Origin: Lophium mytilinum
Taxonomy: Eukaryota > Ascomycota > Dothideomycetes > Mytilinidiales > Mytilinidiaceae
Direction: 5' to 3'
DNA: 64,000 bases
Assembly (NCBI GenBank): GCA_010093605.1
Contig: MU004190.1
Span: 1,222,231-1,286,230, forward strand
Shown here piece after piece: positions 1-64,000 of this stretch (the first letter of the stretch is position 1; every line of letters begins with the position of its first letter). The notes beneath the pieces are model-generated. The model saw only the letters and a list, made by a program, of their open reading frames with translations. It searched no databases and was not told the DNA's origin. The position numbers and the translations under genes were made by a program.

Positions 1-360
1 TTCTTCGGCGAGCTCTTGACCGATGCGGAATAATAGCTCTGTATCGAAGGTACTGCCTAGGTTTGAGGAAGAGGGGAAACAGGCGGCTCGAACGCCGGAA
101 ACGTAACTCTCGCCGCGAGCTCCATTAGGCCCATCGCTAGTCTGAATGGAAGCAAATACGAGTCGTTAGCTGAACCCGTATTCAACGAAGCTTACGAAAG
201 ACGGAAGAAATCATACCTTCACTTGTGGTACAAAGACACCTTCCCTTTCGATCCGAACAGTACGCCACCAGTCTGCGCCAGCGAGCAGACTGACCTTTTC
301 CTCAAGCGTCAAGCGACGAAGGAGGTCTCGTATATCTGGAGTCGGCTGGGTGGTGGCCAT
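1..360 (-). CDS. GH3 beta-glucosidase, N-terminal part (runs off the window start)
   Basis: Two exons are visible on the minus strand: 360..217 (48 codons, phase 0) and 141..1. They are separated by a 75-bp intron (donor GTATGA, acceptor CATTCAG). The protein starts MATTQPTP, continues with LTLEEKVSLLAG and WWRT (residues 17-35), and reaches the GH3 signature DGPNGARG at residues 51-58, followed by ESYVSG. These are the N-terminal landmarks of fungal intracellular-type GH3 beta-glucosidases, which cleave cellobiose and related beta-glucosides. No signal peptide is seen, so a cytosolic enzyme is likely. Only about 95 residues of an expected 800 or more lie in the window; the catalytic nucleophile region is outside. 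It is divergent from the sugar transporter at 1486 and shares its 1.1-kb upstream region. Family confident; substrate inferred. Confidence 0.88.
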
Positions 361-1485
361 AGCTGTAGCCGGGGTCTAAGTGGGTGGGAGAAGAAGGAGG
401 CGTGAATTGGCGAGCCAAGTCTGGGGAATATGTACACCAAACCATCGACGGCACCGGCATCCAATTTAACCGCCATATGGAGTTTTTCCTCGACGTTGGG
501 ATAAAGTCGCAGACCGGTAGAAGAAGAGGGGCCTGGCAATCTTGACGGAGCTCCTAACCGGGCACGCGGCCCTCGATTCCGTGACCCACAGGGAAGCTGG
601 ACGCATCCATTCGCTGGCCGCCTCACCACTCCCATCACGGGCCACCACAGTCCACCACTATTCGTCCACTTTCAACTTTTCTGTGGTTCGTGTGAGACAT
701 CTTGGGGTCTCAGTAAGCTTTGGCGGGGCCCCGCTGCCTCAATGGAGATTTTCTGTCCGTCTCCGCCTTCTTGGCATGACCACGTGATTCGGTATTCAGC
801 TTCATCAATTCAAATTGCGGCCAAGTCTGGGAAAGCGAAGAAGGGCGGGGTCAGCATGAACTTGGCTCGGTGAAAAAGCTGATGCCACTCGGGGTTCCGG
901 CAGAGTTCCGTTGAATGAAAAGTGGCAAACCACGATCTTTAGAATAATGGTATTCTAAACTTTCTGAGAAATTAGATACCAACTAACTCTGGGACTCTGT
1001 AGACTTGCCTGGCACCGTTTGGGGTCCTTTGGTACGTTCTCGTGAATTAGAAAAGTATTTCTGACATGCCTGATAACTCTTTGGGGCAGCGAATCCCGAC
1101 TGTCCAAGAGTCTACTATGTGTGATCATATCTGGAATTTCCGGTAACTTATGTATAAAACTACTCTGGGGTTATGTACACTCGCCTGGCACTGCTGATAT
1201 CCGCTGGTATGGTATTGCGAATTGGAAAAGGGCGATTCTGACATGCCGGATAGGTCTATGGGGACCTTAGACGGAGTCAAAATTGACTACCACTTATTGT
1301 TCAGCGAGCCGCGCCAGGACCGCATGATTACTTGCGACCCTGACCACTACCACCAGGCTACCGGCCATAAAGGTAGGGTATGCCCTCCGCTGTGCTCTCG
1401 AGCTAACTTCTTGCTTTAATTTCGGTCCTGCACGTGGACTTTCACGCTCACCTTAGGGTCTGGTACTTGAAATCAGATCGTAGCC
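361..1485. other. Shared divergent upstream region of GH3 and sugar transporter
   Basis: 1.1 kb without a convincing gene, lying head-to-head between the beta-glucosidase and the transporter. Short open frames here lack coding character. The notable content is a diverged direct repeat at about 981-1088 and 1157-1265. A common control region for both genes is an inference from the geometry. Confidence 0.6.
981..1265. repeat. Imperfect direct repeat, two copies of about 105 bp
   Basis: Copy 1 (about 981-1088) and copy 2 (about 1157-1265) share an ordered set of blocks: an 'aactctggg'-like block, GCCTGGCAC, a GAATTaGAAAAG-like block, and TTCTGACATGCCtGATA followed by a TGGGG block. Copies are offset by about 177 bp and have diverged by substitutions and small indels. 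They sit 220-500 bp upstream of the transporter start, so they are either promoter duplications or the remnant of a small element. Confidence 0.6.
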
Positions 1486-3321
1486 ATGGCTCCAGGAACA
1501 GTGCATGTCGTTGGAGCCGCAGACCCCATTCTCACGCGAGTCGTCGCAGAGGACAAAGTATCTTGGTATAAGAAACCTAACCTTCGAATTTTGTACCTCT
1601 TACTGCTTCCGACATGCATCGGTATCGAGATGACTTCGGGCTTTGACTCCCAGATGATCAACACTGTACAGATAGTACCTTCATGGCAAGAGTGTTAGTA
1701 CTAGAACAGCCTTGAAGGGGATTTATACTCACGGAAAGACTAGACTTCAACCACCCCAAGGGCTCACTAAAAGGCATCATTGCTGCCATTTACTCCCTTG
1801 GAGCTATCTGTGCTCTCCCATTCGTCCCTTTGGTCAACGATCGCTTTGGACGACGATGGGCCATCTTCTTCGGATCGTTCATGATGGTGTTTGGTTCCAT
1901 TCTCCAAGGATTCGCAAACGGATGTAAGCTCGTCCTCTCCGCTTAGCTAAGTATCTGTATTGATGATAGCAGCGGCAATGTATATCATTGCTCGATGGTT
2001 CCTAGGCTTTGGTATCCCATTTTGCATCGTAGCCGGATCAGCTCTCATCGGCGAGCTCTCATATCCGAAAGAACGCCCTATCCTCACATCGCTTTTCAAC
2101 GCATTGTACTTCGTCGGTGCCTTGGTGGCTGCTGGGATATCCTTCGGTACCCAAGACATCAAGAGTGATTGGGCCTGGAGAATTCCGTCCTTGCTTCAAG
2201 CCGTGCCTTCGGCCCTCCAAATCGCATTCGTGTTCTTCAGTCCGGAGTCCCCGCGATTTCTTATAAGCAAAGACAAGCGTGAAGAGGCGTTTGCGATTTT
2301 GGTCAAGTACCACGCCGAAGGGGATGCCAATTCGGAAATAGTCAAAGCGGAAATGGCCCAAATTGAGAGTACGATCAAGATCGAGCTGGAGCACAGCAAG
2401 AGATCTTGGTGGGAAATGGTCCGGCCTCCCGGGATGCGCCGACGCGTCATAATCGCTTCTTTCTTGGGGCTGTTCACGCAATGGAGTGGAAACACGTTGA
2501 TCAGTGTAAGCTTTGCCGCAGCTTCCCCATGCCTCGTCAAACACTGTTGCATGGAAATGAACATAGGAAGAAATATGAATGCTGACTGAGGGACTAGTAC
2601 TACCTCAACGATCTGCTTGTGCTGATCGGTTACACGGATCCGAAGTTCAAGGGCAAGCTCAACGTTGGCCTTAACAGCTGGCAGTTGGTCAACGGCGTTA
2701 CTGCCGCGCTCTTAGTTCGCCGCTTTCCCCGTCGAGTCATGTACATGACTTGCACCATCTCGCTGCTTTGCGTCTATATTGGCTGGACCATTTCCATGGA
2801 ACAGTTTTTGACCAAGCATGGGGAAGCCGCGGCAAAGCTTACGATATTCTTCATCTTTCTGTACTCACCGGCGTACAACATAGGCTATAATGCCTTGACT
2901 TACACATATCTAGTCGAATTGTTCCCCTTCGCTCAACGAGCAAGAGGGATCACCATATTCCAATTCTGGGGCAGAGGCGCGGGCTTCTTCACGACCTTCG
3001 TGAACCCGATTGGGCTTGAGAACATCAAGTGGCGGTGGCTGATAACGTACTGCTGCTGGATCGCTTTTGAGATCGTTTTCGTATGGTTCATGTTTCCGGA
3101 GACTGGCGGTCGAACTTTGGAGGAACTCGCCTTCTGTAAGTTGCTACAACGCCTTATTGCCGCTACGTGCCTGGCTGACAAGGTTCTTCCCAGTGTTCGA
3201 GGATAAGGCGCTGGCCGACGAGGCTACAATGGCGGTCGAAAAGCAGATCCATCACGAGGAAAACCCCTTGGAAGAAATCACGTCCAAAGCTGCGCCTACG
3301 CAGACCAAGGAGGTCGTGTAG
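1486..3321 (+). CDS. MFS sugar transporter (lactose/cellobiose permease-like)
   Basis: Five exons close one frame: 1486..1693, 1744..1923, 1970..2505, 2598..3135, 3194..3321, giving about 529 residues, usual for fungal MFS sugar porters. Landmarks in order: YFNHPKG loop, NDRFGRRWA after TM2, ARWFLGFG, FSPESPRFL at the end of the first six-helix half, QWSGNTLISYYL, LVELFPFAQRARG, and FPETGGRTLEE near the C-terminus. The tail (LFEDKALADE, Lys-rich) is cytosolic. The YSPAYNIGYNALTYTYLVE stretch resembles the lactose permease (Lac12-like) and cellodextrin group. Plasma-membrane proton-coupled uptake of a disaccharide is inferred. The divergent GH3 beta-glucosidase fits a transport-then-intracellular-hydrolysis pair. 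Introns are 46-92 bp with GT-AG ends. Family very sure, substrate not. Confidence 0.93.
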
Positions 3322-3785
3322 TTGCTGGAATTGAACGTGATATGAATGCAAGTGTCGCACTTAACGAGGGCATTTGTGTGGCTGGCGTTCGGGAGTGATA
3401 ATATGACCGGGAAGGAGAAATGACTAAACGCGACGAGCTTATTATTCTATGTAACCTGCGAATGAAGATTGATCCTACCATGTGACTGACATTGTCTACG
3501 TTATATTACAAGCAATCATATTGAATATCTTAAATCATCTTGAGAATGGCCGTGCGCGGTCGCAATGATTGAAGCTTATCGTGTTCTGAACGCGTGATTT
3601 CCAGCAGAAAGTGAATGATAGGGTGACTTCTGTGCTTCCTGTGTAGACCGCTGATATTTGATGGAGGGCGACGGCGACCCACAGCGATGGAGAAAAGAAG
3701 AGCCTGAATTAGAGTGTGGTCCGTGCGGCATCCACTAAACTTTTCCACGACTTCACGTCTTCCTCGTCGGCAAGCACCTCGCAAC
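3322..3785. other. Intergenic 3' flank of transporter / 5' flank of BUD22
   Basis: 464 bp. I see no gene, RNA or repeat. An in-frame extension of the BUD22 first exon reaches 3714, but the family-like N-terminus begins at the ATG at 3786. Confidence 0.5.
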
Positions 3786-5073
3786 ATGGCGAAACGAACG
3801 CACGCAGAATTCCTGGAATCTGGGCCCCCAGATCGCTCTGTTCCCAACGATGAACGCGCTGTGCAGACAGGCCTATGTGCGCACAGGATCAATCTTGGAA
3901 AGACGGTCGTCCGCCGCGCCATGAAACTTGCTGCGGGCTTCGAGCGCCAGAAATCTGGAAGACGAAGGAAGACAGCGAAGCAAAAGAAGGATGATGCTGC
4001 TCTTGCGCGTTTTGACTTGGAAGCTCAAGCTCTGAAAGTCCGTAAGCTTTATATACTCGGCGTGCGACACGGTACTAATAGTTTCGCAGTCACTCGACCT
4101 CGAACGCGCCGCAGAAGACCACATACACAAAAGCCTCCTTAAAATAAAATCCATAGCATCCTCCGAAGCCCTTCCTCCTTCCGTCAAGCCTCCATCTCGT
4201 GCTGTCGTGGATACCGCCTCTCTAAACGTTCTCGCTCGCCTATATAACTCCAATCCCGTTCAGACCGCAATGAAGACTCTGATTACCGATATTCAGGGAA
4301 TATTAGGGCTGGAAGACCGGAACGTAAAATCAAGGAAGGGTGAAGACGGCAGAGCTATATCTGTGGCAGAACAAAAATCCAAAGCAAAGCGACGGGCCGA
4401 TACAAGCGATGATGATGATTACCCTGCATATGAGGCTCGCATTGCAGGTTCTTCAGACGAAGACGATAGTGAGGCGTCTGGAAGCGAGGCTGAAGACGGG
4501 GTGGTCCAGGTGAGAAGCAAAGTCTCCCCAACAATCGACTTCTCCGTTTCTCCACCGCCATCATCCGAGGAGTCGTCCTTCGAGGGGTTCTCAGAACCCG
4601 ATTTTAAAACTCGATCTTCTGAGCCGTCTCAAGTCCCTATTGCGTCTACTTTTGTTCCTTCCCTTACGACCGGCGGCTATTGGTCTGGCTCGGAATCTGA
4701 ACCAGAAGACGACGTGGAAGTTCAGCCAAGGAAGAACCGAAGAGGCCAGCAAGCAAGGCGCTTGCTTGCGGAGAAGAAGTTTGGTGAAGAAGCAAAACAC
4801 CTCAAGGAAGGGAAGACCAGTGACCGAGACAAAGGCTGGGATCTAAAGAGAGGCGCGCAGGACGGCTCCCGGGGACGAAATGGCAAGTATCGGTCTAGGG
4901 ATTTCCGTCCAGCTAGAACTTTCGCTTCGGATGCCAATACAGTGGAGCTTAATCCACCAAAACCTAAAAAGGACGATACCGGCCCCTTGCATCCTTCGTG
5001 GCAGGCTGCAAAGTTGGCGAAAGAGAAAAATCAGACAGCGAGCTTCCAGGGCAAAAAGGTGGTTTTTGATTGA
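3786..5073 (+). CDS. bud22: BUD22-like nucleolar ribosome-biogenesis protein
   Basis: Exon 1 is 3786..4037 and exon 2 is 4090..5073, giving 411 residues. The N-terminus MAKRTHAEF is basic. Exon 2 opens with SLDLERAAEDH, the helical segment typical of the Bud22 domain. The middle is acidic and Ser-rich (stretches of D/E around residues 150-190). The C-terminus ends with HPSWQAAKLAKEK and FQGKKVVFD, the diagnostic tail of the family. Bud22/SRFBP1 proteins act in the nucleolus in early 18S rRNA processing and 40S assembly. The donor that keeps the family motif continuous is the weak GTCCGT at 4038. A GTAAGC donor three bases further would need the less likely acceptor at 4078-4080 and would insert a few residues. 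A TACTAAT branch site precedes the chosen acceptor by about 12 nt. Family assignment strong; first splice site less so. Confidence 0.85.
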
Positions 5074-6183
5074 GCTTTGCATCTAGAATCACGGTTTCCC
5101 AGAACAAAGTACTGGGGTAGACTCTTCAAAGGGCGCCCAGGAGGTATTCACTATAGCCTGGCATACTACGTTGGTTGCCGAAGCCCACAGCGTGCATACA
5201 GCCGTCGTAGGCTCTATGATAGATCAGCTAGTAGGTAGCACTGCTTGGGGCGGCCCCATGGGCTTTCAATATGTCTTGAAACGATGCAAAAGTTCACGGG
5301 TTGGAATCTGGGCGACCTTTTGACAGGTCAGCTGCCGGCCAGTGGGACAACTCCTAACAGTGGTGTCTAGCAGCCAAGAGTGACAGGGAAATGGTGAGGT
5401 ATCCATCGGCCTAATCTTAGAACCTAGTGAATTTTTGCTGTAGGTCTCGTTTCAAGAGTATGTTTCAACTCCTGCACGTATTTGGTGACTTTGTGACATT
5501 TCCACTTCAAATGACGGCTTTCTGACTCAATGTTGGACCATTAACGGATATGTACCTGTGTGAGCACAGCAAGAGAAGGACTATCACGTCACCAGGTGAG
5601 CAGTTGTTCTCCCACTGTTGACTGTCGTTCCTTTTCGGAGATTGTCTCCGATGGATTGCCACAGAGCGGCCCTATTCGGAGGCACAGTGCGCATTCAAGG
5701 TAGCGGTGAAGGCTATGAAACGCTCTCTGGAGAATGTACGATATGCTCACGCTTCTTCCCAAGTATTTTAGTAGCCGCATCTCGAAGTATTCCTTCGTCT
5801 TCATACATTTGTGTCCTTTGAGCACGTCCGGGAGAGGAACGCTCATTGCGTTGTGCGCATTGTATGGCGCAAGAAGGGTCTTATTTACACCTGATGATGT
5901 TGGCCATCGTCATTCTCAGCGCACGGTTTCCGTCTGAAGTCACCAAAGCGGGTGCCGTTGCCATGGAGCTGAAGTTGTTGTTGCTGTCGTGAGTCTTGGC
6001 GAGAACCTCAAAAAAGAGGTTGGGGCTGGCCGCCCTTCTCTCCTCACCATCTTTCCACAGATCGTAAGAACACCCATCCTTTTGCTATCATACCTGCTAA
6101 TGAGAGTTCCAAAGGTCTTTCTGATGCAGACTGCTGTACAGAATTATCACAAAGCGCACTTTTACCAGCCCATAAAGCTCGAA
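5074..6183. other. Intergenic, no supported gene
   Basis: About 1.1 kb. Several short open frames exist on both strands, but none shows family motifs, plausible splice continuity or coding bias. The frame of the next gene is open back to about 5989 without an ATG until 6100-6124, so an extra 5' exon of that gene in this stretch is possible. Confidence 0.5.
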
Positions 6184-8109
6184 ATGCCTTTTACACGCTC
6201 CGCCATCCCAACCCTATCGAAGGCCCTGCCCTCGATGGGTGCAAAGCCCATGGCTAGACCTGCTCGGCAGGCTCCCCTTCGACAAGAGACCAGAGAGCGT
6301 CTCATGGAACGAGCCGCCGCGCGAAACTCTCGAGCTCGTCCATGGGCGCAACGCCCGGTCAACACCTGCCCTCCCCCTCCGCCTAGCCGAATTATTCCCG
6401 CCGTCAAGACCCTTCTTGCTGAGAAGCAAGCCCAGGCTGGTAATCGAGCTAAGTTCCTCCCCCCTCGTGCCCCCAAGACTGTTGAGCAGGTACCTTTGAC
6501 GGTGAAGACAGTAGCTGTGAGGCCACCTCGCGCGATCATGCGAACCACTCAGGTTTCGACAACCCCCAATCGTGCGCCGGCCCCAGCGAGTCCCATCGTC
6601 ACATTATGTAAGTAACCTTCTCACGTTCTCCATCCGTGCTATAAATCGAAACATCTCCATCACAAAGCTGCGGGGGCTCATGACCCATTGAGCCTCCCCT
6701 GGTTTCAGACCAGAATTCCCACTCCAACGTCTTATCCATGACCCCGCAGTTCAATACACCCCCATCACAAGTCTGAACGGGTTGATAAACTTTTGAACCC
6801 CCCTGACCGCTTGAAAATCCTCCGATCTCAATGTCACATTCACTAGCCCCCAAACTAGAGTCATGCATCAAGAACACAGATTGCTAACTCTTCTGTCGCA
6901 GCACCACGCTACTCCCTCGGTGCTTACTGCGCAGCACTACAGCGAGAACGCGACTCTCGGCCCATTTTCTCAGGACCGGAGTGGGACAATATCGGGCGAC
7001 GGAGTATCGGGCGAGGGCCTTCATCCTTCTCTGAGTTTAGCGATGCCCTCAGGAGACTGGGAGCCGACTTGGAGAGACTGGAGAGACGGGAGGAACCCGA
7101 GATCGTTGAAGAAAGCACCTTCGTGTGCGTAGGAGATGCGCCGGCCGATAGCCGAGAGTTGTCTTCACGCGGTTCAATAGCCCAAGAGCAGGAGCAGGAG
7201 GCCGACTCTGTCAGCGAATCGACTTCACCATACCATCGACGAGATTCGTCTCCGTTTGTGGTAGATGTGGAAGAACAGAGTCGCCGAGAGTCCTCTCCGT
7301 TCATTGTGGCGGTCGAAGAGGAGCACGACGCGGAAACGGAGGATAGTGTATGGGAGGATGATCCCCTCTGCGATTGCAGCCTCATCTCCTACAGCAAGCA
7401 CGTTGTCGATATCCCTGAGGACAGTGTCTGGGAGGATGATTCCCTCTGCGATGGCAGCATCATCTCCTACAGCATTCGTGTTGTCGAGATCCCTGAGGAT
7501 ACCGTTACCAAGTTCACCGTTCCCACGCGCCCGGTCAATCCAGCGAAACCTTGCCCTCGGAATTTGGCAATGTCTCGTAGCCTTGAGTGGCGAAAAGGCA
7601 TACTGAAGGCAGCTGTAACAAGCTCCGCCAACAGTCTCCCGCAGGGGAGGGTCAGATGGGCCGACGAGGTCTCGCAACCGCTTTGCCAAGTTCGGGAGTT
7701 CGACTTTACAGAAGACGACCGGCAGCAGCGCATGGTCCGGATGGAGCACCTATACGGCACTCTCGTATCATGGCGCCGCATTGACAACGATGACTTTGAA
7801 CGCCGCCTGTTCAGTTGCCCGGAGACAGCCGGCTTTGTCACCTGCGGTAGATTCGACGACGACGACGTGCTCAGAGTGGAGTACTACCCAAGCCGAGGTT
7901 TTCTTCACCGCTATGCGCAAGTCCAGCTCTATTACCGGAACAATCGCCTGGCCTACGGCGATTGGCAAGAGTATTACGGTAACAAGAGCCGAACGACTAC
8001 GTTGTTTGGAGTGGGCAGATCTCCCGATGAGATGTTCACGCACAACATCGGAAAGTCCGGCAAGAGACAGATCACGCACAAGCAAAAACAGTACTACGCT
8101 GCGAGCTAG
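6184..8109 (+). CDS. Orphan fungal protein with two sets of internal tandem repeats
   Basis: Exon 1 (6184..6607) and exon 2 (6902..8109) join in frame across a 294-bp intron (donor GTAAGT, acceptor TCGCAG) to give 543 residues. I do not recognise the family. The N-terminal 140 residues are Pro/Ala/Arg-rich. The middle is acidic and holds two adjacent tandem duplications: a 15-residue unit (SSPFxVxVEE core, 7237-7326) and a 26-residue unit (EDSVWEDDxLCD core, 7339-7494). After GRVRWADE comes a more ordered C-terminal half rich in Tyr, Trp and Arg (LVSWRRIDNDDFERRLF, YYPSRGFLHRYAQVQLYYR) that may be a folded domain. No signal peptide or membrane segment. The start is uncertain: in-frame ATGs at 6100 and 6124 could extend it by 20-28 residues. 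Confidence 0.62.
7237..7326 (+). repeat. Two 45-bp tandem repeats inside the orphan gene
   Basis: Units at 7237-7281 and 7282-7326 each encode a 15-residue segment with an SSPF-(V/I)-V-x-VEE core. The unit is a multiple of three, so the frame is kept. Confidence 0.8.
7339..7494 (+). repeat. Two 78-bp tandem repeats inside the orphan gene
   Basis: Units at 7339-7416 and 7417-7494 each encode 26 residues beginning EDSVWEDD and ending VV(D/E)IP. The first residues of a third unit (EDTV) follow. DNA identity between units is high, so the duplication is recent. Confidence 0.85.
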
Positions 8110-8154
8110 GAGGCACTGAGCGATGGGTTTTCTGGAGACCGACGATTGGAGAAT

Positions 8155-8460
8155 GAGCCTGACGGGGATGCCGAATGATTCCCCCACCGCGCGCTCACGA
8201 CCGAACGACGACACGACTGGGACTGCTGACGACTGTTACGACGACGGAGCCTGACGGGGATGCCGACCGATTCCCCCACCGCGCGCTCGCGACCGAACGA
8301 GGAGACGACGGATTGACGACGGAGCCTGACGGGGATGCCTATGGATTCCCCCACCGCGTGCTTATGACCGAACGAGGAGACGATCGACTCGACGACCGAG
8401 CCTGACTAGGATGCCGACTGATTCCTACACCGCGCGCTCGCGACCGAACCGACGACGAGA
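8155..8460. repeat. GC-rich minisatellite, four units of 75-92 bp
   Basis: Units start at the shared GAGCCTGAC at 8155, 8247, 8322 and 8398, and carry common blocks GGGGATGCC, GATTCC(CCC)ACCGCG and CGACCGAACGA. The unit spacing is 92, 75 and 76 bp; the first unit carries extra sequence. The array starts 45 bp after the orphan gene's stop, probably within its 3' untranslated region. Confidence 0.85.
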
Positions 8461-8690
8461 GGATATGAGAGGAGATGGAGTGGACATATGGATAAGGATA
8501 TGGACACCGGAGACCTGGATGGTGATGAGGCCAGGCTCTTTCGACAAGGATCAGCAAGAAAGAGCGCCTGTGGATTGTGATGATGCCACGACTCTACCGC
8601 GATCTCAGAAAACCAAAAACCAAAAAAAACGTAAAAACAAAAAAGATCTGATGAAAGGGCAGACGGCCTGGGTGGATTTCCTTTGTTAGT

Positions 8691-8817
8691 TTTGCTTTTG
8701 GATGATGGAACCTCCGAGCCGTGAGGAGAGTGGACCCAGGTGATTCCCAGCGTTGCTTTTTTTGCTTTTGGATGATGGAACCTCCGAGCCGTGAGGAGAG
8801 TTGACCCAGGCGATTCC
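8691..8817. repeat. Direct duplication, two 57-bp copies 70 bp apart
   Basis: 8691-8747 and 8761-8817 share TTTGCTTTTGGATGATGGAA followed by CCTCCGAGCCGTGAGGAGAG and GACCCAGG, with only two substitutions seen. Neither copy lies in a supported gene. Confidence 0.9.
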
Positions 8818-9654
8818 TTGTACCTTGCGCTGCTTTTACTTACCCTAATTTGTAATTTTTAATTCTTAATTGGAGGGCTGGGGGGAGAGTCCACTGGGAC
8901 GGATGGGCCGGGAGATACCTTATTGGGGACTCTCCTAGGTCACAAGAGGTGGCATTTGCAATACTAGCCTTGAGCTGGATGCAGAAGTCGCCTGATGGAG
9001 TAGATAGATAAGTGTAGCATTGGGTTTTAGCGCAGCCGTAAGTCTTCAAGTAGTCGATTTCACGGTTTAGCTGTAGCTTCAAATCCCTGCCTTGATTCAA
9101 GCGACTTGCACTTCTGGTGGATGGCAGCTGTCGATGCAGCGGCATTGGGCTGCATTGCTCGAAGACTTTTTCTTGGAGGAGGCGGTGAGAAAATAAGCCA
9201 AAAGGTAAGTTGAGGGAACATAGTCTGCAAAGAAACTGCGTGGCTCGGGGTAATCTTAAGGTCTTAAGGTCTCGCTTTCTTTAGGCATCGTCAATTTCAA
9301 TCAATATCTACTCTTTACACTCGACTCATGTATCGCCCCTCACTGCCGAACGATGACTTGACCATCTCTCAACTGGGAAGTGCCTGCTAGTTGCCCGATC
9401 TATCATGAGCAGGACCTCCGGATATGGCGAGCACGACTACATAACCCACATCTCAGCAATTACCTCCTCACAAGTCACACGCGGTTCATTCTTCCCAAAG
9501 CTTTCTCATTATTTCTCCATCGCTTGGTTAGCTCAAAATATCTTCGTCGACCCGTTCATCAGAGTCATTGAGCTAGGAGGGTAGCTACAGAACCAACTAT
9601 AAGACGTCGGCATCTCTACTCTCTCCCTATAGAGCATTCTAACACTTCTTCCAG
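8818..9654. other. Intergenic / 5' flank of RNase H-like gene
   Basis: No supported gene. An open frame of about 100 codons on the minus strand (8840-9145) has no recognisable motif and was not called. A pyrimidine-rich stretch precedes the ATG at 9655. Confidence 0.45.
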
Positions 9655-10437
9655 ATGGCTTCGTCCCCGAGCAGCCGCACCCAGTCAACCTGGCTCACCA
9701 AAGCCAAAGCTTTCGAGGCTCCTTCTTCGGACGATTTCCCCGAGGATCTCTTCCTTCACGACAAAAACGATATAGAACTCGAGCACTCCACGGAGAGATT
9801 CATACGATTTTCCGACGACGACGAGTACGACGGCCAGTCCGGCCGTGAGTATCACAGCCAGATACTCATCTACGCCGAGGGTGCTCTCTCGCATAAAACT
9901 GAAACCTCCACGGGCGGTTGCGCATTTGTATTCGTACCTTCTCCCTGGGGCAGAAGCATAACAGACAGAAGCCGCAGCTTCCGCCTGGAGCAGCATGGCC
10001 CCGATGGCCGCCCATACGCACAGACGAACTACCGCGCTGAGATTAGAGCTGCCCTCGGAGCTTTGGAATTCCGCGACTGGTGGACAGAGCCTTGGAAGAG
10101 TATCGTCATTGCCACCCACTCCCAACAACTCGTCCAAGGCATCACTGTCCACGTCGAGCGGTCGGCTCGGCAAAATTGGGTCACAGATGAGGACGTTCCG
10201 ATCGCGAACCGTGATCTTTGGATTGCTCTTCTCGCCCGAATCAACGAACTTGCGCAGCATGGCGTTGAGGTTTCTTTCTGGTGGATTGGGTGGGTTCTCG
10301 ACCGCGAGGCCAACCAGCTGGCTAAAGATGTGGCTGAGCACGGCGATGATGTCGAGCACTATGAGAAAGTCCCACGCCCCGGCAAAACAGGACAACCCAA
10401 CGGTGTAATAAGAGTATACAACGGTATACCGTACTGA
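9655..10437 (+). CDS. RNase H-fold protein with replaced catalytic residues
   Basis: Single exon, 260 residues. Residues 68-235 follow the type 1 RNase H layout: first strand ILIYAEGA (69-77), second strand GGCAFVFVP, helix NYRAEIRAALGAL (125-137), third strand SIVIATHSQQLVQG, the NRDLWIALLARINEL helix, a WWIGW strand and a last helix REANQLAK. Active RNase H needs four acids, D-E-D-D. Here these positions appear as E75, E129, H155 and N220, so only the Glu is unchanged. The N-terminal 60 residues are acidic and disordered. It resembles fungal stand-alone RNase H-like proteins rather than the retroelement domain, and the long uninterrupted frame argues against a pseudogene. Binding to RNA/DNA hybrid without cleavage is one possibility; function unknown. 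Confidence 0.8.
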   Translation: MASSPSSRTQSTWLTKAKAFEAPSSDDFPEDLFLHDKNDIELEHSTERFIRFSDDDEYDGQSGREYHSQILIYAEGALSHKTETSTGGCAFVFVPSPWGRSITDRSRSFRLEQHGPDGRPYAQTNYRAEIRAALGALEFRDWWTEPWKSIVIATHSQQLVQGITVHVERSARQNWVTDEDVPIANRDLWIALLARINELAQHGVEVSFWWIGWVLDREANQLAKDVAEHGDDVEHYEKVPRPGKTGQPNGVIRVYNGIPY

Positions 10438-10592
10438 TGCAAGGAATTGAGGATGTACAACGTTTTCTCTTTCTCTTCATAGCATTACAGTAGCTTGCAG
10501 GCTTCACGTTCTTGACTTTCGTGTCGTCTCATTAGATCCTCCCTGAATTAACGCCTTGAAAAACCCACAGATGCCCCCAGCACACCCAGACC

Positions 10593-10925
10593 CTACTTGC
10601 GGTTCCTCTTCTCCAGCTTCACGATAGCAACATTCCCGCGCGGAACATCCAGCCCACTTAGAACTCCTCCGCCGCCGCGACGCCGCCCTCCCCCGCCCCG
10701 GCCGCCCTTCTTCTTGTCCTTCTGCGGGCAGTTCTGGCGTTTATGGCGCTTTTTCTTGCAAGTGAAGCCTAGTTAATCTTGTCAGCAAATTCAGGGATCA
10801 AGGACATTATACTAGGGATGCTCGACAGAAGGCATACGAAGAATAGTAAATAAAAATACATAGATTTACTATCAGACAACTCCAATAAAGCAACACGCAC
10901 ATGCTAGACAGGAAAAAGGTGCCAT
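10593..10925 (-). CDS. Small zinc-knuckle (CCHC) protein, 66 aa, two exons
   Basis: Missed by simple frame calling. Exon 1 is 10925..10901 (8 codons plus one base) and exon 2 is 10768..10593; the 132-bp intron has donor GTGCGT, a GCTGAC branch site and acceptor ACTAG. The junction creates a Cys codon that completes CFTCKKKRHKRQNC, a textbook C-x2-C-x4-H-x4-C knuckle. After it come a Lys-rich stretch, a Gly/Arg-rich run and a charged end (VAIVKLEKRNRK). Such proteins usually bind RNA or single-stranded DNA. The frame closes exactly and the second exon is convincing. The first exon is short and could be wrong; a longer upstream gene or a remnant are alternatives. A MITE-like element lies 26 bp upstream of the ATG. 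Confidence 0.45.
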
Positions 10926-10951
10926 ACCTAGCTAACAGTCAGGCCTTTATA

Positions 10952-11073
10952 CACCTGTCTGCCGCTGTTTGTAGTGCTTCAATATTTCTTTAGACCTAGA
11001 AACAAGGTAGAACCGCTTAGCTTTGGGCTACGTGGATGCCTGTTGAGGCACTCCAAGCAGTGGCAGACAAGTG
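10952..11073. mobile_element. MITE-like element, 122 bp with 31-bp terminal inverted repeats
   Basis: The left end (10952-10982) and the reverse complement of the right end (11043-11073) match at 26 of 31 positions; four of the five differences are transitions. Both ends begin CAC(C/T)TGTCTGCC. The 60-bp interior has no coding capacity. Size and structure fit a non-autonomous TIR element. A target duplication is not evident at the edges. Confidence 0.6.
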
Positions 11074-11219
11074 CACCTACTTAAGTACTTGATGAGACAG
11101 CGTGTGACTGGGAACTAACTTTACATACCGGGTTAAAGATCAAAAGCCTTAGAAAGGAGGTGCCCACAAACCCTATAATTGTAAGGTGCTGAGGAATCGG
11201 CAGACCTCGGGCTGGTTGT

Positions 11220-11900
11220 TCATTCCTGGACTGTGTCCACTTTACCAGCCTCCCTCCAGTTATGAAGGTTGATGAAGGCGTCCACCTGACACTCTTCCAC
11301 GTTTGCGACAGCTTTACCCTCAAAACTCTCCATGAGAACAATCGCTTTTTCGTTCATGTCCCTACACAGCCGCAGTCTGTTCTCATCGTCTGGGACGAAA
11401 TTATCACTATGCGGGTCGTAGCCGTAAAGGGTCGTATCGAAAACCGACACCACAAGTCCACCGTTGCTCGGCCAAGCCACTCTCAACCACAATCTCTCTT
11501 TAGGCTCCGGTTCCGGCTCCCCACCTTCTTCAAGGGGCGTATCAAGCCTGAGGATGCAGTCCTCATCGTCCAGCTCGGCGCCTTTCAGCAGCGAGAATCG
11601 CGCGCTCGAGCTCCACCACTTCGCGCCAAGGAGAAGCATCTTTTCACAGAAAGCGTCTTCGTCGTCTGGGTCTTGATGGCGTTCTATGATGGGATGCAGG
11701 CGATCGAGACCGAGATAGTCAAAGTCTGGTGTAGTGGCGTTGTCGATGATTATCACGCCACCTTTGGATGGCCAGCCGCAGATGGTGATGTCTTGAGTGC
11801 TGAAACAGACTCGCTCGGTAAAGTCGCGGTCGGAATTATAGGATAGGCCGAGTCCCTGACGGGGACCGTCTGAAGCTCCGCTTTGAGCTAATGGCGTCAT
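11220..11900 (-). CDS. Hypothetical fungal protein, 226 aa
   Basis: Single exon starting at 11900 with MTPLAQSG. I do not recognise the family. It is acidic and has no signal peptide or membrane helix. A pattern of WPSxGG followed by hydrophobic strand residues occurs twice: WPSKGGVIII near residue 43 and WPSNGGLVV near residue 143. This suggests two copies of a small beta-rich unit. Between them are KWWSSSARFSLLKG and a Pro/Glu-rich linker (EEGGEPEPEPKE). The alternative open frame on the other strand (11262-11846) is shorter and lacks an ordered composition. Treated as real because of length, start context and internal repeat. Confidence 0.55.
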   Translation of the reverse strand: MTPLAQSGASDGPRQGLGLSYNSDRDFTERVCFSTQDITICGWPSKGGVIIIDNATTPDFDYLGLDRLHPIIERHQDPDDEDAFCEKMLLLGAKWWSSSARFSLLKGAELDDEDCILRLDTPLEEGGEPEPEPKERLWLRVAWPSNGGLVVSVFDTTLYGYDPHSDNFVPDDENRLRLCRDMNEKAIVLMESFEGKAVANVEECQVDAFINLHNWREAGKVDTVQE

Positions 11901-12680
11901 GGTTATGGCGGTAAGTTTGCCGAAGGCTTTTTCAATCGGGTCAACAGGTTATTTAGAGTAGTGTCGTATTTCGAATCGGCGGTCGAGATAGATGCCGCAT
12001 GAGACTCTAAAGGGTTCAGTGAGCTTTAACAGGCAGGAAAACAGTTTCTCTAATGGACAACACTGACATAAGACGTGCGAGAACGATGGTGGTGCTGATA
12101 TGTCGTGCTTCACTAACCTAGTCTACCTGCGGCGGATTGTCGGTGGCGAGAATGGGGTAATGGTGTAGGCTAGGTGATTGTCAGAACTGACAGGTTGACA
12201 AGCAGGAATGAATCTGCTTCGCCATATTATTCTGAGGCGCAGCGACCATTTAAGGAACAGCGTGTTATCTGACTAGATCCTGAGCGAGAATCGCAATACA
12301 GCGAAACCCATCCTACCTTCTATGATCACTAACAAAGCCTAATAAATGAGAATCCATCCCATACTGTATGAATCGAGGTATACAGGTTTTTTAGAATGTA
12401 GAGTATTCAGCCTCATGTTATGTTTACCACTCTACTACACACCGTAATAATACATCGTCCTCCACTATCGTGGCATGAGATTCGCTACGCCGTTACCGTT
12501 TGCCCGGTAACCCTACGGACCGCTAAAATAGAGGAATAACGCAATTGAGCTAAGGCTCATACCACCTGCCACCATCCCTCCCACGCCCCAACTCCGAAAT
12601 CCATATAATTACAGCCATGCCCCACCCTTTTCTTATCCCTCTATCCCCCATCCCATCTTCCAATAACTCCATTTTCGAAA
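11901..12680. other. Intergenic, no gene seen
   Basis: 780 bp between the 226-aa gene and the 3' end of the coiled-coil protein gene. I see no gene, tRNA or repeat here. Confidence 0.5.
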
Positions 12681-15531
12681 TCACTTTCCCCCCGTATTCG
12701 CCGCAAGCATCCGCTTATTCCGCTTCACCAGCGCATTCAGCTTCTTCTCCAACTGCTCCGCCTCCTTCCGACTCTGCAACATCGCCTGCTCCGCCTCCTC
12801 AACACTCAACACCGCTCCCGAACTCACTCCCGCTCCACCAACATGCCCCGCCGAGCCCACCTTCCCATACGCACTCGCGCCATAACTCGGCACGCCCATC
12901 AAGCCCGCACCAACCAGCGACTCAAGCCCTTGCACAACATACCCGCCCAGGACTTCAGCAGCGAAGACGCCCAAGTTCTCCAGATCCGGGATCGGAATCG
13001 TATTAACATCGCCGCCGCCCGCCGCCACGATCTTCGCGGCTGCAGCTAGACTCGGTGGGATAGGGGCCGGCCCACCGACAGAAGCCTGCTCACTACGAGG
13101 TTGGTTAGTCGGACTATCATTTGGCAAAACCCATTGGTTCAGATACCCCAACGCCTCGTCGAACGACATGGCCGGCTTTGGAGGCAATTTCGTGTTAGAA
13201 GTGGGCGACGCCGCAGTCTGTGACTGCTTGCCCAGCTTCGCGCCCGCTTCTTTGAGCGCGGTAGCGATGGCTGGGAGGACGCCGTTGTGGATGTCGCTAT
13301 ACGCGTTGCGCTCGGGCCCGTCGCCGTTCTGGCGTCTGGAGGTTTTCCTAGTGTCGTGCCAGCGGGCGATGCCTTTGACTTCCTCGACGCGCTGTTCGAG
13401 CTCCAGGACGCGCTCTTCTAGTTCTTTGCTCAGGCCCCAGAGGAATTTGCCCTGTGGGGTGATGAGAGTGCGAGAGTTGGGTTTTCCGTCTTCGCCGCCG
13501 AGGTGCACGGGCAATTTCTTAGCGAGCGCATCCAGGTCAGCTTCGGAGAAGTGGATTTTGAGGTCTGGCGGCGATGGATGAGCGCTGGGGTTGATAGGCG
13601 AGGTCAAAGGAGAGGCGTTACGGGTGTGTGCAAGTGAAGCCGAGAGTGGCTTGAAGAACTCCAAGGTAGAAGCGAGGAGATCGCCGGTACGTTGAAGGTC
13701 GGTGAGAATAGAGGCGGCAGTTGGCTCCCCTCGACCTTTCGCGGAGTGGGGTGCTTCTTCAACTGGGCTCTGAATGTCGACGGGGTTCGTCGTGGGAGAC
13801 CTTCTCGCTTCTGCTGAAGAAACCGCCCCGGAGCTTGAAGCTTCTGCGAGATCATGACTATCCTCCGCCTTCGTGTGCTTCGTCGGCTTGGGAGAAGCTG
13901 GTTGACTCATGGCTGGAGCAGCAGAAGTAGTATTGCTACTAGTGACTGGCTTCTTCGCCTTCTTCTTCCGTCCAATGATGGGAGCTTGTACGGGTTCCGG
14001 ATCAGAAGACTTCACCGACTCTTCCATAGCAGTAAATCGTTCCTCGGCAATCTGCTTCGCACGCTCTTGTCTGTCCTTCTTCGCCTGAGCTTTAGACTTC
14101 TTCCTTATTGGTGCCGTGCCGACTTTGCTTCCAGGAGGGGGTGAGTTGGCTCGTGAAAGTGAGGCGGAGGTGATGGAGGCGTTATCTGAGATCAGATCGC
14201 TGGCCGGGGTTCCAGGCTGATTAAGCGAAGCCACGCTGGCCTGCCTGGAGCGAAGCTTGCCGACTGTGGGCAGTTGTGGTATCGTCGATGCTGCCGACGA
14301 GGCTGATAGCGGCGGTGCATTCTCCGACTTCGGCGTGGGCACAACGCGAAGAGTTCTCGGGCCTGATCGCTTTACTGGCGACCCAACCGACTGTACTGCT
14401 GGACTTGCCGGATGTGAGCCTGTCGATGCAAGGGAGACTGCACGAGGGTTTCTAGCCTGCGTGTCGGGCTTGCTAGCAGCAGATGTAGTTGCAGAGTCGG
14501 CCAAATCGCTTTCAGATAGCTTCGTAGCTGCAGAGATGTCAAGCTTTCCAGGAGGCTGGCGCTTCGACGGAGTTGATACTACTCGGGTATTGCTCTTGGA
14601 TTCCTTCTGAGGGCTCACATTGGCTTGGCGAGCTGGCGAGGGAGCAATAGATGAAGAAGCATCGGAAATCGCTCTCTTCCCCTTTCCGACCTTTTTCGAG
14701 GGCGACTCGGAAACTGTGTTTTCTTTCGTAGTGAAGCTGTCACCTATCGATTTGATATTCTTGCGGCTATCGGGCGTCTTCTCTAGTACCTTTGACGTAG
14801 CAGACGCTGCTTCCTTGGCTCTGACTGGAGTGACTTGCGAATGCGCGTTCGCGCGGGGTACCTCTGGGGTGCCTACTGGATTTCGGCCAGCAGACTTCTC
14901 CTGTCTCACGCTCAAGATCACTGGAGTTACAGCTCTCAAGGGTGTTGCAGGTCGTACGGGCGTCGCTGGTATGACTGGGACAGCTGGGGTTATTGCGGCA
15001 ACGCCAGCTCTGGAATGCGGACGAAGCGGGACGTCGGATGGGAACTTCGGCGTACTTGGAGCAGAGAAGCCAGGCGGAATCGTAGGGGTAGCACGACGGG
15101 GTTGTTCGAGGACATGACTACCGACTACGGGATGGCTCTTACTGCTGTCTTCAAAGTCGACACCAGCGTCGGCATATGAGTCAGCATCGTTTACTAGGGC
15201 ATCTACACTCAGCGACGCCTGCTCGGATGGTGCGAATTCTGGTTCATCTAAGTGAGGTGTCAGCCGCCGTGAGAACAAGAGACAATTTTCCAAAGTGTAG
15301 TGTAAGTGTGGGGAGTGATTGGGAGACCGCTGTGCAACGGGCAGCTCCGCGTACAAGATCGTTCAAGGGCAGCTGACAGTATCACCACAACCTCTCTCGG
15401 TCGTCTTCGTCACATGAATAGATAGAGCAGAAAAAAATGAATGAAGAAGCCATCTTTTCTAATTAAATCGTGAGCCTTTGCCGTCTCTGCGAGATCGGCC
15501 GGAAGGGATTTTACGTACAAGTGATGGCCAT
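12681..15531 (-). CDS. Large disordered protein with C-terminal coiled coil, downstream of NOT4
   Basis: The big exon (15247..12681) is open for about 855 codons but has no Met until roughly residue 440, so its start must be spliced in. A fitting first exon is 15531..15519 (M-A-I-T plus one base; donor GTACGT). The 271-bp intron ends with a CTGAC branch site and CACTTAG, giving MAITYEPEF and 859 residues. The N-terminal half is Ser/Pro/Thr-rich and disordered (TPTIPPGF, repeated ATPxxPATP). Then come Lys-rich RKKSKAQAKKDRQERAKQ, APIIGRKKKAKK, a more ordered block (LITPQGKFLWGL, LEERVLELEQRVEEV), a Gly/Ala/Val-rich stretch, and a terminal coiled coil (SVEEAEQAMLQSRKEAEQLE). I recall similar blocks at the C-end of long fungal NOT4 models, so it may be a 3' exon of NOT4 rather than a separate gene. 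Confidence 0.6.
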
Positions 15532-15848
15532 GACGAAGACGACGAGAGAGGGTGGCGTACGGACCTCGCAGAGGCAGCAAAGCTTGAGGCCCGTAAGTTG
15601 AACAAAAAAAACAGGAGAAGGTATGTAAGACCCGCAATTACCCATGCCCAGCCTTATAAGCCAGAAATCCGCATGAGAATGACAGCCATTTGAAAACGCC
15701 ATAGGCAGCCCCAGAAGCCAATCTGCTTGGTATGTGCCGATGCTTCGCTGTGCCCAATCCCAAGAACGCCATGCAGTCCTCGTCAAAATGATACCAAGTG
15801 CAAAATCAGACAAGACAAGAAGAGAAAGTTCAACTGTTTAGGCGGTCT

Positions 15849-18444
15849 TCACCACCTTCCGCCCACTCCAAAGTTGTTGTTGGTGTACATGGAGGGAAAC
15901 CCACCTTGACCTTGGCCGCCGTAGAGCCCCTGGCCGCCCATAGCTCCACCTTGATGCAACCTCGCCTGCAGGATACTTGGGTCGGCAACATCAACTACAC
16001 CACCTCCCCCAGAAGAGGAAGTGTTAGCATGTCTGTGCTTCTTTCCCTTTTTCTTCTGCTTCTGGGGACCAGAATCCTGATATGCACCAGGCGAGGCACC
16101 GTAAGGGAAGCTTAGAAGGCCAGGGGCAGGGGCTGGCGTAGAGGTCGTTGGGTGTTGTTGATGAAGAAAAGAAGGAAACATTGACTCACGCTTTCCAGCA
16201 TCAGGCCCCCTAGCGCCGGCGCCTCGCTCACGAAGCAGATCTTGATAGGATTCGTTGGGTCGTCCCATAGCATTCGCACCGTAGCCCACTCCGCCAGTAG
16301 TAAAACCATGACCTTGACCAAACATTCCCCCGCCGCTCACTGGGGGAGTTCCGGTCGCCTTGAGACCGGGTGGTGGACCTTGCATTCCGCTCGTGTAGAA
16401 TTGGTTTCCAAGGGCTTGGTGCTGACCAAGTTGGTTGAAGTGGTTGGTGTTCTTCGGCATCATGGAGGATTGCTGATTCATGAGTTTCGCGTTGGCGACT
16501 GGCTGAACTGCAGCTGAAGCAGTTGCGCTGTCGTTTGCGAAACTAAATCTCGAGGTATGCCTTGCGTGTCCAGGTGCGTTTCCGGGCTGCTGTTGGCCCA
16601 AGGCTTGCTGCTGCTGACCATGAACCTGGAAATTGCTCATCAGACCAGCCGATTGAGATGCCGTAGATTTGAGTAACATGAGGTGCTGTTGTTGCTGTGC
16701 AGACAGACCACGACCGTTCAACGCCAAGCTACTAAAGTCGTCGCTTAAGCCTTGCCCAAAGCCCAACCCCGTAGTTTGTTGTGAAGGCGGTGCAATAACG
16801 TGCTGCTGTCCACGGCCTGGCGCAGTCTCGTGGTGCTCCTCAGGCTCTCCTCCCAACTGCAGACTACCGCCTTCGGGATTGTCCTCCGGCTCAATATTGG
16901 GGGCGATCGATACGGGGGCTTGTTCGGTAGCTTGATCTTGCTTGTCCTTCATTGCGCGGCGTTTCGCACCACCATTTGGGTCCAAAAGTTGGGGGAAATG
17001 AGATATGACATCGAATTCTTCCGGGGTCAATGATGCTGCAGAGAATACAAATTTAAAATCAGGGCTAACGATAGCTTTTAGAATGTGGTCGAAGTCGGGG
17101 AGACCGCGTCGATCACGGCCGGTTAACGGTGGTTGGGGCGTAGACGATTTTGAGGGTTGCGCTGACTTCTGCGACTCGGCTTTGATACCTTCTTTGCCTT
17201 TCTTCTTCGAGGGCTCAGAATCGGTGTTCGCTTGCGGCAGTGTTGCTGGTACAGCGTTCGTGGTCATTGGACTTGACGTAGAGGCATTTGTAGACCGGCT
17301 AGCCCGTCGGCCTTGGGAAGATTTGTTCCCCCAATTCGCCGTCGACGGCAAAGCTGCCCCGCCACCACTATTTGTCGGGCTTGCCGGAGCATCGTTACTC
17401 TCTTGTCGATTCATCGGTGGCGCTGCTGCGGCGATGCCTTGGGGAGCTCGCTGTGGAGGAGGCTGAGGTTGTAGCGGGTTCGCGTCGGAATGAGGCGAAA
17501 GGGATTGAGCCGGTTGCTGTGTTGAGATGACGTTCATAGACGACAGGTCTTGACGAGTGAAACTGTCGTTGTCTTCTCCCGCTTCATGTAGGAACATGCA
17601 ATTCCGGTTATTACACGTCTCATTGCGGAGATATGCCGAGCAGTACTTCGTAGTCCCAAATTGTGCTCTGGACTATGTCAGCGCGTTTTCAAGCAAGGAG
17701 GTCGTGAGCCATCACCTTAATGTCCGAGAGGCATTCTGCGACCCATCAACAGCCGTTATGCACGCCGTAGCATCTTCCTTGCGGGCAAAAGTGACATAGA
17801 CTCCCACGGAGTTGGAGTGAGCAGTGTCCTTTGCCTTGCTGACCACAATTTTGATGATCTTCCCGTATTGGCCAAAATACTCGTCGCCGCGAAGCATCTC
17901 ATGGAGGCGGTCGTCTTGTATTGTCGGTGTCAGGCCTGTTACGTAAACGAGGTTCTTCTGCACCACGCGCAGTCCGGCCAAATGTTTTCGGCTCAAGTTG
18001 TCGGCTTCGACCTTTTGCTTTTCCTTCTGGCGCAAGGCGGCATTCTTCTTCGCTTTCTGGGCTATCTCGGCCTTGTGCATCGCCAGTCTATTATCATGTT
18101 AACAGGTCATGATGCAGGCCGGGCATCGTTGGGGGCTCACTCTTCGGCCGTGACGTTTTTGAATTCGATGCTCTTCTCGTCGTAGGGTCGCCGGCACGCA
18201 GGACATAGGCCGTTCATGGTGGTCTTGATATTGTTGTAGCAGAACTGACATATCTAGGGCACCAGGTGATTAGTGATGGGGCCTAGCTGGGCAGGCCTGA
18301 TGCCGCAAAAGCGAGGTTGCATACCTGGTAGCCACAAGGACATGGACGGAAGTTCTTGTCGGACAGGTCGAACTCCTCCACGCAGAGCGGGCACACCTCC
18401 TCCTCGTCATCATCGACGAACTGGTCCTGTAGTTGTCGCGACAT
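15849..18444 (-). CDS. not4: CCR4-NOT complex subunit 4, RING/RRM E3 ubiquitin ligase
   Basis: Four exons: 18444..18325, 18253..18141, 18087..17716, 17667..15849, total 807 residues. Order of domains: C4C4 RING with C18, C21, C35, C37, C42, C45, C57, C60, the last exon-1 codon being Q40; a Lys/Ala-rich helix; an RRM (NLVYVTGLTP, then GVYVTFARKEDA); a C-x8-C-x4-C-x3-H zinc finger (YCSAYLRNETCNNRNCMFLH). A long low-complexity region follows, with NFQVH, PPGLKATGTPPVSGGGMF, KKKGKKHRHANTSSSGGG and a terminal GGRW. This is the Not4 arrangement; Not4 marks proteins on stalled ribosomes and works with the CCR4-NOT deadenylase. Introns are 48-71 bp with canonical ends. It is divergent from the complex I 30 kDa gene, with 390 bp between starts. 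Confidence 0.93.
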
Positions 18445-18834
18445 AGCCGTGGTGTGTGATGGGTATGCGGTGTGAGTTGTTCAAGCGTAGTCGCCGGGTG
18501 GCGCACGAAAGGAGAGATGACCACGGAGAGAGGGCAGATGGGGAGGAGAGTGTGGTCTCTGCCGGACGAGAGTGAAGAAGCAAGAGGAGTAGATAGAAGT
18601 TTGCCTTGAGGCATAGAAAGAGGTGAGGGAGGGAGGGCGTCGAGGAAGAAAGCGTGAAGGTTCGCGCAGAACGCTGTTGCCATCCATGGCGCTGCCAAGC
18701 CGCTAACTGGTCGAGTCCCGTGACTTTTGCCGACCTCATCAACTCTAGATGATGCGAGAGACGTTCATTTGCACTGCTCACGATCCTCGCGCGGCCTCAC
18801 CTCTGCCGCCCTCACACCCATCTCCGCTCCATCG
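18445..18834. promoter_or_regulatory. Divergent promoter of NOT4 and complex I 30 kDa subunit
   Basis: 390 bp between the two starts, pyrimidine/purine-skewed with CT-rich runs. No TATA box is evident, as is common for housekeeping fungal genes. Role inferred from geometry only. Confidence 0.5.
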
Positions 18835-19877
18835 ATGGCTCTCCGCCTGTCAGCAAGTCGGCCATTGGCCGTGGCCGCCCGCTGCGCCGCGAGCTCCAGC
18901 GCCTTCGCCCCTCGAGCTTTCACGACCACAATCCTACGAGCAAAAGAAGTGACGGGAGCCTCCGACGCGCCGAACATGCGGGTACGCGCTCAATTGATCT
19001 ATTGCGAGCTCGGAGACAGTTCTAATGGATGTAGTTTGCCCCGAGGGACGCACCCGGCAAGCTCAAGGCCCCGATCGTCAACCCGGCCGACAAGTACGCA
19101 GAGAAGGGCGAGGCGCTACACAAATATGGCCAATACGTCATGTCATGTCTGCCGAAATATGTCCAGCAGTAAGGCGTTCGAAGAGTGCTACATCGCAACG
19201 GGAATAACACCTTGACTAGATTCTCTGTGTGGAAGGACGAATTGACTATCTACATCCCTCCATCCGGCGTCATTCCCGTCTTCACGTTCTTGAAGTACCA
19301 CACCGCTGCCGAATACACCCAAGTCACCGACATCACAGCTGTTGACTACCCGACGAAGGACCAGCGTTTTGAGGTCGTTTACAACATGCTCAGCATCCGG
19401 CACAACTCGCGCATACGGGTCAAGACATACGCGGACGAAGCAACCCCAGTTCCAAGTATCTGCGATCTGTACGACGGAGCCAATTGGTACGAGAGGGAGG
19501 TCTACGACCTTTTCGGCGTCTTCTTCGTCGGACACCCGGATTTGAGGCGAATCATGACGGATTACGGCTTCGACGGACATCCACTACGGAAGGACTTCCC
19601 CATGACTGGATATACTGAGATCCGATATGATGAGGAGAAAAAGAGGATTGTTGTAGAGCCTCTGGAAATGACTCAGGCATACCGGAACTTCCGCGGCGGT
19701 TCCGCCGCGTGGGAACCAGTCGGTCCTGGAGAAGACAGGAAGCCAGATCAGGTACGTGCTAGTTTTCTAGGACTAGATCTGAACACAACGCCGTCCACCG
19801 CTAAAGTAGCTAACTTGACCTAGTTCAAACTGCCGACGCCAAAACCGGAGCCACCAAAGGAGGAGCCGAAGAAATAG
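18835..19877 (+). CDS. nuo-31: NADH:ubiquinone oxidoreductase 30 kDa subunit (NDUFS3/NuoC homologue)
   Basis: Exons 18835..18981, 19035..19168, 19220..19751, 19824..19877 give 288 residues. The first 35 residues are rich in Ala, Arg and Ser without acids ([20 protein letters not shown]), a mitochondrial presequence. The body carries [33 protein letters not shown] and the complex I 30 kDa signature [20 protein letters not shown], then [16 protein letters not shown]. The last exon encodes a short Pro/Lys tail ([12 protein letters not shown]). The protein is a core subunit of the peripheral arm of complex I in the mitochondrial matrix. All splice sites are canonical, and every junction restores the family sequence. 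Confidence 0.96.
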
Positions 19878-20255
19878 TTGAGGTTGCGTCGCATGTACAG
19901 TGTAAATATATATCCAATCGACGGTGCCGTGTGCTTCTGGCGAAGACGATCCTGCTCTAGAATGTGAATGTGCTACGTTTCAGGATGTCAAATGATTCCT
20001 GCGTCGTCTTTGCATACAAGCTCTTTCCCCAACTTTCGCTTAACAGGATGCTGCACTTCGCGGTCACCATGGTATCCGAAATAGCGTTCAGAGGGATCAT
20101 TTGCGGCCATAACGTCCTGCCATGAGGGCTACCATGAGTGCTATTATCAGCGCTAGCTTTGATAGCCACATCACGCAAGCCGCTTTCGATGCAATGAATT
20201 CTTCCCCAAGACTCCCACTCTCATCTCATTCCCTTCCCCTTGCCCAATCTCACAC
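19878..20255. other. Convergent 3' flanks
   Basis: 378 bp between the stop of the complex I gene and the stop of the DUF1349 gene, two convergent genes. I see nothing else here. Confidence 0.5.
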
Positions 20256-20834
20256 TCATCCAGCTACAACTTCCAATCCCTTGAACCCCGCCTCCAATCC
20301 CCCTTGCTCTTCCTTCCCCGGGCGTGCTGCATACGCCGCCACACTAATCTCCCACTCCTCCTCTCCCGCAAAGAACCACGCCACCTCCCTCAACGGCACC
20401 TTCTTGCTCCCCTCCACCGCATACACCCACAGCGCCATATCCTCCCTCGCCACCTCGACCGTCGCTTCAACCTTCCCCTCCCCCGCTTCCTTGAGAACAG
20501 AGAAGGGCACCACGCTCCAATCGGCCCACTGGTCGCATCCCACGGTGCTCACGTAGGGCGAGCCGTTGTAGAACTCGACGCCGGTTTTGAGCCATTTTTC
20601 TGGCGGGCCCGAGGCGGTGGTGCCCTTGCGGGTTAGCGAGAGCAGGAGCCCGGCTTGGTCGTATTGGGTGAGTTTTGAGGCGGGGGGGAGGGAGAAGGTT
20701 AGGCGGGCGGATTTGAAGGTTGAGAGCGGATGGTTGGTGGGAGTGGTGGGGTGGGTGGGCGCGTTGAAGGCGATGTGGGCGGGGGGTTTGCGCCAGATAT
20801 CGGTATCCGGGCCGGCGGTGAGGTTGAAAGACAT
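20256..20834 (-). CDS. DUF1349 protein (concanavalin-like beta-sandwich)
   Basis: Single exon, 192 residues, starting MSFNLTAGPDTDIWRKPP. Landmarks of the DUF1349 family are present: YDQAGLLL near residue 59, EKWLKTGVEFYNGSPYVSTV (79-98), then DQWADWSVVPF and a late AWFFAGEEEWEISVAAYAARP. Bacterial and fungal members (yeast Ree1-type included) are cytosolic jelly-roll proteins, with a suggested role in enolase or galactose-related regulation; the biochemical activity is not settled. No signal peptide is present. Length is right for a one-domain member, and the frame is uninterrupted. Confidence 0.85.
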   Translation of the reverse strand: MSFNLTAGPDTDIWRKPPAHIAFNAPTHPTTPTNHPLSTFKSARLTFSLPPASKLTQYDQAGLLLSLTRKGTTASGPPEKWLKTGVEFYNGSPYVSTVGCDQWADWSVVPFSVLKEAGEGKVEATVEVAREDMALWVYAVEGSKKVPLREVAWFFAGEEEWEISVAAYAARPGKEEQGGLEAGFKGLEVVAG

Positions 20835-22013
20835 GTTGTGTTTTGGGGTTGAGGGTTGGAGTCAAAGAAATGGATTGGGAGGTTGAGGTGAGATTGCGAT
20901 CAGATTTTGATGAGTGGAATATGGAAGAGCTTCAAGAACTGGTGTTCGAGGGGATCATTTAAACAACCTTAAGGACTAGATCTTATATGGCCTTTCAGAT
21001 TGGGGTCAGGAGAGCTGACTCCGACCTCCAATATAGCTCTTATGCAGCATGGGCGTGATACTTGGCAGTGCATGCATACGACACGAAAATTTGCCCTAAG
21101 CGGCAACCGAAAAAACAAGACGTAATTTCAGGTTACTCAAGTAGGCAGGAGATTGGGATGCTATCCATGCATTTGCGGGGTTCTTGGCCGCATGAACGTT
21201 GGTCATAAGATAGATAAACTCCACTATTGTTCTTCAAACCACGGTGATACTTCATTATTAATAATATAGGAGATTCTTTGTTCAAATACTCCTACCAACT
21301 TTCATTTGATGTAACTCTTTGAACGAAATCAGCTATGGTTTTGTGATCGCATTTGTGATCGCATTTGCGTTCTAGTTAGATAGCGGGGCGGGAGCGTTTC
21401 GCTTGACGACAATCTTATCCGTCTACTCCATCCTCAACTAGAAAGCAGCTTCCAGCCAATACACCATCATTGGCATATTTCAAGCATCACAGAGTGTTTC
21501 TTTCTAATCCTTTGTCCTAGATAAACTGGCACGTGAACTGTCACTGTAGGCTCTGACGTAGCGGTAAAGTCTGGCACGCGCTGCAGAGGAACCGCTCCTG
21601 GGGGCAGTATCAAGAACTTCTTCCATCAAATCCGTTCCGTTTCGCCTCCCTCATATTTTCCTCTGTCCAATTCAATACCAGAACAAAGACTTATAGCCTC
21701 TGCTCAGTATCGTAGTCGCAACTTGATCTGTTTTTAATTGTCTATAAATTGTGCACATCTTCTCACTGGTAACTTTGCTCAACATCAGATTGCGATGAAT
21801 ACCCCACTAAATAAAGAGAAGGGCTAGTTTCAACATCTTTCAGACAACCTACCCGGTGTATTTTTCGTATCCGCTTGGTCCGCTTTTATTGCCAAAGGTG
21901 CCCCAAAACGCTCTCAAGCCTTCTTGAAGAAGAGGGATAGAAAGTTCAATTATTTGGAGCATTCATTCGCTTTCAGGATCACCTCAGACGACTCCATCTA
22001 GATTGTCCTTACC
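20835..22013. other. Divergent intergenic region
   Basis: 1.18 kb between two divergent starts. Contains a short tandem repeat (two units of TGTGATCGCATT at about 21342-21365). CT-rich stretches precede the oxygenase start. No gene, RNA or larger repeat seen. Confidence 0.5.
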
Positions 22014-23106
22014 ATGGATGCCGAAAAACTCGCATCCGCACTCCCAACCATCGATCTATCTTCTTTCTTCGACCCTAACTCCTCCAGAAAAGAGCGAGAA
22101 TCCACCGCCCGCGCCATCGACTCCGCGTGCACCGAATTTGGCTTTTTTTACCTCACCGGACACGGCATTCCCTCAACCACTACTGAACGCGTCCTCTCCC
22201 TCGCGCGCGAATTCTTCTCTCTCCCCAAAGCCGAGAAAGAGAAAATCGCTCGCGCTAAAGATGGATTCCGCGGCTACCAGGGCCTCGGCGAGAACGTTAC
22301 CCTCAATGCTCGCGATATGCATGAGGCCGTGGACCTGTATCGCGAAGTCAGCACGATCAATGGACCGCGACCGCCATTCGAAGCGCTGCAGGGCATAAAT
22401 CCATGGCCCAAAGAACCCAAAGAACTTAAAGCCTTCTACGATTCCTACATCCAGGAATGCATGAAAGTCTGCAGCACCCTACTCGGCGCAATGGGCGTAG
22501 CCCTCGACCTCAACCCAACCTCGAACGCAGATGCCCCTGCTAGCACAGAGGATGACGATGTCTTTGTTCGCAACTCGACGAACTCGTTCTGGATCATGCG
22601 TATGATTGGGTATCCACCGTTAGCAAAGCCCCTGAGCCCAGAAAACGGAAATGAAGAGAGCGTGAAAGAGTTCTCCTGTGGCGAGCACTCGGACTACGGC
22701 TGCCTGACCCTTCTCCTCGCCGACCCGACCAAAAACGCGCTTCAAGTCCGGCTCAAATCCGGTGGCTACTTGAATGTTGACCCAGTTCCAGGCGCTTTTG
22801 TCGTGAATATCGGGGATATGGTCGAGCGGTGGACGAATGGACAGTGGCATTCCGTAAGGCACCGGGTGATCCATCGCGGAGAGGGGTATCGCGTCAGCGT
22901 GCCGTTTTTCTATGAACCGAATTGGGATGCGGTGGTCAAGCCATTGAAGATGTGTGTGGAGAGAGGTGGAGGCGTGGCGAAGTACGAGGAGGTTATGTAC
23001 GGGGACCATTTGATGGGGAAGCTACATAACAACTTTTATAGTAAGGTCTTTGGAGAGGAGGAGAGAGGTTCTATTACTAACATTAATACCAGGTGGTGGG
23101 AATTAA
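22014..23106 (+). CDS. 2-oxoglutarate/Fe(II)-dependent oxygenase (isopenicillin N synthase-like fold)
   Basis: Exon 1 is 22014..23040 and exon 2 is 23093..23106. The 52-bp intron has donor GTAAGG, a perfect TACTAAC branch site and acceptor CCAG. The result is 346 residues ending NNFYSGGN; reading through the intron would add a Trp/Gly-rich tail unlike the family. The N-terminal DIOX_N part holds PTIDLSSF and GFFYLTGHGIP. The catalytic barrel has the iron triad H225-x-D227 (GEHSDYGCLTLL) and H283 (WHSVRHRV), and the 2-oxoglutarate pair R293-x-S295 (YRVSVPFF). Such enzymes hydroxylate, desaturate or cyclise small molecules; substrate unknown. Cytosolic, no signal peptide. No biosynthetic cluster surrounds it, so a primary or detoxifying role is as likely as secondary metabolism. 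Confidence 0.92.
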
Positions 23107-24278
23107 GATGGATGGTTTGGGGTGGTAGTGGTTGGAGTGGGAGCTGGGGTTGCATCAGATGGTAGAGTGTTCGCCAGTATGCGAACTGCTTGAGACCTTG
23201 TAGATAAAGGAAGTGACGGGAAGTGCCAGGAAGTAACAGGATTCTCTAGGACGTCAGTGCTCAGTGCTGAACCACAGCTCAGTGTCCTCTCTGCTATCCT
23301 CAATATCTAATCAGAATCCACATCCCCCTAACATAGCACACTCTTTCCACTCTCCTCGACCCTAAGCCCCCTCTGCGACACCTCAGAAGAAGCTCTCATT
23401 ACCCCAGCAATCTACCTACCACCAAGACAACGGTAGCGACCTGAACCATCAATGCACCAGATACGCCTAACGAATCGTCGATATCCGACCTCCGCCACAC
23501 CTTTCCATCACGACTCAGCAACCGCTGTCACATCCCGCTTCTCCCCGATCGACTCGCGAAGCTCAGGTCCAGAAACAAGCTCGAGGGCCTCGCCGTGCCC
23601 AGAACAGATCAACAAGATCGTCAGCGGGAGGACCCAGCTGACATGTCTATCGATGTCTCGTTAGTTCTTGCATGTAGTGCGGGAGGGACGCAGGTGCCCT
23701 GTGGTCTATGCATTCGCTGGAAGGGGTAGAACAGGAGGACGATGTGAGACATGCCTCATCACTTCATCTCTCTAACAGTTTCAGAGGCGATGAAAGCGAC
23801 CTCCTTTGGAGCATCCTCATTCATCCTAGATACTGTTAGACTTTCTAAGGTGTACCTATCTCGTAACACTCCATACTATATATTCCATAGCCCCAACCCA
23901 ACCGCGCCCTACCGGAATCCTTACCAAACCCAAACTTCCCCAGAGCCGCTAACACACACCTGTTACCTATCGTATTCGGCACCGCGCCGCAACTCCGACA
24001 CGACTAAGCTCATCCGCCGCCTCGCTTAGGCACATGTAGAGTACAGCAACAAGCCACAAGTCTATTCCCACCCGTTCATCACCCGCTTGTGGTAACCCCC
24101 ATAAGGTCCAAACGTCTATGCGCGATGTCAAGTTCCAAGCAGTGCAGACCTAACCGCCGCTTCAATCACTGCCTATTGGCTACTCCTCTCAGTAGTGTTA
24201 AGTGCAAGATTGGAGCCGCACAGCAATAAGTCTGTGTGCCGGGACGGGACACCAAGTACTGCATGTACATGTACCACC
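23107..24278. other. Intergenic between oxygenase and transposon
   Basis: About 1.2 kb, C-rich on the plus strand in its second half. The two longer open frames (about 23452-23664 and 23751-24029) show no family motif or splice continuity. They may be decayed gene remnants at the edge of the repeat block. Nothing callable. Confidence 0.45.
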
Positions 24279-24315
24279 TACGGAGGTGCTTTACAAAAGT
24301 TTTTGCCGCGCTAAA
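24279..24315 (+). repeat. Left TIR of the DNA transposon
   Basis: 37 bp, inverted match to 28232-28267 with a single-base length difference. Preceded by CCACC; the first two bases TA are likely the target duplication. Confidence 0.9.
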
Positions 24316-24824
24316 ATAGCGTAAAGCCACGGAAACGCCACCGGATAGGCGCTCGTGCCTTACAAGACACCTTACACCCGTTTTTTAGTGCACCAACGTC
24401 CTCCATGGCATCCTTAAGCCCTAATTTTAATTGTTTAAGGTTGCTAAGCCTTCTAAGTAAGGTAATATTACTTAATTCCTTAGTATTATACTTCTAATAT
24501 ATAATAGATCTTAGAATCGCTATTACTACCGCCCTTCTTCTCTCCTTATTAGTTCTCTTTTCTAGGCCCCTCTCCTCTAGCCTTACTACTACCGAATTAG
24601 TTAAAGGCGAAGCTTATATAGAAGCTATTAACTCTATAGAGTAGCTATAAGGTTATAGTAAAGTACTATAGAAAGCTAGTTAACTAAGTTAAGACTCTAG
24701 AGAGGGCTATATTTATATAAAATAGTAAGGCTATATAGTAGACTATATAAAATAGAAAGGCTAAGTAGCTATCTATATAGAAGAAGAACTCTACTATACT
24801 AAAGGCCCTATTTAATAGCCTAAT

Positions 24825-25015
24825 TATTATAGCTATATATTTAAGCACGCTATTATATAAGCTAAGCTATAGTAATATATTAGCCCGAGCTATATAAGTA
24901 GGCCTATAGCCTATAACTCTATCTTACGCCTCTATACCTCTATTTCTTTCTTAGCTTTATATTCTTATTACTTTTAAATATAAGCCTATTTTCTATATAT
25001 ATTTAAGCCCTAATA
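24825..25015 (+). repeat. 5' LTR
   Basis: 191 bp; differs from the 3' LTR at 26267 by six C/T or G/A changes. Both copies keep the rare word AAGCACGCTA. Confidence 0.8.
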
Positions 25016-26266
25016 TAATATAAAGCTTCTTCTAGAGGCTAGAAGTAAATAGGCCTTACCTTAATTTTCTAGTACCGCTAGACCTTAATAGCTTATAGAG
25101 CTACCTTTTAATTACCTTACTACTATAATACCTTATAACTATAATAGATTATAATAAGTAACTAAGCTAGTACTCTTTAGTAACCTAATTATACCTTATC
25201 TTTATATTTATTACTATAAGTAGTACTAAGTAGAACCCGTAGGGTACCTATAGAGTCCCTTATATATTTAACTACCTTAGCGCGCTATATAAGCCTAAAT
25301 AACTATTACCTATACTATACTACGGCCCGTAATAAAGATAAAGCTAGATAAAGAGCTTAGTAATATATTAGGCTAGAAAGAACTAGAAGAAACTTAATAT
25401 ATATATATAGCTTATTATAGCGCGTATATAGACTATTATAGTAAATAGAAATTAAGCCTTAAAAGAAAATAATAAGAAATTAACTCTTTTCCCCTTTTCT
25501 ATAATATTAAATACCTTATAATTCTTATAATTCTCTTAATAGACTATATCTATTAGCCTACTATTAAAGAAGCTATAGCTTTTATACTTAAAACTAATAA
25601 CTTATAACTCTATCTATTACTTATTTAAACGCCCTATATTAATTTCTATAAATTTAAATATTAATAGTCTATATATAAGCTACCTAGCTAGCTACTATTT
25701 TTAAAGCTACGGCCGTGCTATAGGCTACGCCTATCTATAGCTTAAGCCTTTTAATAATTTCTATTTAATTTCTATATTAAACGCCTACCTACGCCTATAA
25801 TCTATACCTATATCTATAACCTACGCCGTGCCTATAACTATGCCTATGCCTGCGTACGTAATACTATATTAGCTGTAATTCTTACTATAATTATAATAAT
25901 AAAAGAAAATATAGTATACTATATAGCTCTAGCTTTATCTAGCTCTATTATAGCTAGTACTATAATTACTATATAGTAGTATATATATAATTACGCTAGA
26001 AATTAGTATATAGTTTAGCTATATATTAAAAATAATACTAATTATTAATTTAGCCCCTTTATAAGCTATAAGCTATAAGCCTTACTACTTAATATTAATT
26101 TAAATACATTTAACTTACCTATCTTACCTAGTATAATAATACTACGGCTACTAGGCCTATATAAATAGAAGGGAGGACTTCTAGATTTATATATAATTAC
26201 GGTTTATTATAGCTAGATACCTAGCTAGAAGAAGAGAAAGAGGGGCTTCTTTAAAGAGGGGAGATA

Positions 26267-26457
26267 TATTATAGCTATATATTTAAGCACGCTATTATAT
26301 AAGCTAAGCTATAATAATATATTAGCCTAAGCTATATAAGTAGGCCTATAGCCTATAACTCTATCTTACGCCTCTATACCTTTATTTCTTTCTTAGCTTT
26401 ATATTCTTATTACTCTTAAATATAAGCCTATTTTCTATATATATTTAAGCTCTAATA
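26267..26457 (+). repeat. 3' LTR
   Basis: 191 bp, at a constant offset of 1442 bp from the 5' LTR; followed by the CTAAT duplication. Confidence 0.8.
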
Positions 26458-28231
26458 CTAATTATATAGATTTAGTATAGATTATATCTATATAAATATA
26501 TTAAGTTATAGCCGCTATTTTTTAAGCTATTTAAGTAGCCGTCTTAAAGCTAATAGCTTAGGTACTAGTTCTTATAGGCCTACTACCTATTTTTAATACC
26601 TAGCCTATTTTAAAAATAGACGGCCTACCTATAGCCTCTTTTTTATTAGCCTTCTTATATTATTATAGCTACTACTTCTACTTTAGAGGTATTAGTAATA
26701 TAGGCTATAGTATTAATTTCTTATTAAGATTCTTCTTATTAGTATTAATATTAATCTAGCTATCTAGAGTCTATAGGTAGTAAGGTTTCTTATTAGTACC
26801 CTCTCTATATTTATTACCCCTATTTAATTTAATAATCTTTTTAATAGTGCGCAGTATTTTTTTAATTTAGGCCTAATATCTCTATTATTCTATTTCTTTC
26901 TAAGCGCCTCTCTATATTCTCTCTACTAGCGCGCTATTCTTAGGGGTACCTTTTCTAGTAGTAACACGCTTTAAATAGGGCTAGGCCGGCTTAATTATAT
27001 TAAGATCTAGTAAATTACCTATTTAAAGAAGCTAGATAATATATATAGTATTATAGATCTTAGCCTAGTAATAATATATATATACTAGAGCCTTATCTTT
27101 CTATATAATAGTATTTAGATAAAATCTAGCATATTTAATAGTAAAAAAAATAAGTAGAGGCTTAAAAATATAGATTATATACTAGTACTAATTAACGCCT
27201 TTACCTACGCCTTTTATAAGCTTTCTAGTCTCTTTAGTAAACTTCTATTAAGGTTTCTTACTACTATATAAGTGTATAATTCTAAGGTATAATATAGAAT
27301 TAATTAATTTCTACTTAAACTTAGCCTATTTCTCTATTAAATTATTAAGATCTTAAAGCTCTACTATTATAGCTTTATACTCTTAAGTAGTTTCTAGGTA
27401 CTAGATATAGTATAGTTTTTTCCTCTTATAAAAGAAGTAGCCCTAGAATATAAACTCTTAATAGCCCTTTTATCTCTCTCTTATTATACTCTTTAAGAAC
27501 CTCTTTTTAAGTATATACTAGATTTAATACCCGCCGTAATAGTATTTAATAATAATAGAAGTTTTATTACTCTAAATAATATCTTTCTATTTCTCTAGTA
27601 TTTAATTTTAGTACTCTAGATACTATTTAAGGTACTTTACCTTTATATACTTTATAAGGCCTAGCTTATATATTAGCTTAGTCTTTTTTATATAAAGATA
27701 ATAGTAGTAGAGAATCCTTTAAATTATTATATTTAATACGCCTATAGCCTTAGTAAGCTATAAGGTATTTATCTCTCTACTAGTATAGCTTTTAGTAATA
27801 AGGTTATAAATCTTACTAATCTTTCTAGGCGTTTAAATAGTAGGCCGGCTATTATAAGGGGTATTCTATATATATATATTAAAAACTTTTAGTAATAAAG
27901 AGCTAAATTCTTAGTTAATTACCTTTTTCTATAGTATATAAATAGTGCACTCTATTATATCTATAGTAGTAATAATTTAGATATTTATTTAGCTATAGGC
28001 CTTTATTATAAGGGCCTACGCCCTAGTAGTAATATTATATATTAATCTAGTATTAATATTTAAATTTTTAATAAAGTTTTATATATATCTATCTATATAG
28101 AAAGCGTAGTATATTTCTAATAGAGTAGTAAAGTTAGTATAAGCCGGTAGAAATTGCGCCAAGAAGCGAGGCCCGAGGTGGCGCCAGCCAATACGAGGTG
28201 GCGTACAGGCCCCCCCTGTCTAGCGTCCTTC

Positions 28232-28267
28232 TTAGCGCGGCAAAAACTTTTGTAAAGCACCTCCGTA
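28232..28267 (-). repeat. Right TIR of the DNA transposon
   Basis: 36 bp, inverted match to the left end. The adjoining interior (about 28140-28231) is GC-rich and not RIP-mutated, with a GAGGTGGCG motif occurring twice. Confidence 0.9.
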
Positions 28268-28868
28268 CGTATGAAGGTACCTAGTCCATGCACCTACAAA
28301 CTTAATTCCCCACCCACCCAAATAGTGAATCATCGGCAGGGGCCGAGGACTAGCAAAGCTCGGCCGACTAGACTAAAGAAGCCCGTGGTCGGGGCTAGGG
28401 AAGGACGGAAGCTCGTTATCTGGTACCGCGCGGGCGGGCCGGGTAGCCTATTGTTGTCAGGGCGCACCCAGGCGTAAAGAGGCGAGGAGAGGGGCGAGGG
28501 CGGTAGGGCCGATAGGAGGAATTGGATCAGGGTGCGGCAAGGGAGGGTCGGGATGGTCCGTCCGGTGGTGTGAAGGAGGCGAGGATGGAAGTTTAGGTAT
28601 TTTGGGGAGGTGGCCAAAACTTCATAGTACGTTGATTTTATGCATGTGTAGAGTAGAGCGCGTTCAAATAGTCATAAAAAAGGCGGATATATTGCGATCC
28701 CATCTCAATCCCCCTTCTATATCTCTCACCATGTCGTCGTGTATTAAATAGAATTTATAATGCATTGCAAGGAAAACTCAAACGCCCGGCCCAAAATTCC
28801 GCAGAATAAGCCGCCCTGGATATCAATCATGCACGCACAACATCACACTCCAACCCCCTTTCCCTAAC
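28268..28868. other. Intergenic, right of transposon
   Basis: 600 bp, GC-rich at first. An open frame on the minus strand (28330-28617) shows no motif and was not called. Nothing else seen. Confidence 0.45.
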
Positions 28869-30255
28869 CTAAAAGTCAGGCTTGTCCATCGACCGCCGAC
28901 TACTCCGCTCCTCATCCTGACTCCGTCTCTCACTCGCCACCGTTACCGTGACCTCTTGCAGAATTCCGTGGTAGCTCTGGTAGATATGCTCCTGGCTCTC
29001 ATTGTCCTCGGGCCCGGTCGCCCGCACGCTCGTGGTCCCATTGGTCGCCCACTTCGACCCCAATCCAGTCCCAGTCCCGCTCTTGTTGTGCGAAATACTC
29101 CCGAGAGGTACGGAATTTTGCTTCGTCTGACGAGATTTGGAGCCGTACTTTGTAGGGCCAGATACGTTGTAAGAAGAGCCGAGGAGGGTGGGGACGTAGC
29201 GGCGGAGGAAGGCCTTGAAGGCGGGCGCGCAGGCGATGAAGATGGCCGTATGGAGTTCCACTATGGACCAATTGAGGGGGCTGACGAGGTCTACGGTGCC
29301 ATTGGTGGAGTGGATTATGGTTTTGAGGGTTGCGAGGCGAACGATGCTGGCAACGCAGACTCTGAGGGGAAGTTAGTACCAGTTTTCATTAAGAGATAGA
29401 GATGATTGGGAGTAAAATGCAGTGAGTGCAAGGGAGTATTGAACGTTGGAAGGATCAAGGACGGTGGGGCAACGTACAAACTACCAAGTCCAAAGAGCCC
29501 GCACAAGCTCATACGCTGTCGGATGGGCATGTGCAAGCCCCAGAGGAACCGCATCGGTAGCAGAAGAATGCCAACGTCCGTGAGGATGTTCAAAGCCGCG
29601 TTGGCGTAGTAGAAATCGATTACTTGGAAACAATGGCCCTTTTGGGTCGGGTTCCAAAGCATAGAAAGCGGTATACATTGGACAAGTACGGCCACGATAC
29701 TGCCGATTCCGAAGCCGGTAACGACAAACATGGCTACGTACACCATGATGAGAAAGCTCCGTTCTGGTGAGAGTCGGGTGTAGAAAGTCAAGAGCGAAAG
29801 TTTGATGAACATAGCAGAGAAGCTGTACGACACCGAAGATGTGAGGGTGAGCTAAACGTCGTCAGTGTGTTGGACTGTGATACTAGCCACGGAGTATACC
29901 TTCTGATAGGGTGCGACTTCTTGAGGCAACTGGTCTTTAATGGGGCTTCCCAGGCCATACTTGATCGCTTCAAATTGTCAGCATATCAAGAGTCGTAAGG
30001 GATGCTAGAATGAATATACCTCCTATAGGAGTAGCTGAACAGAGGATTGCAAATATCTGAAGATATATAAGCCTGGATCACGTCGATTATGGCACAGAGA
30101 CATACCGCTGCAATGCATATCAAGTAGTCGTCAGGCCCCATGTTCTTCATAAAGACTAGTCGCGTAAAGAGCCTGCATGCAATACAAAGAACTGTGATCG
30201 ACATGAACACCGCGGACAGGATGAGGAGCCCTTCTGCCGCCATCGTGAAGTGCAA
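28869..30255 (-). CDS. Fungal rhodopsin-like seven-helix membrane protein (PTH11/SAT4-type family)
   Basis: Exons read from the 5' end: exon 1 from 30255 (or the second ATG at 30243) to about 30105-30100; a probable micro-exon 30034..30020; 29967..29900; 29851..29478; 29361..28869. The last three are firm: 374 nt and 493 nt, with junctions giving LTLTSSVSYSFSAMFIKLSL and GSLVCVASIVRLATL. Features of the family are MGPDDYLI after TM1, KYGLG after TM2, FTYTRLSP-like loop, QCIPLSMLWNP, and the NILTDVGILLLPM helix. The last exon ends TM7 and a Ser-rich cytosolic tail of about 110 residues. Members are plasma-membrane proteins with receptor-like topology; some (PTH11) sense surfaces, others sit in metabolite clusters. 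Role here unknown. Exon 1-3 junctions are uncertain. Confidence 0.8.
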
Positions 30256-31670
30256 TGGGATCGTGGTAAGCGAAAGACGGCGATCAGAATGAATTGAGAC
30301 AAAGAGTGAACAGAGCTGGCAGCAGGTCTACCCATATCAAGTACTTATCTGCAAGGAATGCATGCCATTAATCGCGTCACCAGCGTCCCTTTCCTCTGGG
30401 ACGTGCCAAGTGACATGGAAGCAAGAGATTTCGATGCTGGACCCTGTAATTAGGTTTAGGGAAGGCTACATCCGGAATTTTAGGGTGCGCATCCAAGGGC
30501 TACTGGGTTCGGGGAAGACGGTTCCTCGTGTGCTCCATGGCATCGAAGCTCCCCTACGGCGTTGCAGCAACGCCTATCCGAACCACGCAGGCGTGGCTGG
30601 AGCAGCTTGCTGTGATTTGAGTACGGTAACGAGGCGCCGGGGATGAAGAATGCATACTTTCGTCCGCCAGCAGTGGGCGTCGCTAGTGCAGTACAGGATG
30701 CCACTGCTACGGCTCGTAGGACCCTGTTGACCCCAGATCTCCCCTCTCTCCCCCAGACATGACTAGCGCATGGGTGCTCTGCCGTGTGGGCGTTCTGGGG
30801 GCGCCCCGGAAAACCAATCCCAAGCGCACTCTGGCAAGTCGCTTGACTCGACAATCGGGCCGATCTTGCGCATTTACGGGAATAGCCGACAGTCTGTTCA
30901 CGCCATGTGAAACGCTTTGCGCTCCTGCAACCCCTGTGCCTGATCCCGCGATTTGCAGTGATGTGAGCGTGGGTTGAGCGATTTGAACCGGAAAAAGGAC
31001 TGATAGTCCACAACTTTGGCCACGGCTTGGGTGCCCTGTGCGGAATAGCGTGATACACAACAAAAGTCAAAAACTGCCCAGACGGCTCGTCTCACCTTAC
31101 GCAAGTCTAGTCATACATACGAGCTGCTTTCAATATTTGCACTTTCCAAGCTCTTCACTGCCACAGCTCTGCTCAGCATTTCAACGCGGTAGAAACATGA
31201 TCAAAAGAGGAAAAAGGCAGACGACGCATAATATCTGTATTCGTACACTAAACAACAGGAAAGATAAGGTATATGGTGTATAACTCGTTGGTGCTAAGCA
31301 TGGGGTCGTGAAAGCATGAGCTCAGAGCTCTGATGGCGAAGTGCGCATCAGTTTCATTGTTACGAAAGGAACGGCCCGTTGAAAAGCTAAAGGTCCGCCA
31401 ACGGCCTCAAACCGTTGATCGTCATGCGTTTTCGACGCGATGCGATCTTGCCAGAGATAGCCACCTCTTGATGGCCGAAGCCGTCAAGGAGTATGGCGGA
31501 GCGCGGCGTGGTCCCTCTGAGTATGAGCCGAAATCTACGACGGTAGGGTGGCCCAGCGAAATTTCGGATCGCGCAATATGGTGAACCGACATCGGGGTCG
31601 AATCTTCCAAAGGAGCAACAGTGGCAGCACCAGGTCTGCCCTAAAGCTCAAATAAACCGGAAAAAAGTCT
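30256..31670. other. Intergenic, no supported gene
   Basis: 1.4 kb. Overlapping open frames at 30480-31104 on the minus strand and several on the plus strand have Arg/Cys/His-rich, non-protein-like composition and no splice support. The left part is the upstream region of the membrane-protein gene. Confidence 0.45.
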
Positions 31671-32951
31671 TCATACTAATACAACAAAATTTCGCCTCGG
31701 GGAAGCTGATGCCCAGGCGTCTTCGTGAATGCGAGCAACACCGACCCGTTCGGCCTTGCCGTCCTCCCATTTGATTAAGAGGACGTTCAACAAAGCCCAG
31801 GGTCCGGCCTTGTATTCCCGCGGGTCGTAATCTACCACGTCTTCATTCCATAAGAATCGTTTGTTCTCCCAGATTGGTGTTCCTGGAGGATGTATAGTAG
31901 GTGTTTTCGATCGCTTTACAGTCGATATCGGCTCCTGAGAAATATTGCGCGAAAGAAGCGCAAACTCGTATTTTGCACCAGCATCAAAGTTCGGCAGCGC
32001 ATGCTCATAGTCCATTACAACTCCGCAATGCTTGCCCTTCGGGTTGACAAGGTGTGAACACGGTATTTGTCCCTTAGATCGCTTCAGCTGCTCGACCGCC
32101 CAACCACGGGCAGATATGGTTTGTGTCCAAAATTGCAGCGTTCCGGAATTCGCATCGACCTCGTCGCTGGGATCTGATAATGGTTCGTTGTATTCGGGGT
32201 ATCCGATGCGAAGGTTTGGGTCTTGCGATCGACGGATAGTGTGGGGAGAGGATTCGGAGCCGATGTGAAACTCTCGGATTTCTGACTTGAACCAGATTTT
32301 GGAATTGCCACCACGGAGATCGGGACAGTTCGTTGGGTCGAACGGGTAGTTCACTTGTCCCAACCAACCTGCCCAGCTCCAACTTGGAGAGTCATCGTTT
32401 CGGACGAGCGGTCCAGCTGGTGCCCAAAGAAGCGCAAGGTCCAGGACGGCTTCGGGAAGGCCATTACAGAGGTGACCTCCACAGTTATCGCTAATAGTTT
32501 CTAGGCGGTTGGAGAACTGTATGAGGGTCTCGACTCGCTCTGGTGTCTTGAAAAGGTTTTGGTCTGTGTACATGGTGACTAGCTGGTTGTAACAGTCAAA
32601 TCCTGGAAGCCACTCGCTGACTCCTTCGATAGTTGGGTCTGGCGTGGGGGTTTCCTGGATTTCATCGCTATCCCGGTAGGTTTCACTGGACGTCTCGCTC
32701 GACCGCCGGGTGAAGGCCTCCTTTGCGCCGCTGATGGAAGCACTAGAGGAACTTCGCTTCAGCCGGTGGAAGACGCGCGCGATGGGGCTTTTGCTACGTC
32801 GCCTCTCGGGCTTGGAGTCAAGAACATCGAAGACGGGTGCGCCGGACTCGCTGATGGAGCCTTTCCGCTCTTCGAGGGACTTCTTCTGGCGATGGAATGG
32901 ATGCGGTACCCAGGACGGGGTCAAGGTCCGTTCAGGGAGAGGAGTAGACAT
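31671..32951 (-). CDS. HET-type C-terminal region protein lacking a HET domain
   Basis: Single exon, 426 residues. Residues 1-110 are basic and Ser-rich, probably disordered. From about residue 118 it follows the region found downstream of the HET domain in fungal heterokaryon-incompatibility proteins: CYNQLVTMYTDQNLF, ETLIQFSNRLETIS, GLPEAVLDLALLWAP, then PSWSWAGW at 189-196. Near the end are GPWALLNVLLIKWEDGKAERVGVARIH and a short hydrophobic terminus. The HET domain itself (the YxALSYxWG and WIDAxCINQ segments) is not present upstream within the frame or the 570 bp beyond. Either this is a stand-alone relative that lost the death-inducing domain or a gene broken at its 5' side. Frame intact over 1.28 kb, so selection on it is plausible. 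Confidence 0.75.
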   Translation of the reverse strand: MSTPLPERTLTPSWVPHPFHRQKKSLEERKGSISESGAPVFDVLDSKPERRRSKSPIARVFHRLKRSSSSASISGAKEAFTRRSSETSSETYRDSDEIQETPTPDPTIEGVSEWLPGFDCYNQLVTMYTDQNLFKTPERVETLIQFSNRLETISDNCGGHLCNGLPEAVLDLALLWAPAGPLVRNDDSPSWSWAGWLGQVNYPFDPTNCPDLRGGNSKIWFKSEIREFHIGSESSPHTIRRSQDPNLRIGYPEYNEPLSDPSDEVDANSGTLQFWTQTISARGWAVEQLKRSKGQIPCSHLVNPKGKHCGVVMDYEHALPNFDAGAKYEFALLSRNISQEPISTVKRSKTPTIHPPGTPIWENKRFLWNEDVVDYDPREYKAGPWALLNVLLIKWEDGKAERVGVARIHEDAWASASPRRNFVVLV

Positions 32952-33523
32952 TACAGGAGCAGAAAGTGGTGAAAGATGAAAGAGAGTAGAGGACGATGAG
33001 AAGAGAAAGGGCGACGTAGATATGTTACCTGCGGATTCCCCGGCTCGAAAGGAAAGGAGTCAGAGTGGGCTATGCTTTCTGCGACTCTGCCTCAGCGTTG
33101 CGAGGCACTCTGCGGAGGTTGCGCGCGTATGGAGTGTGGCTGTGCTGGCGGATTATCGCACCTTGTACTGCCTTTGGCTGGCCACCCGCCCGGGGCCCAT
33201 ATTCCAGATGTACATGGACTGAGACCATGCGTAACGGCGCGTTCACTGGGGCGAATAAAGGGATACCGTACCTGAATGAGGCCGCGTGATAGCAGTGAAG
33301 GCGCGTCCTCAGCTGGACTCTATAGAGGATCGCCCCTGTGCCCCAGCAAATTCCAATGCTAGCAGTGCCAAGCACGCCTCACCGCCCAAAATTGTCAGGG
33401 ACCGACCACGTTTCGCTGCCACGAAACTCAACACCACGCTCACTCCACTGTAGCGCTTAACGACAGCCTCACAATACTACCCTCTTCAGTCAACCAATTC
33501 ACCGTGCACTCGAGACTGCACCC
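32952..33523. other. Divergent intergenic region
   Basis: 572 bp between the HET-type gene and the GDP-mannose pyrophosphorylase-like gene. Short frames on both strands are unconvincing. No remnant of a HET domain was recognised here. Confidence 0.5.
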
Positions 33524-35028
33524 ATGGCCTCTCTGCAGCCCCCTTCCCTCCGACCCAAGGGCGGCAATGCCCCGTCGACCAAAGCAGTGATCTTGGTATT
33601 GCCATGTGAAGACACTTTGCAATATGATATTTCTAACACAGCCAGGTTGGCGGGCCTTCCAGAGGTACCCGCTTCAGGCCCCTGTCTATGGAATTGCCCA
33701 AGGTGAGTCAGGGCCTGGAACGCTGTTTTGGAAGCGGAAGTCCAAGTATTATCATGCTAACGTACCACAGCCGCTATTCCCCGTTGCCGGCCACCCCATA
33801 ATCGAGCATTGCTTAGTCGCCGTCGCAAAGGTCACGGAAATCAAGGAGGTCTTCATAGTGGGCTACTATGACGAGACTGTTTTCCGCGAGTTCATCAACT
33901 ATGCTTCCAATGCCTTCCCCCAGCTCAGCATAAAATACCTCCGCGAATACCAGGCCCTGGGCACGGCAGGCGGCCTATACCACTTCAGAGATGTCATTCT
34001 AAAGGGAAGACCCGAGAGGTTCTTCGTGTTGAACGCTGACGTCTGCTGTTCATTCCCGCTGCTTGAAATGCTCAAGCTGTTCGAGGACAAGGAGGCAGAG
34101 GCCGTGATGCTAGGCACGCGTGTTGCCAACGAGGCCGCTTCCAACTTTGGATGCATCGTCTCTGACGCACACACCAAGCGAGTGCTCCATTATGTGGAGA
34201 AGCCCGAGTCACACATCTCCAACCTCATCAATTGCGGCGTATACCTGTTCTCCACCGAGTGCATTTTCCCCGCCATCCGCAGTGCTATCAAGCGCCGGAC
34301 AGAACGCCCCCGATTGCTGTCCTACCCGTCCTCTGAGAACCTCGAGTCCTCCTTCTACCAGGGCGAAGATGACGAGGACGAGGAGAAGGAGAACCAGGTC
34401 ATTCGTCTCGAGCAAGACGTGCTCTCGGATATTGCCGACAGCAAAGAGTTTTTCGTACTGGAGACTAAGGACTTCTGGCGCCAGATCAAGACTGCAGGCT
34501 CTGCGGTGCCTGCCAATGCCTTGTACCTAATGAAGGCTTTCCAGACCGGCTCAAAAGAACTCGCGACACCCTCCGCCAACATCATTCCTCCAGTCTTCAT
34601 TCATCCCTCAGCTCACGTCGATCCGACTGCCAAGCTCGGCCCGAACGTCTCGATTGGCCCACGTGCTCATATCGGGGCTGGTGTTCGCATCAAGGAGTCT
34701 ATCGTGTTGGAGGATGCCGAGATCAAGCACGACGCTTGCGTGCTGTACACGATCGTTGGCTGGCACAGCAAGATCGGCTGCTGGGCCCGCGTTGAGGGCA
34801 CCCCGACGCCCATTACTAGCCACACTACCAGCATCATCAAAAATGGTGTTAAGGTCCAGAGCATCACAATTCTAGGTAAAGAGTGCGGAGTCGGCGATGA
34901 GGTTCGCGTTCAGAACTGCGTCTGCCTGCCATACAAGGAATTGAAGAGGGTAGATTCACCCCTCATCCACAATACTACGAATATTAGCTAACCAGGCCAA
35001 GGATGTCGCCAATGAAGTCATTATGTGA
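33524..35028 (+). CDS. GDP-mannose pyrophosphorylase alpha-like protein (nucleotidyltransferase + left-handed beta helix)
   Basis: Exons 33524..33595, 33646..33702, 33771..34949, 34996..35028 give 446 residues. The 19-codon second exon supplies the nucleotide-binding signature GGPSRGTRFRPLSMELPK, and the 11-codon last exon supplies the family ending AKDVANEVIM. Both would be missed by reading the long frame alone. Further landmarks: PLFPVAGHPIIEH, EYQALGTAGGLYHF, FFVLNADVCCSFP, NCGVYLF, and C-terminal hexapeptide repeats (IHPSAHVDPTAKLGPNVSIG). An acidic insertion (GEDDEDEEKENQ) sits before the helix, as in GMPPA-type proteins. These proteins make or regulate GDP-mannose supply for glycosylation and wall mannan; GMPPA forms act as regulatory subunits of the catalytic paralogue. 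Catalytic versus regulatory role here not determined. Confidence 0.92.
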
Positions 35029-35860
35029 GTCACGCAAATGTTAGTACGATGATATCACGCAATGGCATAGGAAAGGAGCTGCATCTTTTGGAATTTTTAC
35101 GACGGTCTTCATGCTTAGAGCGCGTTGCGGGGTTGCTGGGCTGTGCATTACCGCCACCATAGATGTGGACGTGGTATCAAAAAGTCTTGGCATTGCTACA
35201 CTACGAATCCAAGACAGGATTCCAAATGATACGTACATAACTTGTCACACCCTTTGAATCATACGCCCTGTCTCGGGTGTCCCTTGTTAGTGAGAGTGAC
35301 CTGACGTGCTGCCTGAGGCTGGACCGACCGGGGTGCGCGACACGCCCGGGCACCTGGACTTGTGGCTAATGCGACTGCGCCACTGAAGCATTTTCTGCGC
35401 CACTTCAGGCATCTCCGCGCGCCCCGAGGCTCTGGCCAGGCTTTCTTTGAACGACACTCCTTGCTCCTTGATTTGTATCAGGTAGTCTTCTTATCGTGTG
35501 TGTTAGGTGTTTGCTTACACAAGGCATCAGATGCAGCCCTGCGGAGCCTTGTAGCTTTGAACTTACCACTACTTATCCAAGGAATGTTGGCTACCAGATG
35601 CTGGCGCCTGCAACGTTTGCTTCTGCTGCCCAAAGTTCGAAGATAGAGAGCAACATAACAGTAGCCTTTTTTCTAGTATTCTAATCTCCCTTCAATAAAA
35701 CACGCGGTGATGTTGAAGTATACATTGTAGATCTACCCTTGTAGCGTGGGGTCGAAAGCGATAGCGTCCGAGCTCCAGGCACAAACCCAATGACGACGAC
35801 CAATCCCGACACAAAACAACGTCCCGCACCCCAACTAGCAACACCACACCCCCTCTCAAG
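35029..35860. other. Intergenic, no gene seen
   Basis: 830 bp between the pyrophosphorylase-like gene and the RING gene. Short open frames lack motifs. No repeats or RNA genes recognised. Confidence 0.5.
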
Positions 35861-36590
35861 ATGTCTGGCTACGAAGGTATAGAGATCGCTTCTTCAATTT
35901 ACCGTACTTTCTAATGCGCAAACACAGTCGAACACAACATCTCTACCGCCGAATCCAGGCCAGAAACTCGACGCCCCAATCACCGCACCCGTCCCGATCT
36001 ATCTACCTTTTATTCCACCCTCGATCTCGTCGACACCTCCGACCCAAATACCCACCACAATGTCCACGCCATACCGCAGCCCGAAAATATGACCGCCGCA
36101 TTTCGACTGCTCGCCAACGGCTACCAAATGATACAGGGCGATGGCGGCAGGGGCGCGGGCGGCGACGGCCCTCCCCTGCTACAGATGATGATAGAAAGCC
36201 TTATGCTCTCTGCAGACGACCCGCCACCAACCTTTCAGGGCGTGCCGGATAGTTTCCTAGATGAACTAGAGCGCGTGCCGAACAAGTCGCTGAAAAAGGA
36301 TGATGAGTGTCCGATATGCTGCAATCCGTTTCTTGATGGTATGTGGACTTCTTGCGTAAACCGAGTTAGAAACAACTCCGGAGATACTGATGCTGTAGCG
36401 TACAGATGAGTTCCCGCTGGTAGTGCGCCTCCCGTGCCATGAGAACCACCGCTTCGACCTCGACTGCATACGCCCGTGGCTGAAGCTCAACGATACCTGT
36501 CCGCTGGATCGCAAGCCTCTGATCAAGAAGAAGGAGCCGGTCAAGACTGATGATGACGAGGAGGAAGAGTGGGATGATCTATATGCTTGA
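35861..36590 (+). CDS. RING-type E3 ligase-like protein with non-canonical zinc ligands
   Basis: Three exons: 35861..35876 (5 codons plus one base), 35928..36338, 36406..36590, total 203 residues. The RING is split by the second intron: CPICCNPF ends exon 2, and exon 3 has DEFPLVVRLPCHENHRFDLDCIRPWL and TCPLDRKPL. Compared with a canonical C3H2C3 RING, the fifth ligand position is Asp (HRFDLDC) and the last Cys is Asp (CPLD). The N-terminal 130 residues are polar, with a Gly-rich run and the helix LLQMMIESLML. The C-terminus is acidic (DDDEEEEWDDLYA). Similar RING variants occur in fungal proteins of unknown target. Probably a soluble ubiquitin ligase. Splice sites canonical; model confident. 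Confidence 0.88.
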
Positions 36591-37202
36591 AGCGGGGAAC
36601 GGGGTTCTGCATATGACGGAGTTCGACGGCGGTGGGTTTTGATGATACTCGGACTGCTTGTCCCTAGCCAAGCAGTCACTACTATATTATACCAAGGTAC
36701 CATTCCATGCATTCACAAATCTGAACTTTCTCCGTCCTCATTCCTATTCTGGGGCTCGTAAAAGTCGACTTTGACACATCGGACTATTCTTGAAGCACCT
36801 CCGGGCACATCATCCGCAGACCTTTGATAATCAAGCCTAGTCTGCAGGCTCCAGATCTTAAGACCATATCACGTCTTCAAATCGCATTGCCGTCAAAAGC
36901 TCGCAAAAGCTACAAGGTTCTTCACTTTGAAGCACTCCTGGCCATTCCAAACTTGACACTTTGCTCGCCTGCGACTTAATACCTTATTGATAGAGCGTAC
37001 ACAGGCTAGCAAGGCTCGTAAAGCGAACAAATCATTCCATGATCTCGCCATCTACCACAATCAAGTCATTCACTCCATCCCTTCAAAGTCCCAATCTCCA
37101 AAGAATCTCAATCTCCAGTTACCAATCCTACATCTATCTACCTATTCACACTGTCCTCATCCCACAACGCCCACGGCCCTCCTCCCATCCTTTTGGGTGA
37201 AC
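36591..37202. other. Intergenic before the Cys-rich gene array
   Basis: 612 bp. No further member of the array is recognisable here, and no other gene. Confidence 0.5.
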
Positions 37203-37450
37203 TTAACGTCCATTATAAAAACACTTGTCACACTTAATCGTCCGCCTCGTCTCCTGGTTCCAGCGATGCGGGCAAGCCTGCATCGCAAAAGTACCTATAC
37301 ACATCATACTGGTCAGATATTACCTGTAAAGTAGAATGGCAACGGTGATTGAGACATGCTGCACGTACCTCTTCCTCGCATGTTCGGGCAGGGGTGATTT
37401 GCCCTCTCCTTGTGGCCGCAAGTCCATTTGATTGTTTCGATAGTGCACAT
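37203..37450 (-). CDS. Array member 1: Cys-rich CGH/CxxC small protein, 57 aa
   Basis: Exon 1 is 37450..37369 (27 codons plus one base), exon 2 is 37294..37203. The 74-bp intron has donor GTACGT, branch CTGAC and acceptor GTATAG. Probable zinc ligands are C2, C11, H13, C21, C35 and the C49-x2-C52 pair. The N-terminus MCTIETIKWTCGHKERANHP is the array signature. No signal peptide or membrane helix, so intracellular. A different acceptor 17 bases downstream would give a tail without CxxC; the chosen one restores the shared pattern and has the better branch-site spacing. Leftmost and most downstream member of the array; function unknown. Confidence 0.7.
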
Positions 37451-37696
37451 CTTGAGGTTGGCAGTATTTGGTTACTTTGCTAAGTTTCGGTTCAAGGTTG
37501 GCCTTCGGGTAATTTCTGTGTCGAGTGTTGAAAGTTGCCGAGTTTGTTAAAGAGCTAAATATTGAGAAAGATATCTAGAATTCCGAGCTCCTAAATACTC
37601 GCCCACAACGCCGAAGTGAAGTATTGAGACACTAAATACTCTGCTGGCTGCTTCGTTGGAGCGACCAAGTAGTTTCCACACGCGGTCATCAGTAAG

Positions 37697-37903
37697 TTAT
37701 CGGCAAGCTGGGCACTTGTACGGGGACGCTATGTTGTTGGTCCATGTCCGAAGACAAAATAATCGAAATCTGTCTAATGAAGGGATCATGTGTCAACATC
37801 GGGTACCAGGAGAGTAATAGAGAAGCATACCTCGCCTAGCGCAGTACTCGTTCACACGCTGCTTGTGACCGCAGGTAAAGTTCTTGATTTCAATGATGCA
37901 CAT
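37697..37903 (-). CDS. Array member 2: Cys-rich CGH/CxxC small protein, 49 aa
   Basis: Exon 1 37903..37831, exon 2 37773..37697, 57-bp phase-1 intron (donor GTATGC). Ligand pattern C2, C11, H13, C21, C31, C45-x2-C48. It is the shortest member; its C-terminus SPYKCPACR matches the PY-(K/E)-C endings of members 6 and 7. The frame is open upstream of the ATG, but the family start at MC is clear. Basic residues (K14, R16, R23, R24) surround the zinc site. Function unknown. Confidence 0.7.
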
Positions 37904-38119
37904 TATAGGTAGCATCTGACAGGGCTCTTTAAATGTGGGTCTTTTTGTAATTTCGGGTATTTGGAAAGTTGTTTTGAGAAAGCTGCTAACATAGACAGTA
38001 GGAGTCAACAAATTGACATCACCACCCACTGAGTTGGTCCAGCCAACTGGCCTTGACGCTTCTTCATCCAGGCCTTCACGGTAACTATGGCCCTCCTGAA
38101 TCCCGTCTATCTAGCGCAT

Positions 38120-38372
38120 CTACCGGAACTCCCACGCTCCTTGATCGAATCGCCTTGGTCTGCAGTCACGACACTGCACCGAACACCACCGTTCGCTTCT
38201 CTGGGTAAGGGCACACTGGCCCCCCTGGCCACCTATGGAAACAGAAAGGTACGAGTCAGACTGGGTACAAAGCTATCACGAGAAGCAAGAATTACTTACG
38301 GGGATCAGCACAAGGCTTAACCTTCGACTCATTGTGGCCGCAGCTGAATATGGAGACAAAAGTATGACACAT
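38120..38372 (-). CDS. Array member 3: Cys-rich CGH/CxxC small protein, 61 aa
   Basis: Exon 1 38372..38300, exon 2 38232..38120, 67-bp phase-1 intron (donor GTAAGT, acceptor CCATAG). Ligand pattern C2, C11, H13, C21, C31, C41 and C45-x2-C48. The tail FDQGAWEFR is shared in form with member 4 (YDQGSWLFR), so these two are the closest pair. A conserved 3' flank block lies at 38021-38052. Function unknown. Confidence 0.72.
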
Positions 38373-38546
38373 TTTGAGGAAGTTTTCACTAATGTGGATA
38401 TCGAAGATGTCTATCGTAATTATGTTCAAGAGATATAGGTTAAAGAAACTCCGCAGGCCTTTATGAAAGACTCCAACCTAGGAAGACACATCACAACCTG
38501 CCGCGTTGGCCCAGCCAACTAGCCTCGCCACGCCGCCTTCTCTCTC

Positions 38547-38784
38547 CTACCGGAAGAGCCAGCTCCCTTGGTCATATCGATACCCTGAACACTGGGTGCA
38601 GCGTTCCCGATGCGCTACGCTGCCTATCGATACGCGACACCGCGGCCCACCTATGTAACCGTGAGAAATGGTCAAGCGTTGATATACGGCAAGCCACAAG
38701 AGAGGACTTACCAGGATCATTACAGGGCTGGCTCTTTGGCTGACGGTGGCCGCAGCCGAATATGTGGATGATCGTTCCGCACAT
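38547..38784 (-). CDS. Array member 4: Cys-rich CGH/CxxC small protein, 58 aa
   Basis: Exon 1 38784..38712, exon 2 38650..38547, 61-bp phase-1 intron (donor GTAAGT, acceptor ACATAG). Reading through the intron also gives an open frame, but that loses the C-terminal CxxC. The spliced form has C2, C11, H13, C21, C29 and C42-x2-C45. The N-terminus MCGTIIHIFGCGH is nearly the same as member 5. Function unknown. Confidence 0.72.
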
Positions 38785-39012
38785 TTTGGTTAGTGTTTAA
38801 AAGCTCTTTAGTGTGAGTATAGTAATAATCGCAGTTGATGTTCAGAAGCGAGCAAGATTTAGATACTAATGGAGATAGACAGGTCCACTCTAAATACTTG
38901 GACTGTTCGGACCTCCACGCATTATGGTACCTCACAACCCACTGGCTTTTGCGTTGGTGGTCCAGCCAACTACCGCCAACTTTCGCTAACTATCACCGAC
39001 ATGGCATATTCA

Positions 39013-39262
39013 CTAGACCCGCCGACGCGGCCGTTCAAGAGGCGGCATTTGGCAACTGTTACAGCTATGCGGAAGTCGTTTGCTGCCTCCAATAGGGAAT
39101 CCGGGGCACCGTCGCCCGCCTAGCGAGGAAGAATGATCAGTCGACCTTGGGCAAATGAAGATGGATCAACGCAAGGTCTCAATACTCACGAGGTTCGGCG
39201 CACTGTTGAGGTATCTGCTGCTGGTGGCCGCAGCTGAATATGTGGATGATCACTCGGCACAT
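39013..39262 (-). CDS. Array member 5: Cys-rich CGH/CxxC small protein, 59 aa
   Basis: Exon 1 39262..39190, exon 2 39119..39013, 70-bp phase-1 intron (donor GTGAGT, acceptor CGCTAG). Ligands C2, C11, H13, C21, C29 and C44-x2-C47. The N-terminus MCRVIIHIFSCGHQQQ is followed by a basic tail (ERPRRRV). Exon-1 DNA is close to member 4 (an ATCATCCACATATTC stretch), which indicates duplication. Function unknown. Confidence 0.72.
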
Positions 39263-39822
39263 GTTGAGCGTTGGTCAAGGACGCTTGAAAAGTGGTTATC
39301 AAGATTGGTGTTGTGAAGCCGAGTCTTGAAGAGAGTCTTCGAAAGGCGGTCGTTGGAGTTATATCCTGATGCGGGAGTCGAAGATATAGTAATTAGATGT
39401 ACGAACTCCAAATTCCACGTCTCAGACAGCTCATCGCCTACTTTGTTCCGCCCGTTTGCGTCACTTATCCACCAGCTCTGTAGTTTTACCGATAGTAGCC
39501 ATTGCCCATCCCCCCGCCACCCTTTCCTATTGGCACGGTGATATCGAATACACGATGCTGAGCTCATATGTTACATTTCTAGGTGTGCTCTTTCTACTCG
39601 GAGGCAATACGAGTTTCATGACACTATGGAGGGGGCCCCGAAACGTTTTGAGAGTCAGATACAAATCTCAAAATTGTGGTCTAACTCGTTGCTGGATAGT
39701 AAAAAAACGCTCTACCGAGTGACCTTTTACGCCGACTCCTCCCAACTCTCGAGACGCCTCACTCCCTAAATCCCTATCATTCTAGTTCGACCCGCGAGTC
39801 GACCACTACATCTCCTCAGCCG
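39263..39822. other. Widest gap in the Cys-rich array
   Basis: 560 bp, longer than other gaps in the array (about 140-250 bp). I looked for a decayed copy with a rev-comp CGH block and found none. An open frame on the minus strand (39250-39567) has no cysteine pattern and is not called. Confidence 0.45.
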
Positions 39823-40014
39823 CTACCGCCCATCTCGACAGCCAGGACATTCGTAGGGGTACCCTACCTGAGTTTGATACGCCGGTCCCTTGCAAAAGCA
39901 GATCCTATCTCTGTGCAGGGTTCCGCCTGTGAGATAATGATCGCTTCCGCACGTACTAGTGAGGCAATCGACATGATGCCCGCAGGCGTATACGTGGATA
40001 ATGACTTCACACAT
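39823..40014 (-). CDS. Array member 6: Cys-rich CGH/CxxC small protein, 63 aa, intronless
   Basis: One open exon from the ATG at 40014. MCEVIIHVYACGHHVDC opens it. Ligands C2, C11, H13, C22 (one residue later than in the other members), then C39, C41 and C56-x2-C59, with one extra Cys at 17. The end YPYECPGCRDGR parallels members 2 and 7. The phase-1 intron of its neighbours is absent; its place is filled by coding sequence, consistent with intron loss. Function unknown. Confidence 0.72.
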   Translation of the reverse strand: MCEVIIHVYACGHHVDCLTSTCGSDHYLTGGTLHRDRICFCKGPAYQTQVGYPYECPGCRDGR

Positions 40015-40258
40015 CCCCGAGAATTTAGCGGAGAAGCTGGGCGAAGTGGTTAGTTGCAAATCAGCTATTATGTTTGGAAGATAGACTCGTGGAAGTAAAG
40101 AAAATATATGAGGATTTGAAGGCTGTTATATGATTCAGAGATAGGAAGTCTACATGTTCCGTGCTACCCGCTAACCTCAGTATACTTCACAACCTGCTGG
40201 CTCCTCCGTCTATCTAGCTTACCAATACACCCGCACATGAACACGCTACCGCACTTCC

Positions 40259-40537
40259 TCATCCTGCCAAGCCAACGGGATCCTTTATCCTGAACTTCGA
40301 CATGCGGCTTATAGCACAGGTATCGCACTTGTACGGATGTCGCGGCCCGGGTACAATAGGGCCCGGATGTCCTGGACACGGCGGCGCAATGCGATGAAAG
40401 CTTACTATGCATTAGAAAGATTTCGATTAGATTTAGGTCTAGAGTCTAGGCATGCAGCACTTACAGGGATTAGCACACTGCTTTATAAGAAATTGGTGGT
40501 GGCCGCAGCTGTATGTATGAGCGAGTTGTTGGCACAT
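40259..40537 (-). CDS. Array member 7: Cys-rich CGH/CxxC small protein, 72 aa
   Basis: Exon 1 40537..40465, exon 2 40404..40259, 60-bp phase-1 intron (donor GTAAGT, acceptor GCATAG). Ligands C2, C11, H13, C21, C34 and C51-x2-C54. The PPC at 32-34 and the (P/H)-x-KC-x2-C end align position by position with member 8. The linker between is Pro/Gly-rich (PGHPGPIVPGPRHP). A Lys-rich tail of 18 residues follows. Function unknown. Confidence 0.72.
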
Positions 40538-40776
40538 TGTGAGTCTAATCGGTTTGGCAGGAGATTCTGCGGGTTAGACACCGGGGAATTGCAAGTCGGT
40601 TTCTTTGAGCAGTGATATTGATGTAGGAAAGATGATGTCGTATTCAGGAAGCAGAAGTCTAAGATCTAAGATCTGAATAGTGAAGTCGACCTGCGCCTCC
40701 AACTATTAAGCTACCTCACGACCTGCTGGCTTTTGAGTTAGTCTCAGTAGTTGGCACACTGTTACAACAGCTACAC

Positions 40777-41083
40777 CTACCTATTCTCTTCCTCCTTCTT
40801 CCTCATCTCCTCCATCACTTCATCCATCCGCACAAGCTGACAATTGGGACACTTGTGGGTCTTGGGAGGATCAAAATAGATAATCGGATCCCAGGGCGCC
40901 GGCAATGGGCGACAGGGAGGCAGATCGCTGCGTTTATTGCCTAGCGAGTAGCAATTCCGGGTCAGTCTTTCTTTTCTTCTACTTAGGATAAACAACGTTG
41001 GGACACCTACCTATGTTGTCGCAGTTGACAATTTCTGGATACTCACACCCGCAGGTCCATTTCTTTTCGATTCTCTTGCACAT
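40777..41083 (-). CDS. Array member 8: Cys-rich CGC/CxxC small protein, 78 aa
   Basis: Exon 1 41083..41011, exon 2 40940..40777, 70-bp phase-1 intron (donor GTAGGT, branch CTGAC, acceptor CGCTAG). Ligands C2, C11, C13 in place of His, C21, C34 and C55-x2-C58. The N-terminus MCKRIEKKWTCGCEYPE resembles member 1 (KWTCGH). A charged helix (MDEVMEEMRKKEEEN) ends the protein. It is the longest and first member in the transcription direction, and its regular composition suggests it may be closest to the ancestral form (inference). Function unknown. Confidence 0.75.
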
Positions 41084-41793
41084 CCTGAAAAGTTGCGGCA
41101 AGAGTTGAATGAAGTTTCATCAAGTTCGTTTCGTAGGTCGAGGGTTTGCAGCTAGACTATCTGGTAAATGATGGAGGCAAGATTGAAGGGATATTCGAGT
41201 AGTTTGTTTGATAAGGTCAGGGTTCGTTGCTGGAGCATGGGGAAAGTAGGTCTCTAGAATCGAAAGCAAGAGGTATTTATATGCCGCCTACTGACGAGGG
41301 AGCCAAGACAACGAGAAGGCGGGAGTCAAGGAGGCAAAACCTGAGGCTCAAGAGTCAAGCCGCACGTCGCACTCTCAGAACGTTCAACATCCTGCTGCAT
41401 CGAATCTATCATATAGCATGTCATGATCTCTCGTCCTACTACAGTCATTGCGCTCGAAGGCCTACGCTTCCCGGAGAGGGTGATTCAATACGTGAGCGCA
41501 AGTCGTAGAGTGAACCGCGCTCCGGAGGAGGACTCTTGACAGATACGAAGAAAGATTCACTTGCTACTTGAATGACTGTTGATGTCGCCGAAGACCAACC
41601 CCCCTCATTGAGTAAGCATCAACATGTCAAGAATTTGGGATATCGGGTTGATGCCTGAAAACTGACGTGAAATTCATGTATTCAGTACCTCAGTACCCCC
41701 ACCTTACTACAGCGATCCAGCTAGATGCGTATACGCTCACCTTCACTGCCATGCTACTACCTCAAGTACCGACCAGGACCTAGTTCCTCCGGC
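41084..41793. other. Intergenic between array and glucoamylase
   Basis: 710 bp: upstream region of array member 8 and 3' flank of the glucoamylase. A plus-strand open frame (41227-41508) has an Arg-rich, non-family composition and is not called. Confidence 0.5.
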
Positions 41794-43761
<1,968 letters not shown>

Positions 43762-43798
43762 GATTGAGAAATGGAATCGAGAGAGTATCTTAGAAAGT

Positions 43799-43812
43799 CA
43801 CCGAATTCGGTG
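43799..43812. promoter_or_regulatory. Perfect palindrome CACCGAATTCGGTG in the leader
   Basis: 14-bp perfect palindrome 38 bp upstream of the glucoamylase ATG. It contains CCG and CGG half-sites four bases apart, the kind of triplet bound by Zn2Cys6 regulators, but the position is downstream of the TATA box. Function unproven. Confidence 0.4.
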
Positions 43813-43882
43813 GAGTTGAGGAATTCAACGAAGCAAAGCTGCTCTGCTGAGCTTGACCAGAGTATGTGAGAACGCTTCACTC

Positions 43883-43890
43883 TTTAAATA
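43883..43890 (-). promoter_or_regulatory. TATA-like box of the glucoamylase gene
   Basis: TATTTAAA on the coding strand, about 125 bp upstream of the ATG, a normal distance for a strongly expressed, regulated fungal gene. Confidence 0.55.
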
Positions 43891-43911
43891 GAGTTGGACA
43901 ACTCAAAGATT

Positions 43912-43925
43912 GCGTTGGCCAACGC
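43912..43925. promoter_or_regulatory. Perfect palindrome GCGTTGGCCAACGC upstream of the TATA box
   Basis: 14-bp perfect palindrome about 22 bp upstream of the TATA-like box of the glucoamylase gene. Possible operator; no known factor assigned. Confidence 0.4.
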
Positions 43926-46900
43926 TCGCCGCGGCCCGACGTTCGTTCCCTGTATTGGGCTCCGTTGAAGCTCTTTAACTAGCACGTTGGTGTCGGAAGA
44001 TGAAGGTGAATTGCAGTGAGGTGATGCAAAGTCGAGTAGGTCCGAATCGGGGTGAAGCCTCATCGGGAAGGTTGAGCGTGTTTACAGGGTCGACGGCAAG
44101 TATAGTCTGCGGCATTTCCTCAATACTGGCTGCAACTCCTCAATATACACAGCGGAGGAAGGTTCGATCACGGACTAGCTAAGCAACAGTGATGTGAGAG
44201 GCTTGAAGACTATCAGCTGCTTAAGCAAACCCTAGTATCCGAGGCGTTGAACAACGCCCGTCTAGGCGCCTTTCCTGGTCTCGTTTGCGGGGTATGGATA
44301 TTAAATCAATGACCGCGGCATGGTTTATATTGAAGTTAGGGAAATATCCATGACATAAACGGCCAAAGGACCAAAACGAGCGATCGTCCCGATCGCGTGG
44401 AGTCCCCACAGCTGCAAGGCACGGGTCGCTTACCCATCGACAGTGCTTCCAGAAACCTTCCTATAGGGTAATGCTATTACCACCAATCGCAAGATAGAAA
44501 TATTCAAGCACCGAGTCGGTTGTTCAAGCGACGCGTAGCGTGTAGTATGGCCATCAAATTCGTCTTGAGGCCACGGAACTAGATTTTCAAGGTTAGAGAA
44601 AGTTGGCAGCAGCTGCTGCCTTGTAAGGTCCGGCATTCGGTGATTCGTAGACACTCCCTTGAATGGGTGCACTAGTAGTCAGGAAGATGAAGATGAAAAT
44701 TAGTTGTATGGCAATGGTGATTTCAAGTCTATACCGAGAAGTCTGAAGGGTGATCAGGCTTGGCTCCTCCAAGAGGATTCCTTCTCAAGCCCCAAAGAGT
44801 TGCGACCTTTTTCAGATGCATGATGAGATCTTGCTAAGGTTTAGACGTTGGCGAATGTGATATTTCCAATCACGTAATGTAAGAATTTAGAGAATAATAG
44901 ATATTAATTCTATATAGAAATCTAGCTAGTCTATATATATATTAGAGAGGCCTATATAGGCCTTAATTATACTAGATCTATATAGAAAGGTATTTCTATA
45001 GTAGATCTATATATTATATATATAATATCTAAATATTAACTATATATTAAGAATTCTATATTCTTCCCTTCTAGATCTAATTTACTATTAAATTATATTT
45101 ATAATAGTATATTACACTTACTACTTTATACTATATACTATTAGTATATTAGGCTATTAGCTTCTTTTAAAGCTTTAAAGCTTCTAGGGGTATATAATAC
45201 TATAAAAGGTATATTAGTAGGTAGTAATATTATAGTAATATACCTAAGAGGGGTTTAGAATTCTTTAGAGGCCTACTGCTATATTAGTAGAAGAGATAAT
45301 AAAAGTATTAGAATATTTAATAGCTTAATAATAAGAAAGAATTAGAAGAGATTATAAAGTATTTATAATAGAGGGAATTATAAAGTAATATAAATATTAG
45401 TATACTAGTACGCATTAGGTTCTAATGCGCAATTAGAGCTATAATAGCTAATAATAGGCTTATTAAAGATCTTATAAAGTCTCTTATAATATAGTAAAAA
45501 GCTTATAATCTTATATAGGTCTAAGAAGCTATTAGTATATTATAGAGTAGTAAGTAGTAATCTAGAAGTAATAGATTTAAGAATCTAGAGTATATATAAG
45601 GCTTTTTTAATACTCTTATACTCTTTTTTCTATACTTAACTTTCTTCTTTAAGGTTTAAGCTTCTCTTAGCTTTAAAAGTTTATTAAAGACTCTTATAGC
45701 TTCTCTTCTTATTACTATTATCTTTCTTTATTAATTTCTTTATTAGAACTCTCTCTCTCTTAGCTTCTAGGCTACTTCTTCTTACTCTAAGTTAGTGTTA
45801 TAATATTACTTAATACCTAGCTAGATTCTATAGCCTCTAGCTTACTCTATAGAAGAGGTAGAGATAATAAAGGTAATAATTCTTTAGACTCTAGCTATAG
45901 TTATAAGGTTCTACACTCTTATAAATACTTAGATATCTTAGCTTATAAAGCCTTATAGGCCTATAGTAAGTTTCTAATAATAGTTTAGCTCTTTCTTTTA
46001 ATAAAGCTAATAAGATCTAGTTACTATTATATTTATATTAATTATTAACCTTCTAATAGTCTAGAGGTTCTATAATCTATACTATATATAGCTAATAGCC
46101 TTTAATAACTCTATTCTACTTTCTTAAGCCTTCTAACACTACACTATAGCTTCTAATTATCTAAACTACACTAAATACCCCCTAAAGTTTAAAGGTAGTA
46201 GTAGAGCTTAAAGAAATATACTACTTTAAGGGTTTCTTAGTAATATTAGAAATAATAAACTAATTTTAAATAAGAACTATAGCTATACTTTATACTTTAT
46301 AGGGCTTCTTAAATAGTATTTAGGCTTAAGAGTAGATTATAGTAAGAATTCTAGAGCTTCTTCTACCTTTAGAGCCTATAACTACTACTTAAGAATATTC
46401 TTAGAAGGCTATTAGTTTAGTAAATATATTTAGGCTTATAATTTAAATAGTTTTTCTTTCTACTAAGGATTCTATATAGAATATTATTAGTAGAGTAGTA
46501 AGAGGACTTATTTATTCTAAGATAAGTTTAGCTTTACTTTTAGAGTATTTTAGAACTTAGCTAATACCTATTATAAAAGGGTAGACTCTAATAGCTTATT
46601 AAAAGACTACTAGAGCTTATATTTAATAAGGTTACTATAATATTACTAAGTTTATATCTTCTCTTTATAACTAAGAATCTCTTAAGAACCTAGCTAAAAA
46701 TATAGTATACTTAGCCTTAGCTATATAGCTACTAATAGAATTAATTTAAAGAAAGACTACTATACTACTATATAATCTAGATATTCTTTATACTTCTAAA
46801 TCTCTAATAGCTTAATATTACCTATAGGGCTCTAGTAGTACTTCTAGTTTAGAATCTAGCTTCTAGTAATTATCTATAGCTATATTAGGTTTAAAAAATA

Positions 46901-49153
46901 TAGCTACTTTAGGTTCTAGTACTTAAGGTCTAAGATAATACTCTCTAACCTCTTCTACTTAGCCTTTAACTTCTCTAACTTCTTTAACCTCTTATTATTC
47001 TTCTTTAGGTTCTCTATAGCGCTTTTAAGAGCCTACTCCTAATATACTATTAAGCTGCTACTTATTCTAGTTATCTATTAGTAATAATAATAACTCTACT
47101 AAAGAGACTCCTTTAAACTCTACTTAGTATTAGATAGGCTCTCTAAATACTATTCTCTAGAAGAATAGGGCTAGTAAGTATAGCTAAAATATATTAACTT
47201 AGAGCGCGCCTTTAAAATAGCCTTAGAAGAATAATAATAGCTATTCTAGTAGTAGTAGTAGCTATAAAAGTCCTAGTAGAAAAAGTTCTAGTAGTAGAAT
47301 AGCTACCTAGAAGAACTAAGAGTATATTAGCTTAGCTAGTATTAATAGAAAAGCATTAATTTTCCCTCCCCTTCTAGATATAAAAAGAGTTAAGTATAAT
47401 AGAAGTATAAGCTTAGCTTAGTTAATCTTTAATATAGATTCTTAAATTTATTATCTTTTTAATTCTCTAAAGATAAAATATAGCTAAATAAGTAATAATA
47501 AAGAATTAAACGCTTAAATCTAAATTAATAAAGAAAATCTAGGTAATAAATATATAGAGTTCTTCTAATACTCTATTAGCTTAGAATAGAAGTACTATTT
47601 AAGCTCTTTTATACTTTCTTCTATATAACTCTATATTAAGAGCTTAGGTAGGTTATATTATAGGTGTATTAAAATTACTATTTAAATCTAACTTATAATT
47701 ACTACTAGTATTCTTATTATCTTTAATATCTATTATACTAGTATTACTGCTAGAGAAGCTCTCTAATTAAATATTAGAGTTAGCATTTTTATCTAAGGAC
47801 TTATTATTTATGCACATTTTAGTATTCTTAGCTCTTAAGTTAATCCCTTTATTCTATAGCTCTGCAGTATTATTAGTTTAAATAATAGCATTACCTCTTA
47901 GCTATATAATAATAGTATCCCTATTATACTTATTATTATCTTAGTGCGCAGTATTAGGTAATTAAATAGTAGTATTTATACTCTTAGATATTCTATTACC
48001 CTCTTAAGCTATTTCTAATAGTTCCCTATTATTAGTATCTATAGCTAGCACTAATATATTATTAGGTTATCCTGCAGGTACTATATAATTACTAGTTCCC
48101 TATAGAATATTAAGCTTATCTTAACTTATCTCTAGCTTATATATATAAACTTTCTAATAGATATTTATAGTAGTCTTACCTATATCTTTATATTATATAA
48201 CTATAAAGCTAGTAACCTATACTAGTATAATAGTTAATTAACCCTTTTTAGGTTTCTTTTTCTTAGTAGCCTATTAGTCTCTCTTAAGAACTCTTTCTTT
48301 AAAATCTCTTAGTATTTAATATAGCTTTAGTTTAGGCAGTTTCTAAGCGTTTTTCTTTTTTTTCTAGAAGAGCTCCGCGCCCTTATGCTGCTATTTTAAT
48401 TAATACTTAGTAATCTTCTAATTCTATTTTACTTTAGAAATTATAGTAAACTTAGACTATAGCTTTCTATTAGCGTTATCTATATTTAATATATCTATAA
48501 TAGCGTTATTACTAGATTTAACTTCTTCTTAATATATAGCACGCTCTTTATTAGTATTATTAAAATTCTCTTAGTTTTAAAGTACTTAGTTATCTTCTAA
48601 TATATTATTAGAATATTCTAAGCTATATTTAGGGTCTTCTTAGTTCTAAAACTTTATATAAGTATTAATGCGTACATTTACTAACCTATTACTATAAATA
48701 AGGTTCTTTAATACTTAATTAGTAGGCGTTTAAAGTATATAGATACTAAAAGGATAAGTAGTAATAATTTTAAATAGACTAAACTATTTTACTCTAAATT
48801 TTCTCTTAACCTTATTTTAAAGAAGTATCTAGAAACTAATCTTCTATTAAGTAACTAAATACTTCTTAGATAGAGGTTATAGATTCTATAGATCTACTAT
48901 AATTACTTTCTTTAGTAGCTAATCTTCTATATTAGAAAAACCTAAAACTATAAAAGTTAGGGCTATTAGTACTTAGTAGCGAACGGCGTAAACTTCTAGT
49001 AAACTATGTAAATTACGCAACGTCTATATAAACTACTAGCGCAGGTAATATTACTATATAGACTAGTAGTAGTTTACCTATATACTATATAGCCTAATAA
49101 TACTTAATTATTATCTATTATTTTAAACTATTAATAATTTAGTTCTATAGTAT

Positions 49154-49392
49154 NNNNNNNNNNNNNNNNNNNNNNNNNNNNNNNNNNNNNNNNNNNNNNN
49201 NNNNNNNNNNNNNNNNNNNNNNNNNNNNNNNNNNNNNNNNNNNNNNNNNNNNNNNNNNNNNNNNNNNNNNNNNNNNNNNNNNNNNNNNNNNNNNNNNNNN
49301 NNNNNNNNNNNNNNNNNNNNNNNNNNNNNNNNNNNNNNNNNNNNNNNNNNNNNNNNNNNNNNNNNNNNNNNNNNNNNNNNNNNNNNNNNNNN
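49154..49392. other. Assembly gap, 239 N
   Basis: Run of N inside the repeat block, so sequence length and continuity here are not reliable. Confidence 1.
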
Positions 49393-50172
49393 ATATAACT
49401 ATTCTACTACTAATATAAGCTCTAGTAGTAGTTTCTTATATCTATATTATAGAATAGCCTCTAGTATTATAGCTATAACGCTACCGCCTCTATAGCTTCT
49501 TCTTTCTATTTACTTCTTCTATATTTCTTATTTCCCTCTATATTAGTACACTTTACTCCTTCTACCTATATTTTAGGTTACTGCTCCTCTATTTATAGTC
49601 TCTTCTATTATACTTCTAACCTTAAAAGTTAGAATACTATTATTTTATAACCTAGCCTATAGTATACTTATATACTAAAAGGTAATAAAAATATATACTC
49701 TCTATCTAGCGGGGTAGTTACAGGACCTAAAATATACTTAAAGAAATAGGCTAGAGTCTCTTTTAGAATATAAGAATATAGGGGGCACGCTATAATAATT
49801 ATAGATAATTTTATATAATTCTAAATAATCTTATATAGTACTATAAGAAGAGTTAGAGATATTAAAGTAGGGGTAGCTTTATTTTCCCTCTCTCTACTAC
49901 GTTATTATATAGTAGATAGTTATCTATTACTAGTATATATAAGGGCTAGGTTATTTCTATAATACTAGATTAAAGTATATCTAGTGCTAGCAATAGAGTA
50001 TATATTCTATCCGCCCGCTTATTTTCTAAAAAAAGTAGGGCTAGAAAAGTAGTAGTTAGAGTAGAGTTAAAAGCTAGTAGAAAATATAAATATATAGTTA
50101 TATATAGTAGTTAGAAAGATTAAGAGCTATATATATAAAAAATTATATTAGAACTAAGGCACTATTATATAA

Positions 50173-50314
50173 AGTAGAGCGGGAGGGATAGAGAAACTTA
50201 GTAGAAAAAAAATTCTATAGAGTAGAGTAGAAGAAATAGAGAAATCTAGTAGATAAAAAAGCTTATAGAGTAGAGTAGAAGGGATAGAGAAGCTTAATAG
50301 ATAATATAAGCTAG
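50173..50314. repeat. Three tandem 48-bp units inside the RIP block
   Basis: Units at 50173-50220, 50221-50268 and 50269-50314 share AGTAGAG, GATAGAGAAA/G and a TAGTAGA/TAATAGATA block. The purine-rich strand runs for over 100 bp. Confidence 0.75.
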
Positions 50315-51644
50315 TAATACTAGAGTATATTATCTTTATCTAATATAGCTCTATAGAACTATGCTAGTCTAACTACTAACCTAAATATTAGTACGCTATT
50401 AGCTTTCTATTATAGTAGATACTATTAGTAAGCTATACCCGCGCACTACCTCTTATTCTCTATATTTTAGCTTCTTAGATAAGTTTCTACTAGCTTTAGC
50501 CTTTACTATAATTTATTAGTATATATAATTTTAATACCTACTATATTTTAAATAGTTAGCCTTAAGTTAATCTCTACTATAACTCTTCTACCTTTTTAAC
50601 TTTTACTACCTTCTACTACTCTATAGTGTAGAGAAAGAAATGCGGGGTAGGCTTTTATACCTATAGAATAGAGGAGAATAGTTCTATTATATATGCAGGC
50701 AGGCGCTAGAAATTTAAGGCTTAGGCGTATATATTTTAACTAATAGTTACTATATACTTTTCTTTTAAGTATACTATTAGAATCTTATATAAGTACATCT
50801 TTATAGTAGTGCGCTATTATTACTAATAGTTATTTTTAATTAGCCTTAGGTTTAATCCCTTATATTATAGCTTAACGCGCTAGGTATTATAACTATAGAA
50901 TATCTCTAAATAGGTATTATAAGACTAGTAGTGTTTTTAAGCGTATATAGTTTAGAGGGTTTATATTAAAAGTAGGTAGATAAGTAGTTTCTAAGTTAAA
51001 GCTTAGAGTAGAAATAGGCTTTAAGATATAAGGTATATATATATACTATATATCTATTAAAAGTTAACTTAGTAGTAGTATAAGAGTATAGAAAATATAT
51101 AGAAAGTATATATAGGTAGACTTATATAGTTCTATTTAAGGCTACTTTCTACCTATATATGCGCTAGAAAATTAGTAATTTCTTAAGAAGGTACTTATTA
51201 TACTAAGTGTATACACCTTCTATATCTACTTTTAGGCGTCTCTTAGATAATATTAGAGGAGTAGAAGATAGTAGAGTTAGTATTCTTCTCTTTATCTTTT
51301 ACTATATAAGTATATATAATTTCTAAGGCCTTCTTAATACTAGTTTAAGCTATAATTAGGCCTATTTTAGCCTTATATAAGGCCGCCTCTACTACCTTTA
51401 AGCTATCTAGGTCTTCTATAGATAATACCTTCTTTATAGTATTTTCTTTATTCTAGTTAACTTTCTCTACCTAGTTTTTTCTATTATTAAAGTAGTATAT
51501 ATTTAATTTATCTTTATCTTCTATAAGGTCTATAGGCTCTAGTTTATTAGGTAGTACTTTATATTTATTCTTTAAGATTACACCTTAAGTCTCTTATTCT
51601 AATACTACTATTTCTAAGTTCTTCTTTTTAGCCTTAGCTATTAC

Positions 51645-51807
51645 TAAGGTCTCTAGTAATAATAGCACCTCTTATATACCTCTAGTCTTCTAGTATATTA
51701 AGGTCTATAGCTTATCTATAAAGATATAGGTCTCTAGTAATAATAGCGCCGCTTATATACTTCTAGTCTTCTAGAATATTAAGATCTATAGCTTAACTAT
51801 AAGAATA
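51645..51807. repeat. Tandem duplication of an 81-bp unit inside the RIP block
   Basis: Units at about 51645-51725 and 51726-51807 share GGTCTCTAGTAATAATAGC, CTTATATAC, CTCTAGTCTTCTAG and GTCTATAGCTTA. The differences are mostly transitions. Confidence 0.7.
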
Positions 51808-54800
51808 TACTTAGTATAAATTTAGACTTCTAGTTAGAGGTTATAGTTATCTTTCTTTCCTTTCTCTCTATATATAGCTATATAGTAGCTAATAGCCTTA
51901 CCTAAGGTAGTATAATTTAAGTAGAATAATATTAGGTTTATAAGGCTAACTTTAAATATAGAACTATCTTTAGAGTTAATAAAGTAGGCACGCATTAGTA
52001 AGAGGACTAAATGCGGGTTAGTAAATATATAATCTTCTTACGTATAGTAGTAGCGTATATTTTAGGTCTTAGTAGTAGTAAAAGATCTTTTTAATATCTA
52101 TATTAATAATTATAGATTAGAATATACTTAGTAGAGTAGGTATTAAAGTATAGCTTATATATATAATTAGTGCTGCGCTACTAGTAATATTAAGTATATT
52201 TATAGATATATTAACTTAGAGTCTATAGCCTTTATATAGCTATACTACTATACCTTCTTTACCTCTAGAGTATTTAAAGCTACTTTTATCTAGAACTACG
52301 GGTACTATAAGCTTCTTATACTAGTAAATAGTTAGTAGATATAGATAGGGAAGTAGTAGATAGACTTATATAGGCCTAATTCTTAATAAAGAAGCTCTTA
52401 GAGCTGTTTCTATAGGCCTTCTTTACTACCTCTAGTATAGTCTTTATCTCTAGCTTATTAGACTAGCCACCCTTTATATTATCTAATTTTTAACTTAGAA
52501 CTAGGTATAGTAAATACTTATATATAGACTAGATAAGTGTATTATATTTAACTTTAAAGTTAGTAATATCTTTCTAAGGGCGCTAGAGAAATATAGTAGC
52601 TTTCTTTAGGTTATTTCTACTATATATAGTATATAGCGCTTTAAAGTAGTCTATATAGCTATTAATATAGATAGTAATAGTAAGATCTACTAGTTTATTC
52701 TAGTAGACTACTATCTACTCTATTATAGTAGCGGGGTTATAGTAACTTAGGCTATTAAGCTATTAGTAATATAGTAAGAAAGAGTATAGTAAGGCTTATA
52801 TATAAGAGTAAGATTAAAGTTAAGTTTTACTTGCCGGCCTACTTAGTTATTAGTAGAGGAGGTAAAGGTCTTTACTAGCTATAATATAACGCGCGCCTGC
52901 TAGATAAAGTAGATTTATAGCCTTAGCTTAGGTAATAGATAATACTATATAGCCTAAGAAGTTAGATAGTTAAAGTAGACTTTATACTATTATAAGAGGG
53001 TAATAATCTCTAATTATAATTAATTATATTAAGCGTTAGAGGTAATAGAGTAGAAGCTATAGGCAACACCGGGCTCTATAAAGGGTGGTCTTCTAGTATT
53101 AGGGCCTAAAGGTAAAGAATAATATATACTACTTTAGAATTAGAGAAAGAATTTAGGTCTATTAAACGGGGTAGTAGGTCTACTAATAGAATACCTCTTA
53201 ATATTATTAGAAATATAGCCCCTAATATTAGCTACCCTAGGTATTACTTTAAATAGTTTATAGGGCGTAAATCTTAACTAGTATAACTAACTTATATATA
53301 CCTGCGCAGTATTTAAATAAGTAGTAGCCCTGCTTAATAAGAAGGGGTGTAATAAAATTAAGACAGGTAAGATAATATAAGTAGCGGGCTAACTCTAATT
53401 ATAAAAGGAAGATATATATAATCTCTAATTATAATTAATAATCTATAAAAGAGAAGAGTTAAGCGCATAGATAGTAAGAAAAATTAAATTGCTAGTAATT
53501 AACTTATATATTAATATTTTTAAAACCCTATTATACCTTATACTTAAATATAAATACTATTATAGAATAAACTACTATATTTAGGGGTCTAGACTAACTA
53601 TATATACCGCCTACTATATAACTTAAGTATACTTAAGAGAAGCCTTCTACCTACTATTCTCTATCTCTATATTATCTACCTCTATCTCTACTTTAGTATT
53701 ACCTATCTTACCTACCTCTATCTCTATATTCTTCTTCTCTATATTATCCGCATTAGGCTTAAATTCTAACTTAAATACTTTACTTATTTCTAAATTAGTT
53801 CTATAGTTAGTAAGTTCTATTATATATAGATTAACTAAGTACTAAAAGTCCTCTAGATTAAAAGGCTTTAGTAGGTTACAGTCTAACTATTATTTATAAT
53901 TAATAATATATTACATATAGATATTACTTAAAAGGTTTTAAAGTATTATTAACTAGTTAACTATATTTAGTTAGAGCAGGTCTAGACTAGTACACTTATC
54001 TATAAGGCTAGCAGATCTATAATCTATATATATTATAGTAGAAGATAATAGTTATAGGCTAAAGTATTTATTAGTATTTAGGTTTATATAGTAGACGCAA
54101 CTATATATATAGAAGAATTTTAAAAGGGTAAAGATTAGTATCTTACCTAGTAACGCGTGTATATAAGTATTATAGATAATAGAGTTTTAATAGTATTACC
54201 TAAATAGCTAGAAAAGGGATATTATATTAGTAGGTATCTATAGAAGAGAGGGTGCTTACTTACCTCTTTAAGTAGGCTAATACTTGCTAACTCTTCTAGA
54301 TAATTTATCTTAGTATTATATCTTATAGCGTAGGGCTATAAGAGAATTACATTCTAACTATATATAGATAGGTGTAGCTTTAATTAATAAAACGCTTATT
54401 CTATTAGCTTAGTATTATTAGCTAGGATATTATATAGCTTATAGGTATTAGTTTAATAGAGCTAAAATATAGAGTATTATTACTAATATACTTAAAGTTA
54501 TAGAGGTAGAAGATATTTCCCTTTTTAGATATATACGCTCTAGTAAAGGCGGAGGGTATCTTATAGTTTTAACCCGGTTTAGAGAGAGGTTTATCTATGT
54601 TTAACTAGACTAGAATAGGTAAGTATAGTTTAAGTATATTAAGGTCTATACCTTATACCTCTATCTTATAGTATTAACCTACTAGAAAGTAGTTTATAAT
54701 TTAACTATAGCCTAGAACCTCTAGTATAGATAATATACTTACTATAGGCGCTATTTAGAGTTAATTACTATAAAATATTAAGAAAAGAAAGTAATTAGGG

Positions 54801-54999
54801 GGTAGTAAGTTTAAGTAGCTAGTAAATTTAATTAGGCGGCTGTTATTAGTAAAGGGAAATAGGTAAAGATAGCAACATGTAATTTTAAAAAGTAAAGTAA
54901 GGTAGTGCTAGCGGGGTATACTAGCGTTACCTAGTATTATAGAAATTATATAGGAAAGTATATAGTTATTATCTTATATTAATTAGCCTAAAAATATAA

Positions 55000-57900
55000 T
55001 GCAATTAAATTTGCAGCACCTTAGAAATATAACCTAAGGAGGGCCCCTAGGGGCTACTTAAGGCCCTATAAATGTTTGCATGCAGTATTAAAGCTCTATA
55101 AGCTGTGCTGGCGGCGTTATAGTAGAATTATATATTGCAACCCCTATTATGCAGTATTCTTAATAATAATAACAATAATAATAATACTACTAATAACACT
55201 AATAATAACCCTAAAACTAAACCTACTAACTAAAGACTAAGTAGAATATCTACACTAATGTCTAAGTGCTTATTAAAGAAGCCTATAGTATATAGGACTC
55301 CCTATAGAATAAGCCTATATTCTCTAACCCTAAGATAAATAACGCCCTTAAGCACCTCTAGAACTTTACCGGGCGCGTACTAGCCAGCCTTTCAGGCACT
55401 ACGGAGGACCTATAATAAACGCCATAGAGGAAGATAATAAAGATAATAAAGGAAATGTAGAAGGGCGTATAGGCGCTGTCTGCATAAGAAACAACCTACG
55501 CAGTAGTAATAGCGGTAGAAAGAAATAGTAAGACTGCAGGAAATAGAAAGTATATAATATAGACTACCTATAAAATTACTATATATATTAAGGATAAGAA
55601 GAAATGCGCCGTAATAAATAAGGACTTAAATGCAACTATTACCTATAAGCTCTAAGCGGTAGAAGAGCCTAATATAATAAAGATCTATAGCGTTAGAAAG
55701 CTCTAGAGCGGAGACGTAAAGGCCTATATACTAGATGCAACTGCTAAGAAAGCCCTATTAAAGAAGAAGAAATAGATAAAGGTTCTAGGCAAAACAGTAT
55801 AAATCTAACTACCTAAGGTCCTCCTAGAGGTGCACGGAGTACCTAAAGAGATAGACCTAGAGGACCTAATGCTATAAAGTAGTATTATATAAGATAATAA
55901 GGTACTATACCTAGGCCTAGCTATATATAAGATTACGTGGAAGCACCTAAATTAGATCTAGGCTATTAGAAATAACTCTAAACGGCGCGCCTTATTAGCT
56001 ATAGTTACTATAGGCATGGAGGTAATAGTAAATAAGATTATAGATAGCGGGCTAGCATAGAATAGATATATACTAGAGGCTGTAAAGTATAAGGTAGGCT
56101 TTATAGCTACCTAATACTTTTAATGCCAGGGCTATAGGCACGTCGCTAGATACTATAAGAAGGAGGCGGTATACGCAGCGTGCGCAGGAGCTTATAATAT
56201 AAGATAATGCATGGAGGAGAGCATTAGAAAGTATACTAACTGTAAGAGAAGCTATCTATTATATAGTGCGGTGTGTACTATAAGGAAGAATACTTAACTA
56301 AAAGCTAATATAAAGAGGTAGGCAGTACTAACCTACTATAGGGCTAATAATAGCTCTAATAATAATACTAATAATACGCCGGGCATAGTAATATTCTAAT
56401 CTATAATAGAATTATAAGCTTTTAACGCGGTAAGTAGAAAGAGAAAGGCTACTAAGAATAGTAACGCACTAGACGGCAGCACCCTAAGAAGAGTAGGACG
56501 CCCCCCTATATCCGCTATATTCGCCGCGTATAAGAATCTAAAATAACTAAAGATAAATAGAGTGCTATAGTCTGCCTATACTACGCAGACTATCTAATTA
56601 ATGCATACTTCCTATTTAACGCAGCAGCCTAACTATAATAACCTATAGCCTTGCTATAATAGCCCGCAGCCTTTCTATAGAACCCCGCAGCCTATCTATA
56701 AAATGCTATACTACTCTTAGATAATAACCTACAGTAATAACGCCGGACTATTACAATTTAACGTAACTTAGGTGCCGTCTACCTAGAAAGAAGAGGTAGC
56801 AAGCTATTAGCTCTATACTAAGGCTAGCCGGGCTATAATAAATAACTCTAAAGACTCTATAGATACCTAATATTAGGGCAACCTAATATACTTACTATTA
56901 TATAGTATAATATTAATAAGAGCTAAGAGACCTAAAGGGAGTTTCTTAAGAAGGTAGAGGCGGCCTAGCTCTAGCTATTAGTGCTAGCTATATAAGAACT
57001 ATAGAAGAATACCTAGGAATACACCTTACTATGCATGAAATTATACTACCTACTGTATAGAGGAAGCCTAAAAGCTAGAATATATATATATATTAATAAG
57101 TGCCTAAACCTAGGCTAATAGACTATAGAGCACTACTTACTAGACCTTATTACTCTCTCTTTCTAGGCTGGAGGAGAGGATATTTAAATTTATAATATCT
57201 ATAACCTAAAGCTATATAGAATTATAGCTATGCTGCCCTCTATACTATATAAGAAGGTAGAGTATATACTTATAGGCGATATAAACCTATACTACCTATT
57301 CTAGAAAGGAATATAGATAATTAGTGTAGAAGAGTAAGCTAAGGAGCTTATTTACATTATAACGGAAGTAGGCCTAACCCTAGCTATAGAGAAGGGCATA
57401 GAAATATAGGCGAGAGAAATATAGTAGACTATAATTAACCTTATATTTATATCTAAATAGCTAATAGAATATATAACGTCCTGCATAGTTTAAAAGGAGT
57501 AGAACTATTACTTAGACTACTACTCTATATATATAGAATTTAATATTATACTACTACTAGTAACTAAATAGCCTCTACGCCGGCTATAGAAGAATATTAT
57601 ATAGAAGGATATATAGAAGCACCTTGCAGCCTAGCTAGTTAAGCTAGAAAACTAGAATAACCCCCTAGATAATAAAGAAGAAGAAGACTTAGATAACTTT
57701 ATATGCATTCTCTACTAACTTATTAAAATTACTATTAACGCTATAGTACTAATAGCACAGCCCTTATAGCACGCATTACTATTCTAGACTAAGAAGTGCT
57801 TAGAGGAGGTATATAAGACTAGGCGGGTGTATAGAATATAGCGCTTATTATACTTTATAGAGGACTAGATATTATACTAGGTCTAGTATAACTGTAAGAA

Positions 57901-60460
57901 AAGAGCTATATAGAAAGAGAGCACTAAGGCATAGCGCTATATAGTAGAGAAGGTAATAAATAACTCTAAAGAGGTATAGAAACTAGCTAAATAGGGCCGC
58001 ACAGTTAGAAAGGAATTAAGGCCCCCTTCTTAATTTCCCCCCCTTTTCCGGCTAGGTAACTCTACCCTGCATGCAGATAATAAGATAAAAGCATGTATAC
58101 TTGCTAAATAGTTCTTTCCACTACTAGTAGAAGCTAACCTATTTAACCTAGAAGGGTTCTAATACCCGGAACTATATACTACCTCTATAGAAGTTACTAT
58201 AGAAGATATACTCTTAGCACTAATAGAAATTGCGCTAGATAAGGCCTCTAGAATTACAGGAATTATAAATAGATTCCTAAAGAAGTGCGAGATATAACTA
58301 GTACTAGTGCTTGCCCGCTTCTTTATAAAGTGCCTATATAGAGGATACTACCCCCGCCTATTTAAAGAATTAATTATAGTAGTTCTATATAAACCCTAGA
58401 AAGCGTTTTATATAATAGCGAAAGCCTATAGGCCTATTACGCTGCTAGAAATAATAGGCAAGCTATTTAAATATATTATGGCTAAGAGGCTCTCTAAGAT
58501 AGTAGAGGAAAAGGGCATACTACTGCCTAGCTAAATAGGGGCACGGCCGGAACGCTCTATATAGATAGCACTTAAACTTCTTATAGAATAAATCTATACT
58601 ATATAGAAAGAAAACCTACAGCTTATAGTATTACTTCTTAGCCTAGATATATTAGAAGCGTTTAATTAAGTCTTATATAAATAAATAATATATAACTTAC
58701 AGGTCTAGAGTATACTAGAGTAGATAATAAGGTTTACTAGGTTCTTTTTATAAGACCGCATAACTAGGCTCTCTATAGAAAGCTATATAGTAGAACTAAT
58801 TATAGTTACTATAGGTATTCTATAGGGCTCCTTTCTATTACCTATTCTCTTTCTCTTCTTTACTAGTATACTACTACTAACTCTTTAAAATAGTAATATA
58901 ACGGCCTATAGGTTTATAGATAATATAAATATCCTTATATATAGTAGAACTATAGAGGCAAACTATAGAGCTATTAAGAGAGCCTATAATAGATGCATAG
59001 AATAGGTAAAAAAGTATAGTATAGTATTTGCACTAGATAAATATTACCTAATATACTTTATAAGAGCCTATAAAGAAGTTAACCTAAGAGCTATAGTTAA
59101 TATATAAGGCTTTATAGAGGGCCCTATAATAGACTTAAGAGTACTAGAAGTGCAGGTAGATTTAAAGCTTAAATAGGGCCCGCATATTAGTATTATAAAG
59201 AATAAAGCTATAACCTAGATAGGGGCACTTATATAGCTTATAGTATCTACCTAGGGCGCTAGCTTTAGAAAAGCACGCCTAATATACTTAGTAGTGGTCC
59301 GGCCTGCTATTATATATAGATGCACTACCTAGTATACTATACTAGGTATGCTAGAGTAGCTTAGTAAGATAAAGATTAAGTAGCTTAAAATAACCTAGAA
59401 CTAATGCCTCTAGAGGATCTTAGGGGCCTATAAGACTATAAGTACTATAGTACTAGAATATAAAATATTATGCCTACTACTCTAGCTAAAACTAAAAAAA
59501 CTTATAGTGGCTTACGTAGACTATACGCGTAAAGGGCTAGCACGCTAGTATATTAAAATAGCATGCAGTAATATATAACAGGAAATCTACACCTACTATA
59601 GGCTACTTATAAGGCTAAAGTACGGCCCTAGCTACTATAATATACTCCGCAACCTTATAGTAAAGGCTATAAGGTTATATACTAGGTATAAAGATAAATT
59701 AGATAAAGCCTATAAGCGCTTAAGGCGATTTATAATTAAATGTAAATATAAAGAAAGGTAGAAGAAGGTATAGAAGTCCTTTTATAAAATGGAACAGCGC
59801 GGGCTACTAACGCCGGCCCTTAATACTAAATAGAGTAAATAATAGGAGACTATATATAAAGGGCTTATAAAGGTTAAAAGTACTATTCTTATAAACCTAT
59901 AAATAGAGTATATAGGGCTTAATAGATACCTATACTATATATAGGTGCTAGGCTACCTAATACTAGCCTACCCCTACGGGTACGGCCTCTAATCGCTACG
60001 CTATATAGTAATAAACTGCAAGAGGCATATAGAGGGCAGAGGCGAACTATTTAAGGAAGTAAAGACTTAGATATATAAAGAAATATATAAAAGTAAAAAG
60101 GGACCTAAGGTAGTAGCTAGGTAGTTTCTATAGAAAATAGACCTGCTACCCTACCTCTTAATAGCGAGAGAGATAGAAAGGGAGTAGACCTAGCCCTCCC
60201 GCTTAATACTATAGCCCTGCTATTACCTATAGCCTTACTATAACTAATAGCCTTGCTATAACTAATAGCCTTGCTATTACTAATAGCCTTACTATTACCT
60301 ATAGCCTTACTATTACTTATAGCCTTACTATTACCTACAGCTTTACTATTACCTATAGTCTTACTATTACCTATAGCCTTACTATTACCTCTAACTATAC
60401 TACAGCGGGCCTTAGCGCCCCCTTTTAACTAGTACTTAGTATAGATAGTTAGCTTTAGGT
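55000..60460 (+). pseudogene. RIP-inactivated non-LTR (LINE, Tad1/I-like) retrotransposon relic
   Basis: Broken on the plus strand by many TAG/TAA codons, but the order of domain traces is clear. Near 56120-56290 is a double CCHC knuckle region of a gag-like first protein (CQGY..H.ARY, then TNCK). From about 56880 to 57540 come endonuclease traces (KARIYIYINKCL, LIGDINLYY). From about 58380 to 59060 come reverse transcriptase traces: a first Asp motif in LSLDIL at about 58640, a GSFLLPILFLFF stretch at 58830-58870 where the strand-binding motif belongs, and a GFIDNINIL stretch where the catalytic YADD-type box belongs (about 58910). The changed codons fit C-to-T and G-to-A mutation. No frame is intact, so it cannot be active. 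A tandem 18-bp array lies at its 3' end. Exact ends are uncertain; a TAA-rich run at 55148-55195 precedes it. Confidence 0.78.
60211..60390 (+). repeat. Ten exact-period 18-bp tandem repeats
   Basis: Units begin with ATAG or ACAG at 60211 and every 18 bp to 60373. The consensus is ATAGCCTTACTATTACCT with few substitutions, mainly transitions (C/T). It lies at the 3' end of the LINE relic. Confidence 0.92.
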
Positions 60461-63400
60461 CTCTACTATATACCCTATAATATATACTTTCTATATACTT
60501 TCTATTTCTTATAGCTCTTCTATTTCTAAATAGCCTACCTACTTTATAATAGTATATATACGCGGCTTCCTCCCTCCCGCTATTAGTTAGTTATACTATA
60601 AGAGCTTATACTTGCTATAAGTAGCTATATACTTTCTAATTATAGACTATAAACTATATACTCTATACTTTTAGCCCTTTTATAGCTATTAGCTATACTA
60701 TAGAGGCTTATATATGCTACTATAGCTATAAACTCTATATAGCTGCTTGCAGCCCTTCTACTTTTATAGCCTGCCTATAAACTATATACTTTCTATATAC
60801 CTCTACTATATACTACCTATATACTATATAGTCTTTCTATCTCTAATAGCCTATATAGCCACTATTTATTTTACCTTATTACCTTAGATAAAGGCCCCGC
60901 AAGCGCACTACTTGCACGCGGGCCCTTATGCTAATTCTATACTAGCCTTACATCTGGATTCTACTTAGCCTAAACCTAGAAGGATAATAATAAACCTTTC
61001 TAGATAGATATAGGAAGATATATCTTAATAGCTTATTCTATAGTAGTTCTTATAGACCTACTATATGTCCCCTATAGTAAAATATAAAGAAGAAGGGCGC
61101 CTAACGCTAGATATAATAGAGGACAAGGTTTTTACCTAAACGCTACCCGGTAGCAAACAGTTTCCTCTTATAAATTAGCCTAGATAGAACAGCTATATAG
61201 ACCCTAACGGGAGCTATACTAGCGTAATAGAATTTAATAATAATAATAATAATAATATTAATTAGCCTTAGAGGTTAATAAAGCTAAATAATACTTAATT
61301 ATCTCTTAATAGTAGGGAAAAATTAAGAATATCTTTTCTTGCGGCCTTATTTCTATCTACGCTATTACTTACTAGTACTATAGCCCCTCTTTACTATACT
61401 ACTTCTTAGTATTTACTAGCTTAGTTGCGGAAGAGAGGCATTAGTAAGTACTTTTACCCTTACGCGCTTTACTAAAATCTTTACTGCGTCTTTAACTCTT
61501 AGGGCAGCTTTAATCTCTTTAGTATAACTACTAAGCTAGTACTATCTTATTACCTCTTACGCCTTTATCTTTTAGTCTTTTATATAAAGTATATTATATT
61601 AATCCTAGTTAATATAGTTATTAATAAAAAAATAGGTAGAGTCTAGGCTAGAGGTAGCTAGTATAATATATATACTTTAAAGGACTTATAGTAGTAGATA
61701 GAATTAATATACTTCTAGCTTTTATTAGTAGCGGCTATTATTAGAAGCCTAAGAAGCTACCTCTACTAGGCTATAGATATAATATAGCTTTCTATTATTA
61801 ATTAGCGCTAGAAGGTAAATAAAAACTCTAGAGTATACTACCTATAGAGTATCTTTACCTTTTAGAATAGAGTCTATAATAGTTACTATAAATTATAGCT
61901 ACCCTACTAACCTTCTATTAGTAATACTAACGCATGTCTTTCTATTTTTAGTATAGTCTAAGCTATACTCTTATACCTATAGATAGTTATATTACTATTC
62001 TTAGTTCTACTACTTAGAGTTGCACTATAGATTTTCTTTTATAAGGCTTTCTAGGTCCTTACTAGTACCTAATTACTTCTAATATAAAATACTAGCGTAG
62101 AACTTAAGCTAGAGGTAGCTAATTTAGAATAGATTAGGGTTTAATATATCTAGGCTACTAGGCTTAGTATATTAGCCTTAGATCTTACGCCTCTCTTTTT
62201 AAATAAATATAGTAGCGGCGGCTATAAAGTTTAGCTTCTAGCTTATATTAGCTATATACTTAATACTTACTTTTAAATAGTATACTATTTAGCCTTTATA
62301 GAAATTATTATATCTAGGCTATTTAAAGTTTAAGATATTAATACTTCTTAATACTATTATCTATTATATTAGCATATCTCTTATTACTACTAGTTAAGAA
62401 TAGTAATATTAGTAGTTTAGTATATTATTTATAGCCTAGTTATTTATAAGTCTCTAGTTTAATTAGTAGATCTAGAGTAGAAAGTCCTTATAGTTTATTA
62501 ACTAATACTATAATTTAACTAGGTATTAGTATTTTACTTTACTATTTAAGCTAGTATTATAGCTATTAATGGCGCTAAATTTCTATATAAAATTAACGTA
62601 GTACTGCATAATATAGAATTTTAGGTAGTAAAAGGTATAGTTTCTATTCTTATCCCTAGGTCTAAATATTCTAAATTCTAACTTATATATATTAATTTAA
62701 GCTATTACTAGCTCTATATACTTTAGTATAGCCTTATTATATATTTTATACTATACTAGAATAGTAAAATTAAGTATTATATAGATAAACTAGAGCGCAT
62801 TTAGCGCCTTTACTTCTAGTAGCGGTGCTACTACTACTATAAGCTAGCGGGCTATAGACTTTTATTTAGAGCTAGTATACTATAAGAGTTTACTAAAATT
62901 CTTCTTATTAAATATAGATAGACCTAGGAAAGGCGGTATATTCTTAAATTACTTATCTAGCTAAGTTAAGCCGCTCTTATTTTCTATTAGGATACGGGCA
63001 TCTTTTCTTTTAATTACTAGGGTGTAGACCTCTACTACTAGTAGCTAGACCTATTTAATAAGGTTGTAAATAACGCCCGTAAATAGTTAGTATAGAATAT
63101 CTATTATTATTATCTAGTAGATATTAGTATAGGGGTGTTTCTAGGTAAAGTTATTTATAGAATATATATATAACTCTATATTAAGCTCTATAGCCTCTAT
63201 ATTATATAGCGCTTTATTTAGTAGAAGTTTTAAATACTTTTTATTATTATATTACTATTTAATCTAAATAATAGTTAAGTAGTAAGACCTTATAGCGTAT
63301 TTAGTCTCTAGGTCTTTACATTAATATAATAGTACCTAGTATATAGTATAGTATTTTCTAAATTTAATACCTATAAGTAGGCTCTATTTTTTATAATTAG

Positions 63401-64000
63401 CTATAATTCTATATAATACTAGATAGTACCTTTAATTCTTACTATTTCTATATTCTAGTATAATTCTATTAGTAGTATATTCTATAATAGCTTATTTTAT
63501 ATTAGAAAACCGCTTAGTATTAGTAAGAATTTTACTAATACCTAAGAATATAGCCTAAAGAGCTATAGTATAGCTAATACTTTAGGTAGTCTTCTTTATC
63601 TACTATACTTAGTATAAAGCCTAGTAGTAGAGTACTAGGTAATATATTTAAGTGCTGCGTAGTTCTATCTAGGTTACTAATAGTTAGATAGACTAGCTAT
63701 GCGCTCTTATTACTATAATATTAAGTAAGCTATATCTTATCTATAGAGAGTAAAATAGGTATTACTATAGCCCCCGCTAGAAGCTTTAACTAAGTCTACT
63801 ACTACTAGTCTAATATATATAACTTAGTATATACCTACTAGCCTTCTATATTATAAACTTAAACTAGTATAAATATAAGATAATTATAGAAAGAGTAGTA
63901 TCTAATTAGAAATAATATAGCTACTATTATATTAAAGTAGTATACTAGATACTACTCTCTACTTAAGCTTTATTTTTTACTTAGGAAATATAGCATCTCT
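60461..64000. mobile_element. RIP-mutated repeat block, right part
   Basis: 3.5 kb of TA-rich, stop-dense sequence continuing to the window end; the block probably extends beyond. A GC-rich imperfect hairpin lies at 60891-60927 and a (TAA)n/(AAT)n run at 61229-61258. I cannot identify the element or its strand. Confidence 0.7.
60891..60927. other. GC-rich imperfect hairpin in the RIP block
   Basis: An arm beginning GGCCCCGCAAGCGCA pairs imperfectly with the later TGCACGCGGGCCC across a CTACT loop. It stands out because everything around it is TA-rich. It could be a 3' end structure or terminal repeat of an element. Confidence 0.45.

Follow-up and report, generated by a model that had tools for sequence, protein, structure and literature searches.

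The RING finger has the ligand order Cx2C...Cx(1-3)Hx(2-3)Cx2C...Cx2C, and the core of the NF-X1 zinc finger is CxHxC..CH. The Zn2Cys6 binuclear cluster follows Cx2Cx6Cx(5-16)Cx2Cx(6-8)C, the CCHC knuckle of retroviral type Cx2Cx4Hx4C, and the C2H2 finger Cx2-4Cx12Hx3-5H. Metallothioneins are recognized by a high cysteine content and repeated cysteine clusters, and in the yeast CUP1 array copy number raises metal tolerance. Short unnamed hypothetical proteins of the form MC...CGH...CxxC, with a layout very similar to that described here, are probably common in the proteomes of filamentous ascomycetes.

We have analysed a window of 64,000 nucleotides from contig MU004190.1 of Lophium mytilinum. 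It contains eight paralogous small cysteine-rich genes lying side by side on the minus strand from 37203 to 41083, each encoding 49-78 aa, with starts 412-752 bp apart. When the genes were re-derived from the sequence, the strand, coordinates, lengths and spacing came out as in the first-pass annotation. Numbered from the high-coordinate end, m1 (40777-41083, 78 aa) has exons 41083-41011 and 40940-40777, and carries CGC in place of CGH. It is followed by m2 (40259-40537, 72 aa; exons 40537-40465 and 40404-40259) and by m3 (39823-40014, 63 aa), which is a single unspliced frame. Next come m4 (39013-39262, 59 aa; exons 39262-39190 and 39119-39013), m5 (38547-38784, 58 aa; exons 38784-38712 and 38650-38547), m6 (38120-38372, 61 aa; exons 38372-38300 and 38232-38120) and m7 (37697-37903, 49 aa; exons 37903-37831 and 37773-37697). 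The last, m8 (37203-37450, 57 aa; exons 37450-37369 and 37294-37203), has its donor 9 nt later than the others. m3 has one added residue ahead of the cysteine that corresponds to C21 of the other copies, here C22, and about seven added residues at the site of the intron in the other copies. This is the copy to which C22 had been assigned earlier as member 6, correctly when counting from the low coordinate. Over its two strands the window has eight matches to the signature MCx(7-9)C[GSA][HC], all of them inside the array; 0.07 are expected from 100 mononucleotide shuffles of the window. The proposal of a real array of paralogues is borne out. When the window was scanned with the same signature for additional copies, among them remnants mutated by RIP, none came up outside the array. 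Of the 113 tblastn matches in the window with E of 1 or less, 37 lie outside it, the best with E = 0.016, and we take these to be noise.

Seven of the eight genes have one short predicted intron. In six of these the donor follows nucleotide 73 of the coding sequence, at the same position and in the same phase, and in m8 it follows nucleotide 82. All seven chosen introns are GT..TAG and 57-74 nt long, with a branch-like [CT]T[AG]A[CT] sequence 21-27 nt upstream of the 3' end. Each gene allows several introns (m1 six and m2 four, for example) even with a filter that demands CxxC in the product, and the common donor position was used to choose between them. With the donor held fixed, between 2 and 28 of the 2000 dinucleotide shuffles made for each gene yield a product with C...CxxC; the pattern was set after the data had been seen, so this lends support and does not provide a clean p-value. 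Genes of two such tiny exons are easily missed in gene calling, and here they carry no domain name.

A 20-bp element similar to AGCCAGCAGGTTGTGAGGTA lies on the minus strand after several of the genes. It is found after the m1 stop codon (40712-40731), after m2 (40183-40202) and after m4 (38928-38947), in weaker form after m5 (38487-38506; more than two mismatches from the pattern used in the genome scan) and weakest after m6 (38015-38034). The last scores 15.6 bits, the fifth best on both strands of the window, and is the only independent copy since the matrix was built from the other four. In the genome scan, which used a pattern derived from the copies, five places matched with up to two mismatches, three of them in the array, against six for the reversed pattern as control, so that the three exact copies alone are distinctive. 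Candidate roles are a 3' end, a promoter of the next gene or a trace of duplication. The window has no tRNA under bacterial settings, and no Rfam match at the gathering threshold. A strongly AT-rich island of RIP type starts about 3 kb from the array.

There is a ninth member in the same genome, an unspliced gene of 48 aa at C11:1453345 (here C11 is a contig, not a residue). It aligns to m4 (6e-10), m2 (1e-9) and m5 (3e-9) over 46-55 columns, with E-values that are generous because the database comprised nine sequences. A genome search with eight of the nine members (m1-m5, m7, m8 and the singleton) led to the array and this one other place; as the search was loose and made exon by exon, the count of eight tandem copies and at least one singleton is a lower bound. 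This count, from one genome, supports in part the lineage expansion proposed in the first-pass annotation. Searching the protein database with the singleton returned two proteins, P0001 and P0002. P0002 comes from a JGI-sourced contig and is 83% identical to the singleton; it has eight differences from P0001, none at any cysteine or in CGH. The alignment of the array gave nine candidates in the protein database, none of them at E up to 1, and m3 gave no match there. P0001 gave 130 pattern matches in prokaryote contigs, none confirmed. No named family was found by sequence in Pfam, NCBIfam or the PDB, as the first-pass annotation had anticipated. The best profile matches in the PDB, at E = 0.11 and 0.4, were to short zinc fingers or knuckles. 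With the terms searched, titles and abstracts in the open-licence PMC literature held no description of the family.

The eight array copies, the singleton and P0002 all fit one seven-ligand pattern, MCx8CG[HC]x(7,8)C...C...CxxC, with spacing limits fitted to these same ten proteins. It serves as a searchable definition of the family. M1, C2, C11, G12, C21, a middle cysteine and the CxxC are invariant in the alignment, and H13 is present in nine of the ten, replaced by cysteine only in m1. None of the ten has the pattern of the Zn2Cys6 cluster, the CCHC knuckle or the C2H2 finger, and none has the motif of the NF-X1 finger or a Pfam match to it.

Between the ligands the copies have diverged strongly. 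For exon 1 the pooled pN is 0.43 and pS is 0.72, the latter near saturation, in keeping with the great age first attributed to the copies. In the closest pairs (m4-m5, m5-m6 and m4-m6) dN/dS is 0.36-0.40. pN approaches pS in several distant pairs, for example 0.48 against 0.53 for m4-m8, as saturation would give. Differences by codon position are 211/219/285 among seven exon-1 sequences, a modest bias that is weaker still among m4, m5 and m6 (25/19/29). Exon 1 of the array copies is therefore under coding constraint, and the values reflect that constraint plus age. The family had also been called diversifying; taken to mean positive selection, this is not supported by the pooled values or by those of the closest pairs.

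Our preferred reading, to which we give a probability of about 0.55, is that these small fungal proteins bind zinc, are probably intracellular and make up an old family without a name, amplified in tandem, perhaps as single-domain binding modules. Zinc binding is plausible given the sequences, because the cysteine and histidine frame is constant at seven positions (C2, C11, H/C13, C21, one middle cysteine and the final CxxC) and because H13 becomes cysteine in m1. Such a replacement of histidine by cysteine is what one would expect at a position that binds zinc. The segment from C2 to C21 may fold as a beta-hairpin that has the C-G-H knuckle in its turn. C11, H13 and the final CxxC could then make one four-ligand zinc site. 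C2, C21 and the middle cysteine would close the hairpin at its open end, in one of two ways: they form a second site to which a variable residue adds the last ligand, or a cysteine is shared. Seven ligands fall short of two complete four-ligand sites unless a cysteine is shared or a residue added. AlphaFold models were judged too poor to use, both for m3 alone (pLDDT 43.6; strands 3-11, 21-29 and 32-40) and for the singleton together with eight relatives, of which seven were represented by exon 1 alone (pLDDT 54.6). The low-confidence model of the singleton has strands at 2-8 and 14-19, on either side of the CGH turn; those of the m3 model lie elsewhere. As a conserved, unspliced protein of 48 aa, the singleton is a handy member for structural and metal analysis. 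Having a single tiny domain and no recognizable catalytic module, the proteins would act by binding; our guess is an adaptor or competitor with a protein or nucleic acid partner. The array itself may have arisen from an intron-bearing ancestral gene by repeated tandem duplication, with the ligand frame kept and the loop and tail changed thereafter.

A more far-reaching proposal, which we regard as doubtful, is that this is a previously undescribed seven-ligand zinc fold, possibly with two zincs sharing one cysteine, used inside the cell in recognition modules that have a constant metal scaffold and a variable loop and tail and are multiplied in tandem beside the RIP-type island. They might serve, for example, in self-recognition or against mycoviruses or mobile elements.

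Could the proteins instead be effectors or toxins that are exported without a signal peptide and hold disulfides in place of zinc? Small cysteine-rich proteins with tandem expansion and diverged loops, close to a strongly AT-rich RIP-type island, would suit that description. No signal peptide is evident, however, as the first-pass annotation had stated. Our check comprised hydropathy and the upstream frame: the peak hydropathy (11-residue window, first 35 residues) does not exceed 1.72 in any of the eight copies, and in seven the frame is closed by a stop 15-114 nt upstream, with no ATG of that frame intervening. The frame of m7 is open for 210 nt upstream, with one in-frame ATG four codons before the start. 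The proteins are thus probably located in the cytosol or nucleus. Moreover, the fixed set is six cysteines and one histidine, the H-to-C swap and the CxxC and CGH knuckles suit metal better than disulfides, and a conserved singleton relative sits elsewhere in the genome. We therefore think non-classical secretion unlikely.

A degenerate finger of the RING or another treble-clef type, serving as a truncated E3-like module for partners in the ubiquitin pathway, is suggested by C11-x-H13 and the final CxxC, which recall parts of a RING. Residues 25-49 of m7 give a weak match to zf-ANAPC11 (E = 0.032, 14.7 bits), yet that is below the cutoff of 25 and is the Pfam match of just one protein in ten. 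The RING ligand order is absent from all ten, each lacking the core Cx(1-3)Hx(2-3)Cx2C, which makes this origin distinctly improbable. Metal-buffering peptides like metallothioneins, whose copy number would raise metal tolerance, are very unlikely even though the array is tandem and its proteins are tiny and contain cysteine: cysteine is 8.3-12.7% of residues in the ten proteins, short of the high content and repeated clusters of metallothioneins, the presumed hairpin has hydrophobic residues, and the copies are strongly diverged, although in a dosage array one would expect them to have remained similar. That these are functionless short frames, pseudogene debris or a chance pattern, is scarcely credible and we reject it, since despite the empty protein database searches with the array alignment and m3, there are eight signatures against 0.07 expected, a common intron position with splice and branch motifs in seven of seven, pN below pS, and open frames in all eight models.

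Of the described systems, RING-type fingers including zf-ANAPC11 (PF12861) share with the family a C-x-H knuckle and a final CxxC, but differ in ligand order and spacing, and our proteins have only 48-78 aa. The CGH-containing cysteine arrays of NF-X1/ZNFX1 likewise have a hydrophobic residue-x-CGH, although their motif and Pfam match are lacking here. CUP1-type metallothionein arrays are similarly tandem, with tiny proteins that contain cysteine, and are set apart from the family by its low cysteine content, CGH, hydrophobic strands and diverged copies. Fungal MC...CGH...CxxC hypothetical proteins probably have a very similar layout, P0001 and P0002 being those retrieved here. Small secreted cysteine-rich fungal effectors resemble the family in size, number of cysteines, expansion and nearness to a RIP-type AT-rich island; the family differs in its fixed His/Cys position and the lack of an evident signal peptide. 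If small non-secreted zinc scaffolds like these are generally amplified in fungi, the rule that small and cysteine-rich means secreted effector misses an intracellular class.

Genes starting ATGTG[CT] were rebuilt on the minus strand between 36500 and 42000 by enumerating GT..AG introns; where a gene offered more than one candidate intron, the one at the common donor position was taken. This gave eight minus-strand models: m1 (41083-40777, 78 aa), m2 (40537-40259, 72 aa), m3 (40014-39823, 63 aa, unspliced), m4 (39262-39013, 59 aa), m5 (38784-38547, 58 aa), m6 (38372-38120, 61 aa), m7 (37903-37697, 49 aa) and m8 (37450-37203, 57 aa). The start-to-start distances from m1 to m8 are 546, 523, 752, 478, 412, 469 and 453 bp. 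The eight-gene array proposed in the first-pass annotation is thus confirmed, with the lengths and spacing claimed for it.

With both strands of the window scanned, the N-terminal signature occurs eight times in total, every time inside the array, whereas 100 mononucleotide shuffles lead us to expect 0.07 on average. All seven introns are 57-74 nt in length. They begin with GTA or GTG and end with TAG, and each contains, 21-27 nt before its 3' end, a branch-like motif. In six of the seven the intron splits codon 25 after its first base, and in m8 it lies three codons farther on. Shuffled downstream DNA yields a comparable C...CxxC product in 2-28 of 2000 trials per gene, which is supportive only, the pattern having been set after the genes were seen.

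The same genome (43.2 Mb in 24 contigs) was queried with single members, eight of nine being used (m6 was left out). As the search was loose, the count of nine members is a minimum. Outside the array it found one other place, contig C11 from 1453345 onward on the plus strand, encoding a 48-aa protein in a single unspliced frame with the start context AACC ATG. There is no second copy of the signature in the 3.1 kb surrounding this singleton (L003 1501-1647). The protein collection holds one sequence identical to it and one that is 83% identical, from a JGI-sourced contig of 945 bases; the eight differences between the singleton and this relative spare CGH and all six cysteines. The similarity of the singleton to m4, m2 and m5 is roughly that seen between many pairs of array members, and the family is therefore probably older than much of the divergence of the array.

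The pattern MCx8CG[H/C]x(7,8)C...C...CxxC fits all ten proteins (the eight of the array, the singleton and its relative), its spacing limits having been fitted to the same ten. In their alignment C2, C11, G12, C21, the middle cysteine and both final cysteines are invariant, and H13 is present in nine of the ten. The common minimum of ligands is H13 plus six cysteines, with m1 carrying cysteine at position 13. Variation from copy to copy lies in the tail and in the spacing around the middle cysteine, so the scaffold is fixed and the loop free. At zinc sites, histidine gives way to cysteine at a single position with the remaining ligands unchanged. The exchange at position 13 is what a predicted zinc site would show, and disulfides would not predict it. 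Zinc binding, part of the initial interpretation, is thus plausible from the Cys/His frame and the H13-to-C exchange in m1.

In such a fold C2-C21 would form a hairpin whose turn carries the CGH knuckle. C11 and H13 would pair with the terminal CxxC to complete a four-ligand site, leaving C2, C21 and the middle cysteine for a second site that would be incomplete or shared. The model of the singleton is poor (pLDDT 54.6) and has strands at 2-8 and 14-19; that of m3 (pLDDT 43.6) places its strands elsewhere and is unusable. Since it consists of a single very small domain and shows no evident signal peptide, a family protein may act as an intracellular binding module. To the whole reading, an old family folded around zinc and tandemly amplified as intracellular binding modules, we give a probability of about 0.55. 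Predicted zinc binding by itself is likelier than that.

Exon 1 has a pooled pS of 0.72, close to saturation, against a pN of 0.43 (36 pairs of nine sequences), so that the copies are old and, by pN/pS, under constraint. For m4-m5, m5-m6 and m4-m6 dN/dS in exon 1 is 0.36-0.40. In some distant pairs pN approaches pS, as expected from saturation. Differences at codon positions 1, 2 and 3 number 211, 219 and 285 in seven sequences, and 25, 19 and 29 among m4, m5 and m6 only, a modest bias. Old age and paralogy, as first proposed, are upheld; the accompanying suggestion of diversifying selection is not, pN being below pS.

The closest pairs are often neighbors in the array (m5-m6, m4-m5, m7-m8). 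Tandem duplication predicts this, although the second-best pair score belongs to the non-adjacent m2-m4. The intron is common to seven copies and absent from m3 and the singleton. At the site of the others' intron m3 (39823-40014) aligns with about seven extra residues, in a stretch that includes CTCACAG. We speculate that these are an exonized remnant of the intron 3' end, now coding.

A 20-bp element like AGCCAGCAGGTTGTGAGGTA lies within 90 nt 3' of the stop codon in five of the seven intergenic spaces (after m1, m2, m4, m5 and weakly m6; 38015-40731, minus strand), and its matrix was built from four of the five copies. It is preceded by a GTTGGCTGG stretch after m4, m5 and m6. The copies that follow m1 and m2 agree with each other at 18 of 20 positions, where ten shuffles give at most 15. 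A pattern made from the copies has three exact matches in the genome, all in the array. Such identity, when synonymous sites are near saturation, is suggestive of either selection or gene conversion.

A fungal rhodopsin domain in the window (PF20684, 29318-29851) is the basis for regarding the host as a fungus. A GH15 glucoamylase with a CBM20 starch-binding domain (41794-43503, minus strand) is directly upstream of the array. On the other side, a plus-strand frame at 35915-36409, oriented towards the array, contains a CPICC-N-P-F stretch that resembles a RING finger's first half; this piece has no Pfam match. GC content falls to 22-35% at 24000-28000 and 44000-64000, beside normal gene-rich DNA. 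In these AT-rich blocks TpA/ApT is 1.7-1.8 and (CpA+TpG)/(ApC+GpT) is 0.06-0.27, a bias that, judged by composition, is the mark of repeat-induced point mutation (RIP). The two indices are 0.91 and 1.12 for the array, and 0.93 and 1.13 for the adjoining glucoamylase gene. The first array value is close to the usual RIP threshold, and the second does not indicate RIP. RIP acts within limits of length and identity, and the array copies, short and diverged, would not be targets.

The absence of a named domain holds in the libraries searched. With the ten proteins and E up to 10, Pfam gave two sub-threshold matches only, each to one protein: zf-ANAPC11 matched m7 (E = 0.032; 14.7 bits against a cutoff of 25), and RBD-FIP matched m1 in its charged tail (E = 0.21). 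NCBIfam gave two matches, to one member each, with E near 0.03, and the best PDB profile match had E = 0.11. RING, NF-X1, Zn2Cys6, C2H2 and CCHC patterns each matched none of the ten. We stop short of describing the family as categorically new, mainly because 'hypothetical proteins' of almost the same layout, short and from ascomycetes, are probably common in databases.
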